From a virus: 64,000 bases of DNA. Below the pieces are notes generated by a model. That model saw nothing but the letters and a program-made list of their open reading frames with translations. It was not told the DNA's origin and did not search any database. Each line of letters starts with the position of its first letter. The first letter of the stretch is position 1. The stretch is from positions 1 through 64,000 of the IMG/VR virus record IMGVR_UViG_3300043409_000928, one strand, 5' to 3'. A program made the translations under genes and the position numbers. This document shows positions 1 through 64,000 of this stretch, in pieces.

Positions 1-288
1 AGCATAACGGGCATCTTCTTCTGCACGTTCACGGGCTTCTGCTTCGGAATGCTCTTTATCCATGGCACGATCGGAAGTGCAGAAACCCATCTCACGCAAT
101 TGCACACGACCTTGCGGGGTAGAGCCCAGCATCTGCAGATACGCATGGAGACCGTCGATCTCACCACTGAGCCACACTTCCGAATTCCACTGCTCATCAG
201 TAGAACTACGCGGGCGGAAACCATGCACATCCTTGTGGAAGTCGCTGTAGTGTGACTGGAGTTCTTCAACTTTGGTGTATTCGCGCAT
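1..288 (-). CDS. Early protein with HKD-GFRPR motif (C-terminus outside window)
   Basis: Reads from an ATG at 288 off the left edge; 96 codons are visible. It has the motif HKDVHGFRPR near residue 19, followed by an acidic, Glu/Ala-rich helical stretch. The gene at 811-1191 has the same architecture (HKDAYGFRPR), so the two are paralogues. The function is unknown; such small helical proteins are common in large phage early regions. A consensus sigma-70 promoter lies just upstream at 322-350, which supports this start. Confidence 0.8.
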   Translation of the reverse strand, partial: MREYTKVEELQSHYSDFHKDVHGFRPRSSTDEQWNSEVWLSGEIDGLHAYLQMLGSTPQGRVQLREMGFCTSDRAMDKEHSEAEARERAEEDARYA

Positions 289-321
289 CTGGGTTTCTCC
301 GTTTCGCTAGTGTAAGTGTAT

Positions 322-350
322 ATTATATACCCAAAGGCTCAAACTGTCAA
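322..350 (-). promoter_or_regulatory. Sigma-70 promoter
   Basis: On the minus strand: TTGACA, 17-bp spacer, TATAAT. It is a perfect consensus and points at the gene starting at 288. Confidence 0.85.
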
Positions 351-355
351 CCGAT

Positions 356-466
356 TTAGCCTCTGGTCAGGTCGGGCATAAAACACAATAGAACAACAAA
401 TAAAACAAAGGCCACGCAGGTGATTATTTCATTAATCTTTTGGTCACGATCAAGATCATTCCACAT
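356..466 (-). CDS. 36-aa single-TM micro-protein
   Basis: ATG at 466 with TAAGGAG ribosome-binding site. A charged N-terminus (MWNDLDRDQK) is followed by one hydrophobic segment (about residues 15-30) and a short PDLTRG tail. The stop codon of the upstream 27-aa gene overlaps its Shine-Dalgarno sequence, suggesting a translationally coupled pair. Its stop lies just before the promoter at 322-350. It resembles the tiny membrane proteins common in large phages; function unknown. Confidence 0.6.
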   Translation of the reverse strand: MWNDLDRDQKINEIITCVAFVLFVVLLCFMPDLTRG

Positions 467-477
467 ATTAATTCTCC

Positions 478-561
478 TTAGATTTTAGTAAGTATCCAAC
501 ATTTGACAGCAAAAATAACTGCCACCACTACCACTGTTATAAGAATTTCTACGTCTGTCAT
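478..561 (-). CDS. 27-aa single-TM micro-protein
   Basis: ATG at 561 behind a GGAGCTCAGC leader. The product is an acidic N-terminus (MTDVE), one transmembrane helix rich in Val/Ile, and a Lys-containing C-terminus. Its TAA is part of the TAAGGAG ribosome-binding site of the next small gene. Too short for family assignment; the clean RBS and coupling are the evidence that it is real. Confidence 0.55.
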   Translation of the reverse strand: MTDVEILITVVVVAVIFAVKCWILTKI

Positions 562-571
562 GCTGAGCTCC

Positions 572-811
572 TTAGTTCCAGTTTTTCTTGTCGCCTAAAT
601 CTTCATTGTAGTCGTAACCTGCTTGGTAAGCTTTTACCTCTGCTGGCGTCAACTCAGTAATGCGTGGGCCGCTGGTACCACCAACACCACCCCTGTGTGG
701 CACACGACTACGACCATAATAACTGTCAGCCGAGCCGCGGTCAAAAGGACTGCCATGTTGTTGCTGATAATCAACGCCATTGAAGGTAATCGTTCTGATT
801 TCGTCTGACAT
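572..811 (-). CDS. Conserved-type phage hypothetical protein, 79 aa
   Basis: Soluble protein with the block SPFDRGSADSYYGR (about residues 21-34), then PHRGG and a C-terminal helix TPAEVKAYQAGYDYNED. Blocks of this kind recur in small proteins of large myoviruses, but I cannot assign a function. Its ATG (811-809) overlaps the stop of the 811-1191 gene (TAATG), so the two are probably translationally coupled. Confidence 0.75.
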   Translation of the reverse strand: MSDEIRTITFNGVDYQQQHGSPFDRGSADSYYGRSRVPHRGGVGGTSGPRITELTPAEVKAYQAGYDYNEDLGDKKNWN

Positions 812-1191
812 TATACAGTCTCCTTGACCTTAAAGTAATGGTAGGGCAAGCCCAAATCGTAGCACAAGTATTCCCAGTCGCCATTGGCACTGGAAGCTTC
901 CATGATCCAACGAAGTGCTGTAGCACGGTCACCAGCACCCATGCAGATGGTGTTGGTCACATGCTGTTCAAACTTGGCAACAGCTTCAGCTTCAGACGCC
1001 TTGCGGGCGATTTCTTCGCGGTCAATTGCTTCGCCAAGAACTTTGAACTCGGCTTCAAAATCAGCTTCTGTCCAGGTAGAGGTATCAACACCACGGGGGC
1101 GGAAGCCATATGCATCCTTGTGCATATCCCAATACTGACAAGCATACTGCTCTACAGTAGTCATCTCTTCCCAGCTTTTAAAGTCTTCCAT
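811..1191 (-). CDS. Early protein with HKD-GFRPR motif, 126 aa
   Basis: Start chosen at ATG 1191 (MEDFKSWEEM), 6 nt after a GGAG ribosome-binding site; an upstream in-frame ATG lacks one. It carries HKDAYGFRPR near residue 25 and an acidic helical middle, as in the partial gene at 1-288, so the two look like a tandem duplication. The C-terminal half (VTNTICMGAGDRATALRWI onward) may be a second small domain. Driven by the sigma-70 promoter at 1222-1250. Function unknown. Confidence 0.78.
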   Translation of the reverse strand: MEDFKSWEEMTTVEQYACQYWDMHKDAYGFRPRGVDTSTWTEADFEAEFKVLGEAIDREEIARKASEAEAVAKFEQHVTNTICMGAGDRATALRWIMEASSANGDWEYLCYDLGLPYHYFKVKETV

Positions 1192-1221
1192 CTTGCTCTC
1201 CTTGTTCCTTACTATGTTCAT

Positions 1222-1250
1222 AGTATAAGCGATCTAGGCCCAACTGTCAA
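1222..1250 (-). promoter_or_regulatory. Sigma-70 promoter
   Basis: Minus strand TTGACA, 17 bp, TATACT, upstream of the 811-1191 gene. A copy of the GTTGTA palindrome lies 31 bp upstream of the -35. Confidence 0.8.
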
Positions 1251-1281
1251 CCGTTTTCTGGGCTTTTTTGAGTCTATTTTT

Positions 1282-1297
1282 GTTGTATTTTTACAAC
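1282..1297. promoter_or_regulatory. Operator-like palindrome copy 1
   Basis: GTTGTATTTTTACAAC, an inverted repeat of GTTGTA. It lies upstream of the promoter at 1222-1250 and overlaps the 3' end of the 1291-1521 gene. Confidence 0.55.
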
Positions 1298-1521
1298 AAC
1301 TTTAATAACCCTACGATCCCAATGGCTATTGACACCAAATTAACTGCTATTTGTGGCTGATTTTTTGCTCGAATGGCCCAGGTTAAAAATGCCACGGTGC
1401 CTACTGCAAAGACCACAATATTGTAAGGATACATAGAAGGGCCAATGGCATTCAATGTGTGGCCGGCAATAATTAATACTGCTCCGGCCCACTGTAGTAC
1501 TTCGTCAAAGTTAAACTTCAT
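1291..1521 (-). CDS. Small membrane protein, 76 aa
   Basis: Three hydrophobic stretches (about residues 11-25, 34-48 and 57-74) predict a small integral membrane protein. Its start ATG touches the stop of the upstream 85-aa gene at 1521, so it is likely co-transcribed. No family recognised; a holin-like or membrane-modifying role is possible but unsupported. Confidence 0.7.
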   Translation of the reverse strand: MKFNFDEVLQWAGAVLIIAGHTLNAIGPSMYPYNIVVFAVGTVAFLTWAIRAKNQPQIAVNLVSIAIGIVGLLKLL

Positions 1522-1778
1522 TAGGCAAATTCGTAAAATTTAACTGAGGAGTCAAGCTTCTGCAAGTCACGGGCCGCGGCAGTCAATGCACGATACTTGG
1601 CCTGTACTTGACTGCGGGGCAATTCACCATCGCAAGTCAAATTCTCTGGGCTAAGATCTGCATCTAAACAATCAGCAACTTCCTGACGACCTTTGGCAGT
1701 TTGGATTTCAAATTGACGACCTTTGAAGATAGCGTTCCACTGATTCTTCTTGTCGATGTAAGTTTGAAGTGCTTTCAT
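1521..1778 (-). CDS. Small soluble hypothetical protein, 85 aa
   Basis: Start set at ATG 1778 (MKALQTYIDKK) because AAGGAACC precedes it; the longer frame starts upstream of the predicted transcription start. Lys/Gln-rich, predicted alpha-helical, no recognised motif. Promoter at 1809-1837; two palindromes follow immediately upstream of it. Confidence 0.72.
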   Translation of the reverse strand: MKALQTYIDKKNQWNAIFKGRQFEIQTAKGRQEVADCLDADLSPENLTCDGELPRSQVQAKYRALTAAARDLQKLDSSVKFYEFA

Positions 1779-1808
1779 TCTGGTTCCTTTTTTACTGTTT
1801 AAGTGTTT

Positions 1809-1837
1809 ATTATACTGGGTTTTGGGCCTGTGGTCAA
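1809..1837 (-). promoter_or_regulatory. Sigma-70 promoter
   Basis: Minus strand TTGACC, 17 bp, TATAAT. It drives the 1521-1778 gene; palindrome copies lie 10 and 43 bp upstream of the -35. Confidence 0.8.
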
Positions 1838-1847
1838 CCAAAATTTT

Positions 1848-1896
1848 GTTGTATTTTTGCAACACTAAACCAGTACTTTTGTTGCATTTTTACAAC
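1848..1896. promoter_or_regulatory. Pair of operator-like palindromes (copies 2 and 3)
   Basis: GTTGTATTTTTGCAAC at 1848-1863 and GTTGCATTTTTACAAC at 1881-1896, 33 bp centre to centre (about three helical turns). Both match the palindrome found upstream of other early promoters. Confidence 0.55.
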
Positions 1897-2426
1897 ATAG
1901 CTAGCCAGCTGTTTTTTGCTTTGGTGTAGAAAATATGACGCCCAATTTGGGTCACTTTGTGCTCTTGGACTGCCCAATACGGATCTTTGATATAGTCAGC
2001 ATGGTAAAACAAACTCTTGTCAAGGCTTGCGACCCTGTGTCCGTGGATCACATCAAATGCAATTGACTGCGCTTCGAACCATAAGTTAGGGTTGGGTTTG
2101 GGTAGCTTCTTAAGGCGGGTCCAAGAAAATTGATCCTTGGCATAAACCACAGAACAAATATTTTTGCCCCAGTAACCAGTGCTGAGCCTGTTCAGTGTGA
2201 CATGGGCCACTGCATATTTGCCAATCTGGTCTTCTACGCCGGCCTCGTAGTAGATGTTGCGAGCCAGACACTCAAGTTCTGCAGTGGTGTACTTGACTGT
2301 GACTGATGTTTTAACAATCCGATTCAGGTCCTGCACCTGCTCTTGGATGTTATCTAATTTTGTTTCAATCCGGACCATAAAAATTAGTGCGGCTGTTGCA
2401 AGTGCTATCCCAATCCACTTATTCAT
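1890..2426 (-). CDS. SleB/CwlJ-type cell wall hydrolase, membrane-anchored
   Basis: 178 aa. An N-terminal transmembrane segment (residues 4-18) is followed by a short coiled-coil-like linker and a Hydrolase_2 (SleB) domain. Visible family features: ECLARNIYYEAG with the likely catalytic Glu61, then AVAHVTLNR, CSVVYAKDQFSW and SLFYHADY. Enzymes of this family cleave peptidoglycan glycan strands. The N-terminal anchor is a signal-arrest-type arrangement, so this is a plausible endolysin acting from the periplasmic side. Own promoter at 2458-2487. Confidence 0.85.
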   Translation of the reverse strand: MNKWIGIALATAALIFMVRIETKLDNIQEQVQDLNRIVKTSVTVKYTTAELECLARNIYYEAGVEDQIGKYAVAHVTLNRLSTGYWGKNICSVVYAKDQFSWTRLKKLPKPNPNLWFEAQSIAFDVIHGHRVASLDKSLFYHADYIKDPYWAVQEHKVTQIGRHIFYTKAKNSWLAML

Positions 2427-2457
2427 CTTTACCTCGAGTAAAGTTTAACAAGTTTCT

Positions 2458-2487
2458 AGTATAACACAGGTCAGATCATTTTGTCAA
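2458..2487 (-). promoter_or_regulatory. Sigma-70 promoter
   Basis: Minus strand TTGACA, 18 bp, TATACT, upstream of the SleB-like gene. Confidence 0.7.
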
Positions 2488-2490
2488 GAA

Positions 2491-2512
2491 AAAAGGACCC
2501 TAAGGTCCTTTT
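2491..2512. terminator. Rho-independent terminator (bidirectional)
   Basis: AAAAGGACC, loop CTAA, GGTCCTTTT: a 9-bp stem with A and U runs on both sides. Confidence 0.7.
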
Positions 2513-2532
2513 GGTGTTGCAATGCTACAAAT

Positions 2533-2586
2533 TTATTTCTGATGCTTGTGGCCGCAAATTGGGCATTCTTCTTGTGTTAGGTACAT
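2533..2586 (-). CDS. 17-aa zinc-finger-like micro-protein
   Basis: Encodes MYLTQEECPICGHKHQK, starting 7 nt after a strong AGGAGGA ribosome-binding site. A TATAAATA late-type box lies at 2606-2613. The C-x2-C-x-H-x-H arrangement could bind one zinc ion. Very short, so tentative; the promoter, RBS and following terminator make an expression unit. Confidence 0.45.
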   Translation of the reverse strand: MYLTQEECPICGHKHQK

Positions 2587-2605
2587 GATGTAGTCCTCCT
2601 AGCAT

Positions 2606-2613
2606 TATTTATA
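2606..2613 (-). promoter_or_regulatory. T4-like late promoter box
   Basis: TATAAATA on the minus strand, 19 nt before the ATG of the 17-aa ORF and overlapping the end of the radical SAM gene. Confidence 0.5.
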
Positions 2614-3709
2614 GGTCCTGGTTAATTTTGGTGGTTTGGCTCTGTCTAAAGTTAGATTTTTCAGGATGGCAGTGTTTAAAGCAGGCAACCAACTGCTGGT
2701 CAGTTCCTTGACTGTTATAAATCCAGTCAAATCCATTGTTGACTATTTGTTTAACTGTGTGATCCGCATTGGCCACTAGGTCAGCTTCTGTTAGGCCAGC
2801 ATTGGTTAATTGTTTTACAAAGTCAGGATAGCGATGGTCAAATGTTTTCTGGAATGACATTATTCCAATAAAGCAACAGGGTGCCACTGACCAGTTACCG
2901 CCAATATAAATCTGTCGAAGGCGTAGGCTATCGCAATTGTTTGCAGGGTCTGGCAATGGTAATGTTTCAACCAGTGGAGCAATTGCCTGCGGTAATTGAC
3001 CGCGTTTTATTGCTGATTCCTTAGACTGTAATTCTCTAACAGGAATGGTTCTGCCAATTTTAACAGGACTAGTTGATGCAGGCTTTAACCAGTGTGTCGC
3101 TTCTCCATTCTTATCTAGCGCAGGTACATTGTCCCTGTCAGTGTGTCTGGCGCTAAATTGTGAGAAGCCTAGTTCAATGGACAGTTGTTTACATGCATCT
3201 ACTTGGTGTTCGTTGTGTTCAAATATTGTCATGGTCCAATTGGCCGTTCCACCTGCTGACATAAATGCCTGTGCATTTTCTAATATTTGATTCCAGTTGG
3301 TTTGTCTGCGGTAAAGATGATGAGTGTCTTCTAGTCCATCAAGTGCAAAGTTAACCGCAGGCCTGAACTGTGCAAGCCTGCGCCACCATTCAGCGGTCCT
3401 TGCACTTCCATTTGTGTTAATTATTATTGACCCACCGGGACTTGCATTGTAAAAGTATTCAACAATTTCCACTGCATCTTTATTGGTAATGAAATCTCCA
3501 ACTGTTCCATTGAGCAGATAGCTTGTAATACCAACAAGATCTTCCGCGGGCAAGTTTTGTTTTACGCTGGACAAGGACCATGTGTCATTGGTTGAAATGT
3601 TAGGATGTTCAAAGTAGCTGGCTGTGGGATACCTGGCACATTGCGGACATACTGAATTGCATAGCGCACTAATTTCCAAGTGCAAGGATGTTATGTCATT
3701 CCATTTCAT
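2609..3709 (-). CDS. Radical SAM protein with C-terminal Cys-rich (SPASM/twitch-like) region
   Basis: 366 aa. The radical SAM cluster motif C-x3-C-x2-C is at Cys17, Cys21 and Cys24 (ALCNSVCPQCARY). A glycine-containing NTNGSART segment is typical of the SAM-binding half of the barrel. Near residue 275, CDSLRLRQIYIGG and APCCFIG look like an auxiliary-cluster region. Radical SAM enzymes reductively cleave S-adenosylmethionine; SPASM or twitch members often modify peptides or sugars. The substrate is unknown. It is one of four radical SAM genes in the window. Confidence 0.85.
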   Translation of the reverse strand: MKWNDITSLHLEISALCNSVCPQCARYPTASYFEHPNISTNDTWSLSSVKQNLPAEDLVGITSYLLNGTVGDFITNKDAVEIVEYFYNASPGGSIIINTNGSARTAEWWRRLAQFRPAVNFALDGLEDTHHLYRRQTNWNQILENAQAFMSAGGTANWTMTIFEHNEHQVDACKQLSIELGFSQFSARHTDRDNVPALDKNGEATHWLKPASTSPVKIGRTIPVRELQSKESAIKRGQLPQAIAPLVETLPLPDPANNCDSLRLRQIYIGGNWSVAPCCFIGIMSFQKTFDHRYPDFVKQLTNAGLTEADLVANADHTVKQIVNNGFDWIYNSQGTDQQLVACFKHCHPEKSNFRQSQTTKINQDL

Positions 3710-3728
3710 TGCAATATTTATTCAATAG

Positions 3729-3746
3729 AAAAGGACCCTAAGGTCC
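3729..3746 (-). terminator. Terminator after the 204-aa gene
   Basis: Minus strand GGGACC-TTAG-GGTCC followed by TTTTC. It sits between the 3761-4375 gene and the downstream radical SAM gene. Confidence 0.55.
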
Positions 3747-3760
3747 CTGGCGCTGGTAAG

Positions 3761-4375
3761 TTATCTGTTATTATCAGTATTGTTTTCATTTTTTTCTAAT
3801 ATAAATCCTATCCTATCTCCTGCTGGACTATGATAGAATTGCTCTTTCCAAATTGGAATTATTTTGTCGGCATCATGATTTGAAAAATCATCATTGTATC
3901 TGAAATGTACTTCTATTACATTATTGCCAACAGTTTCAACATTGAGCCATTCATATCTGCTGGCTATCTGTTGTATCAGTGGTGGTAACTCAAACACATC
4001 AGGAATTTTGACCCAGTGACTGAATCTGTCTAGCCTATCAGCATCAGTTCTAAATCCTTCTACTGCAAGTACTTGTTGTCCACGATGATAATCAAAGCTT
4101 CTGTGACGGCCTTGAAATATTTCACACCAAAAGTATCCTGTGGGAATCACATCTGATGCTGAGTCTAAATATACAAAGCTGGCACCCATGGCCATTGTTC
4201 TAAAATTCACACAAGGTCTTACAATGTATCGGCCAGCTGTGCCAGGCACAACTCCTGCAGGGCCGCAAACATAGCCCAGTCTTTTGGCCAGAATAAATTT
4301 ATCTATTGCCCAAAGATCTTCGGGCTCTATTAGATCTAATACATCACAATCAGATATTAATTTTGCTTTTGGCAT
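3761..4375 (-). CDS. Conserved-type phage hypothetical protein, 204 aa (ATP-grasp-like feel)
   Basis: Soluble protein with the blocks EPEDLWAIDKFILAKRLG, GRYIVRPCVNFRTM, GASFVYLD, GYFWCEIFQGRH and VIEVHFRYNDDF. Proteins with these blocks occur in T4-like phages of aquatic bacteria as I remember them. The VRPCVN and EVHFR strands recall ATP-grasp folds, but that is only an impression. The coherent frame extends about 36 codons upstream without ATG/GTG/TTG, so the true start could be a rare ATT. Confidence 0.65.
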   Translation of the reverse strand: MPKAKLISDCDVLDLIEPEDLWAIDKFILAKRLGYVCGPAGVVPGTAGRYIVRPCVNFRTMAMGASFVYLDSASDVIPTGYFWCEIFQGRHRSFDYHRGQQVLAVEGFRTDADRLDRFSHWVKIPDVFELPPLIQQIASRYEWLNVETVGNNVIEVHFRYNDDFSNHDADKIIPIWKEQFYHSPAGDRIGFILEKNENNTDNNR

Positions 4376-4488
4376 GTACCTTAAACTCTTGAACTTTAAT
4401 TGCCACTTGATTGTAAATGGTTTACCTTCGGCCTTATGTTTCAGTATCTTTGCAAACTCTTTTTGTTTGTGTTTGCATAATCTGTATT

Positions 4489-4496
4489 TATAAATA
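4489..4496 (+). promoter_or_regulatory. T4-like late promoter box
   Basis: TATAAATA only 4 nt before the ATG at 4501. If used, it would give a nearly leaderless mRNA. Confidence 0.5.
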
Positions 4497-4500
4497 GATC

Positions 4501-5145
4501 ATGAAGCCCACTATTGCATTGTTTTTAGCTGATCCCAAGTGTTCAGTACAAAGTGGAAATGGCATAATGAATGCACTTGGGCAATATTATAATTTTAAAG
4601 TGTTTGGAAAAAATGCAGTAGAGGATGTATTTTTCAACGATGTTGATATGATTGCTGTGCCTGGTGGCATAGGCGATGCTAGTAGTTTTGAGAACCTATT
4701 CCGATACAACGGTGAACGAGTTCAGCAATTTGTAAAAGATGGCGGGCGGTATCTAGGAATTTGCATGGGTGCTTATTGGGCAGGCTCACACTATTTTAAT
4801 ATGCTAGATAGCGTAGATGCTGTTCAATACCTGTTACAACCCGACACAGATACACGTAGACCACATGCCAAGAACATTGATGTAACTTGGCTGGGGGAAC
4901 CTGAAAAGATGTTTTGGTACGATGGCTGTGCCCTGGTTGGCGATGCAGACAAGTTTGAAAGTATTGCCACCTATGCCAACGGTGATGCAATGGCAATCGT
5001 ACAAAACCGCATTGGTTTAATTGGGAGTCATCCAGAAAGCGAACAGTTCTGGTATGACAGCTACAGTTGGATGAAGGGCAAGTACCATAACGGTACTCAC
5101 CATCAACTACTGTTGGAGTTCGCTGATCAACTCATGCTCGCTTAG
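4501..5145 (+). CDS. Class I glutamine amidotransferase-like protein (BPL_N type)
   Basis: 214 aa. VPGGIGDA (residues 53-60), then the nucleophile elbow [10 protein letters not shown] with Cys88, and a late IGSHPES that supplies the His-x-Glu pair. This resembles the GATase-like domain found at the N-terminus of some biotin-protein ligases. The family has a triad-type Cys site; its natural substrate is not established. The 3' end overlaps the convergent clpP gene by 14 nt. Confidence 0.75.
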
Positions 5146-5722
5146 TCATTACGCCGTCGGCAAGTCCATAGTCTACTGCTTCCTGAGCACTTAGGAAAGT
5201 ATCACGATCCATGTCTTTTTCAAACTGCTCAAAGGTCTTGCCTGCTGTGTTATGATCAACATAAAGCTGTGTCAGCACACGCTTCATCTTGGTAATTTCT
5301 TTGTATTGAATTTCAATATCACTTACCATGCCACGAGCACCACCACTTGGTTGGTGAATCATTGTGCGACTGTACGGCAAAACAAAACGCTTGCCTTTGG
5401 CTCCTGCTTGTGCTAGGAATGAACCCATACTGCAAGCCTGTCCCATTACAATGGTACTGACATCACTTTTGATGTATTGCATGGTATCGTAAATTGCCAT
5501 GCCACTGGTGATACTGCCGCCCGGACTGTTTACAAAAAGTGTAATGTCTTTCTCTGGATGTTCTGCTTCAAGGTAAAGCAACTGTGCCACAATTAGATTG
5601 GCCATCTGATCATGCACTTCGCCTTCCAGCAATACAATGCGTTCTTTGAGCAAGCGACTGTAGATGTCATATGCTCTCTCACCTGTGCCGGTCTTTTCAA
5701 TGACCATTGGTACTAGACTCAT
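5132..5722 (-). CDS. clpP: ATP-dependent Clp protease proteolytic subunit
   Basis: 196 aa, the usual length. The catalytic triad is visible: Ser98 in QACSMGSF, His123 in [12 protein letters not shown] and Asp174 in [18 protein letters not shown]. The chain-forming core [18 protein letters not shown] is intact. ClpP assembles into a tetradecameric chamber that degrades substrates unfolded by ClpX or ClpA. No Clp ATPase is visible here, so it may pair with host ClpX. The tmRNA at 43.1-43.4 kb adds a LAA-ending tag that ClpXP recognises. Confidence 0.95.
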
Positions 5723-5766
5723 GATTTTCCTTTAGTTATAATAGATTAAGTTTGGGCTACGTGTAA

Positions 5767-6021
5767 TTATACATAGTTGGGACTGGTGTTTTTACCAAAC
5801 TTCCAGACAAAGCAAGAGTTTTTATTGGACCAACTTACTCCTACTACATACAACGCAATGTCCCAGTGTGCCAGTGTGGCGTTGGCCATGATCAACAACG
5901 AGTCTTGATGTTCTTTGTATGCATCTAGACCCAGGTACCACGCTTCGCAAAAGCTGTCGTGATATTTTGGATCTAGGTGCTCGAGGATCTTGTCGATCTG
6001 TGTTATTTCGTTTACTTGCAT
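5767..6021 (-). CDS. Hypothetical protein, 84 aa
   Basis: Starts MQVNEITQIDKILEHLDP. Predicted soluble, with an N-terminal helical part, hydrophobic WDIALYVVGVSW and a C-terminal basic tail. No recognised motif. Lies between clpP and a secreted His-rich protein on the same strand. Confidence 0.6.
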   Translation of the reverse strand: MQVNEITQIDKILEHLDPKYHDSFCEAWYLGLDAYKEHQDSLLIMANATLAHWDIALYVVGVSWSNKNSCFVWKFGKNTSPNYV

Positions 6022-6049
6022 AGTTCAACTATTATAGCTGAACTAATTT

Positions 6050-6367
6050 TTAATTGCAACGAGTTTCTTCCCGAGTCACTGTGCCGTATTGGTCTTGATA
6101 GATGTAACGGGTGCAACTGGGTTGTATTACCTGCGGCTGTGAATAAACTACTGGGGGCGGTGCATAGTAAACTGGGGGCGGAGCATAGTAAGGCTCATAG
6201 TATGGACGGCTTAGGCCATATCCAATAACACCACCAATGATTGCTGGCGCAATCCAATGTCCGCCGTGTCCACGGTGACCACGGTGATGATTGCCATGAC
6301 CATGATGTTGCGCCATGGCAGAGCCGGCAGTCAATGTCAACAATAAAATTGCAATTAGCTTTTTCAT
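6050..6367 (-). CDS. Secreted His/Gly/Pro/Tyr-rich protein, 105 aa
   Basis: A clear signal peptide (MKKLIAILLLTLTAGSAMA, cleavage after AMA) precedes a His/Gly/Arg-rich stretch, a glycine-zipper-like hydrophobic segment (IIGGVIGYGL), PYYEPYYAPPPVYY repeats and a C-terminal pair of cysteines. Similar small envelope proteins occur in betaproteobacteria. The histidines suggest metal binding. Unusual phage cargo, probably taken from a host. Confidence 0.75.
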   Translation of the reverse strand: MKKLIAILLLTLTAGSAMAQHHGHGNHHRGHRGHGGHWIAPAIIGGVIGYGLSRPYYEPYYAPPPVYYAPPPVVYSQPQVIQPSCTRYIYQDQYGTVTREETRCN

Positions 6368-6379
6368 AACAAGTCTCCT

Positions 6380-6700
6380 TTAGACTCTAAAACTCTCACC
6401 GCAACCACAGCGGTCTTTCTCATTGGGGTTGATGAATTCAAATCCTTCATTTAGCCCTTTGCGTACATAGTCCACAGTCAATCCGTTTAGATATACGCTA
6501 CTCTTTGGATCCATAAAAATCATACAACCTTCGCAGTCAAAACATTGATCCCCTGTGGCCTGACTGTCTACATATTCTAACACATAAGCAAGCCCAGAGC
6601 AACCGGTAGTTTTCACTCCAAGTCTAATACCTAGACCCCGGCCTCTGCGGCTCATCATACTTTGAACCTTAAGCTTTGCTGGCTCAGTTAGTTGGATCAC
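6380..6700 (-). CDS. A-type iron-sulfur carrier (IscA/ErpA-like)
   Basis: 106 aa. The three conserved cysteines are present: Cys34 in TTGCSGLAY, and Cys98 and Cys100 in the C-terminal CGCGESF. A-type carriers accept an iron-sulfur cluster and deliver it to target enzymes. The stop of the iscU-like gene overlaps its ATG (ATGA), so they are translationally coupled. The four radical SAM enzymes encoded here are plausible clients. Confidence 0.92.
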
Positions 6701-7080
6701 TTGTGGTTCTCTTTGTAGTTTGCTACCGCGGCCTTGATAGCATCTTCTGCAAGAATGCTACAATGTATCTTAACGGGTGGAAGCGACAACTCTGTGGCGA
6801 TTTCACTGTTTTTAATACTGCCTGCTTGGTCGATGTGCATGCCTTTGACCCATTCTGTAACAAGACTACTCGATGCAATCGCAGATCCGCATCCATATGT
6901 TTTGAATTTTGCATCTTGAATAATTCCTGTAGCAGGATCAACTTTGATCTGCAATTTCATCACGTCACCGCAAGCAGGTGCGCCAACCATACCAGTACCA
7001 ATACTAAGATCACTCTTATCAAAAGATCCGACGTTCCGGGGATTTTCATAGTGGTCGATTACTTTCTCTGAATAGGCCAT
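6697..7080 (-). CDS. iscU: Iron-sulfur cluster scaffold IscU
   Basis: 127 aa, full length. Ligands are visible: Cys37 and Asp39 (PACGDVM), Cys64 ([11 protein letters not shown]) and Cys107 ([13 protein letters not shown]). Start chosen at ATG 7080 ([20 protein letters not shown]), just after AGGAAAT. The partly degenerate LPPVK segment near residue 100 is the chaperone-binding site. IscU assembles 2Fe-2S clusters with the help of a cysteine desulfurase, which is not in this window. Confidence 0.95.
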
Positions 7081-7081
7081 A

Positions 7082-7195
7082 TTATTTCCTAAACATGCCC
7101 AACACTTTTGCCTGCATCGATTTGGCAAAATCAGGTTGTGGGAAATTCCATCCTACAAACGCACCTACTGCAAACCAAAATAAAGTTTCTAACAT
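7082..7195 (-). CDS. 37-aa membrane micro-protein
   Basis: ATG at 7195 behind TAAGGAGGATG. One transmembrane helix (LETLFWFAVGAFVGW), then a basic amphipathic tail ending MFRK. The stop is 1 nt before the iscU start, so it heads this small operon. Function unknown. Confidence 0.6.
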   Translation of the reverse strand: MLETLFWFAVGAFVGWNFPQPDFAKSMQAKVLGMFRK

Positions 7196-7246
7196 AACAC
7201 ATCCTCCTTAGGATATAGAAATATATTTACCTACTTTTTCAAAGAA

Positions 7247-7268
7247 AATGAGGCCTTTCAGCCCCATT
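7247..7268 (-). terminator. Rho-independent terminator
   Basis: Minus strand AATGGGGC, 6-nt loop, GCCTCATT then TTCTTT. It ends the transcript of the Ala/Lys-rich secreted protein. Confidence 0.6.
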
Positions 7269-7431
7269 TCTCATCGTACTTTGCCATGGCTAGTCGACGT
7301 GCAAGCCATAATCTAAATTTTACATAATCCGATAAGTCGTCTTCAACCAACTTACCAAACTCTGCACTTCTTCGATTACGACCATAAGTGACCTCATCGT
7401 TTATGATGAGGTCACTGTCTTCTAGCTCAAA
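7258..7431 (-). CDS. 57-aa reading frame lacking a normal start (possible frameshift product)
   Basis: A convincingly protein-like frame (FELEDSDLIINDEVTYGR through LARRLAMAKYDEKWG) opens 1 nt past the stop codon of the upstream secreted protein, in the +1 frame. It has no ATG, GTG or TTG before its last ten codons. A 12-bp hairpin (7387-7416) lies inside it. Either a +1 frameshift around AAG-TAA joins the two, or a non-canonical start is used, or it is a decayed gene. Confidence 0.45.
   Translation of the reverse strand, partial: FELEDSDLIINDEVTYGRNRRSAEFGKLVEDDLSDYVKFRLWLARRLAMAKYDEKWG
7387..7416 (-). other. 12-bp perfect hairpin inside a coding frame
   Basis: AGTGACCTCATC, 6-nt loop, GATGAGGTCACT. 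It begins 16 nt after the TAA of the 7433-7660 gene and lacks a following U-run, so it is not a normal terminator. Confidence 0.6.
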
Positions 7432-7432
7432 T

Positions 7433-7660
7433 TTACTTTGCTGGTGTAGCGGCTGGCTTTGCGTCTGCTTTAGGTGCGTCTTTCTTTGCACTGTCACTTT
7501 TAGCAGGCTTCTTTTCGTCCTTCTTAACTTCGGCCTTGGCTGGAGCAGGTGCTGTAACAGCAGGTGCGGCTGGCTTGGCTTCTTCTTTCTTGGCGGCAGG
7601 TGCTTGTGCAAATGCAGTAGCGGCAAACATGGTTGCGACGATGGCGGATACTAGTTTCAT
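7433..7660 (-). CDS. Secreted Ala/Lys/Pro-rich protein, 75 aa
   Basis: Signal peptide MKLVSAIVATMFAATAFA, then a low-complexity mature part of Lys, Ala and Pro (PAAKKEEAKPAAPAV type repeats). Such small periplasmic proteins are common in Burkholderiales. No catalytic motif. The adjacent 57-aa frame downstream may be joined to it by frameshifting. Confidence 0.7.
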   Translation of the reverse strand: MKLVSAIVATMFAATAFAQAPAAKKEEAKPAAPAVTAPAPAKAEVKKDEKKPAKSDSAKKDAPKADAKPAATPAK

Positions 7661-7766
7661 AAAATACCTTTAAAGTTATATACACACATTATTGTCTGTA
7701 TACATATATAACGCTTTGACTGACACTACAGTTGACACAATCCGGACAAATTTGGTAAATATTGTT

Positions 7767-8036
7767 ATGCCTGTTACACCTCCACCTTCAATTGCCGTTC
7801 GAGCCATAATCCAAGGGTACATTCCCGGACAACGAAGAATTTTTATTCTTTGGAACGCTAGAAACACAACTAAACTAGCATGTACCGCAATTGGTAATTC
7901 ACTACCATTTAATAACACAACTGGTTTCTATGTTAATCGGATGAGATTTGGCAGAGGCGCTACTTTTTTATTCACTGCAACTGGCCCAGGTGGCAGTAGT
8001 CAAGCAGTAATATCAGTAAGCCCACAAAACTTTTAA
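7767..8036 (+). CDS. Small beta-rich phage protein, 89 aa
   Basis: Start set at ATG 7767 (MPVTPPPSIAVRA), 6 nt after GGTAAATATT; the gene at 14751 is preceded by the same box. The composition (alternating hydrophobics, GPGGSSQAVISVSP) suggests an Ig-like or carbohydrate-binding beta fold. The longer upstream frame begins with TTG and lacks an RBS. Convergent overlap of 4 nt with the 8033-8287 gene. Confidence 0.6.
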   Translation: MPVTPPPSIAVRAIIQGYIPGQRRIFILWNARNTTKLACTAIGNSLPFNNTTGFYVNRMRFGRGATFLFTATGPGGSSQAVISVSPQNF

Positions 8037-8287
8037 CAACATAGTCCGGACAATTTAAGTAAAACTTCTGTTTCTTTTTCTACATCGGCCCAAATATCTA
8101 CGGTGATACTGTGTGGTGTCATTGCTCCATTGGTCCAGTACATTTGATCTGTGGTAATTCCAAACTGTTCCACCACTTGACGACCGTCGGGCAGTTGCGT
8201 CCACTCATACACAGCGGCCGCGGCATATATTTCAACATCTGCCGGATCACCTAATTTAAGATTTACAAGCCTTACTCGCTGTCGCAT
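8033..8287 (-). CDS. Hypothetical protein, 84 aa
   Basis: Predicted mixed alpha/beta protein (KLGDPADVEIYAAAAVYEW...) ending in CC. Its start overlaps the end of the 103-aa gene by 16 nt. No recognised family. Confidence 0.65.
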   Translation of the reverse strand: MRQRVRLVNLKLGDPADVEIYAAAAVYEWTQLPDGRQVVEQFGITTDQMYWTNGAMTPHSITVDIWADVEKETEVLLKLSGLCC

Positions 8288-8583
8288 TCAATCAGTATCT
8301 TGGCCATGGCCAAGTCCTCTCTATTTTTAAAAGCCACTGCAATACCAATGGTGTTGCCACGATTGGGATCAAGAAACTGTTGCTGTGCCACATTGATGAT
8401 GCTAATTTGGTGTTCTTCCAATTGCTGTCGAACTTCTGCAATGGCCGCACGAATCTCCTGTTGTATATTAATAAACTCGTTGCCTGTTACATCTTCATAG
8501 AAGTGAAACTTTTTATACACCATCCAGTAGTGTGACCGTTCATCGGTCCACATATGATTAAAATCGTTTATTGCTTTTGCCAT
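8272..8583 (-). CDS. Hypothetical protein, 103 aa
   Basis: Predicted helical protein with a central EIRAAIAEVRQQLEEH helix and a beta-like DPNRGNTIGIAVAF segment. Overlaps the 3' end of the upstream hydrolase lipoprotein gene by 26 nt and the downstream gene by 16 nt. Such compact overlaps are typical of phage operons. Confidence 0.65.
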   Translation of the reverse strand: MAKAINDFNHMWTDERSHYWMVYKKFHFYEDVTGNEFINIQQEIRAAIAEVRQQLEEHQISIINVAQQQFLDPNRGNTIGIAVAFKNREDLAMAKILIECDSE

Positions 8584-9520
8584 TTAGTGTCTCATTAACA
8601 AACTTTTTAATTTTGTCTTGCATGTCAATTGTAGTAGAATCTGATCTACAAATTGCATACTGATTATAGATATTCATTGCCTTCCCGCATTCGCCATCAA
8701 CTGAAGGGGTATGAGCACCTCTGTTTGAGGTGTCCCATCCGTGAGTTGCATCAGGATAGTGAATCCATGCAGTGGCTTCTGTAAAGATTCTAGTAGAACA
8801 CTGGCTACTTGGTGTAGCAGTATCTTTACCACCAGTGAACACAATCACAGGAACCCAGTATGGACCAAGTCTTGGGGAATCTCTATAGCCTTGACTCTGA
8901 CATACTGGGTACAAACTAATGCCGCCCTGGTAGATACCTTTGGCATTTTCTGTGATAAACTTTTCATCAGTAAATGTTCGCATTACCGTCCATCCGCCTT
9001 GACTACCACCCATTAAAAATATCTTGTTTTTGTCAACTCCTTGCGTTTGTAGCCATCGTCCTGCGGCAATAGAATCAAGCATACGCATATTGACACCAAA
9101 GCGATTAAAAGTTGCCCAATTCTCTTCTCGTCCGCGAGACCAAAAGCTGTCAAGTATCAGAGTGTTGGCACCCAATGCACTACGGGCCCACAATGCAGTG
9201 GCAAAGTCGCCAGGTACTAATCCATGACCACCATGTACTATAACAAATGTGGGCCTATCTTTTACTCCGGCTGGATGTGGATTCCAACTTGCAAGCAAAT
9301 TACCCTGCCCGTTAAAGGAAGGAATAGTGGCCTGCATAGGTGCCAAATTTACTTTAATTGTATTGTTATAAAGACTGAACGCATTTTTTAGCGGACGTTC
9401 CGGAGCAGTTGTTGTTATAATAGGTGGTTGAAAATATTCAACATCTGCAACATTAAATGCACTGGTTGAAGCGCAACCAGTTAAAGTAAACCCCAACGCT
9501 AGGACCAATTTGCAAAGCAT
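8558..9520 (-). CDS. Lipoprotein alpha/beta hydrolase (dienelactone-hydrolase-like)
   Basis: 320 aa from ATG 9520, 6 nt after GGAG. A lipoprotein signal ends in the lipobox LTGC (Cys16). The hydrolase core has HGGHGL (oxyanion region), the nucleophile elbow GGSQGGW, an acid in FTGGKDTATP and the catalytic His in DATHGWD. An extracytoplasmic esterase or peptidase acting on host envelope or nutrients is plausible; the substrate is unknown. Promoter at 9550-9578. Unusual phage cargo. Confidence 0.85.
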   Translation of the reverse strand: MLCKLVLALGFTLTGCASTSAFNVADVEYFQPPIITTTAPERPLKNAFSLYNNTIKVNLAPMQATIPSFNGQGNLLASWNPHPAGVKDRPTFVIVHGGHGLVPGDFATALWARSALGANTLILDSFWSRGREENWATFNRFGVNMRMLDSIAAGRWLQTQGVDKNKIFLMGGSQGGWTVMRTFTDEKFITENAKGIYQGGISLYPVCQSQGYRDSPRLGPYWVPVIVFTGGKDTATPSSQCSTRIFTEATAWIHYPDATHGWDTSNRGAHTPSVDGECGKAMNIYNQYAICRSDSTTIDMQDKIKKFVNETLNGKSNKRF

Positions 9521-9549
9521 AATACACTCCAATGAGTTTAAGTACTTTG

Positions 9550-9578
9550 ATTTTAACTGAAAATGTCAGTTAGGTCAA
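9550..9578 (-). promoter_or_regulatory. Sigma-70 promoter
   Basis: Minus strand TTGACC, 17 bp, TAAAAT, reading into the hydrolase lipoprotein gene. Confidence 0.65.
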
Positions 9579-9811
9579 CCGTTTTTTGTGTGAGTGCTTT
9601 TGGCAATTTGGGCCAAGCTACTCAGAACCAATGACTGTGCTATGGCCCAAGCGCCTTGCCAGACCCAGAACTTTACAGGATCAGTGGACCAAAATTCAAG
9701 TATCATGATTTCGGTGCCAATTGCAAGTGCAATCAATCCCAGTAGAAACAGGGCACCACCCAGCATGAACGTTCTTTCAATTAAGCGCAGTTCGGCTCCC
9801 ACATTACGCAT
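9575..9811 (-). CDS. Two-TM small membrane protein, 78 aa
   Basis: Start taken as ATG 9811 (MRNVGAELRLIERTFMLGG), inside the end of the upstream 66-aa gene. Two hydrophobic helices (about residues 15-36 and 48-66) are separated by a short loop. No family recognised. The start overlap suggests translational coupling. Confidence 0.62.
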   Translation of the reverse strand: MRNVGAELRLIERTFMLGGALFLLGLIALAIGTEIMILEFWSTDPVKFWVWQGAWAIAQSLVLSSLAQIAKSTHTKNG

Positions 9812-10004
9812 CGTTGTAGTCCCGGTGTTGCACAATATAACTGGCCTTGGGGAATGCCAAACGAAGAGTCTTGTCTAACTTGCGCTCTAATTCTTCTCTG
9901 CGATTGGCTAGAATCTCGGAAGCGGTCTGACTTGATTCAGTCTTCCAACGACCAATCCATTTGCCGTTTTCTTTTGCTACTCCAACTTTGATATGAACAA
10001 TCAT
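9804..10004 (-). CDS. Hypothetical protein, 66 aa
   Basis: Charged soluble protein with beta-like MIVHIKVGVAKENGKWIGRW followed by a basic helix (ANRREELERKLDK). Promoter at 10028-10056 and an AAGAGGAATT leader support the start. Confidence 0.68.
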   Translation of the reverse strand: MIVHIKVGVAKENGKWIGRWKTESSQTASEILANRREELERKLDKTLRLAFPKASYIVQHRDYNDA

Positions 10005-10027
10005 AAATTCCTCTTATAAATAATTCA

Positions 10028-10056
10028 ATTATACAATCAGTTATGCCTGCTGTCAA
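10028..10056 (-). promoter_or_regulatory. Sigma-70 promoter
   Basis: Minus strand TTGACA, 17 bp, TATAAT. Drives the 9804-10004 gene; diverges from the symporter operon. Confidence 0.82.
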
Positions 10057-10125
10057 CCATATTTATGTGGACAAGCACCCGGCTGTTTGATTTGATATAT
10101 AAATTTTTAAAAGGAGAAGGCAACC

Positions 10126-11562
10126 ATGCCATTGTTTACACCATTTGAGGGTGCATTACTATTTGCAGGATATGGAATTTTAATGTACATTTTAACTCAA
10201 TTTTTCACTAGGACAGTATCAGGAACCAAAGAAGGTTACTTGTTGGCAGATCGGGGCGTAAGTCCATTGATTGGCGCTATTAGTATTTCTTCGGCTTGGA
10301 TATGGGCCGGCGCAATTTTCTTAAGTTCAGAAATTGCTTATAAATGGGGCTGGCCAGGCCTGTTCTATTTTTCAATCATGAACATTCTAACGCTGTTCTT
10401 ATTTGCACCGTTTGCACAGAAGATTAGAAACTTGGCACCCCAAGGCTTTACTTGGAGTTCGTTTTTGAAAGAACGATTTGGTGGCCGTGTGCAAGGTGTA
10501 TACCTGGTATTGTTTGTTATGTTTGCTATTTGCGTACTGACATTCAATATTTTTGCCGCTTCTAAACTGGTACAGACATTGACAGGCATCAGCTTTGTTA
10601 CTTCGTCTATAGTACTAACTGCTCTTGCACTACTTTATAACCTGCGAAAAGGTTTAAAGGCAACAATCGTTACTGAAACATTCAAGTTGGGTATTGTTGG
10701 TCTATCAGTATTATTAGTTGTTCCGGCATTGTTCTTTGCAACAGATGGTTGGACTACACTGGCCGCAGGTATCAATGGTGCTTCTGGCAAATACACAAGC
10801 CTGTGGGGTACACCTGAAGCCTGGACATTGTTTATCACTTATGGTTTGATCACGCTGTTTAGTCAATGGGCCAATCCTTGGGCAGATAACAGTTTCCACC
10901 AACGTGCTTTTGCTGTGCCGCAAGACAAGGTGTTTAAGACATTCTCTTTGGCCACAGTATTGTTTGCTGGTATTCCATTGTTGATTGGTACCATTGGATT
11001 CTTTGCTGTTGGTGCAGGCATCAAGGTAGAAGGTTCAGCACTGCAAATGGTTAACATTATCACAATCGGACAGTTACTACCAAGTTGGTTAGTTGTACTG
11101 TTTGCATTTGCGGCATTTGCGGCCATGGTTTCAATTGCTGACAGTCAACTTACTTCGCTGTCAAGCTTGGTAGGACACGACCTACACGAAAAGTTTGGTA
11201 GCGACACTGATCCAGTTAAGTTTAGTCGTATTGCTATGCTATTGGCAAGTGTGCTTGTTGTGGGCCTAGTAAACATTCCAGGCTTTACACTACTATACTT
11301 GATCATGATCATTGCTATGGTTCGTATTACAACGCTATTCCCAAGTTTGTTGGCACTTAACGCACCGCGGTTGGTAACAAGTGCAGGTTTATTCTGGGGT
11401 ATGTTAACAGGTATCGTAGTTGGTATTCCAATGTACGCATACGGTTCATACTTTAAAATACCAGACTTGGCCATGACAGGGTTCTTTACTACATTGGTAA
11501 TTGTACCTGTGTTTGTTCTAATCATTAGTTTTTTTACAAAAAAAAATAATATGGCAGACTAA
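10126..11562 (+). CDS. Sodium:solute symporter (SSS family)
   Basis: 478 aa with about 13 hydrophobic segments, behind a strong AAAAGGAGAAGG ribosome-binding site. The N-terminal half shows the SSS pattern: TKEGYLLADRGVSPLIGAISISSAWIWAG, then FAPFAQKIR, and WANPWADNSFHQRAFA in the middle. Members couple sodium entry to uptake of sugars, amino acids, organic acids or urea; the substrate here cannot be read. Full-length, so probably functional. A rho-independent terminator follows at 11587-11616. Confidence 0.9.
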   Translation: MPLFTPFEGALLFAGYGILMYILTQFFTRTVSGTKEGYLLADRGVSPLIGAISISSAWIWAGAIFLSSEIAYKWGWPGLFYFSIMNILTLFLFAPFAQKIRNLAPQGFTWSSFLKERFGGRVQGVYLVLFVMFAICVLTFNIFAASKLVQTLTGISFVTSSIVLTALALLYNLRKGLKATIVTETFKLGIVGLSVLLVVPALFFATDGWTTLAAGINGASGKYTSLWGTPEAWTLFITYGLITLFSQWANPWADNSFHQRAFAVPQDKVFKTFSLATVLFAGIPLLIGTIGFFAVGAGIKVEGSALQMVNIITIGQLLPSWLVVLFAFAAFAAMVSIADSQLTSLSSLVGHDLHEKFGSDTDPVKFSRIAMLLASVLVVGLVNIPGFTLLYLIMIIAMVRITTLFPSLLALNAPRLVTSAGLFWGMLTGIVVGIPMYAYGSYFKIPDLAMTGFFTTLVIVPVFVLIISFFTKKNNMAD

Positions 11563-11586
11563 CCATACATTCTAGCACATAAATAG

Positions 11587-11616
11587 AAGGAGCAGTTAAA
11601 TGCTCCTTTTATTTTT
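11587..11616 (+). terminator. Rho-independent terminator
   Basis: AAGGAGCA, loop GTTAAA, TGCTCCTTTTATTTTT. Separates the symporter from the hydroxylase gene. Confidence 0.8.
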
Positions 11617-11624
11617 GGACAAAA

Positions 11625-12395
11625 ATGCACCTTACCAATCCCGACCATCCAATTCTATTCAAACTGCCATATGCTATTTCAGCAGAAGACCAACAAGCAA
11701 TTATCAACTATGCATATGAACATTCCAACAGTTGGAGTGGACAAGTTCAAGTATGGGACGATGATCGTGCTCAGTACGATCAAACAGATTACTTTGGCCG
11801 AGTACAGATCACACGTTTAACACAGGCCAGCATTGACCGTATCGCACACGACGGTAACTTAAATTCAAATTGGATTAACTGGGCCGCACGATTAGAACCT
11901 ACACTGGATTGGGAATGGATTGATACTCCTATTACTCCCATCTTACAAAAATATGTAGACCAAATCAAACACTTGTACGTTAAATTCAATCGTGTGCTTA
12001 TTCTTGTACAAAAGCCAGGTAGTGCGATTCCCATGCACTCTGACAAGGTAGTGAAGAATCAATACTCAGAAGAAAAGTTTGCACCCGGACCTGCTGTTGA
12101 TTTAAAAATGACAGAAAACAATGCACACTGGGACTACAACAGGTACCTGACTCTGAAATGGCCGCTGACAGAACTACCAGGCAATAACGGCACTCCAGCA
12201 GTGAGCATTGACGGGCAGGAGTTTCATTACAATACACACAACAACTTGTTTGCCATCAATGAAGTAGATATACTACATGGTGCAGGTGCAGTAGATCATC
12301 GTCGTGGAGTAATCTTCTTAGACGGGTTACTAGATTACGAAGCACTACGCAAAGAAACTTGGTTACCAATGGAGTTAAGCAATGCAATTTATTAA
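11625..12395 (+). CDS. Aspartyl/asparaginyl hydroxylase-like 2OG-Fe(II) oxygenase
   Basis: 256 aa. The Fe ligand pair His138-x-Asp140 lies in AIPMHSDK, with the distal His in VDILHGAGAVDHRRGVIFLDG; its arginine fits the 2-oxoglutarate-binding position. The spacing matches the double-stranded beta-helix oxygenases of the Asp/Asn beta-hydroxylase group. The last 14 nt overlap the next gene, an asparagine-synthetase-like enzyme, so both are likely in one pathway. Substrate unknown. Confidence 0.75.
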   Translation: MHLTNPDHPILFKLPYAISAEDQQAIINYAYEHSNSWSGQVQVWDDDRAQYDQTDYFGRVQITRLTQASIDRIAHDGNLNSNWINWAARLEPTLDWEWIDTPITPILQKYVDQIKHLYVKFNRVLILVQKPGSAIPMHSDKVVKNQYSEEKFAPGPAVDLKMTENNAHWDYNRYLTLKWPLTELPGNNGTPAVSIDGQEFHYNTHNNLFAINEVDILHGAGAVDHRRGVIFLDGLLDYEALRKETWLPMELSNAIY

Positions 12396-13812
12396 TGCAC
12401 GACCAGAGTTTAAAGTATACCAAGACAGCATGGTGGCTGGTGCCACACTTTATTACAACGGTATATTTGACCAAAGTATAGACTCTGTGTTCAAAACACT
12501 TGATGCAGGTGGTTTTCCCACAGGATTGCGTGGCAACTTTGCGTTTGTATTCCAAAATGAAAAGCGAGTAGTTGGCGCAGTGGATCACGCTCCTAATATA
12601 AATTTATTTTACACTGATAGTTATGTATGTCACATATTTCTAAATGTAGATGACTTGACCACAAAACAACAGTATGCTCCAGTTGTCAACCAACGCTGGC
12701 TTTTTTGGGGAGGAAGTGTAGGCCAACGTACCAGTAATCCAGACATACTGCGATTAGAGGCCGGCACCTACTTTGAAAAAGACTTAGAGTCAAATGATAT
12801 ATCAATACACACTTATATTGATTTACACACACATCATCGCGATCCTTCAATTACTGTTGGTGACATTGCGGATATTACAGAACAGATCATTGAAGAACAA
12901 ACACGCGAACCATTTAACTTATTGTGGAGCTCAGGAACAGACAGTAATTGTATTCTGGGCTTTATTCGAAAACTAAATCGCACAGACAATTGCCAACTTA
13001 TTTCGTTGTACTCGGAAGCTTCTATCACAGACGAAAGGCCACAATGCAAGTACTTAGAAGGCGTATATGGTCTGGAAGCCGAATACAAAAATCTAGGCAA
13101 GTATGTTGGTATAACAGACGAAATAGTAAGTAGGTTCCGAAGTGAAGCAGAGTCTGAAGCGTATAAAAAGAACTTTCAACGAACCTGGCGTGGTTTTTGG
13201 TATGAACCAAATGTGTTTCAAAAGTACACTACACTGTATGACATGGGAGTACATACCAAACCTACGTTCACTGGCGAAGTAGGTGATCAGATATTTGGCA
13301 GTCGATTTGGAAAACTGCTGTTAAACTATTTGTCACATGTGCCTAATCCAACCAATGATGACATAGGCGAACTATTTGCCAGTGCTGATGCGTTTCGTTT
13401 TAAACGTGCGGCAACTATACAATATCCATGTTGGATAAAATCTTTAGAAAATAATGCTGGACGCAATGCTGGATGGAACGAAGCCAAATCTTGGATAAGC
13501 CAAAAGTGGAAGGAAATAGACACTGACGGAGATATTGTTAACAAAGCAGAACTGTTACAATATCTATACAAAGGTTCGCATAGGGTGTTTAACTACGGGC
13601 AATTAATTGACTGTGATTTCCGACACCCATTCACAGACTACAGATTATTCCATACAGTGTTTAAAACACCAGGTCATTGGAAAATTACCAATGGAAAGAC
13701 ACGCAGGCTTAGCCTAAATATTATCAACAACTTTGTAGATGCTGGCCCATGGACATGGGCCAAAAGTGGTATACAATTGTCTATGCAACAAACTTATAAA
13801 CCGGTAAAATAA
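12382..13812 (+). CDS. Asparagine-synthetase-like PP-loop enzyme without the N-terminal Cys
   Basis: 476 aa with two domains. Residues 1-150 resemble the Ntn glutaminase-like domain of class B asparagine synthetases (TGLRGNFAFVF, AVDHAPNINLFYT), but the nucleophile Cys2 is replaced by Gln, so glutamine hydrolysis is unlikely. Residues 178-476 form a PP-loop ATPase domain with SSGTDS at 183-188. Beta-lactam synthetase and lasso-peptide cyclase also use a degenerate N-domain. It may adenylate a carboxylate to make an amide. Confidence 0.8.
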   Translation: MQFINARPEFKVYQDSMVAGATLYYNGIFDQSIDSVFKTLDAGGFPTGLRGNFAFVFQNEKRVVGAVDHAPNINLFYTDSYVCHIFLNVDDLTTKQQYAPVVNQRWLFWGGSVGQRTSNPDILRLEAGTYFEKDLESNDISIHTYIDLHTHHRDPSITVGDIADITEQIIEEQTREPFNLLWSSGTDSNCILGFIRKLNRTDNCQLISLYSEASITDERPQCKYLEGVYGLEAEYKNLGKYVGITDEIVSRFRSEAESEAYKKNFQRTWRGFWYEPNVFQKYTTLYDMGVHTKPTFTGEVGDQIFGSRFGKLLLNYLSHVPNPTNDDIGELFASADAFRFKRAATIQYPCWIKSLENNAGRNAGWNEAKSWISQKWKEIDTDGDIVNKAELLQYLYKGSHRVFNYGQLIDCDFRHPFTDYRLFHTVFKTPGHWKITNGKTRRLSLNIINNFVDAGPWTWAKSGIQLSMQQTYKPVK

Positions 13813-13813
13813 A

Positions 13814-14290
13814 ATGACAACACAAGAAGACATTAATAACATTGACGTTCGACACGTAGTATTTCTCGACACAGACATCGCAGGCGATCTTTACATGGAG
13901 AAGATGTACCCGTTGTGGTGCGATGTAGTTGTAGTAACATTAGAAGGCAAGTATCCAGAAAATCCAGTGCTTCGTGAACGAGTACTTGCCGAGTTATCAA
14001 CTAATAAAAACATATACTGTATGTTTTTTGGCGCCCGAGCGCAAAATCAATTAAACATTGCATCAGAACGCAGATTGTTTGTGTCTAACTATCTTATACG
14101 TGATTTGCAAGTATTTGGATGGCAAAAGAAAGGCATATTTGAGCTAGACGAAAGCAGAATCATGGAACTTTGTATGGTGTTCTGCAATACAATGTTTGAT
14201 CATGGACGCCTACAATCCTATAATTCAGTAATTGATCAACTTGAAAACAATGATTCGGTAAAGTGGTATCATCACTTAATTAAGTCATAA
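13814..14290 (+). CDS. Hypothetical protein of the hydroxylase/synthetase operon, 158 aa
   Basis: Starts 1 nt after the synthetase-like gene ends. VRHVVFLDTDIAGDLYMEKMYP followed by VVVVTLEGKYPENP looks like a Rossmann-like or HAD-like N-terminus, but the catalytic motifs are incomplete. Tight linkage suggests a shared pathway. Function not recognised. Confidence 0.65.
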   Translation: MTTQEDINNIDVRHVVFLDTDIAGDLYMEKMYPLWCDVVVVTLEGKYPENPVLRERVLAELSTNKNIYCMFFGARAQNQLNIASERRLFVSNYLIRDLQVFGWQKKGIFELDESRIMELCMVFCNTMFDHGRLQSYNSVIDQLENNDSVKWYHHLIKS

Positions 14291-14326
14291 TTTAAGGAAA
14301 TAGAGCACCCAAACCTATACCAGAGG

Positions 14327-14334
14327 TATAAATA
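14327..14334 (+). promoter_or_regulatory. T4-like late promoter box
   Basis: TATAAATA, 48 nt upstream of the ATG at 14383. Confidence 0.5.
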
Positions 14335-14382
14335 ACAACAAGCAAGTTCATAAGTAATTTGCAATTTAAAGGATTATATAAC

Positions 14383-14682
14383 ATGCCAGTTACAGTTACT
14401 ACAGTATCTACCCGTCCAAATTCAACAGTTGAATTTTGGACATTTAATGAGGAAACTCGCGCACACTTGACAGCTGAATTCAGAGATACAGGTAAGCTCA
14501 CGAGTAGAACAGACAGCATTAGCGAAGACAGTTTAACAAAAACTGTTGTTCGTACATTTGCTGACCCAGCCGCACTAGATGCGTATAGAATTGATGCGTT
14601 ACGTACGGCAGCATCTGAGTCGCAACGTGAATACAACACATTACATGGCCATACCACTACTGCCACTATTGCTGTTGTTTAA
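14383..14682 (+). CDS. Small phage protein, 99 aa
   Basis: Start chosen at ATG 14383 (MPVTVTTVSTRPNSTVEFW) behind AAAGGA. Thr/Ala/Glu-rich, predicted beta N-terminus and a helical DAYRIDALRTAASESQ segment. It has a late-type promoter box and a bidirectional terminator after it, so it is an independent unit. Function unknown; possibly a decoration or structural component. Confidence 0.6.
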   Translation: MPVTVTTVSTRPNSTVEFWTFNEETRAHLTAEFRDTGKLTSRTDSISEDSLTKTVVRTFADPAALDAYRIDALRTAASESQREYNTLHGHTTTATIAVV

Positions 14683-14705
14683 TTAGTAAGAATTACTGTT
14701 CAAAA

Positions 14706-14732
14706 AAATAGGCTACTTTAAGTAGCCTATTT
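14706..14732. terminator. Bidirectional terminator
   Basis: AAATAGGCTACTT and AAGTAGCCTATTT form a 13-bp perfect stem with A and U tracts. Confidence 0.75.
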
Positions 14733-14750
14733 GCATTGGTAAATATTAGT

Positions 14751-15425
14751 ATGACGCCTTATTTGACAGTTCCGTTTGCCCTGACAAATGATTCATTTGA
14801 TTGGTTAAACAACTACCTGAACCCAATGGTAGAAGAGTATCAAATAAATGCTACACTAGCATCAGGGTTGATAAACTTTAGTAACAGTCAGTTACAAGAC
14901 ATTTATAGTAGCACAGCCTGGATAGAAATTGTAGAGTATACTACACAACTTAGATTAAGCAATCCACGCCCGCAAATATTCATCTACAAAAGATTGCAAA
15001 AACCTAGACCTATCACATTGGGCAATCCTCATATTGACAGTTATGGTAATGATGGGATTGGAAATATTGTTGCTGTGCGTCTTAACATCATGCTTCGTGG
15101 GGAAGACTCAACTGAAATGGTTTGGTGGGATAAAGATCGTCACGATCCGGATGTGGTACGTACTGAATTTGCTCGTCCAGATAAATCAGTTCACGGGCGT
15201 TTACAAGCTCGCGGTAACTGTCTAGCAGAGCAATGGCAAATATTAGGGGAACCGGACTTTCGTGCCACACATTTGGCCAGAGTGCAAGAACATGCCAGCT
15301 TTGTACGCACTGATGTACTACATGCCCTGAACTGGGCTGGCAATCAGCCGCGTGTGATATTCAGTGTAAAGTTTGATGACCACTCATGGGAACACATTGA
15401 GCAACTAAGACTCGAATCACATTGA
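14751..15425 (+). CDS. 2OG-Fe(II) oxygenase-like protein, 224 aa
   Basis: Start taken at ATG 14751 (MTPYLTVPFALTN), 6 nt after GGTAAATATT. The likely Fe ligands are His-x-Asp in NPHIDSYG and a distal His in HALNWAGNQPRVIFSVKFDD with the following Arg for 2-oxoglutarate. Similar architecture to the 23648-24286, 30413-30955, 33856-34521 and 52705-53289 genes. Substrate unknown. Confidence 0.65.
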   Translation: MTPYLTVPFALTNDSFDWLNNYLNPMVEEYQINATLASGLINFSNSQLQDIYSSTAWIEIVEYTTQLRLSNPRPQIFIYKRLQKPRPITLGNPHIDSYGNDGIGNIVAVRLNIMLRGEDSTEMVWWDKDRHDPDVVRTEFARPDKSVHGRLQARGNCLAEQWQILGEPDFRATHLARVQEHASFVRTDVLHALNWAGNQPRVIFSVKFDDHSWEHIEQLRLESH

Positions 15426-15433
15426 TGTTTTAG

Positions 15434-15946
15434 TTAAAGCACTTTGGTCATTCTATAGTATTGAGGTTCAAAGTTAACTCGTTGTGCAGACTTTAAACGA
15501 CTTGCATTGTCTTTGTGTACAAACGATGCAATCCTACTGCCGCCGCGCTTGCGTACAATTTCTTCAAAATACTGATGTAGTACTTGATTCACACGCTGGC
15601 CGCGGAACTCCTTCTCTGTAAAAGAAAGCGTTAACCAACCTTCTCTTGATAGTGGTCTATATTCAAATGCTATTCCACCTACAAACTGTCCCTGTGCATT
15701 TAACGCATACACTACATGAAGCTTGGTTTGATCGCCCCATACAACAGTTCTGGCCGCATATCCTTGATCAATTAACTCTGCATAGTTGCGAAGGAATGGT
15801 GCAAGAGCCGGAGTTTGTGCAATAATGTCACAAAACCAAATTGTTAGTTCGTTGTCTTGTGCATCTGTTTCTTTTCCTACAATCTTATGCACAGGGTCAA
15901 GTGTTACCCCTGATATTTTGATAAAGTCTAAATTGGTTATGTCCAT
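15434..15946 (-). CDS. GNAT-family acetyltransferase-like protein
   Basis: 170 aa. The acetyl-CoA-binding motif A is visible as TEKEFRGQRVNQVLHQYF; a beta strand (GGIAFEYRP) precedes it and SFVHKDNASRLKSAQRVNFEP follows as the C-terminal GNAT signature. The substrate may be a small molecule or protein N-terminus. Convergent with the oxygenase gene. Confidence 0.75.
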   Translation of the reverse strand: MDITNLDFIKISGVTLDPVHKIVGKETDAQDNELTIWFCDIIAQTPALAPFLRNYAELIDQGYAARTVVWGDQTKLHVVYALNAQGQFVGGIAFEYRPLSREGWLTLSFTEKEFRGQRVNQVLHQYFEEIVRKRGGSRIASFVHKDNASRLKSAQRVNFEPQYYRMTKVL

Positions 15947-15974
15947 ATTATGATTCCCTCATTGTGCGTACTTA

Positions 15975-16850
15975 TTACCAATTAAACCTACTTGCTTCGT
16001 CAATATCTTCAATTTTAATCACAATAGATCTAGTGGTAATGGTATTCATATAATTTTTTAATCGTTCGCTGACCAAATCATTTCGAACCTTCTTGCTTGG
16101 ACTGCCAAGTACTATGATATCAAAGTCTTGATTTTTATAACTTACCAACATATCAATGCACCATCCAGCTGGATTGGTAAATCCTGTTTTGCCAATTTTG
16201 ATATCGTATTGGCCAGCAAATACGTTGGTGTTATAGACCACTAACTTTTGCCACATGCCCCGCCGGTTTTGTGCGTCTGCGCTGGAGGTCTTACTCATTG
16301 CAGTTTCTTTGAAAATTGCGTATTTGGTCAGGTGACGATTTAACAGGTGTAAATCCCATGCAGTACTGGTGTTTAACAGGAGTCCAGTTGGTTCAATAAA
16401 AGATGTATTCTTCATTTCCAGGCGTTGCGCCGTGGCATTCATTTCTGCAATGAATAGGTCATAACCCATTGGGTGGTGCACAGCCAGTAATTTGGCCGCA
16501 AGATTATCGCTGGAGACCAGTGCCAGGTGAAGTAGTTCTCTACGGGTAATTATCATACCTAGTTTAAGAACTCTGCTACCTTCTATTCGTTGAGGAATAA
16601 CTGGTAATTTTTCATCCAAATCGGCTCGGCTTTCCAGCACAACAAACGCAGTCATTAATTTTGTCACACTGGCAATTGGCATCACCCGGTGGATATTTAA
16701 TTCATCAGCAATTGTGTTGGTTGTTTTATTGAAAACTAATATTGCTTGAGCAGGTTCAGCAGGTGGTTTATTTGTTTTCTTTTTTGCCTGAACAGGCATT
16801 GAACACATTACAACAATAAGTGGCCCGGCCAGCAGGAATCGAACCCACAT
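15975..16850 (-). CDS. D-alanyl-D-alanine endopeptidase/carboxypeptidase (PBP7-like)
   Basis: 291 aa from ATG 16850. All three serine-penicillin-binding motifs are present: SVTK at 61-64, SDN at 114-116 and KTG in KIGKTGFTNPAGW. The best signal peptide, MWVRFLLAGPLIVVMCSMPVQA, starts inside the 3' half of the overlapping tRNA-Arg gene, because the T-arm and acceptor sequence is translated. Without it no convincing export signal remains. The enzyme would trim periplasmic peptidoglycan. Full-length catalytic domain; origin probably bacterial. Confidence 0.85.
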   Translation of the reverse strand: MWVRFLLAGPLIVVMCSMPVQAKKKTNKPPAEPAQAILVFNKTTNTIADELNIHRVMPIASVTKLMTAFVVLESRADLDEKLPVIPQRIEGSRVLKLGMIITRRELLHLALVSSDNLAAKLLAVHHPMGYDLFIAEMNATAQRLEMKNTSFIEPTGLLLNTSTAWDLHLLNRHLTKYAIFKETAMSKTSSADAQNRRGMWQKLVVYNTNVFAGQYDIKIGKTGFTNPAGWCIDMLVSYKNQDFDIIVLGSPSKKVRNDLVSERLKNYMNTITTRSIVIKIEDIDEASRFNW

Positions 16851-16895
16851 TCTAGAGGTAGAAGCTCTATGTACTATCCATTGTACTATGGCCAG
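16821..16895 (-). tRNA. tRNA-Arg(TCT)
   Basis: Acceptor CTGGCCA/TGGCCGG, discriminator G, encoded CCA, loop CTTCTAC. The 3' end overlaps the start of the D-Ala-D-Ala peptidase gene by 30 nt. Confidence 0.93.
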
Positions 16896-16905
16896 ATGAT
16901 GCAAT

Positions 16906-17127
16906 TTAAACGATCTTACCAAGGACTTGATAGATAAGTTGGTCCAACTCTTGCTGATAGTCTTTGCCAAATCTACGCTTTAAATAAATTGACTCAATTA
17001 TTTCTTTAGAATCAAGATCGCATTCAGGAGGCAAGTTACCTCTGGACTCTAATTCTTCAATCAGGTCTTCGGTATCAAAATCACTTAGACTTACATCAAC
17101 TTCAACTTCTGTATAGACTGTTGGCAT
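16906..17127 (-). CDS. Acidic hypothetical protein, 73 aa
   Basis: MPTVYTEVEVDVSLSDFDTEDL start, then two acidic helices (EELESRG, DSKEIIESIYLKRRFG). AAAGGTC precedes the ATG. Lies between two tRNA genes. Function unknown; small acidic proteins like this can be inhibitors or nucleic-acid mimics, which is only a guess. Confidence 0.68.
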   Translation of the reverse strand: MPTVYTEVEVDVSLSDFDTEDLIEELESRGNLPPECDLDSKEIIESIYLKRRFGKDYQQELDQLIYQVLGKIV

Positions 17128-17144
17128 GTTTGACCTTTAAATTG

Positions 17145-17228
17145 TGGTGCCCCAGGTCGGACTCGAACCGACACGCCTTTCGGCACTGGCTTCTAAGACC
17201 AGCGTGGCTACCATTACACCACCGGGGC
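17145..17228 (-). tRNA. tRNA-Leu(TAG)
   Basis: Acceptor GCCCCGG/CTGGGGC, discriminator A, CCA encoded. Loop CTTAGAA; long class II variable arm present. Reads CUN. Confidence 0.95.
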
Positions 17229-17238
17229 AAAAAAAACT

Positions 17239-17403
17239 TTACTTACGCTGTCCTTCTTTTGGCTCTCTCTTGACAATTACACCAGCGGCCAACTCTGCTT
17301 GAATCATTGCGGCCTTCCAAGCATTGCGCTTGGTTGTATCAACAATGCTACACAGCATCCGCTTGGTTGTTTTGCTTAATCGAAATGTTTTACCTGGTTT
17401 CAT
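17239..17403 (-). CDS. Basic small protein, 54 aa
   Basis: ATG at 17403; reads MKPGKTFRLSKTTKRML and ends KREPKEGQRK. Strongly basic with a central amphipathic helix (NAWKAAMIQAELAAG), suggesting nucleic-acid or ribosome binding. Fits exactly between the tRNA-Leu and tRNA-Ser genes. Function unknown. Confidence 0.65.
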   Translation of the reverse strand: MKPGKTFRLSKTTKRMLCSIVDTTKRNAWKAAMIQAELAAGVIVKREPKEGQRK

Positions 17404-17421
17404 ACTGAGCTTTCTTTATGT

Positions 17422-17511
17422 TGGCGGAGAGACTGAGACTCGAACTCAGAAGCCGGATTACGCCGACCGACGGATTAGCAATCCGCTCCAATACCATTAT
17501 GGGACCTCTCC
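17422..17511 (-). tRNA. tRNA-Ser(GCT)
   Basis: Acceptor begins GGAGAGG, CCA encoded. Loop TGCTAAT; long variable arm. Reads AGY. Confidence 0.94.
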
Positions 17512-17535
17512 AAAATCTTTTACTTTGTAAAATTT

Positions 17536-17565
17536 ATTATAAGCTATTTAAGCCGCTATTGTCAA
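17536..17565 (-). promoter_or_regulatory. Sigma-70 promoter inside tRNA array 1
   Basis: Minus strand TTGACA, 18 bp, TATAAT, directly upstream of tRNA-Ser(GCT). Confidence 0.75.
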
Positions 17566-17594
17566 TGTTTTTCTGTGAAATTTTTAAAATAAAT

Positions 17595-17672
17595 TGGTGC
17601 CCCTGCCCCGATTCGAACGGGGATGATTTCTCCTTTTGAGAGAGACGACTTTGCCAATTTGTCTACAGGGGC
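17595..17672 (-). tRNA. tRNA-Leu(CAA) with shortened variable region
   Basis: Acceptor GCCCCTG/CAGGGGC, discriminator A, CCA. Loop CTCAAAA gives anticodon CAA, and the D-arm (3-bp stem, 11-nt loop) is Leu-like. The variable region is only about 6 nt instead of a class II arm. Confidence 0.85.
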
Positions 17673-17683
17673 TATATAGTGTT

Positions 17684-18859
17684 ATGTCTTTAAAAGAAAT
17701 AGTTGAAAAAAGAAATGCTTGTAGTATTCCTTGGATACATACCGAAGTCAACCTACAAACAAACGAAATAAAACCCTGTTGTAAGTATCGCGGGGTAAGT
17801 GGTAATTTAAATGACGGCTTAGAATCAGTTTGGAATAACCCAGGTTATCAACAGTTACGGGACGACATTGCCAACGATCGCACACATCCAGCTTGTTCTG
17901 CGTGTGCAGTGCCCGACAATGTGTTTTCTTATAAAAGCTTTAAGAATAAGAATTACATGCCGCGATTGCACCGCATAGATATTGCACAGCCAGCGTTGCC
18001 AGAAATCATTCACATTACATTAAAGAACACCTGTAACTTGGCCTGCAGAATGTGCAGTCCTTATTCCAGCAGTAGATTAAATGAAGTGGCCAATAGAAAC
18101 TCTTTTCTTAAAAGCTTTTATAATTTTAAAAGCGTTAACAATCGTTTTGATTTAAATCAATTAAAAGGATCGTTTATTAATGCTCGTCATTTGACCATCA
18201 CAGGCGGCGAGCCGCTAATGGATAATGATTGCGAACAATTGATTGAAATGGTTCAATTGGAAAGCAGTCAACTAGAAAGCATAGTGTTTTCCACCAACAT
18301 GACTTATATGAATGATGGCCTGTTGGATCGTTTAAATGCAATGCGAATAAAGGTCAAATTAAATGTCAGCATTGATGGTCCAAAACGCATACACGAATAT
18401 ATTCGTGTTGGGTGTAACTGGGACGAGCTGGCAGAAAATCTTTGTCGTTTGCGGGCTCGCTACCCATTTGAATTTGGTATTAACAGTACTATCAGTGCGC
18501 TCAACATTGGCTACATCACTGACCTAATAACTGAAGTAGAACAATTGGGTGAACAAACTGGTGTTGAGTTTGGACATATAATGGCAACTCCTGTGCTAGA
18601 ACCGCATTTACATCCGAGTATATTTGCTTGGTCTGGATTTGCTGACATTTGCTCTGAGTACAAAGATCGATTGAACAGATATTCTACCAGTAGCATAGAT
18701 GGAGCAGATACCTTGATTAAAACAGCACAGGAGTTTTTAAATAGTCCCAGTGGTGATAGTGAACTTTTTAAAACCTTTATCAGCCAATTTGATAGTGTGG
18801 CCATGACTGATGTGCGGGCTGTGTATCCTGAGCTGACTGGATTTTTACCACCACTTTAA
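17684..18859 (+). CDS. Radical SAM protein with Cys-rich N-terminal (twitch-type) region
   Basis: 391 aa from ATG 17684. N-terminal CSIPWIH, KPCCKYRG and CSACAVPD (Cys13, 32, 33, 71, 74) resemble an auxiliary-cluster module placed before the barrel. The radical SAM motif is Cys117, Cys121 and Cys124 in NTCNLACRMCSP, followed by TITGGEPLMD and FSTNMTY. The 22472-23617 gene shares the layout. Peptide or sugar modification is typical of such proteins. It is the only plus-strand gene inside tRNA array 1. Confidence 0.88.
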   Translation: MSLKEIVEKRNACSIPWIHTEVNLQTNEIKPCCKYRGVSGNLNDGLESVWNNPGYQQLRDDIANDRTHPACSACAVPDNVFSYKSFKNKNYMPRLHRIDIAQPALPEIIHITLKNTCNLACRMCSPYSSSRLNEVANRNSFLKSFYNFKSVNNRFDLNQLKGSFINARHLTITGGEPLMDNDCEQLIEMVQLESSQLESIVFSTNMTYMNDGLLDRLNAMRIKVKLNVSIDGPKRIHEYIRVGCNWDELAENLCRLRARYPFEFGINSTISALNIGYITDLITEVEQLGEQTGVEFGHIMATPVLEPHLHPSIFAWSGFADICSEYKDRLNRYSTSSIDGADTLIKTAQEFLNSPSGDSELFKTFISQFDSVAMTDVRAVYPELTGFLPPL

Positions 18860-18866
18860 ATCACAA

Positions 18867-18941
18867 TGGTCCCACCAACAGGAATCGAACCTGTATCTAA
18901 GGTTTAGGAAACCCCTATTCTATCCATTGAACTATAGTGAG
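18867..18941 (-). tRNA. tRNA-Arg(CCT)
   Basis: Acceptor CTCACTA/TGGTGGG with three G-U pairs, discriminator A, CCA. Loop TTCCTAA. Reads AGG. Confidence 0.92.
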
Positions 18942-18944
18942 AAT

Positions 18945-19018
18945 TGGCGGGCCCTGAGAGACTCGAACTCCCACTAACGGTTTTGGAGACCGCAGTACTG
19001 CCATTATACTAAGAACCC
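18945..19018 (-). tRNA. tRNA-Trp(CCA), copy 1
   Basis: Acceptor GGGTTCT/AGGGCCC, discriminator G, CCA. Loop CTCCAAA. A second Trp tRNA with a different body is at 20624. Confidence 0.94.
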
Positions 19019-19159
19019 TTAAAACTCTTTCTTGAATATAGGAATCATTATTGCCGGTATCTTTGTGCAACCTTGTTCGTTGGGTACACTACAAGTCTTT
19101 GGCATTGCACCGCAAGCGGCAACAGTTACAAGTACGCACAGGGACAATAATTTTTTCAT
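19019..19159 (-). CDS. 46-aa lipoprotein
   Basis: Reads MKKLLSLCVLVTVAAC then GAMPKTC and a short tail ending FKKEF. The lipobox VAAC gives lipidation at Cys16, leaving a 31-residue mature peptide with two more cysteines. The stop codon abuts the tRNA-Trp 5' end. It could be an Rz1-like outer-membrane spanin or an entry-exclusion lipoprotein; neither can be shown. Confidence 0.65.
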   Translation of the reverse strand: MKKLLSLCVLVTVAACGAMPKTCSVPNEQGCTKIPAIMIPIFKKEF

Positions 19160-19166
19160 CATATTC

Positions 19167-19243
19167 TGGTAGCCTCACTCTGACTCGAACAGAGGACCTA
19201 TGCGTTATCAACACATTGCTCTAACCAACTGAGCTATGAGGCT
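19167..19243 (-). tRNA. tRNA-Ile(GAT)
   Basis: Acceptor AGCCTCA/TGAGGCT, discriminator A, CCA. Loop TTGATAA. Confidence 0.95.
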
Positions 19244-19263
19244 ATAAACTTACTTATAAATTT

Positions 19264-19337
19264 TGGCACGGGAACTAGGACTCGAACCTAGAACGACACA
19301 GTCAAAGTGTGTTGTGTTACCATTACACCATTCCCGA
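19264..19337 (-). tRNA. tRNA-Gln(TTG)
   Basis: Acceptor TCGGGAA/TTCCCGT with an open U1-U72 position, discriminator G, CCA. Loop CTTTGAC. A weak first pair is a known GlnRS preference. Confidence 0.92.
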
Positions 19338-19345
19338 ACAGAAAC

Positions 19346-19421
19346 TGGTACCAAGAGTTGGACTCGAACCAACCACACCCTGTGCTTCAAACAGGTGCTC
19401 TACCAGATGAGCTATCTTGGC
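19346..19421 (-). tRNA. tRNA-Phe(GAA)
   Basis: Acceptor GCCAAGA/TCTTGGT, discriminator A, CCA. Loop TTGAAGC. Confidence 0.95.
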
Positions 19422-19435
19422 ATAAACTTATTAGG

Positions 19436-19506
19436 GGTGACCTACGGGGGTTGAACCCGTACTAACAGAATCACAATCTGTGGTGCTACCGCTACACTAA
19501 GGTCAC
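19436..19506 (-). tRNA. tRNA-His(GTG)
   Basis: Acceptor GTGACCT/AGGTCAC, discriminator C. Loop TTGTGAT. The base before G1 is T rather than the usual G-1, and the 3' end reads CC then T, so CCA is not encoded. Confidence 0.9.
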
Positions 19507-19535
19507 ACCTAATAAGTCTAATATATTCAAACTCA

Positions 19536-19601
19536 TTGCGGGCAAGATTTCGAAACCTGCATTAAGCCCCAACGGGCCTTTCTTAGCCATTAGAAGACCG
19601 C
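19536..19601 (-). pseudogene. Degenerate tRNA-like sequence
   Basis: A T-loop TTCGAAA, a D-arm-like TTCT/AGAA hairpin and a GCGG/CCGC end pair are present. However, the anticodon stem contains a G-G mismatch and position 33 is C, so this looks like a decayed tRNA (perhaps Asn or Pro). Confidence 0.4.
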
Positions 19602-19633
19602 GAGTTCCTGAGGGTAATTACTCCCCAGCATGG

Positions 19634-19653
19634 ATGTTATCTGCAGATAACAT
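19634..19653. repeat. 20-bp perfect palindrome
   Basis: ATGTTATCTGCAGATAACAT, 3 nt from the closing stem of the structured element at 19657. Could be an operator or a small hairpin. Confidence 0.6.
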
Positions 19654-19656
19654 TTA

Positions 19657-19787
19657 CCATAGAAAAACACACTTGGCTCCCCTTACAACCTTGTTCCTGT
19701 CAATTCAGGATGAAACTGGATGCACCCAGTGGCTCCCCTTGGTTGTTTGTATCTGTCAATTCAGATTGAAAGTGTGTTTATCTATGG
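19657..19787 (-). ncRNA. Stem-closed structured element, family 1 copy A
   Basis: Ends ATAGAAAAACACACTT and AAGTGTGTTTATCTAT pair over 16 positions with one A-A mismatch. The 5' end (minus strand) is the CCA of tRNA-Lys. Inside are two tandem about 38-nt units, each with a hairpin around TGAATTGACA whose outer pair changes from T-A to C-G. The same closing stem recurs at 32080-32161. No ORF of note. Confidence 0.6.
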
Positions 19788-19858
19788 TAGGGGTGCTCGG
19801 GAACGATCCGAGTTTTACTGGTTAAAAGCCAGTTACTTCACCTTAAAGTTTCACCCCC
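19785..19858 (-). tRNA. tRNA-Lys(TTT)
   Basis: Acceptor GGGGGTG/CACCCCT, discriminator A, CCA. Loop CTTTTAA. The T-loop reads ATCGTTC rather than the normal TTCNANN. Confidence 0.9.
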
Positions 19859-19975
19859 ATTAATTTCTCTCTTTTGCGCTTGTCGTTCTGATTTCCAGAA
19901 CACACGCTTCCAATCCTTCAAGTGTTTCCACCATTGCGGACTGCGTGTCAGAATACCCTGTTGCTTATGCGCCAT
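19838..19975 (-). CDS. Basic Trp-rich small protein, 45 aa
   Basis: Reads MAHKQQGILTRSPQWWKHL then KDWKRVFWKSERQAQKRE. It starts 6 nt after AGGGGG and overlaps the end of the 31-aa ORF upstream. The basic amphipathic helix with four Trp residues is distinctive. Its last 21 nt lie inside the tRNA-Lys gene. Function unknown. Confidence 0.62.
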   Translation of the reverse strand: MAHKQQGILTRSPQWWKHLKDWKRVFWKSERQAQKREINGGETLR

Positions 19976-20060
19976 AAAGAGACCCCCTATACTGATTGCA
20001 AAGATCAGTCCACGCTAGTATTTCTTTTTCATTACTCTTCATTGAATCATTCCAAGACAT
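19965..20060 (-). CDS. 31-aa micro-protein
   Basis: Reads MSWNDSMKSNEKEILAWTDL and ends GSLYGA. Start 7 nt after GGAGAC. Overlaps the start of the 45-aa gene by 11 nt, so translational coupling is likely. Function unknown. Confidence 0.5.
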   Translation of the reverse strand: MSWNDSMKSNEKEILAWTDLCNQYRGSLYGA

Positions 20061-20078
20061 AATTGTCTCCTTTAAATT

Positions 20079-20153
20079 TGGTGGTAATGGTAAGAATCGA
20101 ACTTACACTTGACTGCGTATGAAGCAGGCGCACTACCGTTATGCTACATTACC
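20079..20153 (-). tRNA. tRNA-Met(CAT), probably elongator
   Basis: Acceptor GGTAATG/CATTACC, discriminator A, CCA. Loop TTCATAC; the 27-43 pair is mismatched. No initiator features. Confidence 0.88.
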
Positions 20154-20154
20154 T

Positions 20155-20232
20155 TGGAGTACAGAGTCGGATTTGAACCGACGGCTTTACTGGTTTGCAA
20201 TCAGTTCCCTTGGGCCTCTCGGGCATCTGTAC
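20155..20232 (-). tRNA. tRNA-Cys(GCA)
   Basis: Acceptor GTACAGA/TCTGTAC, discriminator T as expected for Cys, CCA. Loop TTGCAAA. Confidence 0.93.
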
Positions 20233-20241
20233 ATGTTGAAT

Positions 20242-20459
20242 TTGTTAAAGTAGTGCTACCACATTATAAGCACCATTCACCCGAATTAACAAGCTCGAGC
20301 GGGATTCGGTAAGTTACTTGGGATACCGGGCCAGCGTATAGACCTTTCTACCTCGGACACTACGTGCCCGGGTGGGGATCGAACCCATTTGCCTTCTACT
20401 GTTTTGGTCCTTCGAAGAAACCTAGACAGCGTGACTTTCTCTTGCTAACACTTTAACAA
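20242..20459 (-). ncRNA. Stem-closed structured element B
   Basis: TTGTTAAAGT and ACTTTAACAA close a 218-nt stretch without a gene. It begins 4 nt after the CCA of tRNA-Arg(TCG). The interior includes a T-arm-like GGGTTCGATCCCC and a CTTCGAAG palindrome, but no complete tRNA can be folded. Confidence 0.5.
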
Positions 20460-20463
20460 AACT

Positions 20464-20538
20464 TGGCGCCCTGTGATGGAATCGAACCACCATCCTGAGT
20501 TTCGAAGACTCTAATTCTATCCGTTGAACTAACAGGGC
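20464..20538 (-). tRNA. tRNA-Arg(TCG)
   Basis: Acceptor GCCCTGT/ACAGGGC, discriminator G, CCA. Loop CTTCGAA. Reads CGN by wobble. Confidence 0.92.
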
Positions 20539-20544
20539 ATAAAC

Positions 20545-20619
20545 TGGTGGGCCAGTCTGGAATTGAACCAGAACTCAACCGATTATGAGTCGGACGCTTT
20601 ACCATTAAGCTACTGGCCC
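20545..20619 (-). tRNA. tRNA(CAT), probably Ile2 (lysidine type)
   Basis: Acceptor GGGCCAG/CTGGCCC, discriminator A, CCA. Loop CTCATAA. The anticodon arm GACTCATAATCG resembles bacterial tRNA-Ile2, so after TilS modification it may read AUA; elongator Met is the alternative. Confidence 0.85.
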
Positions 20620-20623
20620 AATT

Positions 20624-20697
20624 TGGCGTACCTCCAGGGACTCGAACCCCGACGAACAGTTTTGGAGACTGTCATGCTGCCATTACATTAGAGATAC
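20624..20697 (-). tRNA. tRNA-Trp(CCA), copy 2
   Basis: Acceptor GTATCTC/GAGGTAC, discriminator G, CCA. Anticodon stem ACAGT/ACTGT with loop CTCCAAA. Confidence 0.93.
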
Positions 20698-20704
20698 ATA
20701 AAAA

Positions 20705-21067
20705 TTAATAATTGTCCCAGAACATCGTGTTGTTGCATTGATAATCAAAGTCGTTTTTTAACTCTTCTATATCCATGCTGTCAACTCTGTACTGGTGTTG
20801 AACCCCTGCCCATATACTAATGCGAACATAGTCTGCTGGCGCACTGGTTGGACGTGGTGTGGATGTTTTGTGTTGTATAAAACCTGTGCTGTTACCTGAC
20901 TTAAAAGAATACCCACCAGGAGTATCCCAATTCTCTAACAATGCTTGCATTTCAGCCTGAGTCATTGTGTAAGTGTGTGCATAGTTGTCAGCTACTCGAA
21001 TAGTTAGATCAACTGTGCCTTTGTCTTTGAACAGGTAAATTTTAAAAGTTTTATCAAACGCTAGCAT
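20705..21067 (-). CDS. Hypothetical protein, 120 aa
   Basis: Beta-rich start (MLAFDKTFKIYLFKDKGTVDLTIRVAD), a short helix TQAEMQALLENWD and an acidic C-terminus (DIEELKNDFDYQCNN). GGATAAT precedes the ATG. Lies between tRNA-Trp and tRNA-Ser. No family recognised. Confidence 0.7.
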   Translation of the reverse strand: MLAFDKTFKIYLFKDKGTVDLTIRVADNYAHTYTMTQAEMQALLENWDTPGGYSFKSGNSTGFIQHKTSTPRPTSAPADYVRISIWAGVQHQYRVDSMDIEELKNDFDYQCNNTMFWDNY

Positions 21068-21076
21068 ATTATCCTT

Positions 21077-21168
21077 TGGCGGAAGCGGTGAGATTCGAAC
21101 TCACGGGAGGTTTAACCCTCCGCTAGTTTTCAAGACTAGTGCCATAAACCGGACTCGGCCACACTTCC
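21077..21168 (-). tRNA. tRNA-Ser(TGA)
   Basis: Acceptor GGAAGTG/CGCTTCC, discriminator G, CCA. Loop CTTGAAA and a long variable arm. Confidence 0.95.
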
Positions 21169-21173
21169 TAAAT

Positions 21174-21258
21174 TGGTGGAGTATCCTGGGATCGAACCAG
21201 GCGTGCCCGAAGGCGGCGGATTTACAGTCCACTGCATCACCATTGATGCTTCTACTCC
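21174..21258 (-). tRNA. tRNA-Tyr(GTA)
   Basis: Acceptor GGAGTAG/ATACTCC (last pair open), discriminator A, CCA. Loop CTGTAAA; class II variable arm. Confidence 0.94.
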
Positions 21259-21266
21259 ATGTAGAA

Positions 21267-21295
21267 ATTTTAACACACTAACACGCAAATGTCAA
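21267..21295 (-). promoter_or_regulatory. Sigma-70 promoter for tRNA array 1
   Basis: Minus strand TTGACA, 17 bp, TAAAAT, immediately upstream of tRNA-Tyr. Confidence 0.7.
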
Positions 21296-21300
21296 TGTGT

Positions 21301-21368
21301 GTATTAAAGCATACTCGGCTCGTGGCCTTGTCCCCTAAACATTCTAGTTTTGGAATATGCTTTAATAC
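21301..21368 (-). ncRNA. Stem-closed element E
   Basis: GTATTAAAGCATA and TATGCTTTAATAC form a 13-bp perfect stem closing a 42-nt loop. It lies just upstream of the array 1 promoter. Confidence 0.5.
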
Positions 21369-21400
21369 GATCTAATTTTTCCTCCCACAAAAGGGATTCC

Positions 21401-21447
21401 ATCCTAGTCGCCGCCCATTTGCCCATGTTTTAAGTGCGGGCTAGGAT
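21401..21447 (-). ncRNA. Small stem-loop next to element E
   Basis: ATCCTAG/CTAGGAT closes a loop with an inner CCGC/GCGG pair. Lies between element E and the terminator at 21474; no ORF. Confidence 0.35.
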
Positions 21448-21464
21448 CTCGTTTCCTACTACAC

Positions 21465-21641
21465 TAAAAGAAAAACCCCTGGAGCCTTTCGAGTCCAGGG
21501 GTTAAGTAAACGGTCTGATTACTTTATCCTGGACATGCTCCTAGAATATGACGATATGACATAAACTTAGAAACGCTGAAGCTTAGGCTCTGTTGTGAGC
21601 ACCAACTTTGTTTCGATATGGATATGGTTTTGTTCATCATA
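21465..21641 (-). ncRNA. Predicted stand-alone sRNA L, about 175 nt
   Basis: Delimited by a consensus promoter (21648-21676) and a strong terminator (21474-21503). Only 5- and 12-codon frames are present. An AAGTAA/TTACTT hairpin precedes the terminator. The transcript ends are inferred from these signals. Confidence 0.55.
21474..21503 (-). terminator. Rho-independent terminator
   Basis: Minus strand AACCCCTGGA, loop, TCCAGGGGTT followed by TTTCTTTT. Confidence 0.85.
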
Positions 21642-21647
21642 GTAATC

Positions 21648-21676
21648 ATTATACACTTACTTAGCCTTTCTGTCAA
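21648..21676 (-). promoter_or_regulatory. Sigma-70 promoter of sRNA L
   Basis: Minus strand TTGACA, 17 bp, TATAAT. Confidence 0.85.
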
Positions 21677-21702
21677 CCTCTGTTTGACTTATCGGCAAAA
21701 AT

Positions 21703-21915
21703 TTAACTTTTTAATTTTTCTTCTGCTTTCAGTTGTGAAAGCTTCATGTCGTACATCAACTTGATGCCAAACACCAACATGATGCTACATGCACCAATTC
21801 CAAGAATGGTCAGTGGTACAGTATTGAGCAACATGCCCGTACCTGTACCAATCACTATTGCCAAGATGAAAATTTTAACCACTTCATAAGCGGCTCGTTG
21901 TTTAAGTGTCAACAT
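21703..21915 (-). CDS. Two-TM small membrane protein, 70 aa
   Basis: Two hydrophobic helices (about residues 13-31 and 33-55) and a basic helical tail (KLSQLKAEEKLKS). The sigma-70 promoter at 21936-21963 and palindrome at 21969-21984 lie upstream. Holin-like size and topology, but function is unproven. Confidence 0.68.
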   Translation of the reverse strand: MLTLKQRAAYEVVKIFILAIVIGTGTGMLLNTVPLTILGIGACSIMLVFGIKLMYDMKLSQLKAEEKLKS

Positions 21916-21935
21916 AGAAATCCTTGTAAAGAACT

Positions 21936-21963
21936 ATTATAGCACAAAAAATCAGTTTGTCAA
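21936..21963 (-). promoter_or_regulatory. Sigma-70 promoter
   Basis: Minus strand TTGACA, 16 bp, TATAAT; the palindrome lies 5 bp upstream of the -35. Confidence 0.75.
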
Positions 21964-21968
21964 CCTGT

Positions 21969-21984
21969 GTTGTAAAAATACAAC
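21969..21984. promoter_or_regulatory. Operator-like palindrome copy 4
   Basis: GTTGTAAAAATACAAC, abutting the -35 of the promoter at 21936-21963. Confidence 0.6.
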
Positions 21985-21989
21985 GGTAG

Positions 21990-22409
21990 CTATTTTGTTT
22001 TAGCCGCAATGTCCTTGTAGCCCGCGGTGCTGGGATGAATGCCATCAGTTTGTAGTCTTGTGATTGGCAGTACTGTATCTCCGTACTTGCCAGCAATTTC
22101 ACGCACTAGGCCTTGTATCCACTGTATGTTGACTTCGCTGGCTTTTAGGTTGCCAGCTGGCAAGATCCAGTACACTCGATCTGCTTTTACCTGCTCACGC
22201 ATCTTGACCAGTTCGTACTCGGTTTTGACATACTTGTGATCATTACTGCCCAAACTGATGATGACTGTGCTGGCTGGCTTCAGGTTCTTGGCATAGTCCT
22301 TGTTCCATTGTGATGTATTGATACCACCTTTGCCTACCAGCGCACAGTCCTGTCGGAACTGCTGTGTGCCAACTGCAATACTGTCACCTAGGATCAAACA
22401 TTCTAACAT
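21990..22409 (-). CDS. SGNH/GDSL-type hydrolase, 139 aa
   Basis: Start ATG 22409 (MLECLILGDSIAVG) after GGAGACC. The SGNH blocks are in order: GDS (nucleophile Ser near residue 10), Gly in ALVGKGGIN, GSND, and DGIHPSTAGY with the catalytic Asp-x-x-His. No signal peptide, so cytoplasmic or released at lysis. Family members are esterases or deacetylases acting on lipids or glycans. Promoter at 22442-22470. Confidence 0.85.
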   Translation of the reverse strand: MLECLILGDSIAVGTQQFRQDCALVGKGGINTSQWNKDYAKNLKPASTVIISLGSNDHKYVKTEYELVKMREQVKADRVYWILPAGNLKASEVNIQWIQGLVREIAGKYGDTVLPITRLQTDGIHPSTAGYKDIAAKTK

Positions 22410-22441
22410 TTTGGTCTCCGTAAAAAAACAACCATTGCACA

Positions 22442-22470
22442 ATTATACAATGGTTGTTTTAGGTTGTCAA
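22442..22470 (-). promoter_or_regulatory. Sigma-70 promoter
   Basis: Minus strand TTGACA, 17 bp, TATAAT, upstream of the SGNH hydrolase. Confidence 0.85.
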
Positions 22471-22471
22471 C

Positions 22472-23617
22472 CTAATTTAAATTAGGCTTTTTGTACTGCA
22501 AGTTTGTCAACGATTGACCCCGTACTTTATCAAGCATGTTGGTGAATTCTAGAAACTTTTCCGGTTGTCCAATGGTGTCTAATTTTTTTAATATATTTGC
22601 CAGTTCCATAGTAATTTTAGATAAGTTGGCGCCTTGGAGAATCTGAATCGCATTATTAATTTCAACTCTGGCTTGGGTTTTCATCTCAGCAGGCAGATTT
22701 TCAAATTTTAACGGTATTGGTGTTGTTGCCACATGCGCTTTAAACTGCAAAGATGGAAACATATCTGACAACGACTGAAAGAATTTTGATGTTGCTGTGT
22801 AGTCTAATAATCCATAGGATGTTATTGTAGAATGAATTGCTACATTTTTAAATTCTTTACAAAATAATAAAGTATTTTTTTCTACAACTGGCCAGTCCGT
22901 TCCGTATCGCACGTATTCTGCTGTTTTTCCCACTGCATCAATGCTTAAATTTAAATGTAAATTTTTAAACTGTTTTAATCTGCCAATGAAGAGAGGGTTA
23001 TATACACTACAGTTGGTAAAGATAAACAACTCAATGTCTTGCTTGCCAATGGATATCAGATAGTCCAGCACATCGTAATATTTTTTAATCAGCATTGGCT
23101 CACCACCAGTTAAAAACAGTCTATCAGTGTCCTTTAATTGTTCAAGTATTTGGTTCCAGTTACTGGTAGAAGTTTCGTAGTCTGAGTCAGAACTAATTGA
23201 AAAGAATTTTGTTAACTCTGGGTTTGCTTCAACTTCTTTTTGCAACATTGAACTAGATTCGGTGTTGCACATTCTACAACTAAAATTACACTGATTACTG
23301 ATACGCAATTCCATCCATTTGGTGCCCAAGTGGTCAGTTGACGTCAAATCAAAATTTTCACATAACTTTGCATATTTTGTTGTGTAATATTTTCTAATAC
23401 TGTGCAGGCCTTTATCTTCTTTTTGCCAACAACTATTACAAGTAGATGGACGAATACCATCTAGAAACTGTTGTTTAATTTCCCGAAGATAATTAGATTT
23501 TATATAATCGTTTGGACTAACTAAAATTTTATCTCGACTGGTACAGCAAAGAGACGCCCGGTTAGATTGATAAAAGAGAGAAAGCCAAGGGGCTGGGCAA
23601 AAGGATGATGAAATCAT
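22472..23617 (-). CDS. Radical SAM protein with Cys-rich N-terminal (twitch-type) region
   Basis: 381 aa if started at ATG 23617 (MISSSFCPAPWLSLF), which aligns with the N-terminus of the 17684 paralogue; the frame also has an ATG at 23647. The N-terminal CPAPW, LCCTSRD and CNSCW match the Cys-rich module. The barrel motif is NQCNFSCRMCNTESS (C-x3-C-x2-C), then LFLTGGEPMLI and FTNCSVY. It is adjacent to a 2OG-oxygenase-like gene upstream. Substrate unknown. Confidence 0.86.
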   Translation of the reverse strand: MISSSFCPAPWLSLFYQSNRASLCCTSRDKILVSPNDYIKSNYLREIKQQFLDGIRPSTCNSCWQKEDKGLHSIRKYYTTKYAKLCENFDLTSTDHLGTKWMELRISNQCNFSCRMCNTESSSMLQKEVEANPELTKFFSISSDSDYETSTSNWNQILEQLKDTDRLFLTGGEPMLIKKYYDVLDYLISIGKQDIELFIFTNCSVYNPLFIGRLKQFKNLHLNLSIDAVGKTAEYVRYGTDWPVVEKNTLLFCKEFKNVAIHSTITSYGLLDYTATSKFFQSLSDMFPSLQFKAHVATTPIPLKFENLPAEMKTQARVEINNAIQILQGANLSKITMELANILKKLDTIGQPEKFLEFTNMLDKVRGQSLTNLQYKKPNLN

Positions 23618-23647
23618 ACCAATACTTATCGTCGAAGTTACGAGCAA

Positions 23648-24286
23648 TCAGCAGTAGCCTAGGTGTTCCAATCTAGAGACCAAATTGGTCCAGGCAATTT
23701 GTCGTTTAACTTCTGCTGTGATTTGAATCCTGCTGACAGGGCAGTTGGGACTTTGTGCCCTGTGTGCAATTTCAGTTCTGTTCCAACATGCACCTGGATC
23801 TAGTACCGTAAATGCTGGCGTTGTACCCCAATCATCTATTAGAGATTTAAAACTGTATGCTGTTCGACCCACTCCATTTCGAAGTTCAGTGAACTCACGC
23901 TCGACAATTCGATCACTGTCAATCCCGTCATCCCACCAGTCCAGCGTCACTGGGCTTAGTCCTTGTATTGGAATATTAAAACGAGCCACCATGGCCGTGC
24001 CACGTTCAAATGCATCTATGTGAGCCACCTTGGGACATTGCTTAGGCTGTGAAATAAAACAAGCAAATCTTTTAAATTCTAATTTTAATTCATCAAAATG
24101 TGCCAGTACTGCATCACGCTGTGGCCAAGATTTAAACAATTCTTGTGGTACGTCAACTCGGTCAAATGCCCCTTTGATTAATTTTAATGCTGGATATAGG
24201 TTTGGTGTTAAATTCTCCATGCCCCATGCACAGTCTGAATCAGACGGATTAAATTTAGGCATTGGGATATGATAGTGTTTATGCAT
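23648..24286 (-). CDS. 2OG-Fe(II) oxygenase-like protein, 212 aa
   Basis: The likely Fe ligands are His-x-Asp in VAHIDAFERG and a distal His in TEIAHRAQSPNCPVSRIQIT, with the following Arg binding 2-oxoglutarate. The intermediate LDWWDDGID block parallels VWWDKDRHD of the 14751 gene. Directly upstream of the radical SAM gene with no gap, suggesting co-translation and a joint pathway. Confidence 0.65.
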   Translation of the reverse strand: MHKHYHIPMPKFNPSDSDCAWGMENLTPNLYPALKLIKGAFDRVDVPQELFKSWPQRDAVLAHFDELKLEFKRFACFISQPKQCPKVAHIDAFERGTAMVARFNIPIQGLSPVTLDWWDDGIDSDRIVEREFTELRNGVGRTAYSFKSLIDDWGTTPAFTVLDPGACWNRTEIAHRAQSPNCPVSRIQITAEVKRQIAWTNLVSRLEHLGYC

Positions 24287-24351
24287 TATATTACTTATTG
24301 GGAAAATTCTGGTGTAAAATTCAGATAATTAACTTATACAAGGAGTTTACG

Positions 24352-25254
24352 ATGAAGTTAAAAATATTGCTGTCCAGTTTATTAATCAGTGGAAGTGCCA
24401 TTGCTGGTCCAGTAGAATTTACGGTTACACATGCACCGGGTGGACCAAGTGATACCACCACACGCTTACTGGCCAAAACAGTGGGCGGTAATGAATTTGT
24501 AGTTGTTAATAGGCCAGGTGCTGGTGGTGCCATTGCTGTCAAGCAATTGTTGGACGAAAAGACCGTTTTGGTAGCAACTATGAGCCAAATCTATGTTACC
24601 AATCCCGTGCTATTTCCCAACCTAGGTTACGACCCAGACACTGATTTAGAACTAATTGGCGTTGTGGCAAGTATGCCCAGTGTGCTGGTATGCAATTCTA
24701 ATAAGAATATAAATTCCATCGGCGACTTGGCCAAAAGCCGATCACTTAACTTTGGTGTAGCAGGGTATGGAAGCAGTGAACATTTGGCAACTGAAGTGCT
24801 GTTTAAAAAATTAAAAGCCAATCACCTGGCTGTTCCTTATAGCAAGGGTGGTACTGCCGCAGTACAAGACATGTTGGGTGGAAACATTGATTGTATGTTT
24901 GCAAACTATCCGGTGGTAAGTGAGTGGGTTGGTAACAGTCGATTGAAGTTTATCATGAGCAGTCATGACTTGGGTCTTAAAGTTCCAACTTGGAAGTCTA
25001 GCTTTGCTGAGCCATTCCCATTTGAAAGCTACCTAGGATTAGTTGTTGCTCGTTCAATGAACGAAGCTGACAAGGAAGTGCTGAAGGCAAAGTTTACTCA
25101 AGCGTTTGGCAATAAAGAACTTGCAACTGCGTTGTCTAGGGCGGGCCTATTCCCTGTGCTTGCAATGGATAAGAAGTCTGTTGAAGCCGGGCTGTATAAC
25201 AATACAAAATTAAGAACGTTCATTTTACAGAACAATATTAAAATATCCAACTAA
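24352..25254 (+). CDS. Bug/TctC-type periplasmic solute-binding protein
   Basis: 300 aa from ATG 24352, 7 nt after AAGGAG. Signal peptide MKLKILLSSLLISGSAIAG, then the family pattern VTHAPGGPSDTTTRLLA, NRPGAGGAIAVKQL and VPYSKGGTAAVQDMLGGNIDC. These proteins bind carboxylates for tripartite tricarboxylate transporters and are greatly expanded in Burkholderiales. Full length. No transporter membrane subunit is nearby, so it would have to work with host TctAB or as a sensor ligand-binder. Confidence 0.88.
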   Translation: MKLKILLSSLLISGSAIAGPVEFTVTHAPGGPSDTTTRLLAKTVGGNEFVVVNRPGAGGAIAVKQLLDEKTVLVATMSQIYVTNPVLFPNLGYDPDTDLELIGVVASMPSVLVCNSNKNINSIGDLAKSRSLNFGVAGYGSSEHLATEVLFKKLKANHLAVPYSKGGTAAVQDMLGGNIDCMFANYPVVSEWVGNSRLKFIMSSHDLGLKVPTWKSSFAEPFPFESYLGLVVARSMNEADKEVLKAKFTQAFGNKELATALSRAGLFPVLAMDKKSVEAGLYNNTKLRTFILQNNIKISN

Positions 25255-26460
25255 TTATCGTATCCACAAACAGTCGGACTGTAAGTTTGCAATAGGTCCT
25301 AGGCTGTAGGTATGTGAAACTACAACAAGCCCGTCAACGTCCTTGGCTGGATCTTGTTGTTTTTTAATGAAAGGTGTTAGGTTATTTTTAATATAATTAA
25401 TGCCCTCTAACCATACCTGGCCAGCTCTAGTGTCTTTGTATAGATCTAGAAACCATCCATCAAATTCACTGCTCCAATCATACACAGCTTTCTTTGCCTG
25501 GAACCAGTTGGGATTCCATGTGGTGTATAACAGTCCACGAAGTAGTGGATCATGATGAAGTCTATACACTTCAGTGGTAACATATGAAGTGTCCCAAATT
25601 TTTTGATTTTCAGGAAATGCTTCTAACCATCGTTTAATTACGTGCCCTTGCTTGATTATAAGCTCTGGCATGTCTGGAGTCCAGTAAAAGAACTCAACAG
25701 TACTATTTGGATACTCTTTTAGGTGTTCTGCTACAGTAATCATATTGGTAGTACGATCGCTGAATGTCATCAACAGTTCTCCGCGGTGGAGTTGCGTTCT
25801 TGGCTTTTCAATACCAACTACAATAGCAATCTTATGATCCTTGTCAAACTTTTTTCGAATCTCAGAAAAGTGTAGAAAGTTAAAGCGGGTCATACCTGCT
25901 GGGTTTAAACCTTCACGCTTGTTTAGTACCCAACTGGCATCACCTGCGGTTTCGAGTTCTGCAAATAGTGCATCACTACAGTCTGTAATTGTAATTTTTG
26001 TTTTAGGCATCCAGGTTGAAATTTCTTTTAACCTGGGAATAGTATTCAAATTGTGTTCTGACTCGGGTGCATTGTATGCATCTGTATTGGAAGGATCAAT
26101 TATCATTGCAGATGAACTGGCCTTGGTCATTGTGTTGGTAATAATCTCATCAATGTGCAGTCCTTGCCGATAAAAGCTCATTAAGATGTTATGGCTATCG
26201 GCACCGCCTGAATAACTTAAAATGAGGTAATCGTATTGCTCGCGCAACTGTCGAGCACGTTGGTCATACAACTGGTCTAATGACTGCTCGGGCTCTTTTT
26301 TCCAATCGTACTTGTTGAACTCGTCATTGTTAAAAACCCAAGTAACTGGCTTCTTTACTTCCATTGCATATATACATGCACGAATTTTTGAATCAAACTC
26401 TAGGTCACCTACAATATAGTATCCAAGTTTTTTATTAATATATGGGTTGTGTATTCTCAT
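25255..26460 (-). CDS. PP-loop ATPase (asparagine-synthetase-like domain), 401 aa
   Basis: The PP-loop SGGADS at residues 84-89 (ILSYSGGADSHNILM) marks an ATP-pyrophosphatase that adenylates its substrate. No N-terminal glutaminase domain; the first 80 residues are a small beta-rich cap. The C-terminal half contains conserved-looking WTPDMPELIIKQGHVIKRWL. Its ATG overlaps the stop of the next PP-loop gene (ATGA), so two such enzymes are made as a pair. The product may be an amide or a thio group. Confidence 0.78.
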   Translation of the reverse strand: MRIHNPYINKKLGYYIVGDLEFDSKIRACIYAMEVKKPVTWVFNNDEFNKYDWKKEPEQSLDQLYDQRARQLREQYDYLILSYSGGADSHNILMSFYRQGLHIDEIITNTMTKASSSAMIIDPSNTDAYNAPESEHNLNTIPRLKEISTWMPKTKITITDCSDALFAELETAGDASWVLNKREGLNPAGMTRFNFLHFSEIRKKFDKDHKIAIVVGIEKPRTQLHRGELLMTFSDRTTNMITVAEHLKEYPNSTVEFFYWTPDMPELIIKQGHVIKRWLEAFPENQKIWDTSYVTTEVYRLHHDPLLRGLLYTTWNPNWFQAKKAVYDWSSEFDGWFLDLYKDTRAGQVWLEGINYIKNNLTPFIKKQQDPAKDVDGLVVVSHTYSLGPIANLQSDCLWIR

Positions 26461-27398
26461 AGTTGCGTGAACCGTTTTACTTTGTCAGAGGACCAATTGC
26501 TTAGATGTGTTATTAGTTCATCACGTGGAACAAACACACATTTATTTTTATAGTTATGACGAAGTCGAGTGTCAGTTGGATTCATTATAAAGTCTACTTT
26601 CTCAGAGCTAACATACTTTGGAAAAATTTCTAATTCCTGACCCCAATACATTCCGTATATGATTGGTTTTACGTAGTATTCCCAACTGAAGATCAATGGA
26701 GGTGGCTCTCCTGTTTCTTTGTCTACTAGTCCGTTTCCTTTAATGTATTCCAATGCATTGATATAGCCGGTAACTACTGGATCACTTAGGTATGCCAAAG
26801 CAAAGTTATTAAATGGCGCCCTACGGTCAATACAAACAATCTTTCCCGACCGCACAACCTGCTTTAATGCTCGTTGGCTCGCAACTTCAATTGCAGTCCA
26901 TGACTCCATACAGTATGCTTTACCTTGCCTGAAGACAAAATCAAAACTTTCAATTCCTTGGCAAAAATCTCGATCTTTGGGTAATTGAGCCAGGAACTTT
27001 TTCATCATGTGATGTTCGGCTGGAATGCCCGTGGATATTGCATTTGCTTCTATTTCTTCACGAATTGCAAATGGGTCTATTTCAACAATTGTACACTCAA
27101 ATCCGTATTTCTTTTCAAGTATCTTAATGTTATTGTATTCAAAATCATTGTAACCTGGATGATACATGAATGCACACTCGTATGGCAAACCCAGCGTGTG
27201 AAATGTGTGCAGTAGCACTTGGCTGTCTAGGCCACTGGTAAGACTTATTAAAACTTTGCTTTGTGCTTCATTAGCAAGTCTAGTACATGACTTTTCCATT
27301 TCCTGCCGGACTGTGCCAATTGGTTCCGAGCAGGCTGTATATTCTACATAAAATTTGTCGTTGTCATCTAGACCATATATCATGCACTTACTTACCAA
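26457..27398 (-). CDS. PP-loop ATPase, 313 aa
   Basis: PP-loop variant SGLDS at residues 55-59 (LISLTSGLDSQVLLHTF), then EKKYGFECTIVEID, the usual second strand. A short N-terminal cap. Resembles the C-terminal domain of asparagine synthetase-like enzymes more than QueC. Coupled to the adjacent PP-loop gene and overlapped at its 5' end by a 59-aa gene. Confidence 0.75.
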   Translation of the reverse strand: MVSKCMIYGLDDNDKFYVEYTACSEPIGTVRQEMEKSCTRLANEAQSKVLISLTSGLDSQVLLHTFHTLGLPYECAFMYHPGYNDFEYNNIKILEKKYGFECTIVEIDPFAIREEIEANAISTGIPAEHHMMKKFLAQLPKDRDFCQGIESFDFVFRQGKAYCMESWTAIEVASQRALKQVVRSGKIVCIDRRAPFNNFALAYLSDPVVTGYINALEYIKGNGLVDKETGEPPPLIFSWEYYVKPIIYGMYWGQELEIFPKYVSSEKVDFIMNPTDTRLRHNYKNKCVFVPRDELITHLSNWSSDKVKRFTQL

Positions 27399-27571
27399 CT
27401 GCCGTTGTCAACAACTATCCTGACTGATAGCACGAGTATCTGTACTACAACTTCTCGACGACCGGGGCACGGCCATTCAGCCTTGGTTGGATCAATGCAG
27501 TAAGAAATACGCCAATGAAATGGATTACAAATTAATGTAACCCATATGCCACTGTATCTAAACCAATCCAT
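27392..27571 (-). CDS. Hypothetical protein, 59 aa
   Basis: Start ATG 27571 (MDWFRYSGIWVTLICNPFHW), overlapping the stop of the phosphatase gene (TAATG); the end overlaps the PP-loop gene by 7 nt. Aromatic and hydrophobic N-terminus, beta-like C-terminus. Probably an operon member; function unknown. Confidence 0.6.
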   Translation of the reverse strand: MDWFRYSGIWVTLICNPFHWRISYCIDPTKAEWPCPGRREVVVQILVLSVRIVVDNGSW

Positions 27572-28089
27572 TAAATATTCCCTTCGTGCTTGGGCATTAT
27601 AAAACCCCACTCATTTGTGGTGCCATGCACATCGTAGGACTTTTCTTCACTGTCATAAGTCCAACCCAGCTCTCGCATCATTTTGTGCTTGACCAATAAG
27701 TTAGGAATACGAAAACGTTCGCAATCTGCAAAGCCCATCATGACACCAACTTCTACTACTGCGCCGCTACGGCAAATGCCTGCATGGCAGTGAACCACAA
27801 CATTCATACGATTTTCCCAAGCATGTTTCAACAAGCGAACCAGCTCAACAGCCTGTGCGTCTGTGATAGCAAACTCACTCATGTCAATAGTCTTACCATC
27901 ACCGGTATTGGTCATGCCATCTTCTTCAATATCCAAAAATGTAAATTGGTGCACTTCTTTGAACTCATGACGGGGTGTAGGAAATGCCATGTCGTGATCC
28001 GAAATTTGAATCAACATGCTGTTGGCACCGCAATCGTGGTGGCGCCCAGCGGCTACATTTTCTAAAGGTATGTTTTCAATCCAGGGCAT
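27571..28089 (-). CDS. Dual-specificity/tyrosine phosphatase-like protein, 172 aa
   Basis: The catalytic P-loop HCHAGICRSG has Cys101 and Arg107 (C-x5-R), and DIEEDG may supply the general acid. The length suits a minimal DSP-like phosphatase. It heads a run of genes (59-aa, two PP-loop). Could dephosphorylate a small molecule, protein or RNA end; not determinable from sequence. Confidence 0.85.
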   Translation of the reverse strand: MPWIENIPLENVAAGRHHDCGANSMLIQISDHDMAFPTPRHEFKEVHQFTFLDIEEDGMTNTGDGKTIDMSEFAITDAQAVELVRLLKHAWENRMNVVVHCHAGICRSGAVVEVGVMMGFADCERFRIPNLLVKHKMMRELGWTYDSEEKSYDVHGTTNEWGFIMPKHEGNI

Positions 28090-28099
28090 GTTCTTCTCC

Positions 28100-29581
28100 T
28101 TATAACGACATTAATAGTTGTATGTACTCGGTCAGCCGCTTGTCTTTTGCTGTGACCAGTTCAAAACGAGTCCATTTATTTTTATTTTCTTTTAAAAATC
28201 TATCTTCACTGAATCCAAGTTGAAGTAATTGCAGTATTGACCATGATCCGTGATAGGCATTAGTGGTCAGATTTATCTCCGTTATTGTTTCTTTAAGAAA
28301 TTTGCTAGTTTCTTTAAAACTCCAATAATCGTTATGCCAATTTCCACGATCTTGTTTGATAGGAAAAAAGTAACCGTATTTTTCTTTTTCTTTTTCAAAC
28401 TCACTTGGATTTCGAATCAATGATGTTGTATCGTCGGTAGCCATCATACCCAGGCAATGCCAGGAAATATTGTACAGGTTATTATCATTGAACCAGTGTG
28501 CTGTGCTCTTGATACTTTCTCTAGTGTCACCGGGTAGTCCAATGATAAAACTTAGTGTCTGGTGTATCTTGCCTTTCCAGATATTATGATAAAGTTCTGG
28601 TATATACTCTCGGGCTCGTTTCCCACTCCAACCTTTGCCTATACTGGCCGATGCTTGTTCTCCTAGTGTTTCAATACCATGAAACGTGCTTATCATTCCA
28701 GTTTCTTGCAGTATGTGAGGAACGTCGTCAAATCGCTCCAGTAGGTCGGCTCGTATATAAGATGTAAACTTAATTTTGAATGGTAAACTAGTAATCATGT
28801 CATGCCAAGCTTTCATCTTGTATTCTGTATCGTTGAAAGTGTCGCATATAACGTAGTACAGTTGTGTACCAAAGTTTTCATAGTTACTCAACATCTCTTC
28901 TTTGACCAAGTCAAAGCTTCTAAGGTAGTCTAGCTTTCCTCGACCTAATAATAGGTGATTACAAAATTTACACTTGAAGATACATCCTCGACTTATTTCA
29001 ACTGGTAGTGCTTCGCCTGGTAATATTGCATCTTGTTTGACAAATCTAAAATTGTCAGTTTCAATGTTAAAGTTTTCATGTATTGGTACTGAGTAAACTT
29101 TATATGTTTGACTTGTAATTCTTGTGTTCTCTAATGTATAAGCAGGCTCATCACCGTGTCCTGAGATATGCTTCAGGACATCTACAAATATATCTTCACC
29201 ATATTTTGAAACAACTGAATGAATATTTTGTATTGTTGAGAGTGTCAATCCTGAAAGACCGTAGCCACCAAATATTAATTTTAGATTTGGATATTTTGCT
29301 GTAATGTGATTCAAAGCCAGTGTAAAACTTGCTGTAAATTGCATCTGACCAACGGTAGGTGTAAGGAATGTTGTACTGACACCCAGTACTAATGTGTCAT
29401 TGGAAACAAATTTTTCCAGTGCTGCCACAAGTTGATCATAAGAAAAATAAACCACATGATCAATAACTTGTGCTGTGTATCCGGCTTGCCTTACTGAGTG
29501 AGCAATTTTATATGCGCCCAGAGTACGATACATTGTAATGTTACTAACGTCTGGTCCAGTGTTAAGAATAACAACATCCAT
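28100..29581 (-). CDS. B12-binding-type radical SAM protein, 493 aa
   Basis: Residues 1-150 form a Rossmann-like B12-binding-type domain (MDVVILNTGP, KLIFGGYG). The radical SAM motif is Cys200, Cys204 and Cys207 in ISRGCIFKCKFCNH, and LSFIGLPGDTRESI is typical of the barrel's later strands. Such enzymes do methylation or C-C bond chemistry on unactivated carbons. The B12-binding DxHxxG signature is not clear, so cobalamin binding is uncertain. Strongest candidate for an unusual modification. Confidence 0.85.
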   Translation of the reverse strand: MDVVILNTGPDVSNITMYRTLGAYKIAHSVRQAGYTAQVIDHVVYFSYDQLVAALEKFVSNDTLVLGVSTTFLTPTVGQMQFTASFTLALNHITAKYPNLKLIFGGYGLSGLTLSTIQNIHSVVSKYGEDIFVDVLKHISGHGDEPAYTLENTRITSQTYKVYSVPIHENFNIETDNFRFVKQDAILPGEALPVEISRGCIFKCKFCNHLLLGRGKLDYLRSFDLVKEEMLSNYENFGTQLYYVICDTFNDTEYKMKAWHDMITSLPFKIKFTSYIRADLLERFDDVPHILQETGMISTFHGIETLGEQASASIGKGWSGKRAREYIPELYHNIWKGKIHQTLSFIIGLPGDTRESIKSTAHWFNDNNLYNISWHCLGMMATDDTTSLIRNPSEFEKEKEKYGYFFPIKQDRGNWHNDYWSFKETSKFLKETITEINLTTNAYHGSWSILQLLQLGFSEDRFLKENKNKWTRFELVTAKDKRLTEYIQLLMSL

Positions 29582-29631
29582 TTACTTTTATTCCTTGAAA
29601 ATTTAGTGGCTGTGTTACTTATTGTAATGGC

Positions 29632-29660
29632 TCCAGTGGCTGGGATCGAACTCAGGCTGA
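29632..29660 (-). pseudogene. tRNA 3'-half remnant
   Basis: GAGTTCGATCCC T-arm-like sequence beside tRNA-Asn without a matching 5' half. Probably a leftover of tRNA duplication or recombination. Confidence 0.4.
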
Positions 29661-29668
29661 GAAGTATA

Positions 29669-29744
29669 TGGCTGGCAAACCTGGGCTCGAACCAGGGACA
29701 TTTCGGTTAACAGCCGAACGCTCTACCAACTGAGCTATATGCCA
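29669..29744 (-). tRNA. tRNA-Asn(GTT)
   Basis: Acceptor TGGCATA/TTTGCCA (one T-T mismatch), discriminator G, CCA. Loop CTGTTAA. Confidence 0.93.
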
Positions 29745-29759
29745 ATAATAAATTTAATT

Positions 29760-29891
29760 CACTTTATAGGTGCTCTCTGTGACGCTTGAATTCACGGTAG
29801 CCCTGCTCTTCCTGGCACCTCTTGACCTGCTCGAGACTAGTCAAGTGCAGTGTTGTTCCAGTGTAGCTACTCAGAAAGCACGTATAAAGTG
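29760..29891 (-). ncRNA. Stem-closed element G
   Basis: A 20-position terminal stem (CACTTTATA..TGCT against AGCA..TATAAAGTG) with 18 matches encloses about 90 nt without a gene. Confidence 0.5.
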
Positions 29892-30085
29892 TCCGGCTAC
29901 TCACACCACATGAGCCCCGGACTGAGCGGTTACTCTGTCCATAACATTTTTCTTATGGGATGGCGTTATACCACACCCCAGGCAGTTTCCAGTATCCCAT
30001 ATAGTGGGACTGTGAGGTCAGGTCCTAGTGTACCCCCTGTTCTCTCGTTTCAGGGACGCTGTTTTATAACGCAAAACAGTAAACC
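29891..30085 (-). ncRNA. Structured element, family 2 copy H
   Basis: A GTCCGG/CCGGAC hairpin, the block TGAGCGGTTACTCTGTCCAT (plus strand), a GTTTCCAG block and a terminal hairpin CTGTTTT/AAAACAG. The same ordered blocks occur at 32581-32764, where the hairpin is CTATTTT/AAAATAG, a compensatory change. No ORF. Confidence 0.55.
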
Positions 30086-30088
30086 GGG

Positions 30089-30322
30089 TTATTTAATTTT
30101 ACGCATATAGTTTTTTACATTTATTTCGCCTGAATTAAATTCAAGCAATGCAGTTACCGGTGCGTTAAATTGTTCTGTCTTTCCATCATTCCTATGCTGG
30201 CTTGCTAGTTCTCTTGCTCGAGCAGATGCCATAAGAATCAGATTAAACTTGTTTCCGCCTGCATTTTCAATGCATACCTCCACATCAATTTCTGTGCCGC
30301 GACTTAGTGATTTAGAATGCAT
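30089..30322 (-). CDS. rpoZ: RNA polymerase omega subunit-like protein (RpoZ)
   Basis: 77 aa. NKFNLILMASARARELA matches the first conserved block of omega (NRFDLVLVAARRARQ in E. coli), and APVTALLEFNSGEIN matches the second. Omega helps assemble core RNA polymerase around the beta-prime C-terminus. The phage copy lacks the long acidic tail. Lies within tRNA array 2, next to tRNA-Gly. May retune the host polymerase for phage promoters. Confidence 0.82.
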   Translation of the reverse strand: MHSKSLSRGTEIDVEVCIENAGGNKFNLILMASARARELASQHRNDGKTEQFNAPVTALLEFNSGEINVKNYMRKIK

Positions 30323-30348
30323 TGTTTGCCTTTGTTGTTAACTACTCA

Positions 30349-30422
30349 TGGAGCGGGATAAGAGAATCGAACTCTTGACCGAAGATTGGAAATCTGCTGT
30401 TTTACCATTAAACTAATCCCGC
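30349..30422 (-). tRNA. tRNA-Gly(TCC)
   Basis: Acceptor GCGGGAT/ATCCCGC, discriminator T, CCA. Loop TTTCCAA. Overlaps the 3' end of the 30413-30955 gene by 10 nt. Confidence 0.92.
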
Positions 30423-30955
30423 CAATGCACACCACCTACCTGTGTCAAACGTAATGCTATGCTGACTCTGGTATCAGTTACGCCTGATACGTTATGTAGA
30501 ATATTCGAGTGAAGCATCACCCATTTTCTTAACGGCACTATAGTCGAATAACATTTTTCGAGGTCGTCAAACACAGTTGTATTTGCTATGCTAGCTTTTC
30601 TAATTAAAGGAAATCCCTTTTCTATGAACCAATTTGTCTGAACATCTATGCCCCCTTGATCCAGGATATAAAAAATAGTAGTTTCACCTGCCGCGTCTGT
30701 GTGAGGAGCTTTAGTTCCGTATGGGGGGAGAATTTCTTGAATAGAACTGTCACTTAACTGGTAACCATCCAGTTGAGGCACAATATTTGCTGTTATCCAA
30801 TCTTTCATTTTTGTTGACTGCCTGTATTTCATAAAACACTGTTGTCTAGCATAGTATTGAGAAGACAGTGAAATACAGGAATATGCGTCTTGTTCTAGAT
30901 CATATGGTAAGGGTGGATAATCTAATTCTTTATAAAAATCTTCAGGACTAAACAT
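30413..30955 (-). CDS. 2OG-Fe(II) oxygenase-like protein, 180 aa
   Basis: His-x-Asp in KAPHTDAAGETTIFYIL and the distal His in SNILHNVSGVTDTRVSIALRL with Arg for 2-oxoglutarate. The core strands and spacing match the 52705-53289 gene, so the two are paralogues. AGGAGAAAAAG-like leader supports the start. Target unknown; protein or nucleotide hydroxylation is possible. Confidence 0.72.
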   Translation of the reverse strand: MFSPEDFYKELDYPPLPYDLEQDAYSCISLSSQYYARQQCFMKYRQSTKMKDWITANIVPQLDGYQLSDSSIQEILPPYGTKAPHTDAAGETTIFYILDQGGIDVQTNWFIEKGFPLIRKASIANTTVFDDLEKCYSTIVPLRKWVMLHSNILHNVSGVTDTRVSIALRLTQVGGVHWRD

Positions 30956-30977
30956 TACTTTTTCTCCGTTTTAAACT

Positions 30978-31054
30978 TGGTCGGAGTACTAGGATTCGAA
31001 CCTAGGACCTCATCGTCCCAAACGATGCGAACTACCGGGCTGTTCTACACTCCG
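30978..31054 (-). tRNA. tRNA-Pro(TGG)
   Basis: Acceptor CGGAGTG/TACTCCG, discriminator A, CCA. Loop TTTGGGA. Confidence 0.94.
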
Positions 31055-31061
31055 ACATAAC

Positions 31062-31136
31062 TGGTTGCAGGGGATGGATTCGAACCACCGATCTTCAGCT
31101 TATGAGACTGACGAGTTGCCACTTCTCTACCCCGCG
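31062..31136 (-). tRNA. Initiator tRNA-fMet(CAT)
   Basis: Acceptor CGCGGGG/CCCTGCA leaves the C1-A72 mismatch diagnostic of initiators, and D-stem pair A11-U24 is present. Loop CTCATAA. The anticodon stem (TCAGT/GCTGA) lacks the usual three G-C pairs. Confidence 0.92.
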
Positions 31137-31155
31137 ATAACTTACTAACTTTAAC

Positions 31156-31231
31156 TGGTGCCGCTTGTCGGATTCGAACTGACCACCTGCCGCTTACAAG
31201 GCGGCTGCTCTACCAAATGAGCTAAAGCGGC
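31156..31231 (-). tRNA. tRNA-Thr(TGT)
   Basis: Acceptor GCCGCTT/AAGCGGC, discriminator A, CCA. Loop CTTGTAA. Confidence 0.95.
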
Positions 31232-31260
31232 GAAACTTTTATAACCTTACTTATGTGTGC

Positions 31261-31335
31261 TGGTGCGCGGTGAGAGTTTCGAACTCCCGACCCTCTCGGT
31301 GTAAACGAGACGCTCTACCACTGAGCTAACCGCGC
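31261..31335 (-). tRNA. tRNA-Val(TAC)
   Basis: Acceptor GCGCGGT/ACCGCGC, discriminator A, CCA. Loop TTTACAC. Confidence 0.95.
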
Positions 31336-31345
31336 CGTTGATTTA

Positions 31346-31786
31346 TTAATCACCTAGATATTCGTAATTGGTTGACTCAGTGTTTTCTCTAAAAACAATA
31401 GCACCATTTTTTGTATGAAACCTTTTGGCCATCTCTGTTTTAGGACTCAGTGTAACAAATCTTTTAATATGTGTCTTGTGCTGTTGTATATGCTTCACTG
31501 CATCAAATATCAACTGTTTACCAGCGCCTGGCTTGTAACTCCAGATTGTATAAAATACTGCTGTGTCTGGTTCCTCTGAACTTTCAAACAATTGATCTTC
31601 GCTGGTGGGAATTCCAATTTGGTAACTCACACAAGTAATGGCTCGTGCTATATCATTTTCATCTCTTAAAACAAAAATGTCTTTGTTATCGCCCATGCGC
31701 TCTACAGTAGGAATATGCGGGCGTACTGGATCGTCCTTGAGATATTCTGCAAGTTTTTCACTTAGATTTTGAAGAAGGTATAACAT
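31346..31786 (-). CDS. GNAT-like acetyltransferase-type phage protein, 146 aa
   Basis: DIFVLRDENDIARAITCVSY, then AVFYTIWSYKPGAGKQLIFDA (motif A-like loop PGAGKQ) and FVTLSPKTEMAKRFHTKNGA with a terminal TNYEYLGD. The order of strands and the acetyl-CoA-type loop fit the GNAT fold. Proteins like this are recurrent in T4-like phages of aquatic bacteria as I recall. Substrate unknown. Confidence 0.72.
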   Translation of the reverse strand: MLYLLQNLSEKLAEYLKDDPVRPHIPTVERMGDNKDIFVLRDENDIARAITCVSYQIGIPTSEDQLFESSEEPDTAVFYTIWSYKPGAGKQLIFDAVKHIQQHKTHIKRFVTLSPKTEMAKRFHTKNGAIVFRENTESTNYEYLGD

Positions 31787-31961
31787 CAGAGTTACTTAGT
31801 CGTTTATAATTGTTATTGCTATCATCTTTGATAACTGCTTCGGCTTGGTTCTCACCTTCAGCCTTTTTCTTTTTTCCAAACGCCAATTCCCAATTGCTTG
31901 TAAATGTATCTTCATCTACACTCTTTGGTCTTGGCGCGGATCCTTTGCCAGCTTCTTGCAT
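31758..31961 (-). CDS. Lys/Asn-rich hypothetical protein, 67 aa
   Basis: Low-complexity, charged and probably disordered (GKKKKAEGENQAEAVIKDD). AAAGGAAAG precedes the ATG. Overlaps the start of the acetyltransferase-like gene by 29 nt. Confidence 0.62.
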   Translation of the reverse strand: MQEAGKGSAPRPKSVDEDTFTSNWELAFGKKKKAEGENQAEAVIKDDSNNNYKRLSNSDVIPSSKSK

Positions 31962-31982
31962 ACTAACTTTCCTTTAAAATAG

Positions 31983-32058
31983 TGGTGGAGGTGACAAGGA
32001 TCGAACTTGCGACATCCAGCTTGCAAAGCTGGCGCTCTCCCAACTGAGCTACACCCCC
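31983..32058 (-). tRNA. tRNA-Ala(TGC)
   Basis: Acceptor GGGGGTG/CACCTCC, discriminator A, CCA. Loop TTTGCAA. Confidence 0.95.
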
Positions 32059-32079
32059 AAAAATTTTATGATTTGCACC

Positions 32080-32161
32080 ATAGAAAAACACACTCAAGTC
32101 CGCGGCACGGAAGGCACTATACCCGCGATGGCTTTTGACCAGGCCTAGTGTGTTTATCTAT
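32080..32161 (-). ncRNA. Stem-closed structured element, family 1 copy A2
   Basis: ATAGAAAAACACACT pairs with AGTGTGTTTATCTAT with the same single A-A mismatch as at 19657-19787. The loop (with an inner CGCGG/CCGCG stem) is unrelated in sequence. The conserved ends and variable interior suggest a mobile or modular RNA unit. Confidence 0.6.
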
Positions 32162-32167
32162 AGTTAG

Positions 32168-32272
32168 CATATTGAAACACACTATACAACAGGTTTAGGT
32201 CTGCTTCTGTATCCTGCTACGGCCGAGTATGAAGTTATCTCTGGACCTATGCCGTAATGTGTTTTAATATGC
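32168..32272 (-). ncRNA. Stem-closed element C
   Basis: GCATATTGAAACACACTA pairs with TAATGTGTTTTAATATGC at 16 of 18 positions, enclosing about 70 nt. It adjoins element A2; the AAACACA core of its stem matches family 1. Confidence 0.5.
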
Positions 32273-32464
32273 TCTGCGAACCCCGGTGGTAATTGTAGTG
32301 CATCCTCTCCCGGGTTACCCCAGTACGACCTCACCTTCCACCCACTTCCCGGCAGGTTCCGTTAACGCATTGCCAGCGGCCTTTTGGTTCGAAGACTACC
32401 ACCCGTGGTTGTCACACCACTTCTCATCCTGCGGGTCACAGTATCCGACGACACTCGGAACGTC
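32273..32464 (-). ncRNA. Noncoding structured-looking stretch D
   Basis: About 190 nt between element C and the second initiator-like tRNA. It shares short blocks with element B (CTTCGAA and ACCAAAA; CCCGGGT). No ORF and no terminal long stem found; its nature is unclear. Confidence 0.3.
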
Positions 32465-32540
32465 TGGTTGCGGGGCTTGGATTTGAACCAAGGATGGCAA
32501 TGGCTTATGAGACCACGCTGGTGACCAGGCCCTCCCCGCG
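32465..32540 (-). tRNA. Second initiator-like tRNA(CAT), aberrant D-arm
   Basis: Acceptor CGCGGGG/CCCCGCA again leaves C1-A72 unpaired, discriminator A, CCA; loop CTCATAA; T-arm CTTGG/CCAAG. The D region folds as CTGG-TCA-CCAG, without the canonical D-loop GG, and the anticodon sits two positions early. Confidence 0.8.
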
Positions 32541-32580
32541 ATTAGGATTAAGCTACTGGTTTCCACACCAGCCCTTAAAT

Positions 32581-32764
32581 TGAGCAGTTACTCTGTCCAT
32601 CTCATTTATTCAAAGTCTGTGTGCAGTTGAGATTCTGCCTATCAGAGTCTGCGAGGGTAGTTTCCAGCCTCACGCTTACGGTTTTCTGCCACCGGATCTC
32701 TATCGCTAATCAAACGCTATTTTAACGAAAATAGTAACGGGATAGATGGGCTCAGTTACAAACT
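32581..32764 (-). ncRNA. Structured element, family 2 copy I
   Basis: TGAGCAGTTACTCTGTCCAT (plus strand), GTTTCCAG and the terminal CTATTTT/AAAATAG hairpin match copy H in order. CCATCT/AGATGG closes it. The promoter at 32871-32899 points into it on the minus strand. Confidence 0.55.
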
Positions 32765-32767
32765 GAT

Positions 32768-32860
32768 TTAATGCTCCCTGCTCGGCGTTTTGACTTGCAT
32801 CCTTTTCAGGCTGACCTTCAAGGTCCATTTAATGCGTCCTGCTTTGCGTTCTGGAACCAC
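32768..32860. repeat. Tandem imperfect repeat in the leader of element I
   Basis: Two units that begin ATTTAATGC and share CCTGCT and GCGTT blocks, about 55 nt apart, between the promoter at 32871 and element I. Confidence 0.4.
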
Positions 32861-32870
32861 CCTAAACTCT

Positions 32871-32899
32871 ATTATAGCACCAATCAACGTGAGTGTCAA
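32871..32899 (-). promoter_or_regulatory. Sigma-70 promoter inside tRNA array 2
   Basis: Minus strand TTGACA, 17 bp, TATAAT, directed at element I and the downstream tRNAs. Confidence 0.8.
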
Positions 32900-32913
32900 T
32901 TGGTGCCAAATCT

Positions 32914-32988
32914 TGGCGACTCGTGGGAGAATCGAACTCCCGTAAGCGGATAGACAATCCGCAGTAATAACCTCTATACGAACGAGCC
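32914..32988 (-). tRNA. tRNA-Asp(GTC)
   Basis: Acceptor GGCTCGT/ACGAGTC, discriminator G, CCA. Loop TTGTCTA. Confidence 0.94.
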
Positions 32989-32995
32989 TAATTTC

Positions 32996-33080
32996 TGGTG
33001 CGACTGGCCGGAATCGAACCGGCACGCCCTTCAGCGAGAGATTTTAAGTCTCTTGTGTCTACCGATTTCACCACAGTCGC
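32996..33080 (-). tRNA. tRNA-Leu(TAA)
   Basis: Acceptor GCGACTG/CAGTCGC, discriminator A, CCA. Loop CTTAAAA with a normal long variable arm. Confidence 0.95.
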
Positions 33081-33082
33081 AA

Positions 33083-33301
33083 TACCATATGTAAAATTAC
33101 AAAGGAACTCCACTTACCTTGCAGGACCGTCTCCTGCTACTTCTGCTTCGTCATTACGCTCTAGTAAATCCTACCGTGCCATTTGGTGATGTTGCCATCC
33201 CTCAGCTTTCATATACACTACATTGAGCCAGCCCGTCAGCTGGTTATACTCAATACAGGTACCTAGCAGTACTAGTAACCTTTATAACTTTACATATGGT
33301 A
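33083..33301 (-). ncRNA. Stem-closed element J
   Basis: TACCATATGTAAA and TTTACATATGGTA form a 13-bp perfect stem around about 190 nt without a gene. The 5' side of the stem includes the discriminator and CCA of tRNA-Glu, as element A does for tRNA-Lys. Confidence 0.5.
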
Positions 33302-33371
33302 CTCGATAGGAGAATCGAACTCCTCTTTCCGGCGTGAAAGGCCAGCGTCCTAACCGATAGACGAATCGAGC
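33297..33371 (-). tRNA. tRNA-Glu(TTC)
   Basis: Acceptor GCTCGAT/ATCGAGT, discriminator A, CCA. Loop CTTTCAC. Its 3' end is part of the element J stem. Confidence 0.94.
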
Positions 33372-33430
33372 ACAAATGCCACCAAATTTTTAAAGAACAA
33401 TCACTTCAACTTTCGCTGTAGTGTTTGGTT

Positions 33431-33459
33431 ATTATATACGGACAATGCCGTAATGTCAA
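33431..33459 (-). promoter_or_regulatory. Sigma-70 promoter of tRNA array 2
   Basis: Minus strand TTGACA, 17 bp, TATAAT, upstream of tRNA-Glu; a palindrome lies 20 bp upstream of the -35. Confidence 0.85.
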
Positions 33460-33479
33460 CCGTTTTCTAACTTTCTTTT

Positions 33480-33495
33480 GTTGTATTTCTACAAC
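33480..33495. promoter_or_regulatory. Operator-like palindrome copy 5
   Basis: GTTGTATTTCTACAAC. A related CTGTATTGCTACAG lies nearby at 33515-33528. Confidence 0.6.
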
Positions 33496-33537
33496 AACTT
33501 TCAAACTGTTTCTACTGTATTGCTACAGTATGCCACT

Positions 33538-33566
33538 AGTATATGCTATCTACTGATTCCTGTCAA
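33538..33566 (-). promoter_or_regulatory. Sigma-70 promoter of tRNA array 2 (second)
   Basis: Minus strand TTGACA, 17 bp, TATACT; palindrome copy 6 lies 20 bp upstream. Confidence 0.75.
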
Positions 33567-33586
33567 CAACTATCTGCCTTTATTTT

Positions 33587-33602
33587 GTTGTATTTCTACA
33601 AC
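33587..33602. promoter_or_regulatory. Operator-like palindrome copy 6
   Basis: GTTGTATTTCTACAAC, identical to copy 5 and at the same distance from its promoter. Confidence 0.6.
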
Positions 33603-33607
33603 AAACT

Positions 33608-33681
33608 TGGAGCGGGATAGGAGAATCGAACTCCTGACTAAACCTTGGCAAGGTTTCGTTTGACCATTAAACTAATCCCGC
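33608..33681 (-). tRNA. tRNA-Gly(GCC)
   Basis: Acceptor GCGGGAT/ATCCCGC, discriminator T, CCA. Loop TTGCCAA. Acceptor and T-arm are nearly identical to tRNA-Gly(TCC), so a duplication. Confidence 0.94.
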
Positions 33682-33689
33682 ATAACCTT

Positions 33690-33817
33690 TCCACAATAAA
33701 AAAACCCTGGAGTTTTTATTTCCAGGGCCTGTAATCTCACTATGCGTAGAGTTACGGCCTCGGAGTATCCTCTGTGGCTGGTCCTGTATTACCTGGTAAC
33801 AATTTTGCATTTAACAT
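33690..33817 (-). ncRNA. Predicted stand-alone sRNA K, about 125 nt
   Basis: Lies between a consensus promoter (33824-33852) and a strong terminator (33705-33727). A 21-codon frame (MLNAKLLPGNTG...) starts near the predicted 5' end, so it could be a leaderless micro-mRNA instead. A GTAA..CTC/GAG..TTAC hairpin precedes the terminator. Confidence 0.5.
33705..33727 (-). terminator. Rho-independent terminator
   Basis: Minus strand CCCTGGA, loop, TCCAGGG followed by seven T. The stem is related to the one ending sRNA L. Confidence 0.85.
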
Positions 33818-33823
33818 AGTACC

Positions 33824-33852
33824 ATTATATATCCTTTTAAACAAGAAGTCAA
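33824..33852 (-). promoter_or_regulatory. Sigma-70 promoter of sRNA K
   Basis: Minus strand TTGACT, 17 bp, TATAAT. Confidence 0.75.
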
Positions 33853-33855
33853 TGG

Positions 33856-34521
33856 TTATGGCGAAATAAATTGAGATTTTATTTTTTGCCAAACACCGTC
33901 AGTTGATCCAGTAGCACAATCTACAATGCGGGCAGTGACAGTGACTCGCCAACCTGCACCTTGGATAACATGATGGGGGAGATTGGTACGAACCAACGCA
34001 CTTGGCGTATTAGTTGTTGATTCAAAAATAACAGGAGGAACACCATCCCAATCAATTTTACCTGCCTTCAAGTCCATGACCCAAGGATACGTGTAGTCTA
34101 GAATTTTAGTTCCACCAAGGTTGATATCATAGTCATTGTATCCATCACCTGTATCCAGGAACCAGCGTATTGCACCGGCGCCTGTTGTGAGATCATAGAA
34201 ATTTATTCTAGCCTCAAGTTTGCCTGCATCCACATGTACGTTCTTATCAAACAAGTTTGGGCAAACAATAAAAATACCCATAGTCTCTGCACGTAGCCCC
34301 AATGGATTTAAAAATGCATCTGCTACTGCCCGTGTAGCATCCAGCTTACAATCTAGGGTGTGTTCTGGATTAAAATACAGGCGTTGATCATTTTTGTGAC
34401 GCTCCAACAACAACTGTACTACCCCACTTTGCAATGCTTCCTTATCCTCTTCTGGCAATGTTAGTGTTAAAGGAATAAAGTAATCGGCGTTGGGTGTTGG
34501 TAGTGCAGTAATATCCATCAC
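33856..34521 (-). CDS. 2OG-Fe(II) oxygenase-like protein, 221 aa
   Basis: His-x-Asp in NVHVDAGKLEARINFY, a GAIRWFLDTGDGYND block, and LPHHVIQGAGWRVTVTARI with the distal His and Arg. The WF(L)DTGDGYND segment parallels WWDDGID of the 23648 gene. The upstream 152-aa gene ends at 34522, so the two form an operon. Substrate unknown. Confidence 0.62.
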   Translation of the reverse strand: MMDITALPTPNADYFIPLTLTLPEEDKEALQSGVVQLLLERHKNDQRLYFNPEHTLDCKLDATRAVADAFLNPLGLRAETMGIFIVCPNLFDKNVHVDAGKLEARINFYDLTTGAGAIRWFLDTGDGYNDYDINLGGTKILDYTYPWVMDLKAGKIDWDGVPPVIFESTTNTPSALVRTNLPHHVIQGAGWRVTVTARIVDCATGSTDGVWQKIKSQFISP

Positions 34522-34980
34522 TTATTTATTTTGCGTTAGAACCAGTTTGCATGTGGCCATAAACTCATCATATGCCGCTTGTACCATTGGATGCTCTAAC
34601 AGCTTGACCGCTTCTGCTTCCATTGCTTTTAGGCCAGCTTCGGTAACTTCTCTAGCACTGGGAATTTCAATGTAATAGCGTTCGTCACCAAAGGCCTTGG
34701 CCAGGGCTTCCCATGCCTTCTTTTGTTTTACAGTGATAGGCTTGTTATGTGGTCGCATTTCGCTTGCTTGTTGTACAGCCTTGCTCATGGCATCTTCTGC
34801 AAATCTGCCTGCGGCAATCATTGGAGCCAAGGCTGGTTCAATATTGAAGCGACGAGTCTGTCCACCAGGGTAGCTCATTACTAGATGATTACCTTTAGTG
34901 AAACCATCCAGCAAGTTGCTGTCGTATTCTGAAACTGGAACATACCTGCGTCCAACTTTTTCGTAATAGATCTTTTTCAT
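34522..34980 (-). CDS. Conserved-type phage hypothetical protein, 152 aa
   Basis: MKKIYYEKVGRRYVPVSEYDSNLLDGFTKG start, PGGQTRRFNIEPA, then a long helical C-terminal half (KQKKAWEALAKAFGDERYYIE). This type of protein is widespread in large myoviruses; function unknown. GAGTTGAAG precedes the ATG. Confidence 0.75.
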   Translation of the reverse strand: MKKIYYEKVGRRYVPVSEYDSNLLDGFTKGNHLVMSYPGGQTRRFNIEPALAPMIAAGRFAEDAMSKAVQQASEMRPHNKPITVKQKKAWEALAKAFGDERYYIEIPSAREVTEAGLKAMEAEAVKLLEHPMVQAAYDEFMATCKLVLTQNK

Positions 34981-34983
34981 TCT

Positions 34984-35106
34984 TCAACTCCAAAACAATT
35001 TTTTAACAAAACTAAAAACGATCATAAAAATTGAGAAGTAAGCAGCCGCGCCCACCATCAATAGCAATACAACAGCCCACCAACCTGCCCGATCGCCTTC
35101 TGTCAT
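34984..35106 (-). CDS. 40-aa membrane micro-protein
   Basis: MTEGDRAGWWAVVLLLMVG followed by a second hydrophobic part and a KKLFWS tail. The start overlaps the stop of the kinase gene (ATGA); the stop overlaps the RBS of the 152-aa gene. A small membrane protein of unknown role. Confidence 0.6.
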   Translation of the reverse strand: MTEGDRAGWWAVVLLLMVGAAAYFSIFMIVFSFVKKLFWS

Positions 35107-35588
35107 TCTTCAACACCTAGTAGTCTTGCAATAATTACCTTATCAAAACCTTCTTCAACTGTTGGCATTTCAAATCGAGCAACCATGTCTTGTATGACTT
35201 CTGGTGGAATGACTTTACCAGGCCGATCTAACATTTTGGCATGCACAGTTGATGATGGAGTGTTAAACACCACAGCAATTTTAATATAGGTAGCTGGCGC
35301 CATACGCAATTTACGAGCACGGGTTTTAATAGTAGTACTGGTTTGGTCCCATACCACGTCCTTGCCTTCAGCAAAGGCCAACTGTGCTGATTCAGCCATT
35401 AGCCCTATTGCTGTTGGCATGTAGTCTTCAAATACTTCATTGTAGGTCTTTCCAACCGACATAGCATACCGTTCAACAAATATATCAGTACTAACAACAA
35501 CAGTATTATCCCAATTGAATGTTTGATGGCCAATCCAGGTACTTTTACCTGATCCAGGAACTCCAACCAGCACATACAATATTGGCAT
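35103..35588 (-). CDS. P-loop kinase (polynucleotide kinase-like, AAA_33), 161 aa
   Basis: Walker A GVPGSGKST at residues 8-16, VVVSTDIFVER, and VVWDQTSTTIKTRARKL, which matches the T4 Pnk kinase domain order. AVVFNTPSSTVHAKMLDRPGKVIP gives the lid region. No phosphatase domain is attached. It could repair tRNA or DNA 5' ends; relevant here because the phage has a large tRNA pool to protect. Confidence 0.82.
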   Translation of the reverse strand: MPILYVLVGVPGSGKSTWIGHQTFNWDNTVVVSTDIFVERYAMSVGKTYNEVFEDYMPTAIGLMAESAQLAFAEGKDVVWDQTSTTIKTRARKLRMAPATYIKIAVVFNTPSSTVHAKMLDRPGKVIPPEVIQDMVARFEMPTVEEGFDKVIIARLLGVEE

Positions 35589-35589
35589 T

Positions 35590-35775
35590 TTATTTTTCTG
35601 CTCGTAGTCTACGGCAACCTTCTTTGACTTCTACAGGATAGTCAGGACTGATTTCTGCAATGCTACAGTTGTATACTTTTTCTCTTGGCCAAGGAACAGT
35701 AAACAAAAGATACACACAAACGCACATGGCAGTGATTGCTCCGCACAACTCCCAATTAATTGTCAACAGTTTCAT
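35590..35775 (-). CDS. Membrane-anchored small protein, 61 aa
   Basis: Start ATG 35775 (MKLLTINWELCGAITAMCVCVYLLF) within the end of the upstream gene. One transmembrane helix, then a mature part with two cysteines (NCSIAEISPDYPVEVKEGC). Function unknown. Confidence 0.6.
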   Translation of the reverse strand: MKLLTINWELCGAITAMCVCVYLLFTVPWPREKVYNCSIAEISPDYPVEVKEGCRRLRAEK

Positions 35776-36340
35776 CCGTGTCCTGTTCGTATATGCCACG
35801 AGCTTCGGCATGTTCTTTGCATAAGGTAGTAATCCAACCACCGCCAACTTGCTTGCCAGGATTGCCGCACTCCTCACAGGTAACAGCACTCATCGATTCT
35901 GCCATGCTAACAAGTCCGCTGATGTAATCATCACCACCCGAGTAATAAAATCTCAGAGTACCAAACTTCTCTTTGACTTGGTCTAAGGTAACTTGGCATA
36001 CTGGCTGTTCTACTTCACGCAGAGGTTGATCAATAAGTTCTTGTTTGCGTTTTTCTTTATACTCCAGATTAATCAGATCTTTATATTCTTCGTCAAACAA
36101 CTCACTGTTACCAGCTTTGAGCTGAGTGGCTATTTTATTAATTTTAATGGCAACATCATGTTGTCTAATCTTCCAATCAATATGATGTTGGATATTGCCC
36201 ATCAGCTGATCCAAGATATTAAACCAACCTTCACCACATTCAAAGCCCCAACACATACAAGTTTCTTTCATATCCTTGTTGCGGTTCACCATCATCTTTG
36301 GGTACCGCTCGCACAACAATTTGTCTAGCTCTTGTTTCAT
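35756..36340 (-). CDS. Zinc-finger-containing phage protein, 194 aa
   Basis: C-terminal CEECGNPGKQVGGGWITTLCKEH is a four-ligand zinc site. The preceding VKEKFGTLRFYYSGGDDYI block, together with MCWGFECGEGWF near the N-terminus, recurs in phage and prophage proteins of unknown function. Helical, charged middle part. Confidence 0.75.
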   Translation of the reverse strand: MKQELDKLLCERYPKMMVNRNKDMKETCMCWGFECGEGWFNILDQLMGNIQHHIDWKIRQHDVAIKINKIATQLKAGNSELFDEEYKDLINLEYKEKRKQELIDQPLREVEQPVCQVTLDQVKEKFGTLRFYYSGGDDYISGLVSMAESMSAVTCEECGNPGKQVGGGWITTLCKEHAEARGIYEQDTDETVDN

Positions 36341-36341
36341 A

Positions 36342-36539
36342 TTAATCCTTGTCTACAGGCATACAATGCGTTGGGAATAAGCCCTTCTGGACCCACATGT
36401 CTCCACCTTTATCTGGTGTCATTACAATACCCCCAAGGCACATGACTTGTGGAGGCTTGCTGATAAGCATCATAAAAATGCTCACTACAACCATGAGCCA
36501 TAACAGTATCATGAAAATTCTATATACCCATTTATTCAT
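36342..36539 (-). CDS. Single-TM small protein, 65 aa
   Basis: Start ATG 36539 (MNKWVYRIFMILLWLMVVVS). One membrane helix, then a periplasmic-type tail with GGIVMTPDKGGD and two cysteines. Overlaps the stop of the zinc-motif gene upstream (ATGA). Confidence 0.62.
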   Translation of the reverse strand: MNKWVYRIFMILLWLMVVVSIFMMLISKPPQVMCLGGIVMTPDKGGDMWVQKGLFPTHCMPVDKD

Positions 36540-36772
36540 AGCTTCTCTCCACAATGTGGACACAGTTTAGTATTGGCATTACGCATTTCCTTCAGTGTCC
36601 GGTTTAGTTTCTTGGCATCAGCCAGTTGACTTTTAATCAACTTACGATTTCGATCACCCTTGGCCTTGCCTAATTCTTCTTTAAGGTGTAGCTTCATTTT
36701 GTTAAGCCTGCCTTCAAAGATTTCAATAAAGCCCGTTATCCCCGGACTACTGCTGGCTGGTGTAGCACTCAT
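36536..36772 (-). CDS. Coiled-coil protein with C-terminal CxxC, 78 aa
   Basis: Basic helical protein (FEGRLNKMKLHLKEELGKAKGDRNRKLI) ending KLCPHCGEKL, a partial zinc-ribbon. Overlaps its neighbours by ATGA junctions. Probably nucleic-acid-binding, but unproven. Confidence 0.65.
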   Translation of the reverse strand: MSATPASSSPGITGFIEIFEGRLNKMKLHLKEELGKAKGDRNRKLIKSQLADAKKLNRTLKEMRNANTKLCPHCGEKL

Positions 36773-37023
36773 TTTATTTCATCCGGTGTTTCAACAAAGT
36801 CACTGATGATTAGATTGAGTGCTTCAATCCTACGCATGTTGCCTACAACATCTTCGGGATGCAACCAGTAGCCGTCAGGATTTTCGTCGGTCTTGGGATT
36901 CTTCTTCCACTTGGCCAATTCACTTTTGAGATTGGCTCGATAGTCTTTCAGGTTCATACTGGTAATACGATCTGCGGCTTCGCCGTCAATCCATTGATAA
37001 GGTTTGTGTTTGGCTTTACTCAC
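36769..37023 (-). CDS. Hypothetical protein, 84 aa
   Basis: Lys/Asp-rich with YQWIDGEAADRITSMNLKDYRANLKSEL and DGYWLHPEDVVGNMRRIEALNLII. Member of an overlapping early gene run. No family recognised. Confidence 0.65.
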   Translation of the reverse strand: MSKAKHKPYQWIDGEAADRITSMNLKDYRANLKSELAKWKKNPKTDENPDGYWLHPEDVVGNMRRIEALNLIISDFVETPDEIK

Positions 37024-37213
37024 TTAGTGATCCTTTTAATATAGTATCTCGACCTTGTTCACCAATGGTGTCATCAAGTATTTCTACTGTGCGTTGTAAC
37101 ATTGCACATGCTAACATTATAAGCTCTTCTCTGTCGTCTGTCAACTGAATGGAGCTGTCTATGAGCTCCATAATTTCAGTCATTCGTTGCTGTACATTGT
37201 CACGATCCTTCAT
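37016..37213 (-). CDS. Hypothetical helical protein, 65 aa
   Basis: All-alpha, acidic (MKDRDNVQQRMTEIMELIDSSIQL). Overlaps the next gene by 8 nt. Function unknown. Confidence 0.62.
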   Translation of the reverse strand: MKDRDNVQQRMTEIMELIDSSIQLTDDREELIMLACAMLQRTVEILDDTIGEQGRDTILKGSLSE

Positions 37214-37224
37214 CTATTTTTTCC

Positions 37225-39294
37225 TTAAAATACGCTACGGGCCATTATTGAAAATCCTGTTGCTTGTACTCCTGCGGCACCACCTGCATTGAACTGTCGT
37301 ACTACATTAAATCCAACACTTGTTTTATTAGTGTGTTTGACAGTATAACCAAGTACTAGATTCATTTCACGAACTTCTGGTGCCAAGCTTGAACGCATTG
37401 TTTGTGACTGTGGATTTGCAGTACTTGTTCCATCACCATTGTCGCTGTATGTGTAAGATGTGACTCCGGTTACTGTTGCGCCACCGCTTCGTACCTGCAC
37501 TGGTTGGGCAACAAATAATGTAATTGCATCATGTAATTTGCCTTGGTCAACAAACACTCGTTGTTGTGATGCACCCAGCTTCCAACTATCACTTACAAGT
37601 GTAGAATCCAATTGGATCATGCTACCTTGTACATTAGAGGTTTTGGTAAAGCCCACGGTATAATTGCCAATCAATGCGGTATTCTCAGCCACCTTGTAAC
37701 TGCCGCCTGCGCCGAACCAAGTGGTATTGCTACCACCAAATGCCATTGCGCCGCCACCTTGTGAACCAAGCACAGAGTTTGCTTCCTTCAAGGCACCCGC
37801 TTCAAAGCTTAACCGAGTACGCTCACTCTGTTGCCATTCATATTGAGTTGCAGTACCTGTGTCACTGGTCATCAGTGTTATTACACTATCTTTACCAAAT
37901 GGTACTGCCATGTGTCTATAGTTTGAAGAAGCCATGGACATCCACGGGCTGGCATATTGGTAACTCATTGAGTTGGTAAATGCCACTGCCTTTGTTAGGT
38001 TTGCAGTATAATTGCGGCCGATACTGTCAACCACTTGTGCGTTTTGTAACACTGAACTGGTGGCCAAACTAATTGCGCCAGATGTGGCTACTCCTGTGCC
38101 AGTGAGGCCAACTGTTTTGCCTTGTGGACCAGAGCCGTTGAGTTTGGTCATGTTGGCCAGTGTCACTGTGCCCATTGGCTGGGTGGCCTTATCAAAGTTT
38201 ACCATGCCACGGCCAGTCACATTTGAGTCTCCCATTGGAGTGGCTGTATTTAGAATCAATGAAACAATTTGTTCTGCCCTTAACTGTGGCCACGCCTGTT
38301 TCATCAATGCCACACCACCAGACACATAGGCAGTAGCACCACTGGATCCGGTAACTGGAATGGCACCGCTGGAGTTTGACTTTCCGTCAGCATCTTTCAA
38401 TCCATATTGGTTGGCCACTGAACCATACAACTGCATGCCAGGGGCGACAACATAGAAGTCCTTGACCAGATAAGGATCATTACAGGTAGAACCAGATATG
38501 TTATTGCAAATGGAACCGGCCTTGTTTGACGAAGTGGCAATGTTGCCGTTGGTGTCAGAATAGCCAACAATCAGCATCTTGCCACCCAGTACCAAATTAC
38601 CTTTGCTATCAACCTGTGTGGCAAACATTCCTGGTACCTGTGAGTATGCCAGTCCCTGATTGCCTGCGGCCGCAACAATGATACTTCCTCTGTTGGTACC
38701 TACGGCAAATGCTTGAACATCAGTGACACTGTAACCATACAATGATCCATATGCGGCAGGCGCTTTATAAATTCCTGCAGACATTTGGGAGATGCCTTTG
38801 GTAAAAGTTGAATCAAACGTAGATCCTAAACTCAGGTTAATAACCGATGCGCCGTTGGCACTGGCCCAATCCACTGCTTGCTTGACTGCGGTAAAATTAA
38901 TGCCAGTTGTCTTGCCACCAGAACCAACTTGGGCCAGCAATAGGCTTGCATCAGGTGCCGCGCCAACAGTGCCTGAATCATTTTTATTGGCGGCCGCAAT
39001 GCCAGCCATCATTGTTCCATGATGGCCCCAAGTTACCACGGATGCGGGATTATAGAAATTTTTACTGCCAACAATTTTATTGGCAAAGTCTGCGTGAGTT
39101 AAATCAAAGCCCTGGTCAACAATGGCAATTGTTATACCTTTGCCAGTGAACCCTCTGGACCAGGCAATGGGTACACCTGTTTTTGCAAGTGCAGTTGAGA
39201 TTTCCTGCGCTTCATAATTTAGTGCTTTGGTCTGTGCGTAGGCTGTACTGCCTAGGGCCAATAAAATTGCTAAGGTTAGTGCTTTGAGTTTCAT
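37225..39294 (-). CDS. Secreted S8 subtilase with barrel-like C-terminus, 689 aa
   Basis: Signal peptide MKLKALTLAILLALGSTAYA. The subtilisin triad is visible: Asp60 in AIVDQGFD, His92 in GHHGTMMAGIAA and Ser in TGSSGATAYVSGGVALM near residue 325; NLSLGS and AAAGNQG are family blocks. The last about 240 residues are beta-rich with alternating polarity and end in a C-terminal Phe (FSIMARSVF), as in autotransporter or outer-membrane barrels. Very unusual for a lytic phage; probably bacterial in origin. Confidence 0.87.
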   Translation of the reverse strand: MKLKALTLAILLALGSTAYAQTKALNYEAQEISTALAKTGVPIAWSRGFTGKGITIAIVDQGFDLTHADFANKIVGSKNFYNPASVVTWGHHGTMMAGIAAANKNDSGTVGAAPDASLLLAQVGSGGKTTGINFTAVKQAVDWASANGASVINLSLGSTFDSTFTKGISQMSAGIYKAPAAYGSLYGYSVTDVQAFAVGTNRGSIIVAAAGNQGLAYSQVPGMFATQVDSKGNLVLGGKMLIVGYSDTNGNIATSSNKAGSICNNISGSTCNDPYLVKDFYVVAPGMQLYGSVANQYGLKDADGKSNSSGAIPVTGSSGATAYVSGGVALMKQAWPQLRAEQIVSLILNTATPMGDSNVTGRGMVNFDKATQPMGTVTLANMTKLNGSGPQGKTVGLTGTGVATSGAISLATSSVLQNAQVVDSIGRNYTANLTKAVAFTNSMSYQYASPWMSMASSNYRHMAVPFGKDSVITLMTSDTGTATQYEWQQSERTRLSFEAGALKEANSVLGSQGGGAMAFGGSNTTWFGAGGSYKVAENTALIGNYTVGFTKTSNVQGSMIQLDSTLVSDSWKLGASQQRVFVDQGKLHDAITLFVAQPVQVRSGGATVTGVTSYTYSDNGDGTSTANPQSQTMRSSLAPEVREMNLVLGYTVKHTNKTSVGFNVVRQFNAGGAAGVQATGFSIMARSVF

Positions 39295-39302
39295 GGGTGT
39301 CC

Positions 39303-39629
39303 TTAAACAGTTGTAGAAATTTGATAACCCTCAGACTTTAAAAAAGCAATAGCTTCTTTAATCTTTGTCTGTTTGCGTTCTACTGTGGCCAGGGCCTTGA
39401 CTGCACCTTCTCTAGTCCTGGCAAAGACCTTTATACCAGTACTAGTATGGACTCCAAAGTAATGTGTAGTGGCGTCGGTAAAAGTTCTTTGTGTGTAACC
39501 ATACATGCAAAATTCTGCGCTGGCTTGACCCATGGGCAGTTGTGCTTTAGTGCTTTTACTTGGAGGATATTTGGCACTCCAATATTCCTCAAAACTGCCT
39601 CTTTTACGGACTGTGTCTGTTGTAGCCAT
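39303..39629 (-). CDS. Hypothetical protein, 108 aa
   Basis: Mixed fold: GQASAEFCMYGYTQRTF, THYFGVHTSTGIKVFARTREGAVKAL and a C-terminal helix (QTKIKEAIAFLKSEGY). AAGGAACC precedes the ATG; promoter at 39653-39681. Function unknown. Confidence 0.72.
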   Translation of the reverse strand: MATTDTVRKRGSFEEYWSAKYPPSKSTKAQLPMGQASAEFCMYGYTQRTFTDATTHYFGVHTSTGIKVFARTREGAVKALATVERKQTKIKEAIAFLKSEGYQISTTV

Positions 39630-39652
39630 TTTGGTTCCTTGTGTGTCTATAT

Positions 39653-39681
39653 ATTATACTATTAAACAGGCTTGTTGTCAA
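39653..39681 (-). promoter_or_regulatory. Sigma-70 promoter
   Basis: Minus strand TTGACA, 17 bp, TATAAT, upstream of the 39303-39629 gene. Confidence 0.85.
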
Positions 39682-40048
39682 CTAGTCTGCGGATGCGGTG
39701 GGCCATGTCCTCGGGCGTGTCACCTTTGCCTGTAAGCATGAAAGCCACATGCTCCACCATGTCTGCGCTTTTGAACTCCAGGTCAATGCCCAAGTTCTTG
39801 AACACCAGGTTCACTTGCTTAAGAGTCTCAACAACGGTGTCGTGGACGATAGTGCAATGCTCGTTTTCAATTTCGTCCTCGTCGTAGCCGATATCTTCTA
39901 ATATAGTGTTATAGGCACACTGGTCGTCCATGATACAGAACTTACCAAAAGCCTTATTAAGGTCAGGATCCATAAAGTCATCAATGCCATCACCGATGTC
40001 ATTGGAATCAATGCTGTTAAGGTATTCTTGTTTGGTAAATGTACGCAT
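39662..40048 (-). CDS. Acidic hypothetical protein, 128 aa
   Basis: Highly acidic first half (DSNDIGDGIDDFMDPD, GYDEDEIENEH) and a C-terminal helical part (DTPEDMAHRIRRLVDN). Acidic early proteins can mimic DNA, but this is speculation. Its 3' end overlaps the next promoter. Own promoter at 40075-40103. Confidence 0.7.
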   Translation of the reverse strand: MRTFTKQEYLNSIDSNDIGDGIDDFMDPDLNKAFGKFCIMDDQCAYNTILEDIGYDEDEIENEHCTIVHDTVVETLKQVNLVFKNLGIDLEFKSADMVEHVAFMLTGKGDTPEDMAHRIRRLVDNKPV

Positions 40049-40074
40049 GATAGTTCCTTTGTGTGTATGTGTTT

Positions 40075-40103
40075 ATCATACAACTACTTTGGCAAGTTGT
40101 CAA
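40075..40103 (-). promoter_or_regulatory. Sigma-70 promoter
   Basis: Minus strand TTGACA, 17 bp, TATGAT, upstream of the acidic 128-aa gene. Confidence 0.75.
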
Positions 40104-40111
40104 CCTAGTTA

Positions 40112-40198
40112 TTAATCGTTGCCCCACCCAAGTGCCCCAGTTCCTCTAGGGCTTGAACACTGTTCCTCAGTGTGCTTGTGTGCTCTTTCCTTCAGCAA
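40112..40198 (-). CDS. 28-aa micro-protein, TTG start
   Basis: A frame of 28 codons ending SSPRGTGALGWGND starts at TTG 40198 right after AAGG. It lies 23 nt downstream of the -10 of a consensus promoter (40221-40249) and ends before the next promoter, so some product of this unit is expected. The start codon is uncertain. Confidence 0.4.
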   Translation of the reverse strand: MLKERAHKHTEEQCSSPRGTGALGWGND

Positions 40199-40220
40199 CC
40201 TTATTTTTCGTTATGTGTTT

Positions 40221-40249
40221 ATTATACGGCCTTTTGGGCCTGCTGTCAA
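40221..40249 (-). promoter_or_regulatory. Sigma-70 promoter
   Basis: Minus strand TTGACA, 17 bp, TATAAT. Confidence 0.82.
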
Positions 40250-40280
40250 CCGTTTTTGTGTTGTATTTTAGCCACAAAAA

Positions 40281-40298
40281 AGCCCCAATTAAGGGGCT
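40281..40298 (-). terminator. Rho-independent terminator
   Basis: Minus strand AGCCCC, loop TTAATT, GGGGCT then TTTTT. Ends the HTH gene transcript. Confidence 0.85.
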
Positions 40299-40321
40299 AA
40301 TTTGTCTAATTTTTAAGCAAA

Positions 40322-40600
40322 TTAGAGGGTGATGCCCAAAGATTGAGCCTTGTATGCAAGTGCAACTAGACGGCGACTTGCTTCACCATGGCGATATTCA
40401 GTGACCTGAACGCCATTACCTGCTAGGCGGCTGTTTGCATAAATTGCATGACCGCGTTGACGAATAACGCTGATTGTGGCAGTTGGATTGGCAATACCAA
40501 AACGCTTGCTGATTGCGGCTTCGGTCAATGTTTCACCATTGAGAACCAGTGCCTTAAACAGTTTGTATTGCTTAGTATCTTCTTTGAATTTCTTTAACAT
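40322..40600 (-). CDS. Winged-helix/HTH-type DNA-binding protein, 92 aa
   Basis: QYKLFKALVLNGETLTEAAISKRFGIANPTATISVIRQRGHAIY fits a helix-turn-helix with the recognition helix around PTATISVIRQ, then a wing (SRLAGNGVQVTEYRHGE). Small enough to act as a dimer. It is the best candidate in this window for the factor that binds the repeated GTTGTAnAAATACAAC palindrome, though direct evidence is lacking. Confidence 0.72.
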   Translation of the reverse strand: MLKKFKEDTKQYKLFKALVLNGETLTEAAISKRFGIANPTATISVIRQRGHAIYANSRLAGNGVQVTEYRHGEASRRLVALAYKAQSLGITL

Positions 40601-40665
40601 GTTGTTTCCTTAAATTATTACATCACTATGTGATGCTTTTAACATTGTAACATTACTTAAACAGA

Positions 40666-40695
40666 AAGTCTATGAGGTGTTAGCCACATAGACTT
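40666..40695. terminator. Hairpin, possible terminator
   Basis: AAGTCTATG and CATAGACTT, 9-bp perfect stem with 12-nt loop, between two early genes. Weak T-runs on both sides. Confidence 0.45.
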
Positions 40696-40717
40696 CTTTT
40701 GGCAAAACTACCGTTTA

Positions 40718-40984
40718 TTACTTCTGTGCAATGAACTCGTTTAGGACCTTGGCCTTCTTTATGATCTCTTCTTCAGTAGGAAAAGGTCGGAAGGTAGGTT
40801 GTGCTGGAACTGCTTCAACTGGTTGATCAATTGAATGGGCTCGAATCTGGACCAGGTTAACTTCCTGTTCCCACTGCCGAGTTAACATTTCTCGATTTGC
40901 ATGCCAGTCTTGCTCTAGCATTTCTTTTGACATCTTGAGTAGTTCAAGACGAAGTTGGTAGCCATTGGGGGCTGTTGTACTCAT
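40718..40984 (-). CDS. Hypothetical helical protein, 88 aa
   Basis: Alpha-helical (LRLELLKMSKEMLEQDWHANREMLTRQWEQEV), Pro-rich hinge, then a C-terminal helix. Start behind AGGAGAATTACA. Type common in T4-like phages; function unknown. Confidence 0.72.
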   Translation of the reverse strand: MSTTAPNGYQLRLELLKMSKEMLEQDWHANREMLTRQWEQEVNLVQIRAHSIDQPVEAVPAQPTFRPFPTEEEIIKKAKVLNEFIAQK

Positions 40985-41055
40985 TGTAATTCTCCTGTGT
41001 TTGAGTGTGTTGTAAAACTGTTGTCTTACATATTAATTATACACTACAAAAACAC

Positions 41056-41080
41056 AAAAGCCACCGTAGTGGTGGCTTTT
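41056..41080. terminator. Bidirectional terminator
   Basis: AAAAGCCACC and GGTGGCTTTT form a strong stem downstream of the outer-membrane barrel gene. Confidence 0.75.
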
Positions 41081-41099
41081 GGCAAAGCTAATTTAAAAA

Positions 41100-41660
41100 T
41101 TAAAAACTGCGAGTGTAGTTAACTGCTATAACATTTTGCTTTGCATCGCCTGTTACTTTATCGTAACGAACGCCAACTGCATCTTGCTTGGTAAATGCAT
41201 ACGAAACGCCGGCACGAACTGTTTGGGTTGTGTCGCCATTCAAAGCGGCATCTTGCACGGCACTACGATAGCGATAACCAACCTTTGCAGTTAAGCCAGT
41301 GCTACCAATTGGAGCAGAAAGACCTGGTTCAACTGAGTAGTACGAGAAGTTACCAGTGGCCTTAAACACCTGACCAACTGCCACTGTGGTGTATCCGCTT
41401 ACTGGACCAAGTAATTTGACCTGAGCAGTTACACCAGCTTCTGCGCGATTAGAAATTGCATTGGTATTATCAGTCTGTGTGTTTGATACTTGAAAATGAC
41501 CAGAAAAGTTTGGTGTAATACTACCACGGACTGTTAAGTTCATATTCATTGCATCATTGCCTGTTGAATTGTCGATACTGCTACCTTCAATTGATACTGA
41601 TGCGGCACTTGCGGCGCCACTTACTAATGTAATTGCTAGAATTGCTAATAGTTTCTTCAT
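41100..41660 (-). CDS. Outer-membrane beta-barrel protein, 186 aa
   Basis: Signal peptide MKKLLAILAITLVSGAASA. The mature part shows eight or so amphipathic beta strands (NMNLTVRGSITPNFSGHF, GVTAQVKLLGP, LTAKVGYRYRS, TVRAGVSYAFT) and ends in the OMP sorting signature NYTRSF. An 8-stranded barrel would fit. It might alter the outer membrane, for example superinfection exclusion; this is inference. Own terminator at 41056-41080. Confidence 0.8.
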   Translation of the reverse strand: MKKLLAILAITLVSGAASAASVSIEGSSIDNSTGNDAMNMNLTVRGSITPNFSGHFQVSNTQTDNTNAISNRAEAGVTAQVKLLGPVSGYTTVAVGQVFKATGNFSYYSVEPGLSAPIGSTGLTAKVGYRYRSAVQDAALNGDTTQTVRAGVSYAFTKQDAVGVRYDKVTGDAKQNVIAVNYTRSF

Positions 41661-41745
41661 TGTTTAAGTTTCCTTTTGAGTATGCACAGCAAAACACTCT
41701 GTGCTGTACATACTTAGTGAAGTAATAAAATAGCAGTATACCAGA

Positions 41746-42297
41746 CTAATCACCGTAGTGTGCTCTTACGGGCCGTTTAAGCATGACTTTTACTAGGTCA
41801 TCCAAAAGATAAGGAGTACAATTGTTTCCGTCCATGCTAACATCCATAATCCTGCCATCTACACCACACGGTCGGGCATGTAAGTGCCCGTGAAAATGTA
41901 TAGATCCACGATGCATCTGGTCCCATTCCCACATGGGATAATGGAACAGTACAATATATTCGCCTTTGTAATTAAACGCATGATAGTCATGTACTTCGGT
42001 GAAGCAGTTTCTAAACATCCGGTCTTTTAAATTCTTTATGTCATGGTTGCCTGTGATTAATACCTTTTCGCCGCGACAGCGATTGATAATTCGAGTGGCC
42101 TTTTCTACGTCTCCAAATGCCACATCTCCTAGGATGTATACTTTATCAATTGGACTTATCATGCTGTTCCACTGACTAATAATAACTTCATTCATTTCGT
42201 CAGTGTTGGCATACGGTCGTGTGGCGGCGCAGAACTTTAAAATGCCATGATGATGAAAATGGATGTCGCTGGTAATCCAGGTTTTGCTTTCAATCAT
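41746..42297 (-). CDS. Calcineurin-like metallophosphoesterase, 183 aa
   Basis: Metal ligands in order: DIHFHH, GDVAFGD, GNHD, HYPMWEW and GHLHARP. The family hydrolyses phosphodiesters (nucleic acid or cyclic nucleotides). The start overlaps the stop of the 53-aa gene upstream (ATGA). Confidence 0.9.
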   Translation of the reverse strand: MIESKTWITSDIHFHHHGILKFCAATRPYANTDEMNEVIISQWNSMISPIDKVYILGDVAFGDVEKATRIINRCRGEKVLITGNHDIKNLKDRMFRNCFTEVHDYHAFNYKGEYIVLFHYPMWEWDQMHRGSIHFHGHLHARPCGVDGRIMDVSMDGNNCTPYLLDDLVKVMLKRPVRAHYGD

Positions 42298-42455
42298 TCT
42301 TGCTTTCTTAGTCGATCAATTTCATCTGCGGCTTCTTCCAGCAGGTCGGCAATTCGATCCGGGGCTCCTTCTTGTACACTCTTTCGAGTCTGAATTTGCC
42401 TCCGGATCTCTGCTCTTTTTCTTAAACGAAACACAAGGTCTTGTTCGCTGATCAT
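42294..42455 (-). CDS. Small charged helical protein, 53 aa
   Basis: MISEQDLVFRLRKRAEIRRQ then EGAPDRIADLLEEAADEIDRL, an Ead/Ea22-like C-terminal helix common in phages. ATGA overlaps with the phosphoesterase gene downstream and with the HD gene upstream support it. Confidence 0.68.
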   Translation of the reverse strand: MISEQDLVFRLRKRAEIRRQIQTRKSVQEGAPDRIADLLEEAADEIDRLRKQE

Positions 42456-42955
42456 TTAGACACACTGGTCCTGGCTTCTGCCATTAACGTGGCATCTCCA
42501 CGAGTCAACACTTCCAACAACAACCGCTTTTCTTCCAAGTACACTTTGGCAAAGGCAACATCTTCTTTTACAATGCTTCTGGTGTTGGAGATCAAGTCGG
42601 CCAACTTTACAGTCTGTGCTCCGGCAGGTGCACCGGCAGTATGTGCCCGGTCAATTGCCTTGCGAATAGCACGATTGCCTTGTTCGGGACGACTGACATC
42701 AGTTAACCAGCCCACTAACTCAGCAACCGCGGCGCCAAATTCGGCACGGATCACTTCGTTGGTAACGCCAGTGTCTTCAACAACATCATGCAACCAAGCG
42801 GCCGCCAACATTTCGGGTGTGTGGGAAACTGTTGAAACAATGCTGGCTACTTCAGCAGGATGCACAATGTACGGCTCATTAGTGTACTTCCGTAATTGTG
42901 CCACAGCTGAATGGGCCGCTGTTGCAAAAATTCTGGCTCGTTCTACTAATTCCAT
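42452..42955 (-). CDS. HD-domain (p)ppGpp hydrolase-like protein, 167 aa
   Basis: Start ATG 42955 after GGAG. The arrangement RKYTNEPYIVHPAEVASIV and AAWLHDVVEDTG (HD at 56-57) is that of SpoT/MESH1 hydrolases, with a later KLADLISNTRSI. Such enzymes remove the 3' pyrophosphate of ppGpp. No synthetase domain, so it may relieve the stringent response during infection. Promoter at 42979-43008. Confidence 0.85.
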   Translation of the reverse strand: MELVERARIFATAAHSAVAQLRKYTNEPYIVHPAEVASIVSTVSHTPEMLAAAWLHDVVEDTGVTNEVIRAEFGAAVAELVGWLTDVSRPEQGNRAIRKAIDRAHTAGAPAGAQTVKLADLISNTRSIVKEDVAFAKVYLEEKRLLLEVLTRGDATLMAEARTSVSK

Positions 42956-42978
42956 ATGATTCTCCTGTTTCATATAGT

Positions 42979-43008
42979 ATTATAGCACAAATTGGGCAGT
43001 GAAGTCAA
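42979..43008 (-). promoter_or_regulatory. Sigma-70 promoter
   Basis: Minus strand TTGACT, 18 bp, TATAAT, with a palindrome 2 bp upstream of the -35. Confidence 0.72.
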
Positions 43009-43010
43009 CC

Positions 43011-43026
43011 GTTGTGAAAATACAAC
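43011..43026. promoter_or_regulatory. Operator-like palindrome copy 7
   Basis: GTTGTGAAAATACAAC, abutting the -35 of the HD gene promoter and the tmRNA terminator. Confidence 0.55.
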
Positions 43027-43033
43027 AAGAAGA

Positions 43034-43051
43034 AACCCGCCGAAGCGGGTT
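43034..43051 (-). terminator. tmRNA terminator
   Basis: Minus strand AACCCGC, tetraloop TTCG, GCGGGTT followed by TCTTCTTGTT. Confidence 0.88.
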
Positions 43052-43054
43052 CTG

Positions 43055-43210
43055 AGTTTCTGTTACGAGGTATGTCTTACCCTAAGTGGCTGTTAGGCCG
43101 CTAATGCGAACTGTGAGTCGTTTGCTTTTACTTTATTTCTTCTTTTTACATCGTTGCTGATGTGCTGTCCACTTGTTTACTTGTTGCCCTGTCGAAACCA
43201 TGACTGGCCC
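43055..43210 (-). ncRNA. ssrA: Permuted tmRNA, coding piece (tag ANDSQFALAA)
   Basis: Begins GGGCCAGTCATGGTTTCGAC, the tmRNA 5' end. It contains a resume codon and tag frame at 43125-43093 reading A-N-D-S-Q-F-A-L-A-A-stop. GGGCCAG pairs with CTGGTCC of the acceptor piece upstream and creates the G3-U70 pair that marks alanine tRNA and tmRNA. The piece follows its acceptor half, as in two-piece tmRNAs of alphaproteobacteria and some betaproteobacteria. The 3' end is approximate. Confidence 0.92.
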
Positions 43211-43211
43211 A

Positions 43212-43295
43212 TCAAAAAAGGACTATAAAGAATACTACTATCAGTACGATAGATAGAACTCCACATACGAGTTGATACAGATATTCACTATCCAT
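43212..43295 (-). CDS. 27-aa membrane micro-protein in the tmRNA intervening segment
   Basis: Reads MDSEYLYQLVCGVLSIVL and ends in VVFFIVLF: an acidic start followed by one long transmembrane helix. ATG lies 5 nt after AAGGGGA; the frame starts 13 nt after the acceptor CCA and its TGA ends 1 nt before the coding piece. It therefore fits exactly within the piece removed during tmRNA maturation. Function unknown; the length and topology match the other micro-proteins here. Confidence 0.6.
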   Translation of the reverse strand: MDSEYLYQLVCGVLSIVLIVVFFIVLF

Positions 43296-43307
43296 ACAAT
43301 CCCCTTT

Positions 43308-43390
43308 TGGTGGACCAGGCGGGAGTCGAACCCGCGTCCAGAACACTTTTCTCTTTGCTTCATACAGCAATAACTTACAGTATATACTTA
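43308..43390 (-). ncRNA. ssrA: Permuted tmRNA, acceptor piece
   Basis: Contains GGACGCGGGTTCGACTCC, the tmRNA T-arm signature, then the acceptor strand CTGGTCC, discriminator A and encoded CCA at 43310-43308. It lies 5' of the coding piece, which proves the circular permutation. The 5' boundary is not visible and is set approximately. Confidence 0.92.
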
Positions 43391-43403
43391 TTTGATCAGC
43401 AGG

Positions 43404-45146
43404 TCAAATCAATTTAAATAGGCCAAACGCACTGCCATTTTCGTTGCTGTATGCCAGATAGTTGACATTAGAATTTCCTGGAATAGAACTTGAACCAAAC
43501 CAGTATGATGCTCGTTCTTGTTCTGTAACAACTGCCCATGTACCGTCACCATCAATTACTTCGCCATCGCTGTCTCTATTCAGTACCCACTTTTGTGTAA
43601 TTGTAGATTCTGAGTTATACCACCATACTGATTCTGTTGGTACTAGTGGCTCAACAGTTCCTGAATAAATTCTATTCTCTGCGGCAAAGTATATGTTGGT
43701 TCCAAACTCATTTGTAATTCTTCTTTGGTAGCCTTCGTCTCCTGGAATACCGTTTGCATCTTCTAATAATTCTGCTGTTTCGAGTCTGCTCAATCCTTGA
43801 TTGAATTTTACTACCTTGCCATCTCCTCCAATCATTGGTTTCAAATCTGTTCCTACTTTACAAATATAAAATTCTGGAGCAACTGATGCTGGGACTAAAT
43901 TATTGGTTGTATCAAACGAAAATCCATTTAGTTCAGCACTTGGAATTGACAGTATATGATTGTATCCTCTATGCAATGTAATTTCAGGATTCCTGTTTAG
44001 GTAAACATCTTTACGACCATTGACCACTTGTTCACTTTGTACTCCTGTCACAGCCCAACAGTTTCTATCTGCAATCCATACAAAGTTAAAATTTGTCACT
44101 GGAGGATCAATGATTGCTTCGGCTGTGGCATCACCACCATCTTGTTCGTTACCAGAAATTGTGTTTGCGTTATATCCTATGAACTTTCCGCAATAGTCGT
44201 ACAATGGTTCTAGTTGAGCAAAGAATGGATCTTGTGGAGTCAGTGCCGCAATGGCCAAGGCATAAACATCTGGGCCAACAATGCTTGGCCAAATATTATT
44301 ATTTCTTATACCGTTAATATCTGCAGGATAGTTTGCTGTTTTTCCTAGGTTAGATACGATCGACTGTGCTTGTGCTGTTGCATCTTTTAAGTTGGGACTA
44401 TCAATAGGCGGGTATGGAGGATTCCATTTAACAGCGGGCGCAGATGCTATTGTTACTGGCTGTACGTCGGTGGTCTTATACGGCTTGCCAGTTTTTAAAT
44501 TTGTTTTGTGTCTAAAGTCAGGAAACAACTGTCTGTTGATTGATTTGTCAAGTGCTTTCTTAACTCCTTGTAATCTTTTAGTTAACTGGTCAATTTTTTG
44601 ACCTGGAATATTGGCCATCTTCCCGCCGTGCTTTTGAATACTACCAAGTATACTGCTTGGATTGTAAGAACCTGTATTAAGGCCGCCGTCGCCGTTTAAG
44701 CACAATTGTGGTTTTGTCAATCGACCAATGTCATTTAAGATTGCATTCATTTCAGCAAACTCGGCATCAATGATCTGGCTCAACACATCAGGGATTTTTG
44801 GCGCCTTGAGAGGAATTTTACATAGCCCATCTAACGCCAATAAACTTTGCACTTCTGCAATTGCACTGTTTACTCTGCCTAGTATTTCTTTTGCGCCAGA
44901 TAGATCTTCTAGTGCCTTTAACTGATCTTTGATGCCGCGCAGTTCATTTTGTAAATCTTTGATCGTAGGCAAGTCAGTATTTTCAGAAATTAATGCATCA
45001 AGGTCAAGCTTTATACATAACAAAGGACCTTTGAGCATGTTACTAAGACCACCAAACAGTATGGCACATATGATGTCCTTGATTGGTTTGTTCAAGATGC
45101 CTTTGGTCGCAACCTTAACGCCTGGGATAATTGGGATGTCTGCCAT
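43404..45146 (-). CDS. Baseplate-region structural protein, 580 aa
   Basis: N-terminal IPIIPGVKVATKGILNKP, a helical coiled-coil segment (TIKDLQNELRGIKDQLKALEDL), then beta-rich repeats ending in SEQVVNGRKDVYLNRNPEITL and a DGDGTWAVVTEQERASYWFGSS tail. Position next to peptidase and PAAR genes suggests a baseplate or tail-tip component. TATAAGTA late-type box at 45154-45161. No specific T4 counterpart recognised. Confidence 0.7.
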   Translation of the reverse strand: MADIPIIPGVKVATKGILNKPIKDIICAILFGGLSNMLKGPLLCIKLDLDALISENTDLPTIKDLQNELRGIKDQLKALEDLSGAKEILGRVNSAIAEVQSLLALDGLCKIPLKAPKIPDVLSQIIDAEFAEMNAILNDIGRLTKPQLCLNGDGGLNTGSYNPSSILGSIQKHGGKMANIPGQKIDQLTKRLQGVKKALDKSINRQLFPDFRHKTNLKTGKPYKTTDVQPVTIASAPAVKWNPPYPPIDSPNLKDATAQAQSIVSNLGKTANYPADINGIRNNNIWPSIVGPDVYALAIAALTPQDPFFAQLEPLYDYCGKFIGYNANTISGNEQDGGDATAEAIIDPPVTNFNFVWIADRNCWAVTGVQSEQVVNGRKDVYLNRNPEITLHRGYNHILSIPSAELNGFSFDTTNNLVPASVAPEFYICKVGTDLKPMIGGDGKVVKFNQGLSRLETAELLEDANGIPGDEGYQRRITNEFGTNIYFAAENRIYSGTVEPLVPTESVWWYNSESTITQKWVLNRDSDGEVIDGDGTWAVVTEQERASYWFGSSSIPGNSNVNYLAYSNENGSAFGLFKLI

Positions 45147-45153
45147 AGTGGAC

Positions 45154-45161
45154 TACTTATA
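45154..45161 (-). promoter_or_regulatory. Late promoter-like box
   Basis: TATAAGTA, one mismatch from the T4 late box, 7 nt before the ATG of the 580-aa gene. Confidence 0.4.
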
Positions 45162-45825
45162 CTAAATCTGAAGGGAGACCACCGCCGCTCCTGGCATGCC
45201 ATGTAAATGGATTACCACCAGTTCTAGTAACGCCAATTGCCGACGCCGCATTTGATGAGCCACCCAAGGCCACATGTGTCCAGTTGCCTTCAAACAACAA
45301 TTGACTGAACGGCAACCCAGCTGACCTTACAAATTTAAAGATTTTTTTGGCACCTTCAACCCCGCCAAGTGAAAGGTCAGCGGCACGACCCCAAGTGTGG
45401 TCACCGGTACCACTGCCACCAAGCTCTTTATCAAACGCACGAGTTCGATATCCTGAATTTATGTTTAGGGCTGGAAATTCTGCTTTGAGTGGATCAAGCA
45501 CCTGCTGGCAAAGCTTTTGCCAATTACATGCAATTTCAACAGCTGGACAAGATCCTTGACCATCAACAGGCTTGTATTTCATTTGGGAAAATCTGTAACT
45601 TTTACTACAGCCAGTATCCCATTGAGCATCTGTGTATGCTGTACAATCAGTTAAATCGACTGGTGGTGCAGGAGGTGGATCAGGACGATCTTTGTCACCA
45701 CCACCACCAGTTTTTTTCTGGTCTTCTGTGGCCGCAATATACCCAGCAGGCGTGTTATCGTAGTAAATTACTCCGCTTGGTGTCTTTTTGCGGCCGCCTT
45801 GGCCTGGTGATGTTGCTGTACACAT
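45157..45825 (-). CDS. Tail-associated M15 peptidase (D-Ala-D-Ala carboxypeptidase type), 222 aa
   Basis: A Pro/Gly-rich N-terminal half is followed by an M15-like zinc domain: NINSGYRTRAFDKELGGSGTGDH with His and GRAADLS with Asp, and WTHVALGG with the last His ligand. These enzymes cut peptidoglycan stem peptides. Its place in the baseplate block suggests local cell-wall opening during infection. Confidence 0.8.
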   Translation of the reverse strand: MCTATSPGQGGRKKTPSGVIYYDNTPAGYIAATEDQKKTGGGGDKDRPDPPPAPPVDLTDCTAYTDAQWDTGCSKSYRFSQMKYKPVDGQGSCPAVEIACNWQKLCQQVLDPLKAEFPALNINSGYRTRAFDKELGGSGTGDHTWGRAADLSLGGVEGAKKIFKFVRSAGLPFSQLLFEGNWTHVALGGSSNAASAIGVTRTGGNPFTWHARSGGGLPSDLV

Positions 45826-45852
45826 TGATTAAAACTCCCATGTCTAAGCCTA

Positions 45853-45860
45853 TATTTATG
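45853..45860 (-). promoter_or_regulatory. Late promoter-like box
   Basis: CATAAATA, 27 nt upstream of the M15 peptidase start. Confidence 0.4.
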
Positions 45861-45882
45861 GAAGTTTTACGGAATGAAAGGG

Positions 45883-46446
45883 CTAACCTTCCTCTCCTGG
45901 CGCTGGCACATAAGCAGGCGGCGGCACGCTCTCTTGCCAGTCAGGCGGATCATATTCAATTACAGCGTCTGGACTTCCTAAATTGGTCCCTTTCATTTTA
46001 ACTGCGCCAAGATCATACTCAACATAGCTAAACAAGTGACTACAATATTGTCTAGCACCAATCAGTGATTCATCTGTTAAAAGCCCTTCGGCCAGCACAC
46101 TTCCGCGGGCCCGTGCTATGGCAGTTCCTTTCGCATGACCAATTAACAATGGACCCGATGCATATCCAGAAAAGTTGACGCCGCCAAATGTAAGATTATA
46201 TCCATACTCCATAAAAGTTGTTTCAAGAAACGCTTTAACATTTTCTGGTAAACTTGCTCCAACTTTCTCTGATCTGAAATCCATCAAATATTGATGAGCT
46301 TCGACTCTGTTTAATGCAATTCTAGGATACGCTTGCATAAATTTATCTTGGGCCGCTCTACGGTTTTTACTAACTTCTAATACATAGTCCACAAAGCCGG
46401 ACTCATATTCTTGCACTAGTTCACTGCCAGTTACTGGTTCAGCCAT
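45883..46446 (-). CDS. Baseplate-block hypothetical protein, 187 aa
   Basis: LVQEYESGFVDYVLEVSKNRRAAQDKFMQAYPRI helical N-terminus, glycine-rich GVNFSGYASGPLLIGHAKG middle, and a Pro-rich C-terminus (DPPDWQESVPPPAYVPAPG). Overlaps the PAAR gene by 16 nt. Probably a virion component. Confidence 0.65.
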   Translation of the reverse strand: MAEPVTGSELVQEYESGFVDYVLEVSKNRRAAQDKFMQAYPRIALNRVEAHQYLMDFRSEKVGASLPENVKAFLETTFMEYGYNLTFGGVNFSGYASGPLLIGHAKGTAIARARGSVLAEGLLTDESLIGARQYCSHLFSYVEYDLGAVKMKGTNLGSPDAVIEYDPPDWQESVPPPAYVPAPGEEG

Positions 46447-47405
46447 GCGTCATCTCCTCCAAAAGGTAATAATTTTTCTTTGGGCAACTTACCATCTTTG
46501 GTCATTACTTCCATAATTTTTTGTGTATACCATGCTTCTCCGGTTGCTATTGCCTTAGCACTTAGTAAGTTGTCACCTGCTACTTGATTTACAACAATGT
46601 TACTTATCGGTGTAGATGCATTGTTTAACGATAAATCGTTGTTGAATGGCAATATTTCTTCTTTAATCGCAGGTACCACATCTATAATTTTTTGCCTATA
46701 CCATGCGTCAACTGCGGCTATAACACCATTGGATAATCCAGGATTAGCATTGCCAATTGAGGATGAGGCAAACATACTAGCAGATGCAACCACTGGAGGC
46801 ACACTACCTCCACTGAACGGTAAGCCTTGTGGGGGTGCTGCCGGTATGACACCAGAATTTATTACAGTCTGTATTATTTTATCCTCAAAGGCCGCTGTAG
46901 CACTTGCTTTTGCAGTTAGAGTTATACGCTTTAAACCTTCTGGTGTGTCAAATGGTAATCCTGCCGCCGGTGCCGCTTGAAAGGATTTCTCCAATACGGC
47001 ACTGATCACTGCCGCATTTACTGCCGCGATGGCCGCATTGGAAATATTAGGAGGTCCTATCGCCGGCGATGCTGGAGGTGTACTACTTCCGTCTGCATTA
47101 CTAGAACTAGATGTAGGTGTTTGGTTACCTGTGCCATTGGCTCCATCTACATATACATCTGGACTGCCATCTTCTCTAGTATGCCCGCATTCGTCTTCAT
47201 CACCTTGACGATTTACAGGTATCCCATTGATAAAAACTGTAGGACTACCGTTTGTAGTATATGACTCTATGTGTAAATCGTGTGATTCTACAAAACTTCC
47301 ATCAATTGCAATCAATAGGCCGTTGGCATAAACAGTACCCTGGGCAATATCTCGTATTTCCCCATCGCCATCATTTATGTCGCCTAATCGTTGAACGGCT
47401 GGCAT
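46431..47405 (-). CDS. PAAR-like tail-tip protein, 324 aa
   Basis: Start ATG 47405 (MPAVQRLGDINDGDGEI), adjacent to the upstream stop. The N-terminal 90 residues have the PAAR layout: GDINDGDG, TVYANGLLIAIDG, TVFINGIPVNRQGDEDECGH, a metal-coordinated tip that sharpens the spike. The rest is Ala/Pro/Ser-rich linker and three repeats of the type ...A..Y.QKI.. (VDAWYRQKIIDVV, GEAWYTQKIMEVM). Likely mounts on the baseplate hub. Confidence 0.82.
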   Translation of the reverse strand: MPAVQRLGDINDGDGEIRDIAQGTVYANGLLIAIDGSFVESHDLHIESYTTNGSPTVFINGIPVNRQGDEDECGHTREDGSPDVYVDGANGTGNQTPTSSSSNADGSSTPPASPAIGPPNISNAAIAAVNAAVISAVLEKSFQAAPAAGLPFDTPEGLKRITLTAKASATAAFEDKIIQTVINSGVIPAAPPQGLPFSGGSVPPVVASASMFASSSIGNANPGLSNGVIAAVDAWYRQKIIDVVPAIKEEILPFNNDLSLNNASTPISNIVVNQVAGDNLLSAKAIATGEAWYTQKIMEVMTKDGKLPKEKLLPFGGDDAWLNQ

Positions 47406-47406
47406 T

Positions 47407-47724
47407 TTAGTTGAAAACCATACCCTTTGGGGCAACTTGGATGCCGCTTAACGCTGAAGTGTATTGATCAGCAAGTTCTTTATCTGTATTTGCTACGCAC
47501 ACTACCAGTGCCTTATTGATCGACAAATCTCGAGTACTGCCAGGGGCAACTGTCATAAGGTATGGTGTTAGTGCTGGGCCACCTTTAGGGCCAACGCTGA
47601 GTGTGACTGGACGATCGATGACATAAAAGCCACTGTCTTCACTGGTGTAACATCCAATGAGTTCTTCTCCTGAACTCATTTTTAGTGTCACTACATCTCC
47701 GGCTTTTCTAATATTAAGTAACAT
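47407..47724 (-). CDS. Small beta-rich protein (possibly Sm/Hfq-like), 105 aa
   Basis: MLLNIRKAGDVVTLKMSSGEELIGCYTSEDSGFYVIDRPVTL has the five-strand feel of the Sm fold (short helix, then VTLKMSSGEELIGCY). Proteins of this length with the same pattern occur in T4-like phages as I recall. An RNA-binding role would be relevant to the many RNAs here, but I am not sure of it. Confidence 0.5.
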   Translation of the reverse strand: MLLNIRKAGDVVTLKMSSGEELIGCYTSEDSGFYVIDRPVTLSVGPKGGPALTPYLMTVAPGSTRDLSINKALVVCVANTDKELADQYTSALSGIQVAPKGMVFN

Positions 47725-47998
47725 TTCTTTCCTTTAAAAATTTATCTATACCAAGGCTATTTCCAACATATTGCCCCATGAACCAAAACTGCGGGACAAG
47801 ATTAGGATTGTATCCCAGTCTATGTTCCCAAATTTTAAATACTTTTTTAGTTCCTATTACATTCAAGTCGTATATATCAAACTTAAACCCTGCATCAACC
47901 AACTTACGCAACGATTCCTTGCAACCAGGGCAAAATTTCATTACATACAATTCACTGGAATCAGAGTTTAAATCCAGCGAAGGTACTTTTGCTAACAT
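47714..47998 (-). CDS. Glutaredoxin-like protein, 94 aa
   Basis: Start taken at ATG 47998 (MLAKVPSLDLNSDSSELYVMKF), after GGAGG; earlier in-frame ATGs would overlap nrdB deeply. Redox site CPGC in MKFCPGCKESL, then VPQFWFMGQYVG, the cis-Pro block. Glutaredoxins supply electrons to ribonucleotide reductase, whose genes lie immediately upstream. Confidence 0.85.
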   Translation of the reverse strand: MLAKVPSLDLNSDSSELYVMKFCPGCKESLRKLVDAGFKFDIYDLNVIGTKKVFKIWEHRLGYNPNLVPQFWFMGQYVGNSLGIDKFLKERNVT

Positions 47999-49061
47999 CT
48001 TGCTTAATTCCTCCAATGACATAACTTTCAATTTCGGTTTCTTGGGGGGCCACTTGAAGTCCCTTGCTACTTGTCCAATGCTCTGTCCAAGGTAACGGAT
48101 TATCGTTAGCACTTCGGTCATATCGTTGTTCAACTCCTAGCCCTTTAAGACGGCGATTACCAATGTATTCAACATACTGATGTAATAGACGTTCATTTAA
48201 ACCAACAATAGCACCTCGGCTAAACAAATGGTCTGCCCAATCTTTTTCTTCAGCAACAACTTGGTCATAAATTTCACCAATGGCTGAATAATTCTCTTGT
48301 GCAATTTCCTGCATTTCAGGGTCATCCCCTCTTTGCCAATTCTTAATGATGTGACTGGTAATGCTTAGATGTTGGCTTTCGTCTCGAGCAATCAAACTAA
48401 TAATTTTAGCAGAGCCTTCCATTTTTTTTAGTTCGCCAAAAGCAAAGCTACATGCAAAGCTGACAAAAAACCTAAGTGCTTCAAGTGCGTTTACATTTAC
48501 CATGGCCAAGAACAGCTTCTTTTTGACATCTCGCATTGTACCTTTGCCTGCTACTGTAAATTGCTGTGCCGCGGCAATGAATTCATCGTATGATTTGGTC
48601 ACTGATTTAGCCCTGGCAATAATCTTCTCATCATCCAGCATGGTATCAAATACTTCGCTTGGATCACTGTAAACATTTTTAATAATATGTGTGTATGACC
48701 TGCTGTGAATGTTTTCAAAGAATTGCCATGCGTTCATGCATCCTTCAAGTTCGGGCAACGAACAATATGGCATGAATGCCATTGCTGGCGCACGACCTTG
48801 TACGCTGTCAAGCAGTATTTGATACTTTAAGTTGGCAGTGAAAATAAACTTCTGTTCATCACGGAAGTCCATGTAGTCACTACGATCTTTTTGCAAACTT
48901 ACTTCTTCAGGTCTCCAGAAATATCCAAGCTGTGTTTGTGTAAGTTTATCAAACACCGGATACTTGAATACATCAAACCGTTGGGCATTTAGAGCCTCAC
49001 CAAAAAACATAGGCTGTTTGGTAAAGTCTACTTTATTCTGATTAAAAACTGTCGCTGACAT
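47961..49061 (-). CDS. nrdB: Ribonucleotide reductase class Ia, small subunit
   Basis: 366 aa. The iron-binding glutamates and histidines appear in MNAWQFFENIHSRSYTHI and SLIARDESQHLSITSHI. The typical C-terminal tail is present (ESYVIGGIKQDVSKSTF). NrdB carries the tyrosyl radical that starts reduction in NrdA. It lies 8 nt downstream of nrdA in one operon with glutaredoxin. Confidence 0.95.
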   Translation of the reverse strand: MSATVFNQNKVDFTKQPMFFGEALNAQRFDVFKYPVFDKLTQTQLGYFWRPEEVSLQKDRSDYMDFRDEQKFIFTANLKYQILLDSVQGRAPAMAFMPYCSLPELEGCMNAWQFFENIHSRSYTHIIKNVYSDPSEVFDTMLDDEKIIARAKSVTKSYDEFIAAAQQFTVAGKGTMRDVKKKLFLAMVNVNALEALRFFVSFACSFAFGELKKMEGSAKIISLIARDESQHLSITSHIIKNWQRGDDPEMQEIAQENYSAIGEIYDQVVAEEKDWADHLFSRGAIVGLNERLLHQYVEYIGNRRLKGLGVEQRYDRSANDNPLPWTEHWTSSKGLQVAPQETEIESYVIGGIKQDVSKSTFAGFKL

Positions 49062-49069
49062 TCAAATCC

Positions 49070-51403
49070 TTAAATTGTGCAAGCTTCGCAAGCTTCGTCA
49101 CTATCGGGTATTAATAGTGTCGGTTGTAAATTATGATGGGTGTCTGACACAGATTGTATGTTATCTTCATCTTCACCTTTCATATCGTATGTATTCTGGT
49201 AGTAACTGGTTTTCCAACCCAATTTATATGTGGTCAACAGATCTGTGAACATCACACTCATTGGCACTTCGTTGTCTGGATAATGTTTTGGATTGTAACT
49301 CCAATTTCCACTAATGGCTTGATCAAAGTATTTTTGCATTGCGGCCACAATACGAATGTAACCATCGTTAACGCCTTCTTCATACAGGTAAGAGTACTCA
49401 TTTTTCAATGAATTATATTGAGGAACAATTTGTTTCAACGGACCTTTCTTACTCTTCTTTGTACTCATTGCGGCTCGCGGTGGCTCAATACCATTTGTTT
49501 CATTGCTGGCCACACTACTAGATTCACTGGGCATTTGTGCGCTCAGTGTGCTGTGACGCATGCCATGCTCTGCAACTTCTCTGCGTAGGGCTTCCCAATC
49601 GTAATGTAATTCAGTGCCGAGAAACTCGTCAACTTCACGCTTGTATGTGTCAACTGGTAAAATGCCTTGGCTGTATTTTGTACGATCAAAGAATTCACAT
49701 GGACCTTTTTCCTTGGCCAACTGCACACTGGCCTTGATCAAATAATACTGGAATGCTTCTGTTAAACGATTGACTGACCTGGCGGCTTCTGGATCGCTGT
49801 ACTTTAAACCTTTCTTGGCCAGGTAATGTGCCATACCAATGTAACCAATTCCAAGACTGCGACGAGCCTTGGTACTGCGCTCTGCGGCCGCAACTGGGTA
49901 ACGCTGATAGTCAATGATCTGATCCAGAGCACGAACCGCCAGTTCTGTTAGATTTTTAAGATCATCTAACTCTCTTAGATTGCCAACATTGATTGCACTA
50001 AGAATACAAAGGGCAATTTCTCCTTCGACATCATCCATGGATTGAATTGGATCTGTTGGCAATGTAATTTCTTGACACAGGTTACTCATGCGAATCATAT
50101 CTTGAAAGCTACTGTGACTGTTACAGTGGTCAATGTTCATGATATAGATGCGGCCGGTTTCGGCTCTCTCTTTCAGCATCTGCCCAAACAATGCCATTGC
50201 CTTCACAGTCTTCTTTGGAATCTTAGAATTGTTTTCGTATTTTACATACAGCGCATCAAAGGTATCGTTGTTACCAAATGCTTCGTACAGGCCAGGAACA
50301 TCATGTGGTGAGAACAGTGTGATGTCACCATCAACAATCAGTCTCTCATAGAACAGTTTGCTCAACTGGATTGAATAGTCCAACTTACGAACACGATTGT
50401 CTTCTGTTCCTTTGTTGTTCTTCAACACCAGTATGTCTTCAATTTCTTTGTGCCAAATTGGGAAATGCACAGTGGCACTTCCGCCACGCACACCATTTTG
50501 TGTACAGCTACGCACCACTGACTCAAATACTTTTAAGAAGGGAACAACTCCAGTGTGTGCCACTTCACCGCCTCGGATCTTTGAATTAATAGCACGAATG
50601 CGACCAAGATTTAGACCAATGCCAGCTCGTTGTGCAATGTAATAACCAACGGCGGTAGAACTATTAAAGATTGAAGGTAATGTGTCATCAACATCAACCA
50701 GCACACAACTGGCAAATTGTCGAATAGGGGTACGCACTCCGCTCATTACAGGAGTAGGAATATTAATTTTAAATGTAGAAATTGCGTCATAGTAACGACG
50801 AATGTAACTCAGACGCTTGTCAGCTGGATAGGTAGCAAACAATGTTGCCGCAATCATCATGTACATGTACTGTGGCGTTTCAAACACCCGACCATTGCTA
50901 CGATCTTGAACAAGATACTTGTCAACCACTTGGCGCATACCAGCGTAAGTGAAATCTAAATCACGCTGGTGGCTAATGTACACATCCAACTGGCGCCATT
51001 CTGGTTCGGTATATTGAGTCAACAATTCGGCATCATATACTCCTCGATCAACATTCTTTTTAACTAGATCATATAAAGGAATGTAATCAAATTGTCCAAA
51101 TACATCTTTGCGTAATCCGTATAGCAGTAAACGGGACGCGGCATATTGATAGTTTGGTTTTTCTAGGCTAACTAAATCGCTAGCACTACGCACTAGAATT
51201 TCTTGTATATCTGCGGTAGTGATGCCATCATTGAATTGCAAATCTGCATTCATTTCAATTTGACTTACGCTGACTCCTGCTAACCCTTCACAAGCCTCTT
51301 CTACCATTAAATGGATTTTGTTTATGTCCAACGGCTCTCGGTGCCCATCTCTCTTTACAACATTTATTATACTTTTGCTCATATCTCTTATTTGATTATC
51401 CAT
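49070..51403 (-). CDS. nrdA: Ribonucleotide reductase class Ia, large subunit
   Basis: 777 aa, usual length. An ATP-cone domain at the N-terminus (VVKRDGHREPLDINKIHLMVEEAC), catalytic features NLCQEITLPTDP and GYIGMAHYLAKKG, and the redox tail CEACTI at the C-terminus. Makes deoxyribonucleotides for phage DNA synthesis. The start could be the next Met (MSKSIINVV), since no clear RBS separates them. No intein is apparent. Confidence 0.96.
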   Translation of the reverse strand: MDNQIRDMSKSIINVVKRDGHREPLDINKIHLMVEEACEGLAGVSVSQIEMNADLQFNDGITTADIQEILVRSASDLVSLEKPNYQYAASRLLLYGLRKDVFGQFDYIPLYDLVKKNVDRGVYDAELLTQYTEPEWRQLDVYISHQRDLDFTYAGMRQVVDKYLVQDRSNGRVFETPQYMYMMIAATLFATYPADKRLSYIRRYYDAISTFKINIPTPVMSGVRTPIRQFASCVLVDVDDTLPSIFNSSTAVGYYIAQRAGIGLNLGRIRAINSKIRGGEVAHTGVVPFLKVFESVVRSCTQNGVRGGSATVHFPIWHKEIEDILVLKNNKGTEDNRVRKLDYSIQLSKLFYERLIVDGDITLFSPHDVPGLYEAFGNNDTFDALYVKYENNSKIPKKTVKAMALFGQMLKERAETGRIYIMNIDHCNSHSSFQDMIRMSNLCQEITLPTDPIQSMDDVEGEIALCILSAINVGNLRELDDLKNLTELAVRALDQIIDYQRYPVAAAERSTKARRSLGIGYIGMAHYLAKKGLKYSDPEAARSVNRLTEAFQYYLIKASVQLAKEKGPCEFFDRTKYSQGILPVDTYKREVDEFLGTELHYDWEALRREVAEHGMRHSTLSAQMPSESSSVASNETNGIEPPRAAMSTKKSKKGPLKQIVPQYNSLKNEYSYLYEEGVNDGYIRIVAAMQKYFDQAISGNWSYNPKHYPDNEVPMSVMFTDLLTTYKLGWKTSYYQNTYDMKGEDEDNIQSVSDTHHNLQPTLLIPDSDEACEACTI

Positions 51404-51468
51404 TGTTTGTAGTGCTCCATAGTCTTAAAACGGTCAAATACTTAACCAGGATCACTGACGTAATATCT

Positions 51469-51915
51469 TTACACTTTAACCAGCCTAGCTAGGTCGCTAG
51501 GCGCCCATATTTTTAAAATTTGCAAGTCTGCATTATTAATGTCAACTACTTCACCTACATAGTAATTTAACAATTGTTTGCTTGGCAGTAACGCCATAAG
51601 ACGCGGTTCGTTGTCAACTATGGCCAACATTAGCTCGCAGTCTTTGCCAAGAAGAGCCAATGTATAAAAAATGCCAAGTCCTTGTGCGCTGGGACAGAAG
51701 CTACCATCACCGACCAATTCCCAGGGATTGGGCCAAGTTTCTTGTCGCCAGGGATCAAATTTCTTATTAACCAATGGTACAAACTTCCACCATATAGCAA
51801 CCTTGCTATACAGTTCTGTATTGTCCAATCCGTCTAATGAGACACGCCATTCTCGCCATGCCAACAGCTTTCCTTGCTTATCAAGGAACCAATGATCTAA
51901 ATTTTGTTGTTCCAC
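51469..51915 (-). CDS. Conserved-type phage protein, 148 aa
   Basis: Start set at GTG 51915 (VEQQNLDHWFLDKQGKLLAW), right after TATAAATA at 51921-51928; the longer frame to 51963 starts upstream of that box. Trp-rich: LAWREWRVSLDGLDN, DPWRQETWPNPWELVGDG. Recurring type in T4-like phages next to nrd or exonuclease genes; function unknown. Confidence 0.65.
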   Translation of the reverse strand: MEQQNLDHWFLDKQGKLLAWREWRVSLDGLDNTELYSKVAIWWKFVPLVNKKFDPWRQETWPNPWELVGDGSFCPSAQGLGIFYTLALLGKDCELMLAIVDNEPRLMALLPSKQLLNYYVGEVVDINNADLQILKIWAPSDLARLVKV

Positions 51916-51920
51916 GCGGA

Positions 51921-51928
51921 TATTTATA
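51921..51928 (-). promoter_or_regulatory. T4-like late promoter box
   Basis: TATAAATA, 5 nt before the GTG of the 148-aa gene. Confidence 0.5.
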
Positions 51929-52595
51929 CTAGCTTGTAATACTGTTCTACTCGCTGTAACCAAAGATCGCTGTAGTGTTTAAATTCTGCGCCTTCAATTA
52001 TGAATGTTTCGTATGCACCTTCCCTATCAGCCATGAATAGCACACCTTGTTGAATATCAGTGCCATGTACTTCATTGTGTGCCAATGCGTAGGCTGTGGT
52101 TTGAATAAAGTAATCTTGCATCCACTCGGGCTTCTTCATTTTCTTGGCAGTCTTATGGTCCATGATACTGGGCTTGCCCTTGTACACGCCGCACAAGTCT
52201 GTGGTACCAGCATACAGGCCGGGGTAGTAAAGACTTGCTTCCATACCCCATACTTCATCAACGCCTGGAAGGCCGTTGTTGATAATCATGTCAGACATGC
52301 TACGAGCCAGCACATGGATAGGAGTACTACCCGGTGGTCGTTCTATGCCTTCTATAAAGTTTTCAACATGCTTGTGAACCAGTGTCCCAAGCCCTGCACT
52401 TTCTGTACTGATGCGTTGAGCTTCTGCTTCGCCTACTCGCTTGCGCCATTCAATTAAGAATGTTTTATCTGCGGTGCCACTCAGGATTGTTGTTACACTA
52501 GGAACCCGCGAGCCATCGGGGGTAGCATAAAGACGACTAGGACCGTCGATCCTAGTTAATTTTTCGTATTTGTATTTGGGATTAAAAGTTATCAT
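51924..52595 (-). CDS. PD-(D/E)XK exonuclease (RecB/Cas4-like), 223 aa
   Basis: The frame extends to 52601, but the start is set at ATG 52595 because the promoter at 52604-52632 predicts transcription near 52598. Nuclease core: VHKHVENFIEG, YAGTTDLCGVYKGKPSIMDHKTAKK (Asp and Asp-x-Lys) and QTTAYALAHNE. Family members process DNA ends in recombination. The mRNA would be nearly leaderless. Confidence 0.85.
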   Translation of the reverse strand: MITFNPKYKYEKLTRIDGPSRLYATPDGSRVPSVTTILSGTADKTFLIEWRKRVGEAEAQRISTESAGLGTLVHKHVENFIEGIERPPGSTPIHVLARSMSDMIINNGLPGVDEVWGMEASLYYPGLYAGTTDLCGVYKGKPSIMDHKTAKKMKKPEWMQDYFIQTTAYALAHNEVHGTDIQQGVLFMADREGAYETFIIEGAEFKHYSDLWLQRVEQYYKLV

Positions 52596-52603
52596 TGTCA
52601 TTT

Positions 52604-52632
52604 AGTATAAACGATAATGATGGAAAAGTCAA
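52604..52632 (-). promoter_or_regulatory. Sigma-70 promoter
   Basis: Minus strand TTGACT, 17 bp, TATACT, with a palindrome 17 bp upstream of the -35. Confidence 0.75.
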
Positions 52633-52649
52633 GAATTATTTTAAAAAGG

Positions 52650-52665
52650 GTTGTAGAAATACAAC
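52650..52665. promoter_or_regulatory. Operator-like palindrome copy 8
   Basis: GTTGTAGAAATACAAC, upstream of the exonuclease promoter. Confidence 0.6.
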
Positions 52666-52704
52666 AGATTTACTGGGCTCTACTTATTGTTAAGTTAGGG
52701 ATAA

Positions 52705-53289
52705 TCACAGCCGTTTCAAATAATCTACTAGTGGATCGTCTTTACTAAATGATACCTGTATTCCTGCACGTATTCCAGTCATTCCTTCAACGCTGTGTAT
52801 ACAAGTATTATTAAGTAGATACCATTTTCCTACAGGGGTGGGCATACGATATACTTCTGTTAAGTCTCTATAATTGTGAAATACTACTTGTGTCAATTGA
52901 TCTGTGAAAGCTGGTAAATCTTTATATCTCCAATACACAATGTCGCCACCGGAATGTTCTGTGTTATATATTAATGTAAATTCTCTACTAGTATCTACAT
53001 GAGGTGGATAAAAATTCTTTGTACCATCAACTTCTACTCTACGAAACAGTATACTTTGAGGCAATACAGTAATATTAGAACGTATCCACTCGGCAAGATC
53101 TGATTGCATTACCAGCCTAGTTTCAATAGTAGGCGTAAAAATAACAGGCTGATCTCCTATAATAATTTGACGGCCGGGCCAGGTATATTTTGATCTAGAA
53201 ACAGAGACATCTGTTACTAGTTCAAGTGGCAAAGGAGTTAAATGCTCTAACACCTTACAAAAATACTTTGTAGGTACAATGTTAGACAT
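52705..53289 (-). CDS. 2OG-Fe(II) oxygenase-like protein, 194 aa
   Basis: His-x-Asp in YPPHVDTSREFTLIYN, a GGDIVYWRY middle and the distal His in TCIHSVEGMTGIRAGIQVSF with Arg. Paralogue of the 30413-30955 gene. Lies between the exonuclease and the head-gene block. Substrate unknown. Confidence 0.72.
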   Translation of the reverse strand: MSNIVPTKYFCKVLEHLTPLPLELVTDVSVSRSKYTWPGRQIIIGDQPVIFTPTIETRLVMQSDLAEWIRSNITVLPQSILFRRVEVDGTKNFYPPHVDTSREFTLIYNTEHSGGDIVYWRYKDLPAFTDQLTQVVFHNYRDLTEVYRMPTPVGKWYLLNNTCIHSVEGMTGIRAGIQVSFSKDDPLVDYLKRL

Positions 53290-53290
53290 T

Positions 53291-53329
53291 TTAAGTGATC
53301 CAACGCATATTGGGATCGCTAAAGTTTAC
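53291..53329 (-). pseudogene. Duplicated C-terminal fragment (VNFSDPNMRWIT)
   Basis: In the +1 frame after the stop of the next gene, VNFSDPNMR repeats the VNFGDPNMR block encoded at 53434-53460 (about 22 of 26 bases identical) and then stops. A remnant of a partial duplication or an alternative C-terminus. Confidence 0.45.
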
Positions 53330-53508
53330 CAGGCTCGGCAAGACCAATAACGGGCTTTCCATCTTGGTCCAGGATTTTCACAGTTGTGTCTTGCTCTAAA
53401 ACTCTTACGGCGGGCAGGATTACTTTTCTTGATACGCATATTAGGATCACCAAAGTTTACTTTGACCACTGTGCCTTTTTCGTTGCTAATTACCAAGCAA
53501 TGACCCAC
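53326..53508 (-). CDS. Basic small phage protein, 60 aa
   Basis: VVKVNFGDPNMRIKKSNPAR and RRKSFRARHNCENPGPRW then ARYWSCRAW. Strongly basic with conserved Cys and Trp. This signature recurs in head-related genes of large myoviruses as I recall. Overlaps the 3' end of the 115-aa gene by 19 nt. Possibly an internal head or core component. Confidence 0.7.
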   Translation of the reverse strand: MGHCLVISNEKGTVVKVNFGDPNMRIKKSNPARRKSFRARHNCENPGPRWKARYWSCRAW

Positions 53509-53837
53509 TGAAAAGTGGTTTGTGTAGTTGAGTTGGTTTGGCGATCAATTGTATAACCAAGGTCTGAAAAGTATTGAACTACCTTGTTCATTTGTAAAGT
53601 CTTTTGACGATCATCTCTTGCACCAGTCCAAGCATCAAAATATTCAGCGGCTGTGGCATATCCAACATCAGCGGCATTCTTGGCCATTGTACTTGTTGTT
53701 GCAACAATTACTTGAACTGCGCCGTCTGCTGACGCAAGTAAAACTTCTTCTTCTAGGTCGCGTATTTCGCGAAGAACAAAAATGTCCTGAAGCGCCTTGG
53801 TTCTAGCTTCGCTGGCTGTTAACATTATTCTACTCAT
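53490..53837 (-). CDS. Structural-type phage protein, 115 aa
   Basis: MSRIMLTASEARTKALQDIFVLREIRDLEEEVLLAS helical N-terminus, YATAAEYFDAW and a beta-like C-terminus ending QWVIAW. Position within the head and scaffold block suggests a virion or assembly protein. Start ATG overlaps the next stop. Confidence 0.68.
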   Translation of the reverse strand: MSRIMLTASEARTKALQDIFVLREIRDLEEEVLLASADGAVQVIVATTSTMAKNAADVGYATAAEYFDAWTGARDDRQKTLQMNKVVQYFSDLGYTIDRQTNSTTQTTFQWVIAW

Positions 53838-54175
53838 AATCCTAATTCCTTCTTAGCGGCCGCTGTTGCATCCTTGTTAATTTTTACTTTATTTTCTTCT
53901 GCTTTATCTTCAGTGTCTGCTGTTGGTATAGTGGTAAGCATGATTTCATTATTGTTTACATCAGCTACCAAATTGTTATTTTTTACTTTGAATGTGGAAA
54001 TAAGTCCACGAATAGCGTCAATCTGCCCGCTTGCACTAAAGCCCATCTTGTTTAAAGATTGTACTAAAGATTGCATAGGCATTTTTGCTACACCATCATT
54101 TTTGCCTTTAATTAAAAGCATCTTGATAGCGTTGGCAAAACTTTGATCTACACTAGACAGTTCAAGCAATATCAC
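53834..54175 (-). CDS. Head-block hypothetical protein, 113 aa
   Basis: SFANAIKMLLIKGKNDGVAKMPMQSL, GFSASGQIDAIRGLI and a Glu/Lys-rich, probably disordered tail. Overlaps the 209-aa gene by 14 nt. Unrecognised; probably a scaffold or core protein. Confidence 0.65.
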   Translation of the reverse strand: MILLELSSVDQSFANAIKMLLIKGKNDGVAKMPMQSLVQSLNKMGFSASGQIDAIRGLISTFKVKNNNLVADVNNNEIMLTTIPTADTEDKAEENKVKINKDATAAAKKELGL

Positions 54176-54791
54176 TCTTCATCTCCCTGCCAGTAGGTTC
54201 AGCTTCTGGGCCGGCGCTACTTGGGAAAATTGGAGCTTCGGCACCAGCTTCTTCACCAGGAACTGCTGGAGCAATTGCGGCACCGCCACTTGTCAATCCA
54301 GTAATAGCACTATCCAAACTGTCTTTGGTCTGTGTTAGTGTTTCAATTGCACCTTCCAATGCAGTCTTGACTGTTTGTGCGTATTGTTCACCTGCACCAT
54401 CACCAAAGCGAGCTTTGATTTGGTCTACTAGTGTGATCATATCGCTACCAAGCATGTCAGCTACATCTTCGATCATTCCTTGGAATTCGTTGTTCATTGC
54501 TTTGGCGGCAATAACTACTTCTGCTTGTTCTAGGTTGTCTTCGTCTAGATCTGCTTCAAAAATAACTGCACCAACATTGGCCAAATCTTCATAGACTTCC
54601 CTGTGTAAAATTGCACGAGCATAGGCTTCTCCGCCCTTACTTGATAATGTGTCAATTTCTTCGTTGATACGAGCCAATTCCTCACGCAAACGACGGCCAC
54701 CTAAGGTCTCGTCTACTACAATGCTTTCTTTGCGTAGGGCAGAACGAGCGGCTTTTGCCGTGTTAATTGTTGTGATATCATTAAATTTCAT
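54162..54791 (-). CDS. Scaffold/prohead-core-like protein, 209 aa
   Basis: Alpha-helical and acidic (RRLREELARINEEIDTLSSKG, EADLDEDNLEQAEVVIAAKAMNNEF), with an Ala/Pro-rich tail. The composition and genome position resemble T4-like prohead core proteins, but no specific motif proves it. Behind GGAGAAC; CTAAATAG box nearby. Confidence 0.6.
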   Translation of the reverse strand: MKFNDITTINTAKAARSALRKESIVVDETLGGRRLREELARINEEIDTLSSKGGEAYARAILHREVYEDLANVGAVIFEADLDEDNLEQAEVVIAAKAMNNEFQGMIEDVADMLGSDMITLVDQIKARFGDGAGEQYAQTVKTALEGAIETLTQTKDSLDSAITGLTSGGAAIAPAVPGEEAGAEAPIFPSSAGPEAEPTGREMKSDIA

Positions 54792-54811
54792 AATGTTCTC
54801 CAGTGATCTAT

Positions 54812-55078
54812 TTAGCGTCTTTTTTTGTTTAATCGCGTTACTCGCTTACTTAACGGATTATACTTTTTGGTTCTGCGTGTTTTCATAATAATTCTGCCGC
54901 GCATTCTTGCTTTTGTACGCTTAAACTGAATACGTTTTTTAATATCTATTTTTTTACTACAGCTACTAGCGGCACTTACAACTCGGCCTTTTCTACGACC
55001 AGAAGTACAACGTACTTTGCGCTTGATTTTTTTACCTCTGCGGGCCCAGACGATTTTGGCTTCTACTAGTATTTTCAT
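54812..55078 (-). CDS. Very basic protein, 88 aa
   Basis: Nearly a third Arg/Lys (VWARRGKKIKRKVRCTSGRRKGRVV, RTKARMRGRIIMKTRRTKKYNP). The composition points to DNA condensation inside the head or in the prohead core. Two conserved-type Cys. No family assigned. Confidence 0.7.
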   Translation of the reverse strand: MKILVEAKIVWARRGKKIKRKVRCTSGRRKGRVVSAASSCSKKIDIKKRIQFKRTKARMRGRIIMKTRRTKKYNPLSKRVTRLNKKRR

Positions 55079-55081
55079 TTA

Positions 55082-55369
55082 TTATTTTGGTAAATGTGTA
55101 ATTACATATCCCAATAGTGCAAGCAATCCTACAATAATTGTTGCGGTTGATGTTACCATTATTTTAAACTTTTCGTCTTTGGCATTGGATAATAAACTTT
55201 TGATTTCATTGCAACTTTTACGATTTTCGTCTTTGAAATTGCTAAAATCATCATGTAATCTGTTTATGCGTTCTTCAACCTGCTCAAATTTTTCTTCCAA
55301 TCTCGAATAGCGTTCAGCACACAACTCAACATGCAGTTCTAAGCTCGTAGATTCAATTTTACTCATCAC
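55082..55369 (-). CDS. Coiled-coil protein with C-terminal TM, 95 aa
   Basis: Long coiled coil (CAERYSRLEEKFEQVEERINRLHDDF) followed by a C-terminal transmembrane helix (IMVTSTATIIVGLLALLGYVI) and a short tail. This arrangement is seen in phage holin- or spanin-like proteins. Start at Met1 or Met2 cannot be decided. Confidence 0.65.
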   Translation of the reverse strand: MMSKIESTSLELHVELCAERYSRLEEKFEQVEERINRLHDDFSNFKDENRKSCNEIKSLLSNAKDEKFKIMVTSTATIIVGLLALLGYVITHLPK

Positions 55370-55479
55370 ACTCTTTCCATAGTTGTATTACACCCATTCT
55401 TATGAGTATAAATTTCAATCTGTAACGGAGCCTAGGTGAGTCGTTGTAACGGGTTTTTAATTATACTATATTTAGTCAA

Positions 55480-55890
55480 TTAGAAAGAATCGTAGCGTAT
55501 AAAAAACGTATTGGTTTTTCTTCCCTTGGTAATAATCTTGTCAGACAGCTTGGCAGTTTCTGCTAAACCAGTGGTCATAAGCTTACCTTCTGCATCGTCC
55601 CTAAGGGTGTCTTCGGTCATCTGGCCAATTGCACTGGTGATCCATTTCAAACACCATACTCGATGCGTTCCGCTATAATCCTTACCAAATAATCCATTGG
55701 TTAAGTCTTGGTCGTCAATTACTTCAACTCCAGCAAGTAAAGGTTGTCCCCTATTTGAAATAGTGTTCATAAGCTGTGCCAGATTATCTGAACTGGACGG
55801 ACCAATATCATACAATGTCCATACGCTGAAAAACTCTGGATCTGCTCCAAGGTGTGCCCCTGGAATCATGTAAGATTTTTTATCTGACAT
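55480..55890 (-). CDS. Structural-block hypothetical protein, 136 aa
   Basis: YMIPGAHLGADPEFFSVWTLYDIG start, DDQDLTNGLFGKDYSGTHRVWCLKW middle, and helical ending. Contacts the next gene at 55890 by an ATG overlap. No family recognised. Confidence 0.65.
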   Translation of the reverse strand: MSDKKSYMIPGAHLGADPEFFSVWTLYDIGPSSSDNLAQLMNTISNRGQPLLAGVEVIDDQDLTNGLFGKDYSGTHRVWCLKWITSAIGQMTEDTLRDDAEGKLMTTGLAETAKLSDKIITKGRKTNTFFIRYDSF

Positions 55891-56666
55891 TACGAAGATC
55901 TGACAAGTGCCTTGGCCAACATATGACCGGCGGCGGCCCCTACTCCTATTTTTGCCAGGGTTGAAAGAAAACCGTTGCCTGTTCGGGTTCCTGCTAGGCC
56001 TGCGCCGCCAACTGCGGCAAGTTCAGCATTGCCTACATCGGTCAATTCCATTCCCTTATTCTTTGACAGTAATTCAAGCACCGGCAGTAGTTCACTGCGC
56101 TTACCACGAAGTCTATAATACTGAAGTAACCTGGTGACGCACATGTGTTTTTGGTATGTGGTACCATTTTCCCAATCTGTGATTAATCTGCGTAGACTTT
56201 TATAGTTGCTGATATCAATGTTCATTTGTCCTTCTATGCGATACATCAACCGAATTGCAGTGGTTCTATCAAGAGTGCCTGTTGCAATTCCTCGCAAGAA
56301 GTCTTTGATCATTTTAGAATTTACTTTAATTTGATCGGATAAGACTTTATTTTGTTCTAGTGCTTTTAGTTGTGCCGCAGTCTTACTATTTGGATTAAGA
56401 ATGATATGCAGGCCCTGATATAAGTCAGTGCCACCAACTCTAGGAAGAGCAAAATTACCATACTGCAATGTTCTCTGTGCATAGTTTTGAGCAAATGGTG
56501 CTGTTTCAAATTCTTTGCTTAACATATAAAGTGTCAACAAGTTTAAAAATACACTATCTACTGCATCACGCAGAGTTAACTGAGATAGGTAGTTATTACG
56601 AAACATTTTGCTTTCGTTGCAGTTTTCTAAAATAAAACTAAAGCTTTCGTCTTTATTCTCTTCCAT
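55890..56666 (-). CDS. Structural-block hypothetical protein, 258 aa
   Basis: Alpha-helical with LRDAVDSVFLNLLTLYMLSKEF, GNFALPRVGGTDLYQGLHIIL and a C-terminal glycine-rich hydrophobic segment (KIGVGAAAGHMLAKALV). Follows the 1045-aa gene by 1 nt. Unrecognised. Confidence 0.65.
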   Translation of the reverse strand: MEENKDESFSFILENCNESKMFRNNYLSQLTLRDAVDSVFLNLLTLYMLSKEFETAPFAQNYAQRTLQYGNFALPRVGGTDLYQGLHIILNPNSKTAAQLKALEQNKVLSDQIKVNSKMIKDFLRGIATGTLDRTTAIRLMYRIEGQMNIDISNYKSLRRLITDWENGTTYQKHMCVTRLLQYYRLRGKRSELLPVLELLSKNKGMELTDVGNAELAAVGGAGLAGTRTGNGFLSTLAKIGVGAAAGHMLAKALVRSS

Positions 56667-56667
56667 A

Positions 56668-59600
56668 TTATACCTTTTTCATAAACACGGGCCTGTTGAC
56701 TATCTTGATCTTGCCGTGTGGTGTATCTGCAACAAAGCCTTCGTGCCCTGGTTCGTCTCTTACACTTGCTACTACTGAATTATTTTCGCTTGCGTGATTA
56801 TCAAGTTGACTCTTTAGCATGTATTTTAAATTAACAATAGCATTGGCCAATTTAAATACAGCATCAAATCCTGCTTTGTTCTTGATCAAGTGGTCACTTA
56901 CATTTTGCAACTTGGAAGCTGTCAACTTGCTGTCTGGGCTTTGCAACCAATCAGTAAACTCTTTTTGTGTCAGCCCGTTTTCACCTCTGTATGCTTTGGC
57001 ATTTAGGAAGCTTTTAAATATGTCTGGCAAATTAGAAATCTTCATTGAGCTCATTGACATGTTATCCAATAACTTGTCAATTGACGGTCCTTTGGCAGTG
57101 ATAAACTGTTTGACTTTTTCTACTTCATTGGCTGGCAATACAAACGAACCTGTGCTAATTTGCATTACTGGACTTAGAACTACCAATCCTGGACTTGACT
57201 TTAATGTTTCAATTTCTGCTGGCGTCAGTGCTCTTGGCTCTTCTTCACTCTTATCGCTAAAATAGCTATGAACTACAATACCAGCTTGACTCTTAGAAAT
57301 TTTCTTGCCCAAGTCGCTACTGGCATCAACTGTGTATTTTACCTTTAACGGCTGGATGTCAATTACACCGTCATGCACCTGTGGGGTGTTCATCCACATG
57401 ATGTCACCTTGGATAAATCCACGGAATCTAGAAGGAACAATCTTTTCCAGCATTGGATATAGTCTGGCCAACTGAGTTGAATACTCTAGACGACCTGGTT
57501 GATCTGGCTTGCGATCAAAAATCATATCCCTAAACATTTTAGTACTTCTTGCCATACCATCATATTTCTTGGCACCAAAGCCCGACTTGTCAGTCATGAT
57601 AAAACCTTGGTCATCCCGTCCAAATATGATTGCTGGTGTGCCGTCCCATTTAACTGAGTTAACGCTGGGATTGTGTGCGGCATGTATGATTGCTTCTACT
57701 GCTCGCGTTGCTCCAGCAGATCCTTCTTCAAATACTAGATCTTCAGGATGGTCAATACGAGCCTTGGCTTCAGTTAGCATATTAATCTTAGAGTTTAAAA
57801 TTCTTCTGCTTTCTGTTTTAGTTTCTGCCTGCTGAACAATTTGTGCAATCTGTTGTTTCACTGCATCTGGTAGATCTTGTCCACTCTTTTTAATGTTTGC
57901 GTACACACTTGTCATTAGGTCTACATCAGCAAATACACTTGGATTTGTTGTTGGAGTTGCCGGTGCTGTTGGCTCAGTAGGTTCTGTGGTTGCAGTAGGT
58001 TCCGTCGTAGTCGTTGTTGTTGCAGTAGGTTCTATTGTCGTAGTTGTTGCAGTATCAGGTGCAGTATCAGGTGCAGTATCAGGTGTAGTTGGTTTTGCTG
58101 GAGCAGTAGTTGGTGCCGCAGGAGCAATTTTTAATGTATCGTATGTTGCTTTGACAACACCTTTTTCCACGCCCTGCTGTTGCAAGAAGTCGGAAATATC
58201 ATCACTGTCCATTGGACTACCAGCCTTAACCCATGCCTGTTGTAATTTATCAGCAGTTATTTTGTTAGTTAAGTTTCCACCTGTAACTGCAAGCTTTTGC
58301 AATACCTTGGTAGCACCCTTTTGTATTTGGGTAAGCATACCTGGCTCTTCGTAGATGTACTGAACTGCTTCAAATACTGCACGTTGTTGACCGCGCATCA
58401 ATCGTTTGCCTTCGAGAGTAAACAATCGTTTAGCATTGTCTTTGTCTATAAACAACTGATGCATTTTTGTTGAAGTATCGCGCTGAATGTTATTCAGCCT
58501 ATCAGTAGACGGATCGTCAATAATCCTATTAAATAATCCACCACCGATAATTTTCCACTCTTTTCCTTCTTCGCCTGTCCACTGAGCATTGCTTGGTTCA
58601 CCCTTGGCGCCAAATTGTACAATGTCACCAACCTGTCGATTACCTGGACCACTTTGTACTTTGTCTGCATCTGTGTCTAGTGTAGTACCTTTTGGTTCTT
58701 CAGCGGCTGACTTATCATCTTTACCGGGCATTGCACTTGCGCCTGCGGCTACACCTTGTGCCAATGCTATTATTGCATCACCAACTTGGTTCATGCCATC
58801 TCTAACTGTATCGTAAGTTGTGAATGCTACCTCAGTTGAGTCACCAAGAGCTTTCTGAACTATATCAGCATATTGTTGAGTTGATAATTCTGCCAATTTG
58901 GAATTAAATGCTTGTAATGCCATTGCGGCATCTGCTCCATTACCGCCCGGGGGAACTGCATCATAAAATGCGGACTTCAACCCATCAAGTTGTGTGTAGT
59001 CGGCTTTTAACATTGGCATGTCTGTTACATTGATATACTGAGTATTGTTAACAGTTACATCCATTTTAACATTGCCAACTACATCATTAATTGCTGTTAT
59101 GTTAGTAGTAATTCCAATTAAGTCTGCAATCTGGTCTGCTACTGCAATGACTGCATCTTTAACTAGCTCAAATGCTTTACCTGTTAACCAAGTAATAGCG
59201 GCTGTCTTGAGTCCTCGTCCAATTGCTGTAGACAACTTTTCGCCCTTGACCAAATCAAGGCTGGCCCGTAGTGTAAATGCTACTAGTGTGCCTGCGGCTG
59301 GACTACCTGCGATACTTGCAATCACAGTTAACAGGCCAATGATTGCGGCAGTTGTGCCTGGATTTTCTTTGGCGGCACCTGCTAGGGCATTGATGCCCAT
59401 CATAACTTTGCTGTTGTCCCCTAGCTTGCCTTTGATATCTCGTTTTAACTGTTCAAACTTTTGATCAAATGCAACTACTACTTTGGTATCTTGTAGCCAT
59501 ACTCCAACTTGATCAATAATTTTATTTGCTTCCTTGGCAACATCCACGCCCTTACCAATTAAGGTACGATTGTTACCACTGGCTGATGCACTTTGTTCTA

Positions 59601-59805
59601 CGCCTTGGAAAATTTGATTCACTTGATCCTGTGATAGAACTGCTTCTATCAATGGCGTAAACTCTTTATAAATTCTGTTTACTACATATGACTGTTCTGC
59701 TGTAAGCCCACTAACTGACTCAGCAAGGATTGCCCTACTATTAGCCAATGCTTCTGTAAGACTCTTCTTCCTAGCGGTCATTTGGTTAACTTCTTTAATT
59801 TTCAT
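56668..59805 (-). CDS. Large structural protein with ligase-like nucleotidyltransferase domain, 1045 aa
   Basis: Residues 1-560 are a helical and hydrophobic structural region, followed by a Thr/Pro/Ala low-complexity linker (about 580-640). Residues 690-900 resemble the adenylation core of DNA/RNA ligases: NSVKWDGTPAIIFGRD with Lys719 in KWDG, RLEYSTQLARL and GFIQGDIMW, with KVKYTVD later. This matches phage proteins recalled as DUF6267. Fusion of a ligase core to a virion-type protein is odd. Start may be the Met at residue 9. Confidence 0.75.
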   Translation of the reverse strand: MKIKEVNQMTARKKSLTEALANSRAILAESVSGLTAEQSYVVNRIYKEFTPLIEAVLSQDQVNQIFQGVEQSASASGNNRTLIGKGVDVAKEANKIIDQVGVWLQDTKVVVAFDQKFEQLKRDIKGKLGDNSKVMMGINALAGAAKENPGTTAAIIGLLTVIASIAGSPAAGTLVAFTLRASLDLVKGEKLSTAIGRGLKTAAITWLTGKAFELVKDAVIAVADQIADLIGITTNITAINDVVGNVKMDVTVNNTQYINVTDMPMLKADYTQLDGLKSAFYDAVPPGGNGADAAMALQAFNSKLAELSTQQYADIVQKALGDSTEVAFTTYDTVRDGMNQVGDAIIALAQGVAAGASAMPGKDDKSAAEEPKGTTLDTDADKVQSGPGNRQVGDIVQFGAKGEPSNAQWTGEEGKEWKIIGGGLFNRIIDDPSTDRLNNIQRDTSTKMHQLFIDKDNAKRLFTLEGKRLMRGQQRAVFEAVQYIYEEPGMLTQIQKGATKVLQKLAVTGGNLTNKITADKLQQAWVKAGSPMDSDDISDFLQQQGVEKGVVKATYDTLKIAPAAPTTAPAKPTTPDTAPDTAPDTATTTTIEPTATTTTTTEPTATTEPTEPTAPATPTTNPSVFADVDLMTSVYANIKKSGQDLPDAVKQQIAQIVQQAETKTESRRILNSKINMLTEAKARIDHPEDLVFEEGSAGATRAVEAIIHAAHNPSVNSVKWDGTPAIIFGRDDQGFIMTDKSGFGAKKYDGMARSTKMFRDMIFDRKPDQPGRLEYSTQLARLYPMLEKIVPSRFRGFIQGDIMWMNTPQVHDGVIDIQPLKVKYTVDASSDLGKKISKSQAGIVVHSYFSDKSEEEPRALTPAEIETLKSSPGLVVLSPVMQISTGSFVLPANEVEKVKQFITAKGPSIDKLLDNMSMSSMKISNLPDIFKSFLNAKAYRGENGLTQKEFTDWLQSPDSKLTASKLQNVSDHLIKNKAGFDAVFKLANAIVNLKYMLKSQLDNHASENNSVVASVRDEPGHEGFVADTPHGKIKIVNRPVFMKKV

Positions 59806-61076
59806 CTTGTCATTTCCTTGAATAACGCTAGGAGTTTTGGATTATCTGCAAGGGTGCCGCCTGCGTCAGTAAACTTTTTCCATTCTGTACCAAATGCGGC
59901 TGGTTCCATTAATTGTGTATTTGCAAAAATCTGTTTATTGGCTTCTGGGCTTGCACCTGGTAACGGTGCATTAGTGCCCGGCTTGCCACCTGCGGTAGTA
60001 GCCGTGGCGGCTGTTGTTGCTGTAGTTGTAGTAGCTGTTGCGGCATCTTTCTCACCACCTACATCAGTTGATGCTGGGGAGCCGCCACCTACTTTCAATG
60101 ACTGGCTTTGTTTGTCAAATGCTATTGACCAGTCAACTACCAATTGTACACTGGCCTTTGGTCTACCAGTTTTGGCCACTTCTGCAAACGCAAGGGTAAG
60201 AAATGCCTTGAACATTCCCTGGATGGCTTCAGCCACCTGTTTTACCTTTTCTTCTACTACTGTGGTATCAGTTGAAGGATTATGCGACACTAGGAATATT
60301 TTTAAATTTCCCGGAGACACCAATTGTGGTGTATTCTGTACCAATGCTTCTAGCTTGGCTGATGGTAAATTTGCATACTTGTCTTTGATTGCTTTTGTAA
60401 TGCTAACAAAAACTAAGTTTTCAATATTGTCTTTGTAATTTTGATCTGGTGACAGGCCGCTGGTTGGATCTAATAATAGTTCTGTTACTTGTGAGCTAAA
60501 CTGTTCAAAGCTTTGCTTAACAGTCTCATCTGCTTTAAATGGGGTATTGTTTAGATCTTGCCCTTCAGACAGTACCATTGCTGATGCAATGCAAAGTGAT
60601 ATACTATCTATAGCTTGATCAAATTTTAAATTTGGTAATTGCTCTGGTGCTTCACCGTTTTGTGCAACTTGAACAATCACATCTAACAACTGGTTTATAC
60701 CACCGCCTGCAATTTGTACCACTGATTGCTTGTTCTTTTGCATGTACTCAATTATCTGGTCTGCACTAATTGGTGTATTGTCTGCTTTGGAAACATTTTG
60801 TGCCGCAGTTAATGCCAACTTAATAATTGCTGAAAAAGGTACAGGGGATTTGCCTTGCTGTACTGACATATAGGTATTGCCCAGGGCCTTACGAAGTTCT
60901 CCACCAAATCCATTTTTAATGGAATCTGCAAGTTTTTTCATTGCGGCGCCTTGGCCTTGAAGACTTCTAATAAAACCAGTGATACCATCTCCGCCGCTTG
61001 CGGCCTGTGCAGAAGCTATCAGATTATCTAAAAATCCTTCTTCAAGTTGAATCTTTTTTATTTCATTAACTTTCAC
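59802..61076 (-). CDS. Structural-block protein with disordered linker, 424 aa
   Basis: EIKKIQLEEGFLDNLIASAQA start, a helical half, then a Thr/Ala tract (about residues 340-380) and a C-terminal ANKQIFANTQLMEPAAFGTEW helical end. Starts at an ATGA overlap with the 83-aa gene upstream. Low-complexity linkers are shared with the 1045-aa neighbour. Probably virion-associated; function unknown. Confidence 0.65.
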   Translation of the reverse strand: MKVNEIKKIQLEEGFLDNLIASAQAASGGDGITGFIRSLQGQGAAMKKLADSIKNGFGGELRKALGNTYMSVQQGKSPVPFSAIIKLALTAAQNVSKADNTPISADQIIEYMQKNKQSVVQIAGGGINQLLDVIVQVAQNGEAPEQLPNLKFDQAIDSISLCIASAMVLSEGQDLNNTPFKADETVKQSFEQFSSQVTELLLDPTSGLSPDQNYKDNIENLVFVSITKAIKDKYANLPSAKLEALVQNTPQLVSPGNLKIFLVSHNPSTDTTVVEEKVKQVAEAIQGMFKAFLTLAFAEVAKTGRPKASVQLVVDWSIAFDKQSQSLKVGGGSPASTDVGGEKDAATATTTTATTAATATTAGGKPGTNAPLPGASPEANKQIFANTQLMEPAAFGTEWKKFTDAGGTLADNPKLLALFKEMTR

Positions 61077-61324
61077 TGTTCGCGTTCCTTAATGGCTCTG
61101 ATGCCGCGAGTAAACTTCGCAATATCTCCGTTTTTAATAGCCAACTGCAATCGTCGGATTAGTTCCTCAGATTGATGCTGTGGATAGTTCTGTTCAATTA
61201 CTTCCATTAGGTTAACAATACGGGCAATGGCTTGCACAGCCAGGCCTTCAACAATCAAATTCTTGTCTTGTTTAGGTACTAGCCCTGTAATTTCGTCTAA
61301 TATACTACGAGTGTGTTTACGCAT
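61073..61324 (-). CDS. Helical hypothetical protein, 83 aa
   Basis: All-alpha (LAVQAIARIVNLMEVIEQNYPQH, ELIRRLQLAIKNGDIAKFTRG). CATAAATA lies 9 nt before the start. Heads the large structural operon. Unrecognised. Confidence 0.65.
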   Translation of the reverse strand: MRKHTRSILDEITGLVPKQDKNLIVEGLAVQAIARIVNLMEVIEQNYPQHQSEELIRRLQLAIKNGDIAKFTRGIRAIKEREQ

Positions 61325-61333
61325 GATCGTTGT

Positions 61334-61341
61334 TATTTATG
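61334..61341 (-). promoter_or_regulatory. Late promoter-like box
   Basis: CATAAATA at the start of the structural operon, 9 nt upstream of the ATG at 61324. Confidence 0.4.
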
Positions 61342-61370
61342 CTAAATAATGTTAATAGGAGATTGTACAA

Positions 61371-61814
61371 ATGCAATTATCGCCAAGTGCCCAAGAGTTA
61401 AGAGACTTATCCAACCGTATTGCTCGCATAACCGAGTATAATACGCAAGATGATACAAATGAACCAGATGTAGACATTACGCCTACTGATTTATCACGTT
61501 TAAAAATAGCATTACGACCCCTTGTAAGCGATGATTTGCAAAGTCGCTTTATGCAGGTGCTAAACAAAATGGTTAGCGGACAACCAGTCACCTTTTCTGA
61601 AAGTAAACTTTTAACTTCTGCATTTATTAGTATGGCTGACATTATTTCAGGCGATAACTCTTTAATTTCGCGCTTACGCAAAGACATTCGTGATTACAAT
61701 GACCAGCATGACGCAGATAGCGAAGAAGATATTGCGGCTGATGTTTCTCCGGACATGTCTTTTGATGCTTCCGCAGACGAAGAATTACCAAAAGACAACC
61801 GCGAACTAAAGTGA
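61371..61814 (+). CDS. Acidic hypothetical protein, 147 aa
   Basis: QLSPSAQELRDLSNRIARITEYN helical start, a middle helical domain (LQSRFMQVLNKMVSGQPVTF), and a very acidic, probably disordered C-terminus (ADSEEDIAADVSPDMSFDASADEELP). TAGGAGATTG precedes the ATG. Convergent with the helicase gene at 1 nt. Function unknown. Confidence 0.72.
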   Translation: MQLSPSAQELRDLSNRIARITEYNTQDDTNEPDVDITPTDLSRLKIALRPLVSDDLQSRFMQVLNKMVSGQPVTFSESKLLTSAFISMADIISGDNSLISRLRKDIRDYNDQHDADSEEDIAADVSPDMSFDASADEELPKDNRELK

Positions 61815-63281
61815 TTAAGTTTCACGACTTACAATAGCACGTAGCGCATCTCTATTGGCATTGCTGGCAACCGCTATCCCAGAATTTGGCTTTAATATAT
61901 CAAATCCTTCTTTGGCTTGAGGCTTTTCCCATTTGGTCGATTGTGTACTTGTTTCGGTGGGCGTAACTGTTGTTCCTAAGTTTGTCCTAGACTTAATCTT
62001 CTCATATACATCTGATGCTTTACTTGCAGTTGTTGTACTATCGCCATCCATGTCAGTAATACGCAAGGTATCTGGATTAAAACTTAATTCAATTTTCTGT
62101 CCAACTGAACCAGAACTACGAGTTTTCATAAACTGCAATTGTACCATGCAACGCTCACGCATTGTGGGTGTGCTGTAAATACCAAACACATTGTCAGCAG
62201 TTTGAATCTTACTCAAGCCACCTGCAATCATACTGTGGTCAAACTCCACACTTTCAACTGCACTACGATTTAATTGACTGGCAGTTGCCAATAACAACTG
62301 TTCACCAACAACCAAGTTTCGCAATTCTTCTGCAACAAGTTTATCCTTGACAAACATGTCACTGACGCTGATCTTTTGTCCTGCTGGCATCATCAAGTCA
62401 AGATAATCAACTAAAATTGCATCAACTTTGATCTTGCGCTGAGTCTGAAATTCTCTAATCCATGCTAACAAATCGTTTGGGGTTACGCCATTTGTCAACT
62501 GCACAATTTGTAGTATGCCTGCTTTCTTACCTGCCATACGCACTTTAAGATCCACATGTTCTAATTTCTTAAACACTTCTCGAGTGGGAGTATCCGACAG
62601 CATTGCATCCATACGCATTGCACACAGTCCCTCACTGAGTTCTAAACTAAAGTAAACTGTATTCAAACCTGTCATTGCCCAGTTGAGTCCTAGGTTTTGC
62701 AAAAACAAACTCTTGCCTGCACCCGAGGCACCTGCAAAAATGTTTAACTCGCCTTTGTTAAAGCCACCATATAGCTTGTCATCAAGACTTTTCCATCCGG
62801 TACTCAACTGTCCATTATTATCTTTGAGTGCTGTTAACCTGCCCTGTGGATCAGCAAAGTAATCTGTGCCGAATGTCTTTGGTAACCCTACTTGTACTGC
62901 GTCCTTAATTAATTTTTCAACAGCACCATACTGACTTTTATCCAGTAGGTCTGCACTTTTTAAAATTGCCTGTTCCAATGCTTTGTGTCTAGCAAACCCT
63001 TCAAACTCATCAAGGAACCAAGTTGCATGATCCACTGCTGTTTGTCCAGCATCTGTTAACTCTACGCCTGTGATTGCTTTAACTTGTGTTATGTCTGGAA
63101 TGTTACCATGTTCATTTACATAGTTCTTAATAAACTCTGCCGCGGCACGGAGCCTACGATCAAAATGATCTGGATCCAATACATTCTGACAGCGAGCGGC
63201 CAGATCCCTGTTGGAGATTAAAAAGTTCAGAAACAGCTTTTGGGTTTCGTGGTTATATTCTTTTATATCATCTGCCATCAA
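61815..63281 (-). CDS. DnaB-type replicative helicase (T4 gp41-like)
   Basis: 488 aa. An N-terminal domain (ETQKLFLNFLISNRDLA) and a RecA-like domain: Walker A GASGAGKSLFLQNLGLN, Walker B-like VDAILVDYLDLM, and TASQLNRSAVES. Unwinds DNA 5' to 3' at the fork and works with the primase whose gene follows on the same strand. The start could be the second Met. Confidence 0.92.
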   Translation of the reverse strand: MMADDIKEYNHETQKLFLNFLISNRDLAARCQNVLDPDHFDRRLRAAAEFIKNYVNEHGNIPDITQVKAITGVELTDAGQTAVDHATWFLDEFEGFARHKALEQAILKSADLLDKSQYGAVEKLIKDAVQVGLPKTFGTDYFADPQGRLTALKDNNGQLSTGWKSLDDKLYGGFNKGELNIFAGASGAGKSLFLQNLGLNWAMTGLNTVYFSLELSEGLCAMRMDAMLSDTPTREVFKKLEHVDLKVRMAGKKAGILQIVQLTNGVTPNDLLAWIREFQTQRKIKVDAILVDYLDLMMPAGQKISVSDMFVKDKLVAEELRNLVVGEQLLLATASQLNRSAVESVEFDHSMIAGGLSKIQTADNVFGIYSTPTMRERCMVQLQFMKTRSSGSVGQKIELSFNPDTLRITDMDGDSTTTASKASDVYEKIKSRTNLGTTVTPTETSTQSTKWEKPQAKEGFDILKPNSGIAVASNANRDALRAIVSRET

Positions 63282-63475
63282 TTATTCCCCCATCGCAATG
63301 CAGTTATTGCGGCATCATCTCTATTGTTAAAATCAAATATCATATAGTTTTCGTTTAGTTCTGTTTTATACTTGCCACCTGGAAGACCAAATTCTTCTAT
63401 CACCCAGGCACATACATGGTTCCACCACTCTGTGGTATCCTGGCCTATTTTCCAACTTAGTTTGACTTTATACAC
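63278..63475 (-). CDS. Small hypothetical protein, 65 aa
   Basis: MYKVKLSWKIGQDTTEWWNH then CAWVIEEFGLPGGKYKTEL. Sandwiched with short overlaps between primase and helicase genes, so probably a replication accessory protein. No family recognised. Confidence 0.65.
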   Translation of the reverse strand: MYKVKLSWKIGQDTTEWWNHVCAWVIEEFGLPGGKYKTELNENYMIFDFNNRDDAAITALRWGNN

Positions 63476-64000
63476 ACCACCGCCTACATAGTAATTTAAT
63501 CTTCAATGGTGAGCTCTCAATCGCCGATAACACACTTTGTAGCACAGCAATCCTTCCAAACTTCTGTGCGGCCTCATTTGCATCTTTAATACCATCTGGC
63601 CATTCTGGAAAACTAACACTCCATCCCAACTCTGCCGCTTGCATTGCAAGTACTAAACCAGCTTTGTCTCTATCAGGCAATACCACTGGCTCATTGTCAA
63701 TGTCTTCAATAATTTTTGCTTGCTCTGGGCTAATTGTGTTGGTCATAATAGCAACACCATCCAGTGTCAATGCATCATACTCGCCTTCAGTTACAATTGT
63801 GTATTTGCGACTATGACTTTGATGATCCAAATTGAATACAAAACTTGGAGGACGACTTGTGACCATCTTTGCAGTTTTCTTGTCCGGTACGTCACCTATC
63901 CAGCGGGCACTATATCCTACAATTTTACCATCACTTATATAAGGTAGTATAACACGATTATCCATGCCTTGTACAGGACTTGCACTAGTGTACCAATCGC
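63468..64000 (-). CDS. DnaG-type primase, Toprim part (N-terminus outside window)
   Basis: The frame is open to the right edge and reads DWYTSASPVQGMDNRVILPY, so the first methionine at 63965 is internal. RNA polymerase and Toprim features: GYSARWIGD, VTEGEYDALTLDG (Toprim Glu) and VVLPDRDKAGL (Asp-x-Asp). Synthesises primers for lagging-strand replication with the gp41-like helicase. The zinc-binding domain should lie beyond the window. Confidence 0.88.
   Translation of the reverse strand, partial: DWYTSASPVQGMDNRVILPYISDGKIVGYSARWIGDVPDKKTAKMVTSRPPSFVFNLDHQSHSRKYTIVTEGEYDALTLDGVAIMTNTISPEQAKIIEDIDNEPVVLPDRDKAGLVLAMQAAELGWSVSFPEWPDGIKDANEAAQKFGRIAVLQSVLSAIESSPLKIKLLCRRWCV

Follow-up and report, generated by a model that had tools for sequence, protein, structure and literature searches.

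Does the sequence between the two halves of a phage-encoded, circularly permuted tmRNA carry a gene of its own? The question is raised by a locus in the window, by which we mean the whole 64,000-nt stretch analysed here, which opens an IMG/VR virus record of 285,304 bp. Because gene callers pass over RNA genes and tmRNA spacers are regarded as waste, small phage proteins may have been overlooked by the dozen. From the sequence, we consider it quite probable that the transcript of this locus is bifunctional, the precursor of the rescue tmRNA being also the mRNA of a 27-residue, probably membrane-spanning microprotein, with the spacer as a cargo slot.

The tmRNA was identified by two routes. ARAGORN called a permuted tmRNA (tmRNA*) at 43002-43400 on the (-) strand with the tag ANDSQFALAA, and Rfam covariance models matched beta_tmRNA (RF01850) at 43421-43031 (-) with 132.2 bits (gathering score 84, E = 4.4e-40) and tmRNA_permuted (RF04321) at 43369-43093 (-) with 119.6 bits (gathering score 47, E = 9e-23). 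With these bit scores and E values, the two-piece tmRNA match is far beyond chance. A preliminary description had read the same architecture, an acceptor half preceding a coding half with its tag, from the letters alone and had proposed the covariance-model search; the letters it gave are all present and both programs agree with it. Its range of 43055-43390 was about right, although the Rfam match and the terminator widen the locus to about 43421-43031, and its interpretation as a two-piece tmRNA holds, but it did not mention the strand and overlooked the open reading frame (ORF) in the spacer. On the (-) strand, the acceptor half lies upstream of the coding half and the CCA is encoded in the DNA (43310-43308). 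The acceptor stem formed by GGGCCAG (43210-43204) and CTGGTCC has all seven of its seven pairs, including G3-U70, just as had been described. Sequence and model alignment also revealed a second helix joining the two pieces (TTGCTGT with ACAGCA), and the T-loop GGTTCGACTCC is uninterrupted, i.e. there is no group I intron at this site. In the close relative L241, TTGACA-17-TATAAT occupies the position equivalent to the promoter-like site of the window (Table 1). Judged by its sequence, the circularly permuted tmRNA gene of this T4-like jumbo phage is of the beta type and intact, and it has a promoter-like site and a terminator of its own.

Table 1. Features of the tmRNA locus in the window, and spacer contents of the related jumbo phages
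Feature	Position or locus	Strand	Basis or remark
Promoter-like site, sigma-70-like TTGACC-17-TATACT	43379..43407	-	10/12 consensus positions; just upstream of tmRNA; consensus match only
Acceptor piece: TTGCTGT segment, T-arm, acceptor 3' strand CTGGTCC, A, CCA	43308..43370	-	RF01850 and RF04321 alignments; putative 5' bound
Transcribed 97-nt spacer separating CCA from the coding piece, expected to be removed	43211..43307	-	flanked by the two halves of the model matches
SD-like AAGGGG of the spacer ORF, 5 nt upstream of ATG, inside 5' strand of spacer helix	43301..43306	-	sequence; fold
Spacer ORF, ATG...TGA, 27 codons, predicted hydrophobic microprotein MDSEYLYQLVCGVLSIVLIVVFFIVLF	43212..43295	-	sequence; relatives
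Spacer helix 3' strand, pairs with SD region, holds UGA stop	43211..43226	-	fold and covariation
Coding piece, 5' end GGGCCAG at 43210; 3' end approximate	43055..43210	-	RF01850 alignment
Tag reading frame ANDSQFALAA, with a protease signal at its end, and TAA	43093..43125	-	ARAGORN
Intrinsic terminator GAACCCGCTTCGGCGGGTTTCTTCTT	43027..43052	-	8-bp GC-rich stem, then T-rich tail
Short hydrophobic peptides in jumbo phage spacers	window, L171, L240, L126		
54-aa protein in jumbo phage spacer	L419		
83-aa membrane-like protein in jumbo phage spacer	L199		
68-aa protein in jumbo phage spacer	L269		
Jumbo phage spacers of 53-62 nt without ORF	L039, L150, L145		

The record encodes a T4-type DNA polymerase, head and portal proteins, SbcC/SbcD, a DnaB-like helicase and a late sigma factor, and we classify it as a T4-type jumbo phage. 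These T4-type genes, together with the Rfam and ARAGORN matches, support the earlier assignment of the two-piece tmRNA to a phage of this type. The nearest isolate polymerases, at 47-48% identity, are those of Sinorhizobium phage Phosso and Agrobacterium phage Atu_ph07. The beta type of the tmRNA points to a host among the betaproteobacteria, and a contig of a Burkholderiales metagenome-assembled genome (MAG) contains a stretch 80% identical to the phage ribonucleotide reductase. We detected no smpB in the record of the window phage, nor across the 13 phage records searched, and host SmpB would therefore be needed. The beta host type of the tmRNA would also fit a host gene caught through misassembly or at a prophage boundary, but we consider this extremely improbable: the flanks are phage genes, the record has the T4-type head, portal, polymerase and late sigma genes, nine further jumbo phage records carry a permuted tmRNA, and bacterial spacers look different. 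The window additionally holds 29 tRNA genes in two clusters (16821-33681, (-) strand), a large set for a phage that includes four tRNA-Met (CAT) and two tRNA-Trp. A sodium:solute symporter-family protein (10126-11562) and a subtilase-family protease (37225-39294) are odd phage cargo.

We then turn to the spacer ORF of the window, whose UGA stop ends 1 nt before the GGGCCAG of the coding piece. The sequence of the peptide (peak Kyte-Doolittle value of 3.35 over 17 residues) is suggestive of one membrane segment preceded by an acidic N-terminus. The product has no match to a Pfam or PHROG family and none among 50,697 cultured phage records, and near-identical peptides are found in L241, L249 and L443. 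As a guess, the peptide could modulate the host membrane. We also considered a holin or antiholin, i.e. a membrane protein of a lysis cassette: the peptide matches no such family in Pfam or PHROG, and a peptidase-M15 endolysin-like gene lies one gene away (45157-45825). Within the window's own 27-aa family, pN/pS is ∼0.5, a value that is not significant with only ∼5 differences counted. Given its short length, the window ORF taken by itself could be open by chance, and the case for it consequently rests on relatives. The plan recurs in many phages, typically as CCA-(T/A)AAGGAG-ATT-NGT-ATG ... TGA-T-GGGCC.

In L241 and L443, the coding half is down to 68% identity with that of the window, while the spacer is still 95-96% identical, as might be expected if the tmRNA were an inactive relic in which only the small genes are selected and the hairpin serves RNA stability. 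Against such a relic, the acceptor stem keeps pairing via compensatory changes across phages, the tag ANDSQFALAA is identical in L040, L102, L241, L419 and the window, and the window tmRNA scores 132 bits, so that decay strikes us as very unlikely.

The spacer has a structure of its own. Its two ends form a helix of ∼11 pairs, an extension of the acceptor stem. In spacers without an ORF, some freely varying helix positions pair at 87-88% compared with 40% expected (0.87 versus 0.40 for one pair). In spacers with an ORF, SD-like purines are retained in the 5' strand of the helix, G-U pairs are numerous, and the last codons and the stop lie in the 3' strand; the C-terminal residues of the spacer peptide are partly dictated by the helix. 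Folding of the window spacer with the CCA gave −29.5 kcal/mol (z = −4.1), and in the fold of the window precursor the SD lies inside the spacer helix (z = −4.0). As the SD is predicted to be paired, translation could be weak.

A rival account is that of an ordinary two-piece tmRNA in which the spacer serves as a processing hairpin without coding function and the ORF is a chance frame. In its favour, the spacer helix covaries, and its structure by itself places a UGA immediately ahead of the coding piece. We compared ORF frequencies with a null model of dinucleotide shuffles that keep both spacer ends. In a set of loci fetched by the acceptor arm only, the matches listed contained 91 permuted tmRNAs, which gave 70 non-redundant spacers. 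Among these, 21 of 70 were spanned by an ORF, compared with a mean of 1.9 and a maximum of 6 in 200 rounds of shuffling. The excess was also present across all loci (56 of 93 spacers versus 8.1 expected; this larger set includes loci picked for SD and ATG, yet not for an open frame), as well as for spacers ≥150 nt (21 of 40 versus 0.25 expected). The pattern of substitution points in the same direction. For a 24-aa family of 17 sequences, counting changes along a minimum spanning tree to limit double counting, we obtained 52/20/84 changes by codon position and a pN/pS of 0.30; in a 12-sequence subset, pN/pS was 0.19 in frame, compared with 1.02 and 2.25 in the other frames. For a 44-aa spacer family of the alpha type, pN/pS was 0.14.

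Some spacer ORFs moreover match known protein families. The spacer of L130 encodes an 84-aa thioredoxin with the WCGPC motif (PF00085, E = 4e-21), its ORF sitting within a 136-bit tmRNA_permuted match, and the L279 spacer protein matches PF14083 just above its cut-off. Candidate tRNA genes inside the spacers of L036 and L132 were dropped, as they looked like wrong half assignments. A chance frame would agree with the ∼70% of sampled phage spacers, among the matches listed, that have no spanning ORF, but not with the excess over shuffles, with purifying selection specific to one frame or with a thioredoxin inside a spacer, and we think it unlikely. The same ∼70% imply that the ORF is dispensable for the tmRNA, as most sampled spacers carry none. 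We conclude, from sequence comparison, that the spacer ORF is well supported and, as far as we searched, unreported.

The content of the spacer differs from phage to phage. All ten jumbo phages compared have a permuted tmRNA (the window phage plus nine records whose DNA polymerases share 56-59% identity with that of the window), and in seven of them, the window included, the spacer holds an ORF (Table 1). In alpha-type tmRNAs of marine phages, spacers of 174-183 nt contain two overlapping small frames (L157, L165, L172, L190, L223, L425, L429, L430, L433). The second of these frames encodes 40-44 aa and is membrane-like, with a WSICAD-like motif, an SD-like motif of its own and strong purifying selection. 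A 48-aa alpha peptide and the 64-aa and 84-aa spacer proteins were unmatched among the 50,697 cultured phage records; free-standing relatives of the 64-aa protein were found at a single locus, with 100% identity. As far as sequence can tell, the same site holds different small genes across phages, and the spacer is a cargo slot. Among the spacers without an ORF, those of L107, L116, L137, L139 and L144 include a stretch resembling a tRNA T-arm (e.g. GTGGTTCGATTCCACATAG), which may be what is left of a tRNA now serving as spacer.

Translation of the spacer need not mean that its product matters. In a leader-peptide device, translation would open the spacer helix and the acceptor stem, delay RNase P and tune the supply of tmRNA to ribosome availability, the peptide itself being inert. 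The SD and the stop lie within a helix stacked on the acceptor stem, and the stop is 1 nt from the start of the coding piece, as such a device would have it. Conservation of the amino-acid sequence speaks against an inert peptide, however, and a pure leader would have no use for cargo that ranges over very different proteins and includes a recognizable enzyme fold; we give this possibility a small chance of being correct.

For the preferred reading, a tmRNA precursor that doubles as the mRNA of a microprotein, we infer the following course of transcription, translation and processing, including their timing and coupling. Host RNA polymerase would make a single precursor, and ribosomes would load on the SD as the nascent RNA emerges, before the 3' strand of the helix exists. 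Translation would end at the UGA, a single nucleotide short of the coding piece; base pairing of the SD with the 3' spacer strand would then block further initiation. The acceptor and coding pieces would be freed by RNase P and 3'-end nucleases of the host and would pair with each other. Host AlaRS would charge the paired pieces, which would work together with the SmpB of the host, so that stalled products would be tagged for ClpXP-type proteolysis. The steps involving RNase P, AlaRS, SmpB and the protease are those expected from established tmRNA biology. More broadly, and only tentatively, phage two-piece tmRNA precursors might form a general bifunctional expression platform, with an exchangeable small-protein cassette translated briefly before helix closure; microprotein output and tmRNA maturation would then be mutually exclusive and would report ribosome supply in infection. 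If the microprotein is made, a single transcript would yield a small phage protein alongside the ribosome-rescue RNA, which would provide a handle on the purpose of phage tmRNA and a catalogue of small proteins chosen by position alone.

How does this locus compare with known systems? The preliminary description held a permuted tmRNA to be unusual in a lytic myovirus, a view that does not survive comparison with the literature: phage two-piece tmRNA is not new, being both published and common in IMG/VR. The two-piece ssrA of Methylophilales phage Melnitz was published in 2022, along with 133 unique tmRNA structures from 402 phages, 53 of them two-piece (PMC9004378), and 79 of the sequences in the tmRNA database come from phages (PMC11915505). 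Our acceptor-arm pattern matched at least 119 IMG/VR contigs, at least about 90 of which have a permuted tmRNA. Several cultured Xanthomonas, Stenotrophomonas, Alcaligenes and Rhodobacter phages also carry one, mostly unannotated as such. In L004, L005, L006 and L002 (Xanthomonas and Stenotrophomonas phages), the permuted tmRNAs are mostly unannotated or overlap a tRNA-Leu call, and some of the tags end in RIAA, ARYA or AIAA instead of ALAA. Xanthomonas and Stenotrophomonas hosts have a one-piece tmRNA. The Xanthomonas jumbo phage XacN1 (L444) has an unannotated permuted tmRNA with the tag ANANTFDYALAA (1976-2396) and, 1 kb downstream, an unannotated GOLLD RNA (3345-3758, 227 bits). Many phage tmRNAs have unusually long tags of up to ∼30 residues (L053, L092, L100, L105, L131; e.g. 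ANADTFDFSAMSFTGNTVRGAANESRFALAA). What appears to be novel is not the phage two-piece tmRNA itself, but protein genes between its two halves. We found no earlier report of an ORF in a permuted tmRNA spacer in the literature searched, which included few subscription papers and does not prove priority.

The window tmRNA resembles those of the RF04321 and RF01850 families in piece order, tag frame, G3-U70 acceptor and encoded CCA, and scores above the cut-offs of both. It differs from bacterial permuted tmRNAs in its spacer, which is 97 nt long with an ORF; the bacterial spacers we read are short hairpins without one. For this control we used 300 genomes sampled from the order of a Burkholderiales MAG and 299 sampled from a phylum. 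The bacterial permuted matches of ≥110 bits (n = 100) had a median span of 215 bases and a maximum of 332, Burkholderiales-type spacers that could be delimited measured ∼25-43 nt, and no ORF was seen among the spacers inspected by eye. Three long 'bacterial spacers' (L364, L375, L379) proved to be false pairings of halves.

Melnitz likewise has a two-piece tmRNA in a T4-type phage, but of the alpha type with a glutamine riboswitch, the window tmRNA being of the beta type. We found no description of a spacer ORF in the Melnitz paper (PMC9004378). In the Melnitz genome (MZ577097.1; L446, ∼885-1050), the spacer contains GGAGAAGTAT-ATG and the ORF runs on into the tmRNA coding piece; without a stop at the boundary, the excised spacer would be a non-stop message. 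Group I introns interrupt some tmRNA genes, some with a homing endonuclease gene (PMC11915505), and here, too, a protein gene lies within sequence removed from the tmRNA precursor. That intron is self-splicing and sits in the T-loop, whereas the phage genes occupy the permutation spacer between the CCA and the coding piece, and the spacer proteins with any match are not endonucleases. One permuted tmRNA carries a tRNA-Ala in its intervening sequence, and a repeat was likewise noted in a single spacer (PMC11915505). The tRNA-Ala is likewise a gene nested in a spacer, but it is an RNA gene and a single case; in phages, protein genes are found in ∼30% of sampled spacers among the matches listed.
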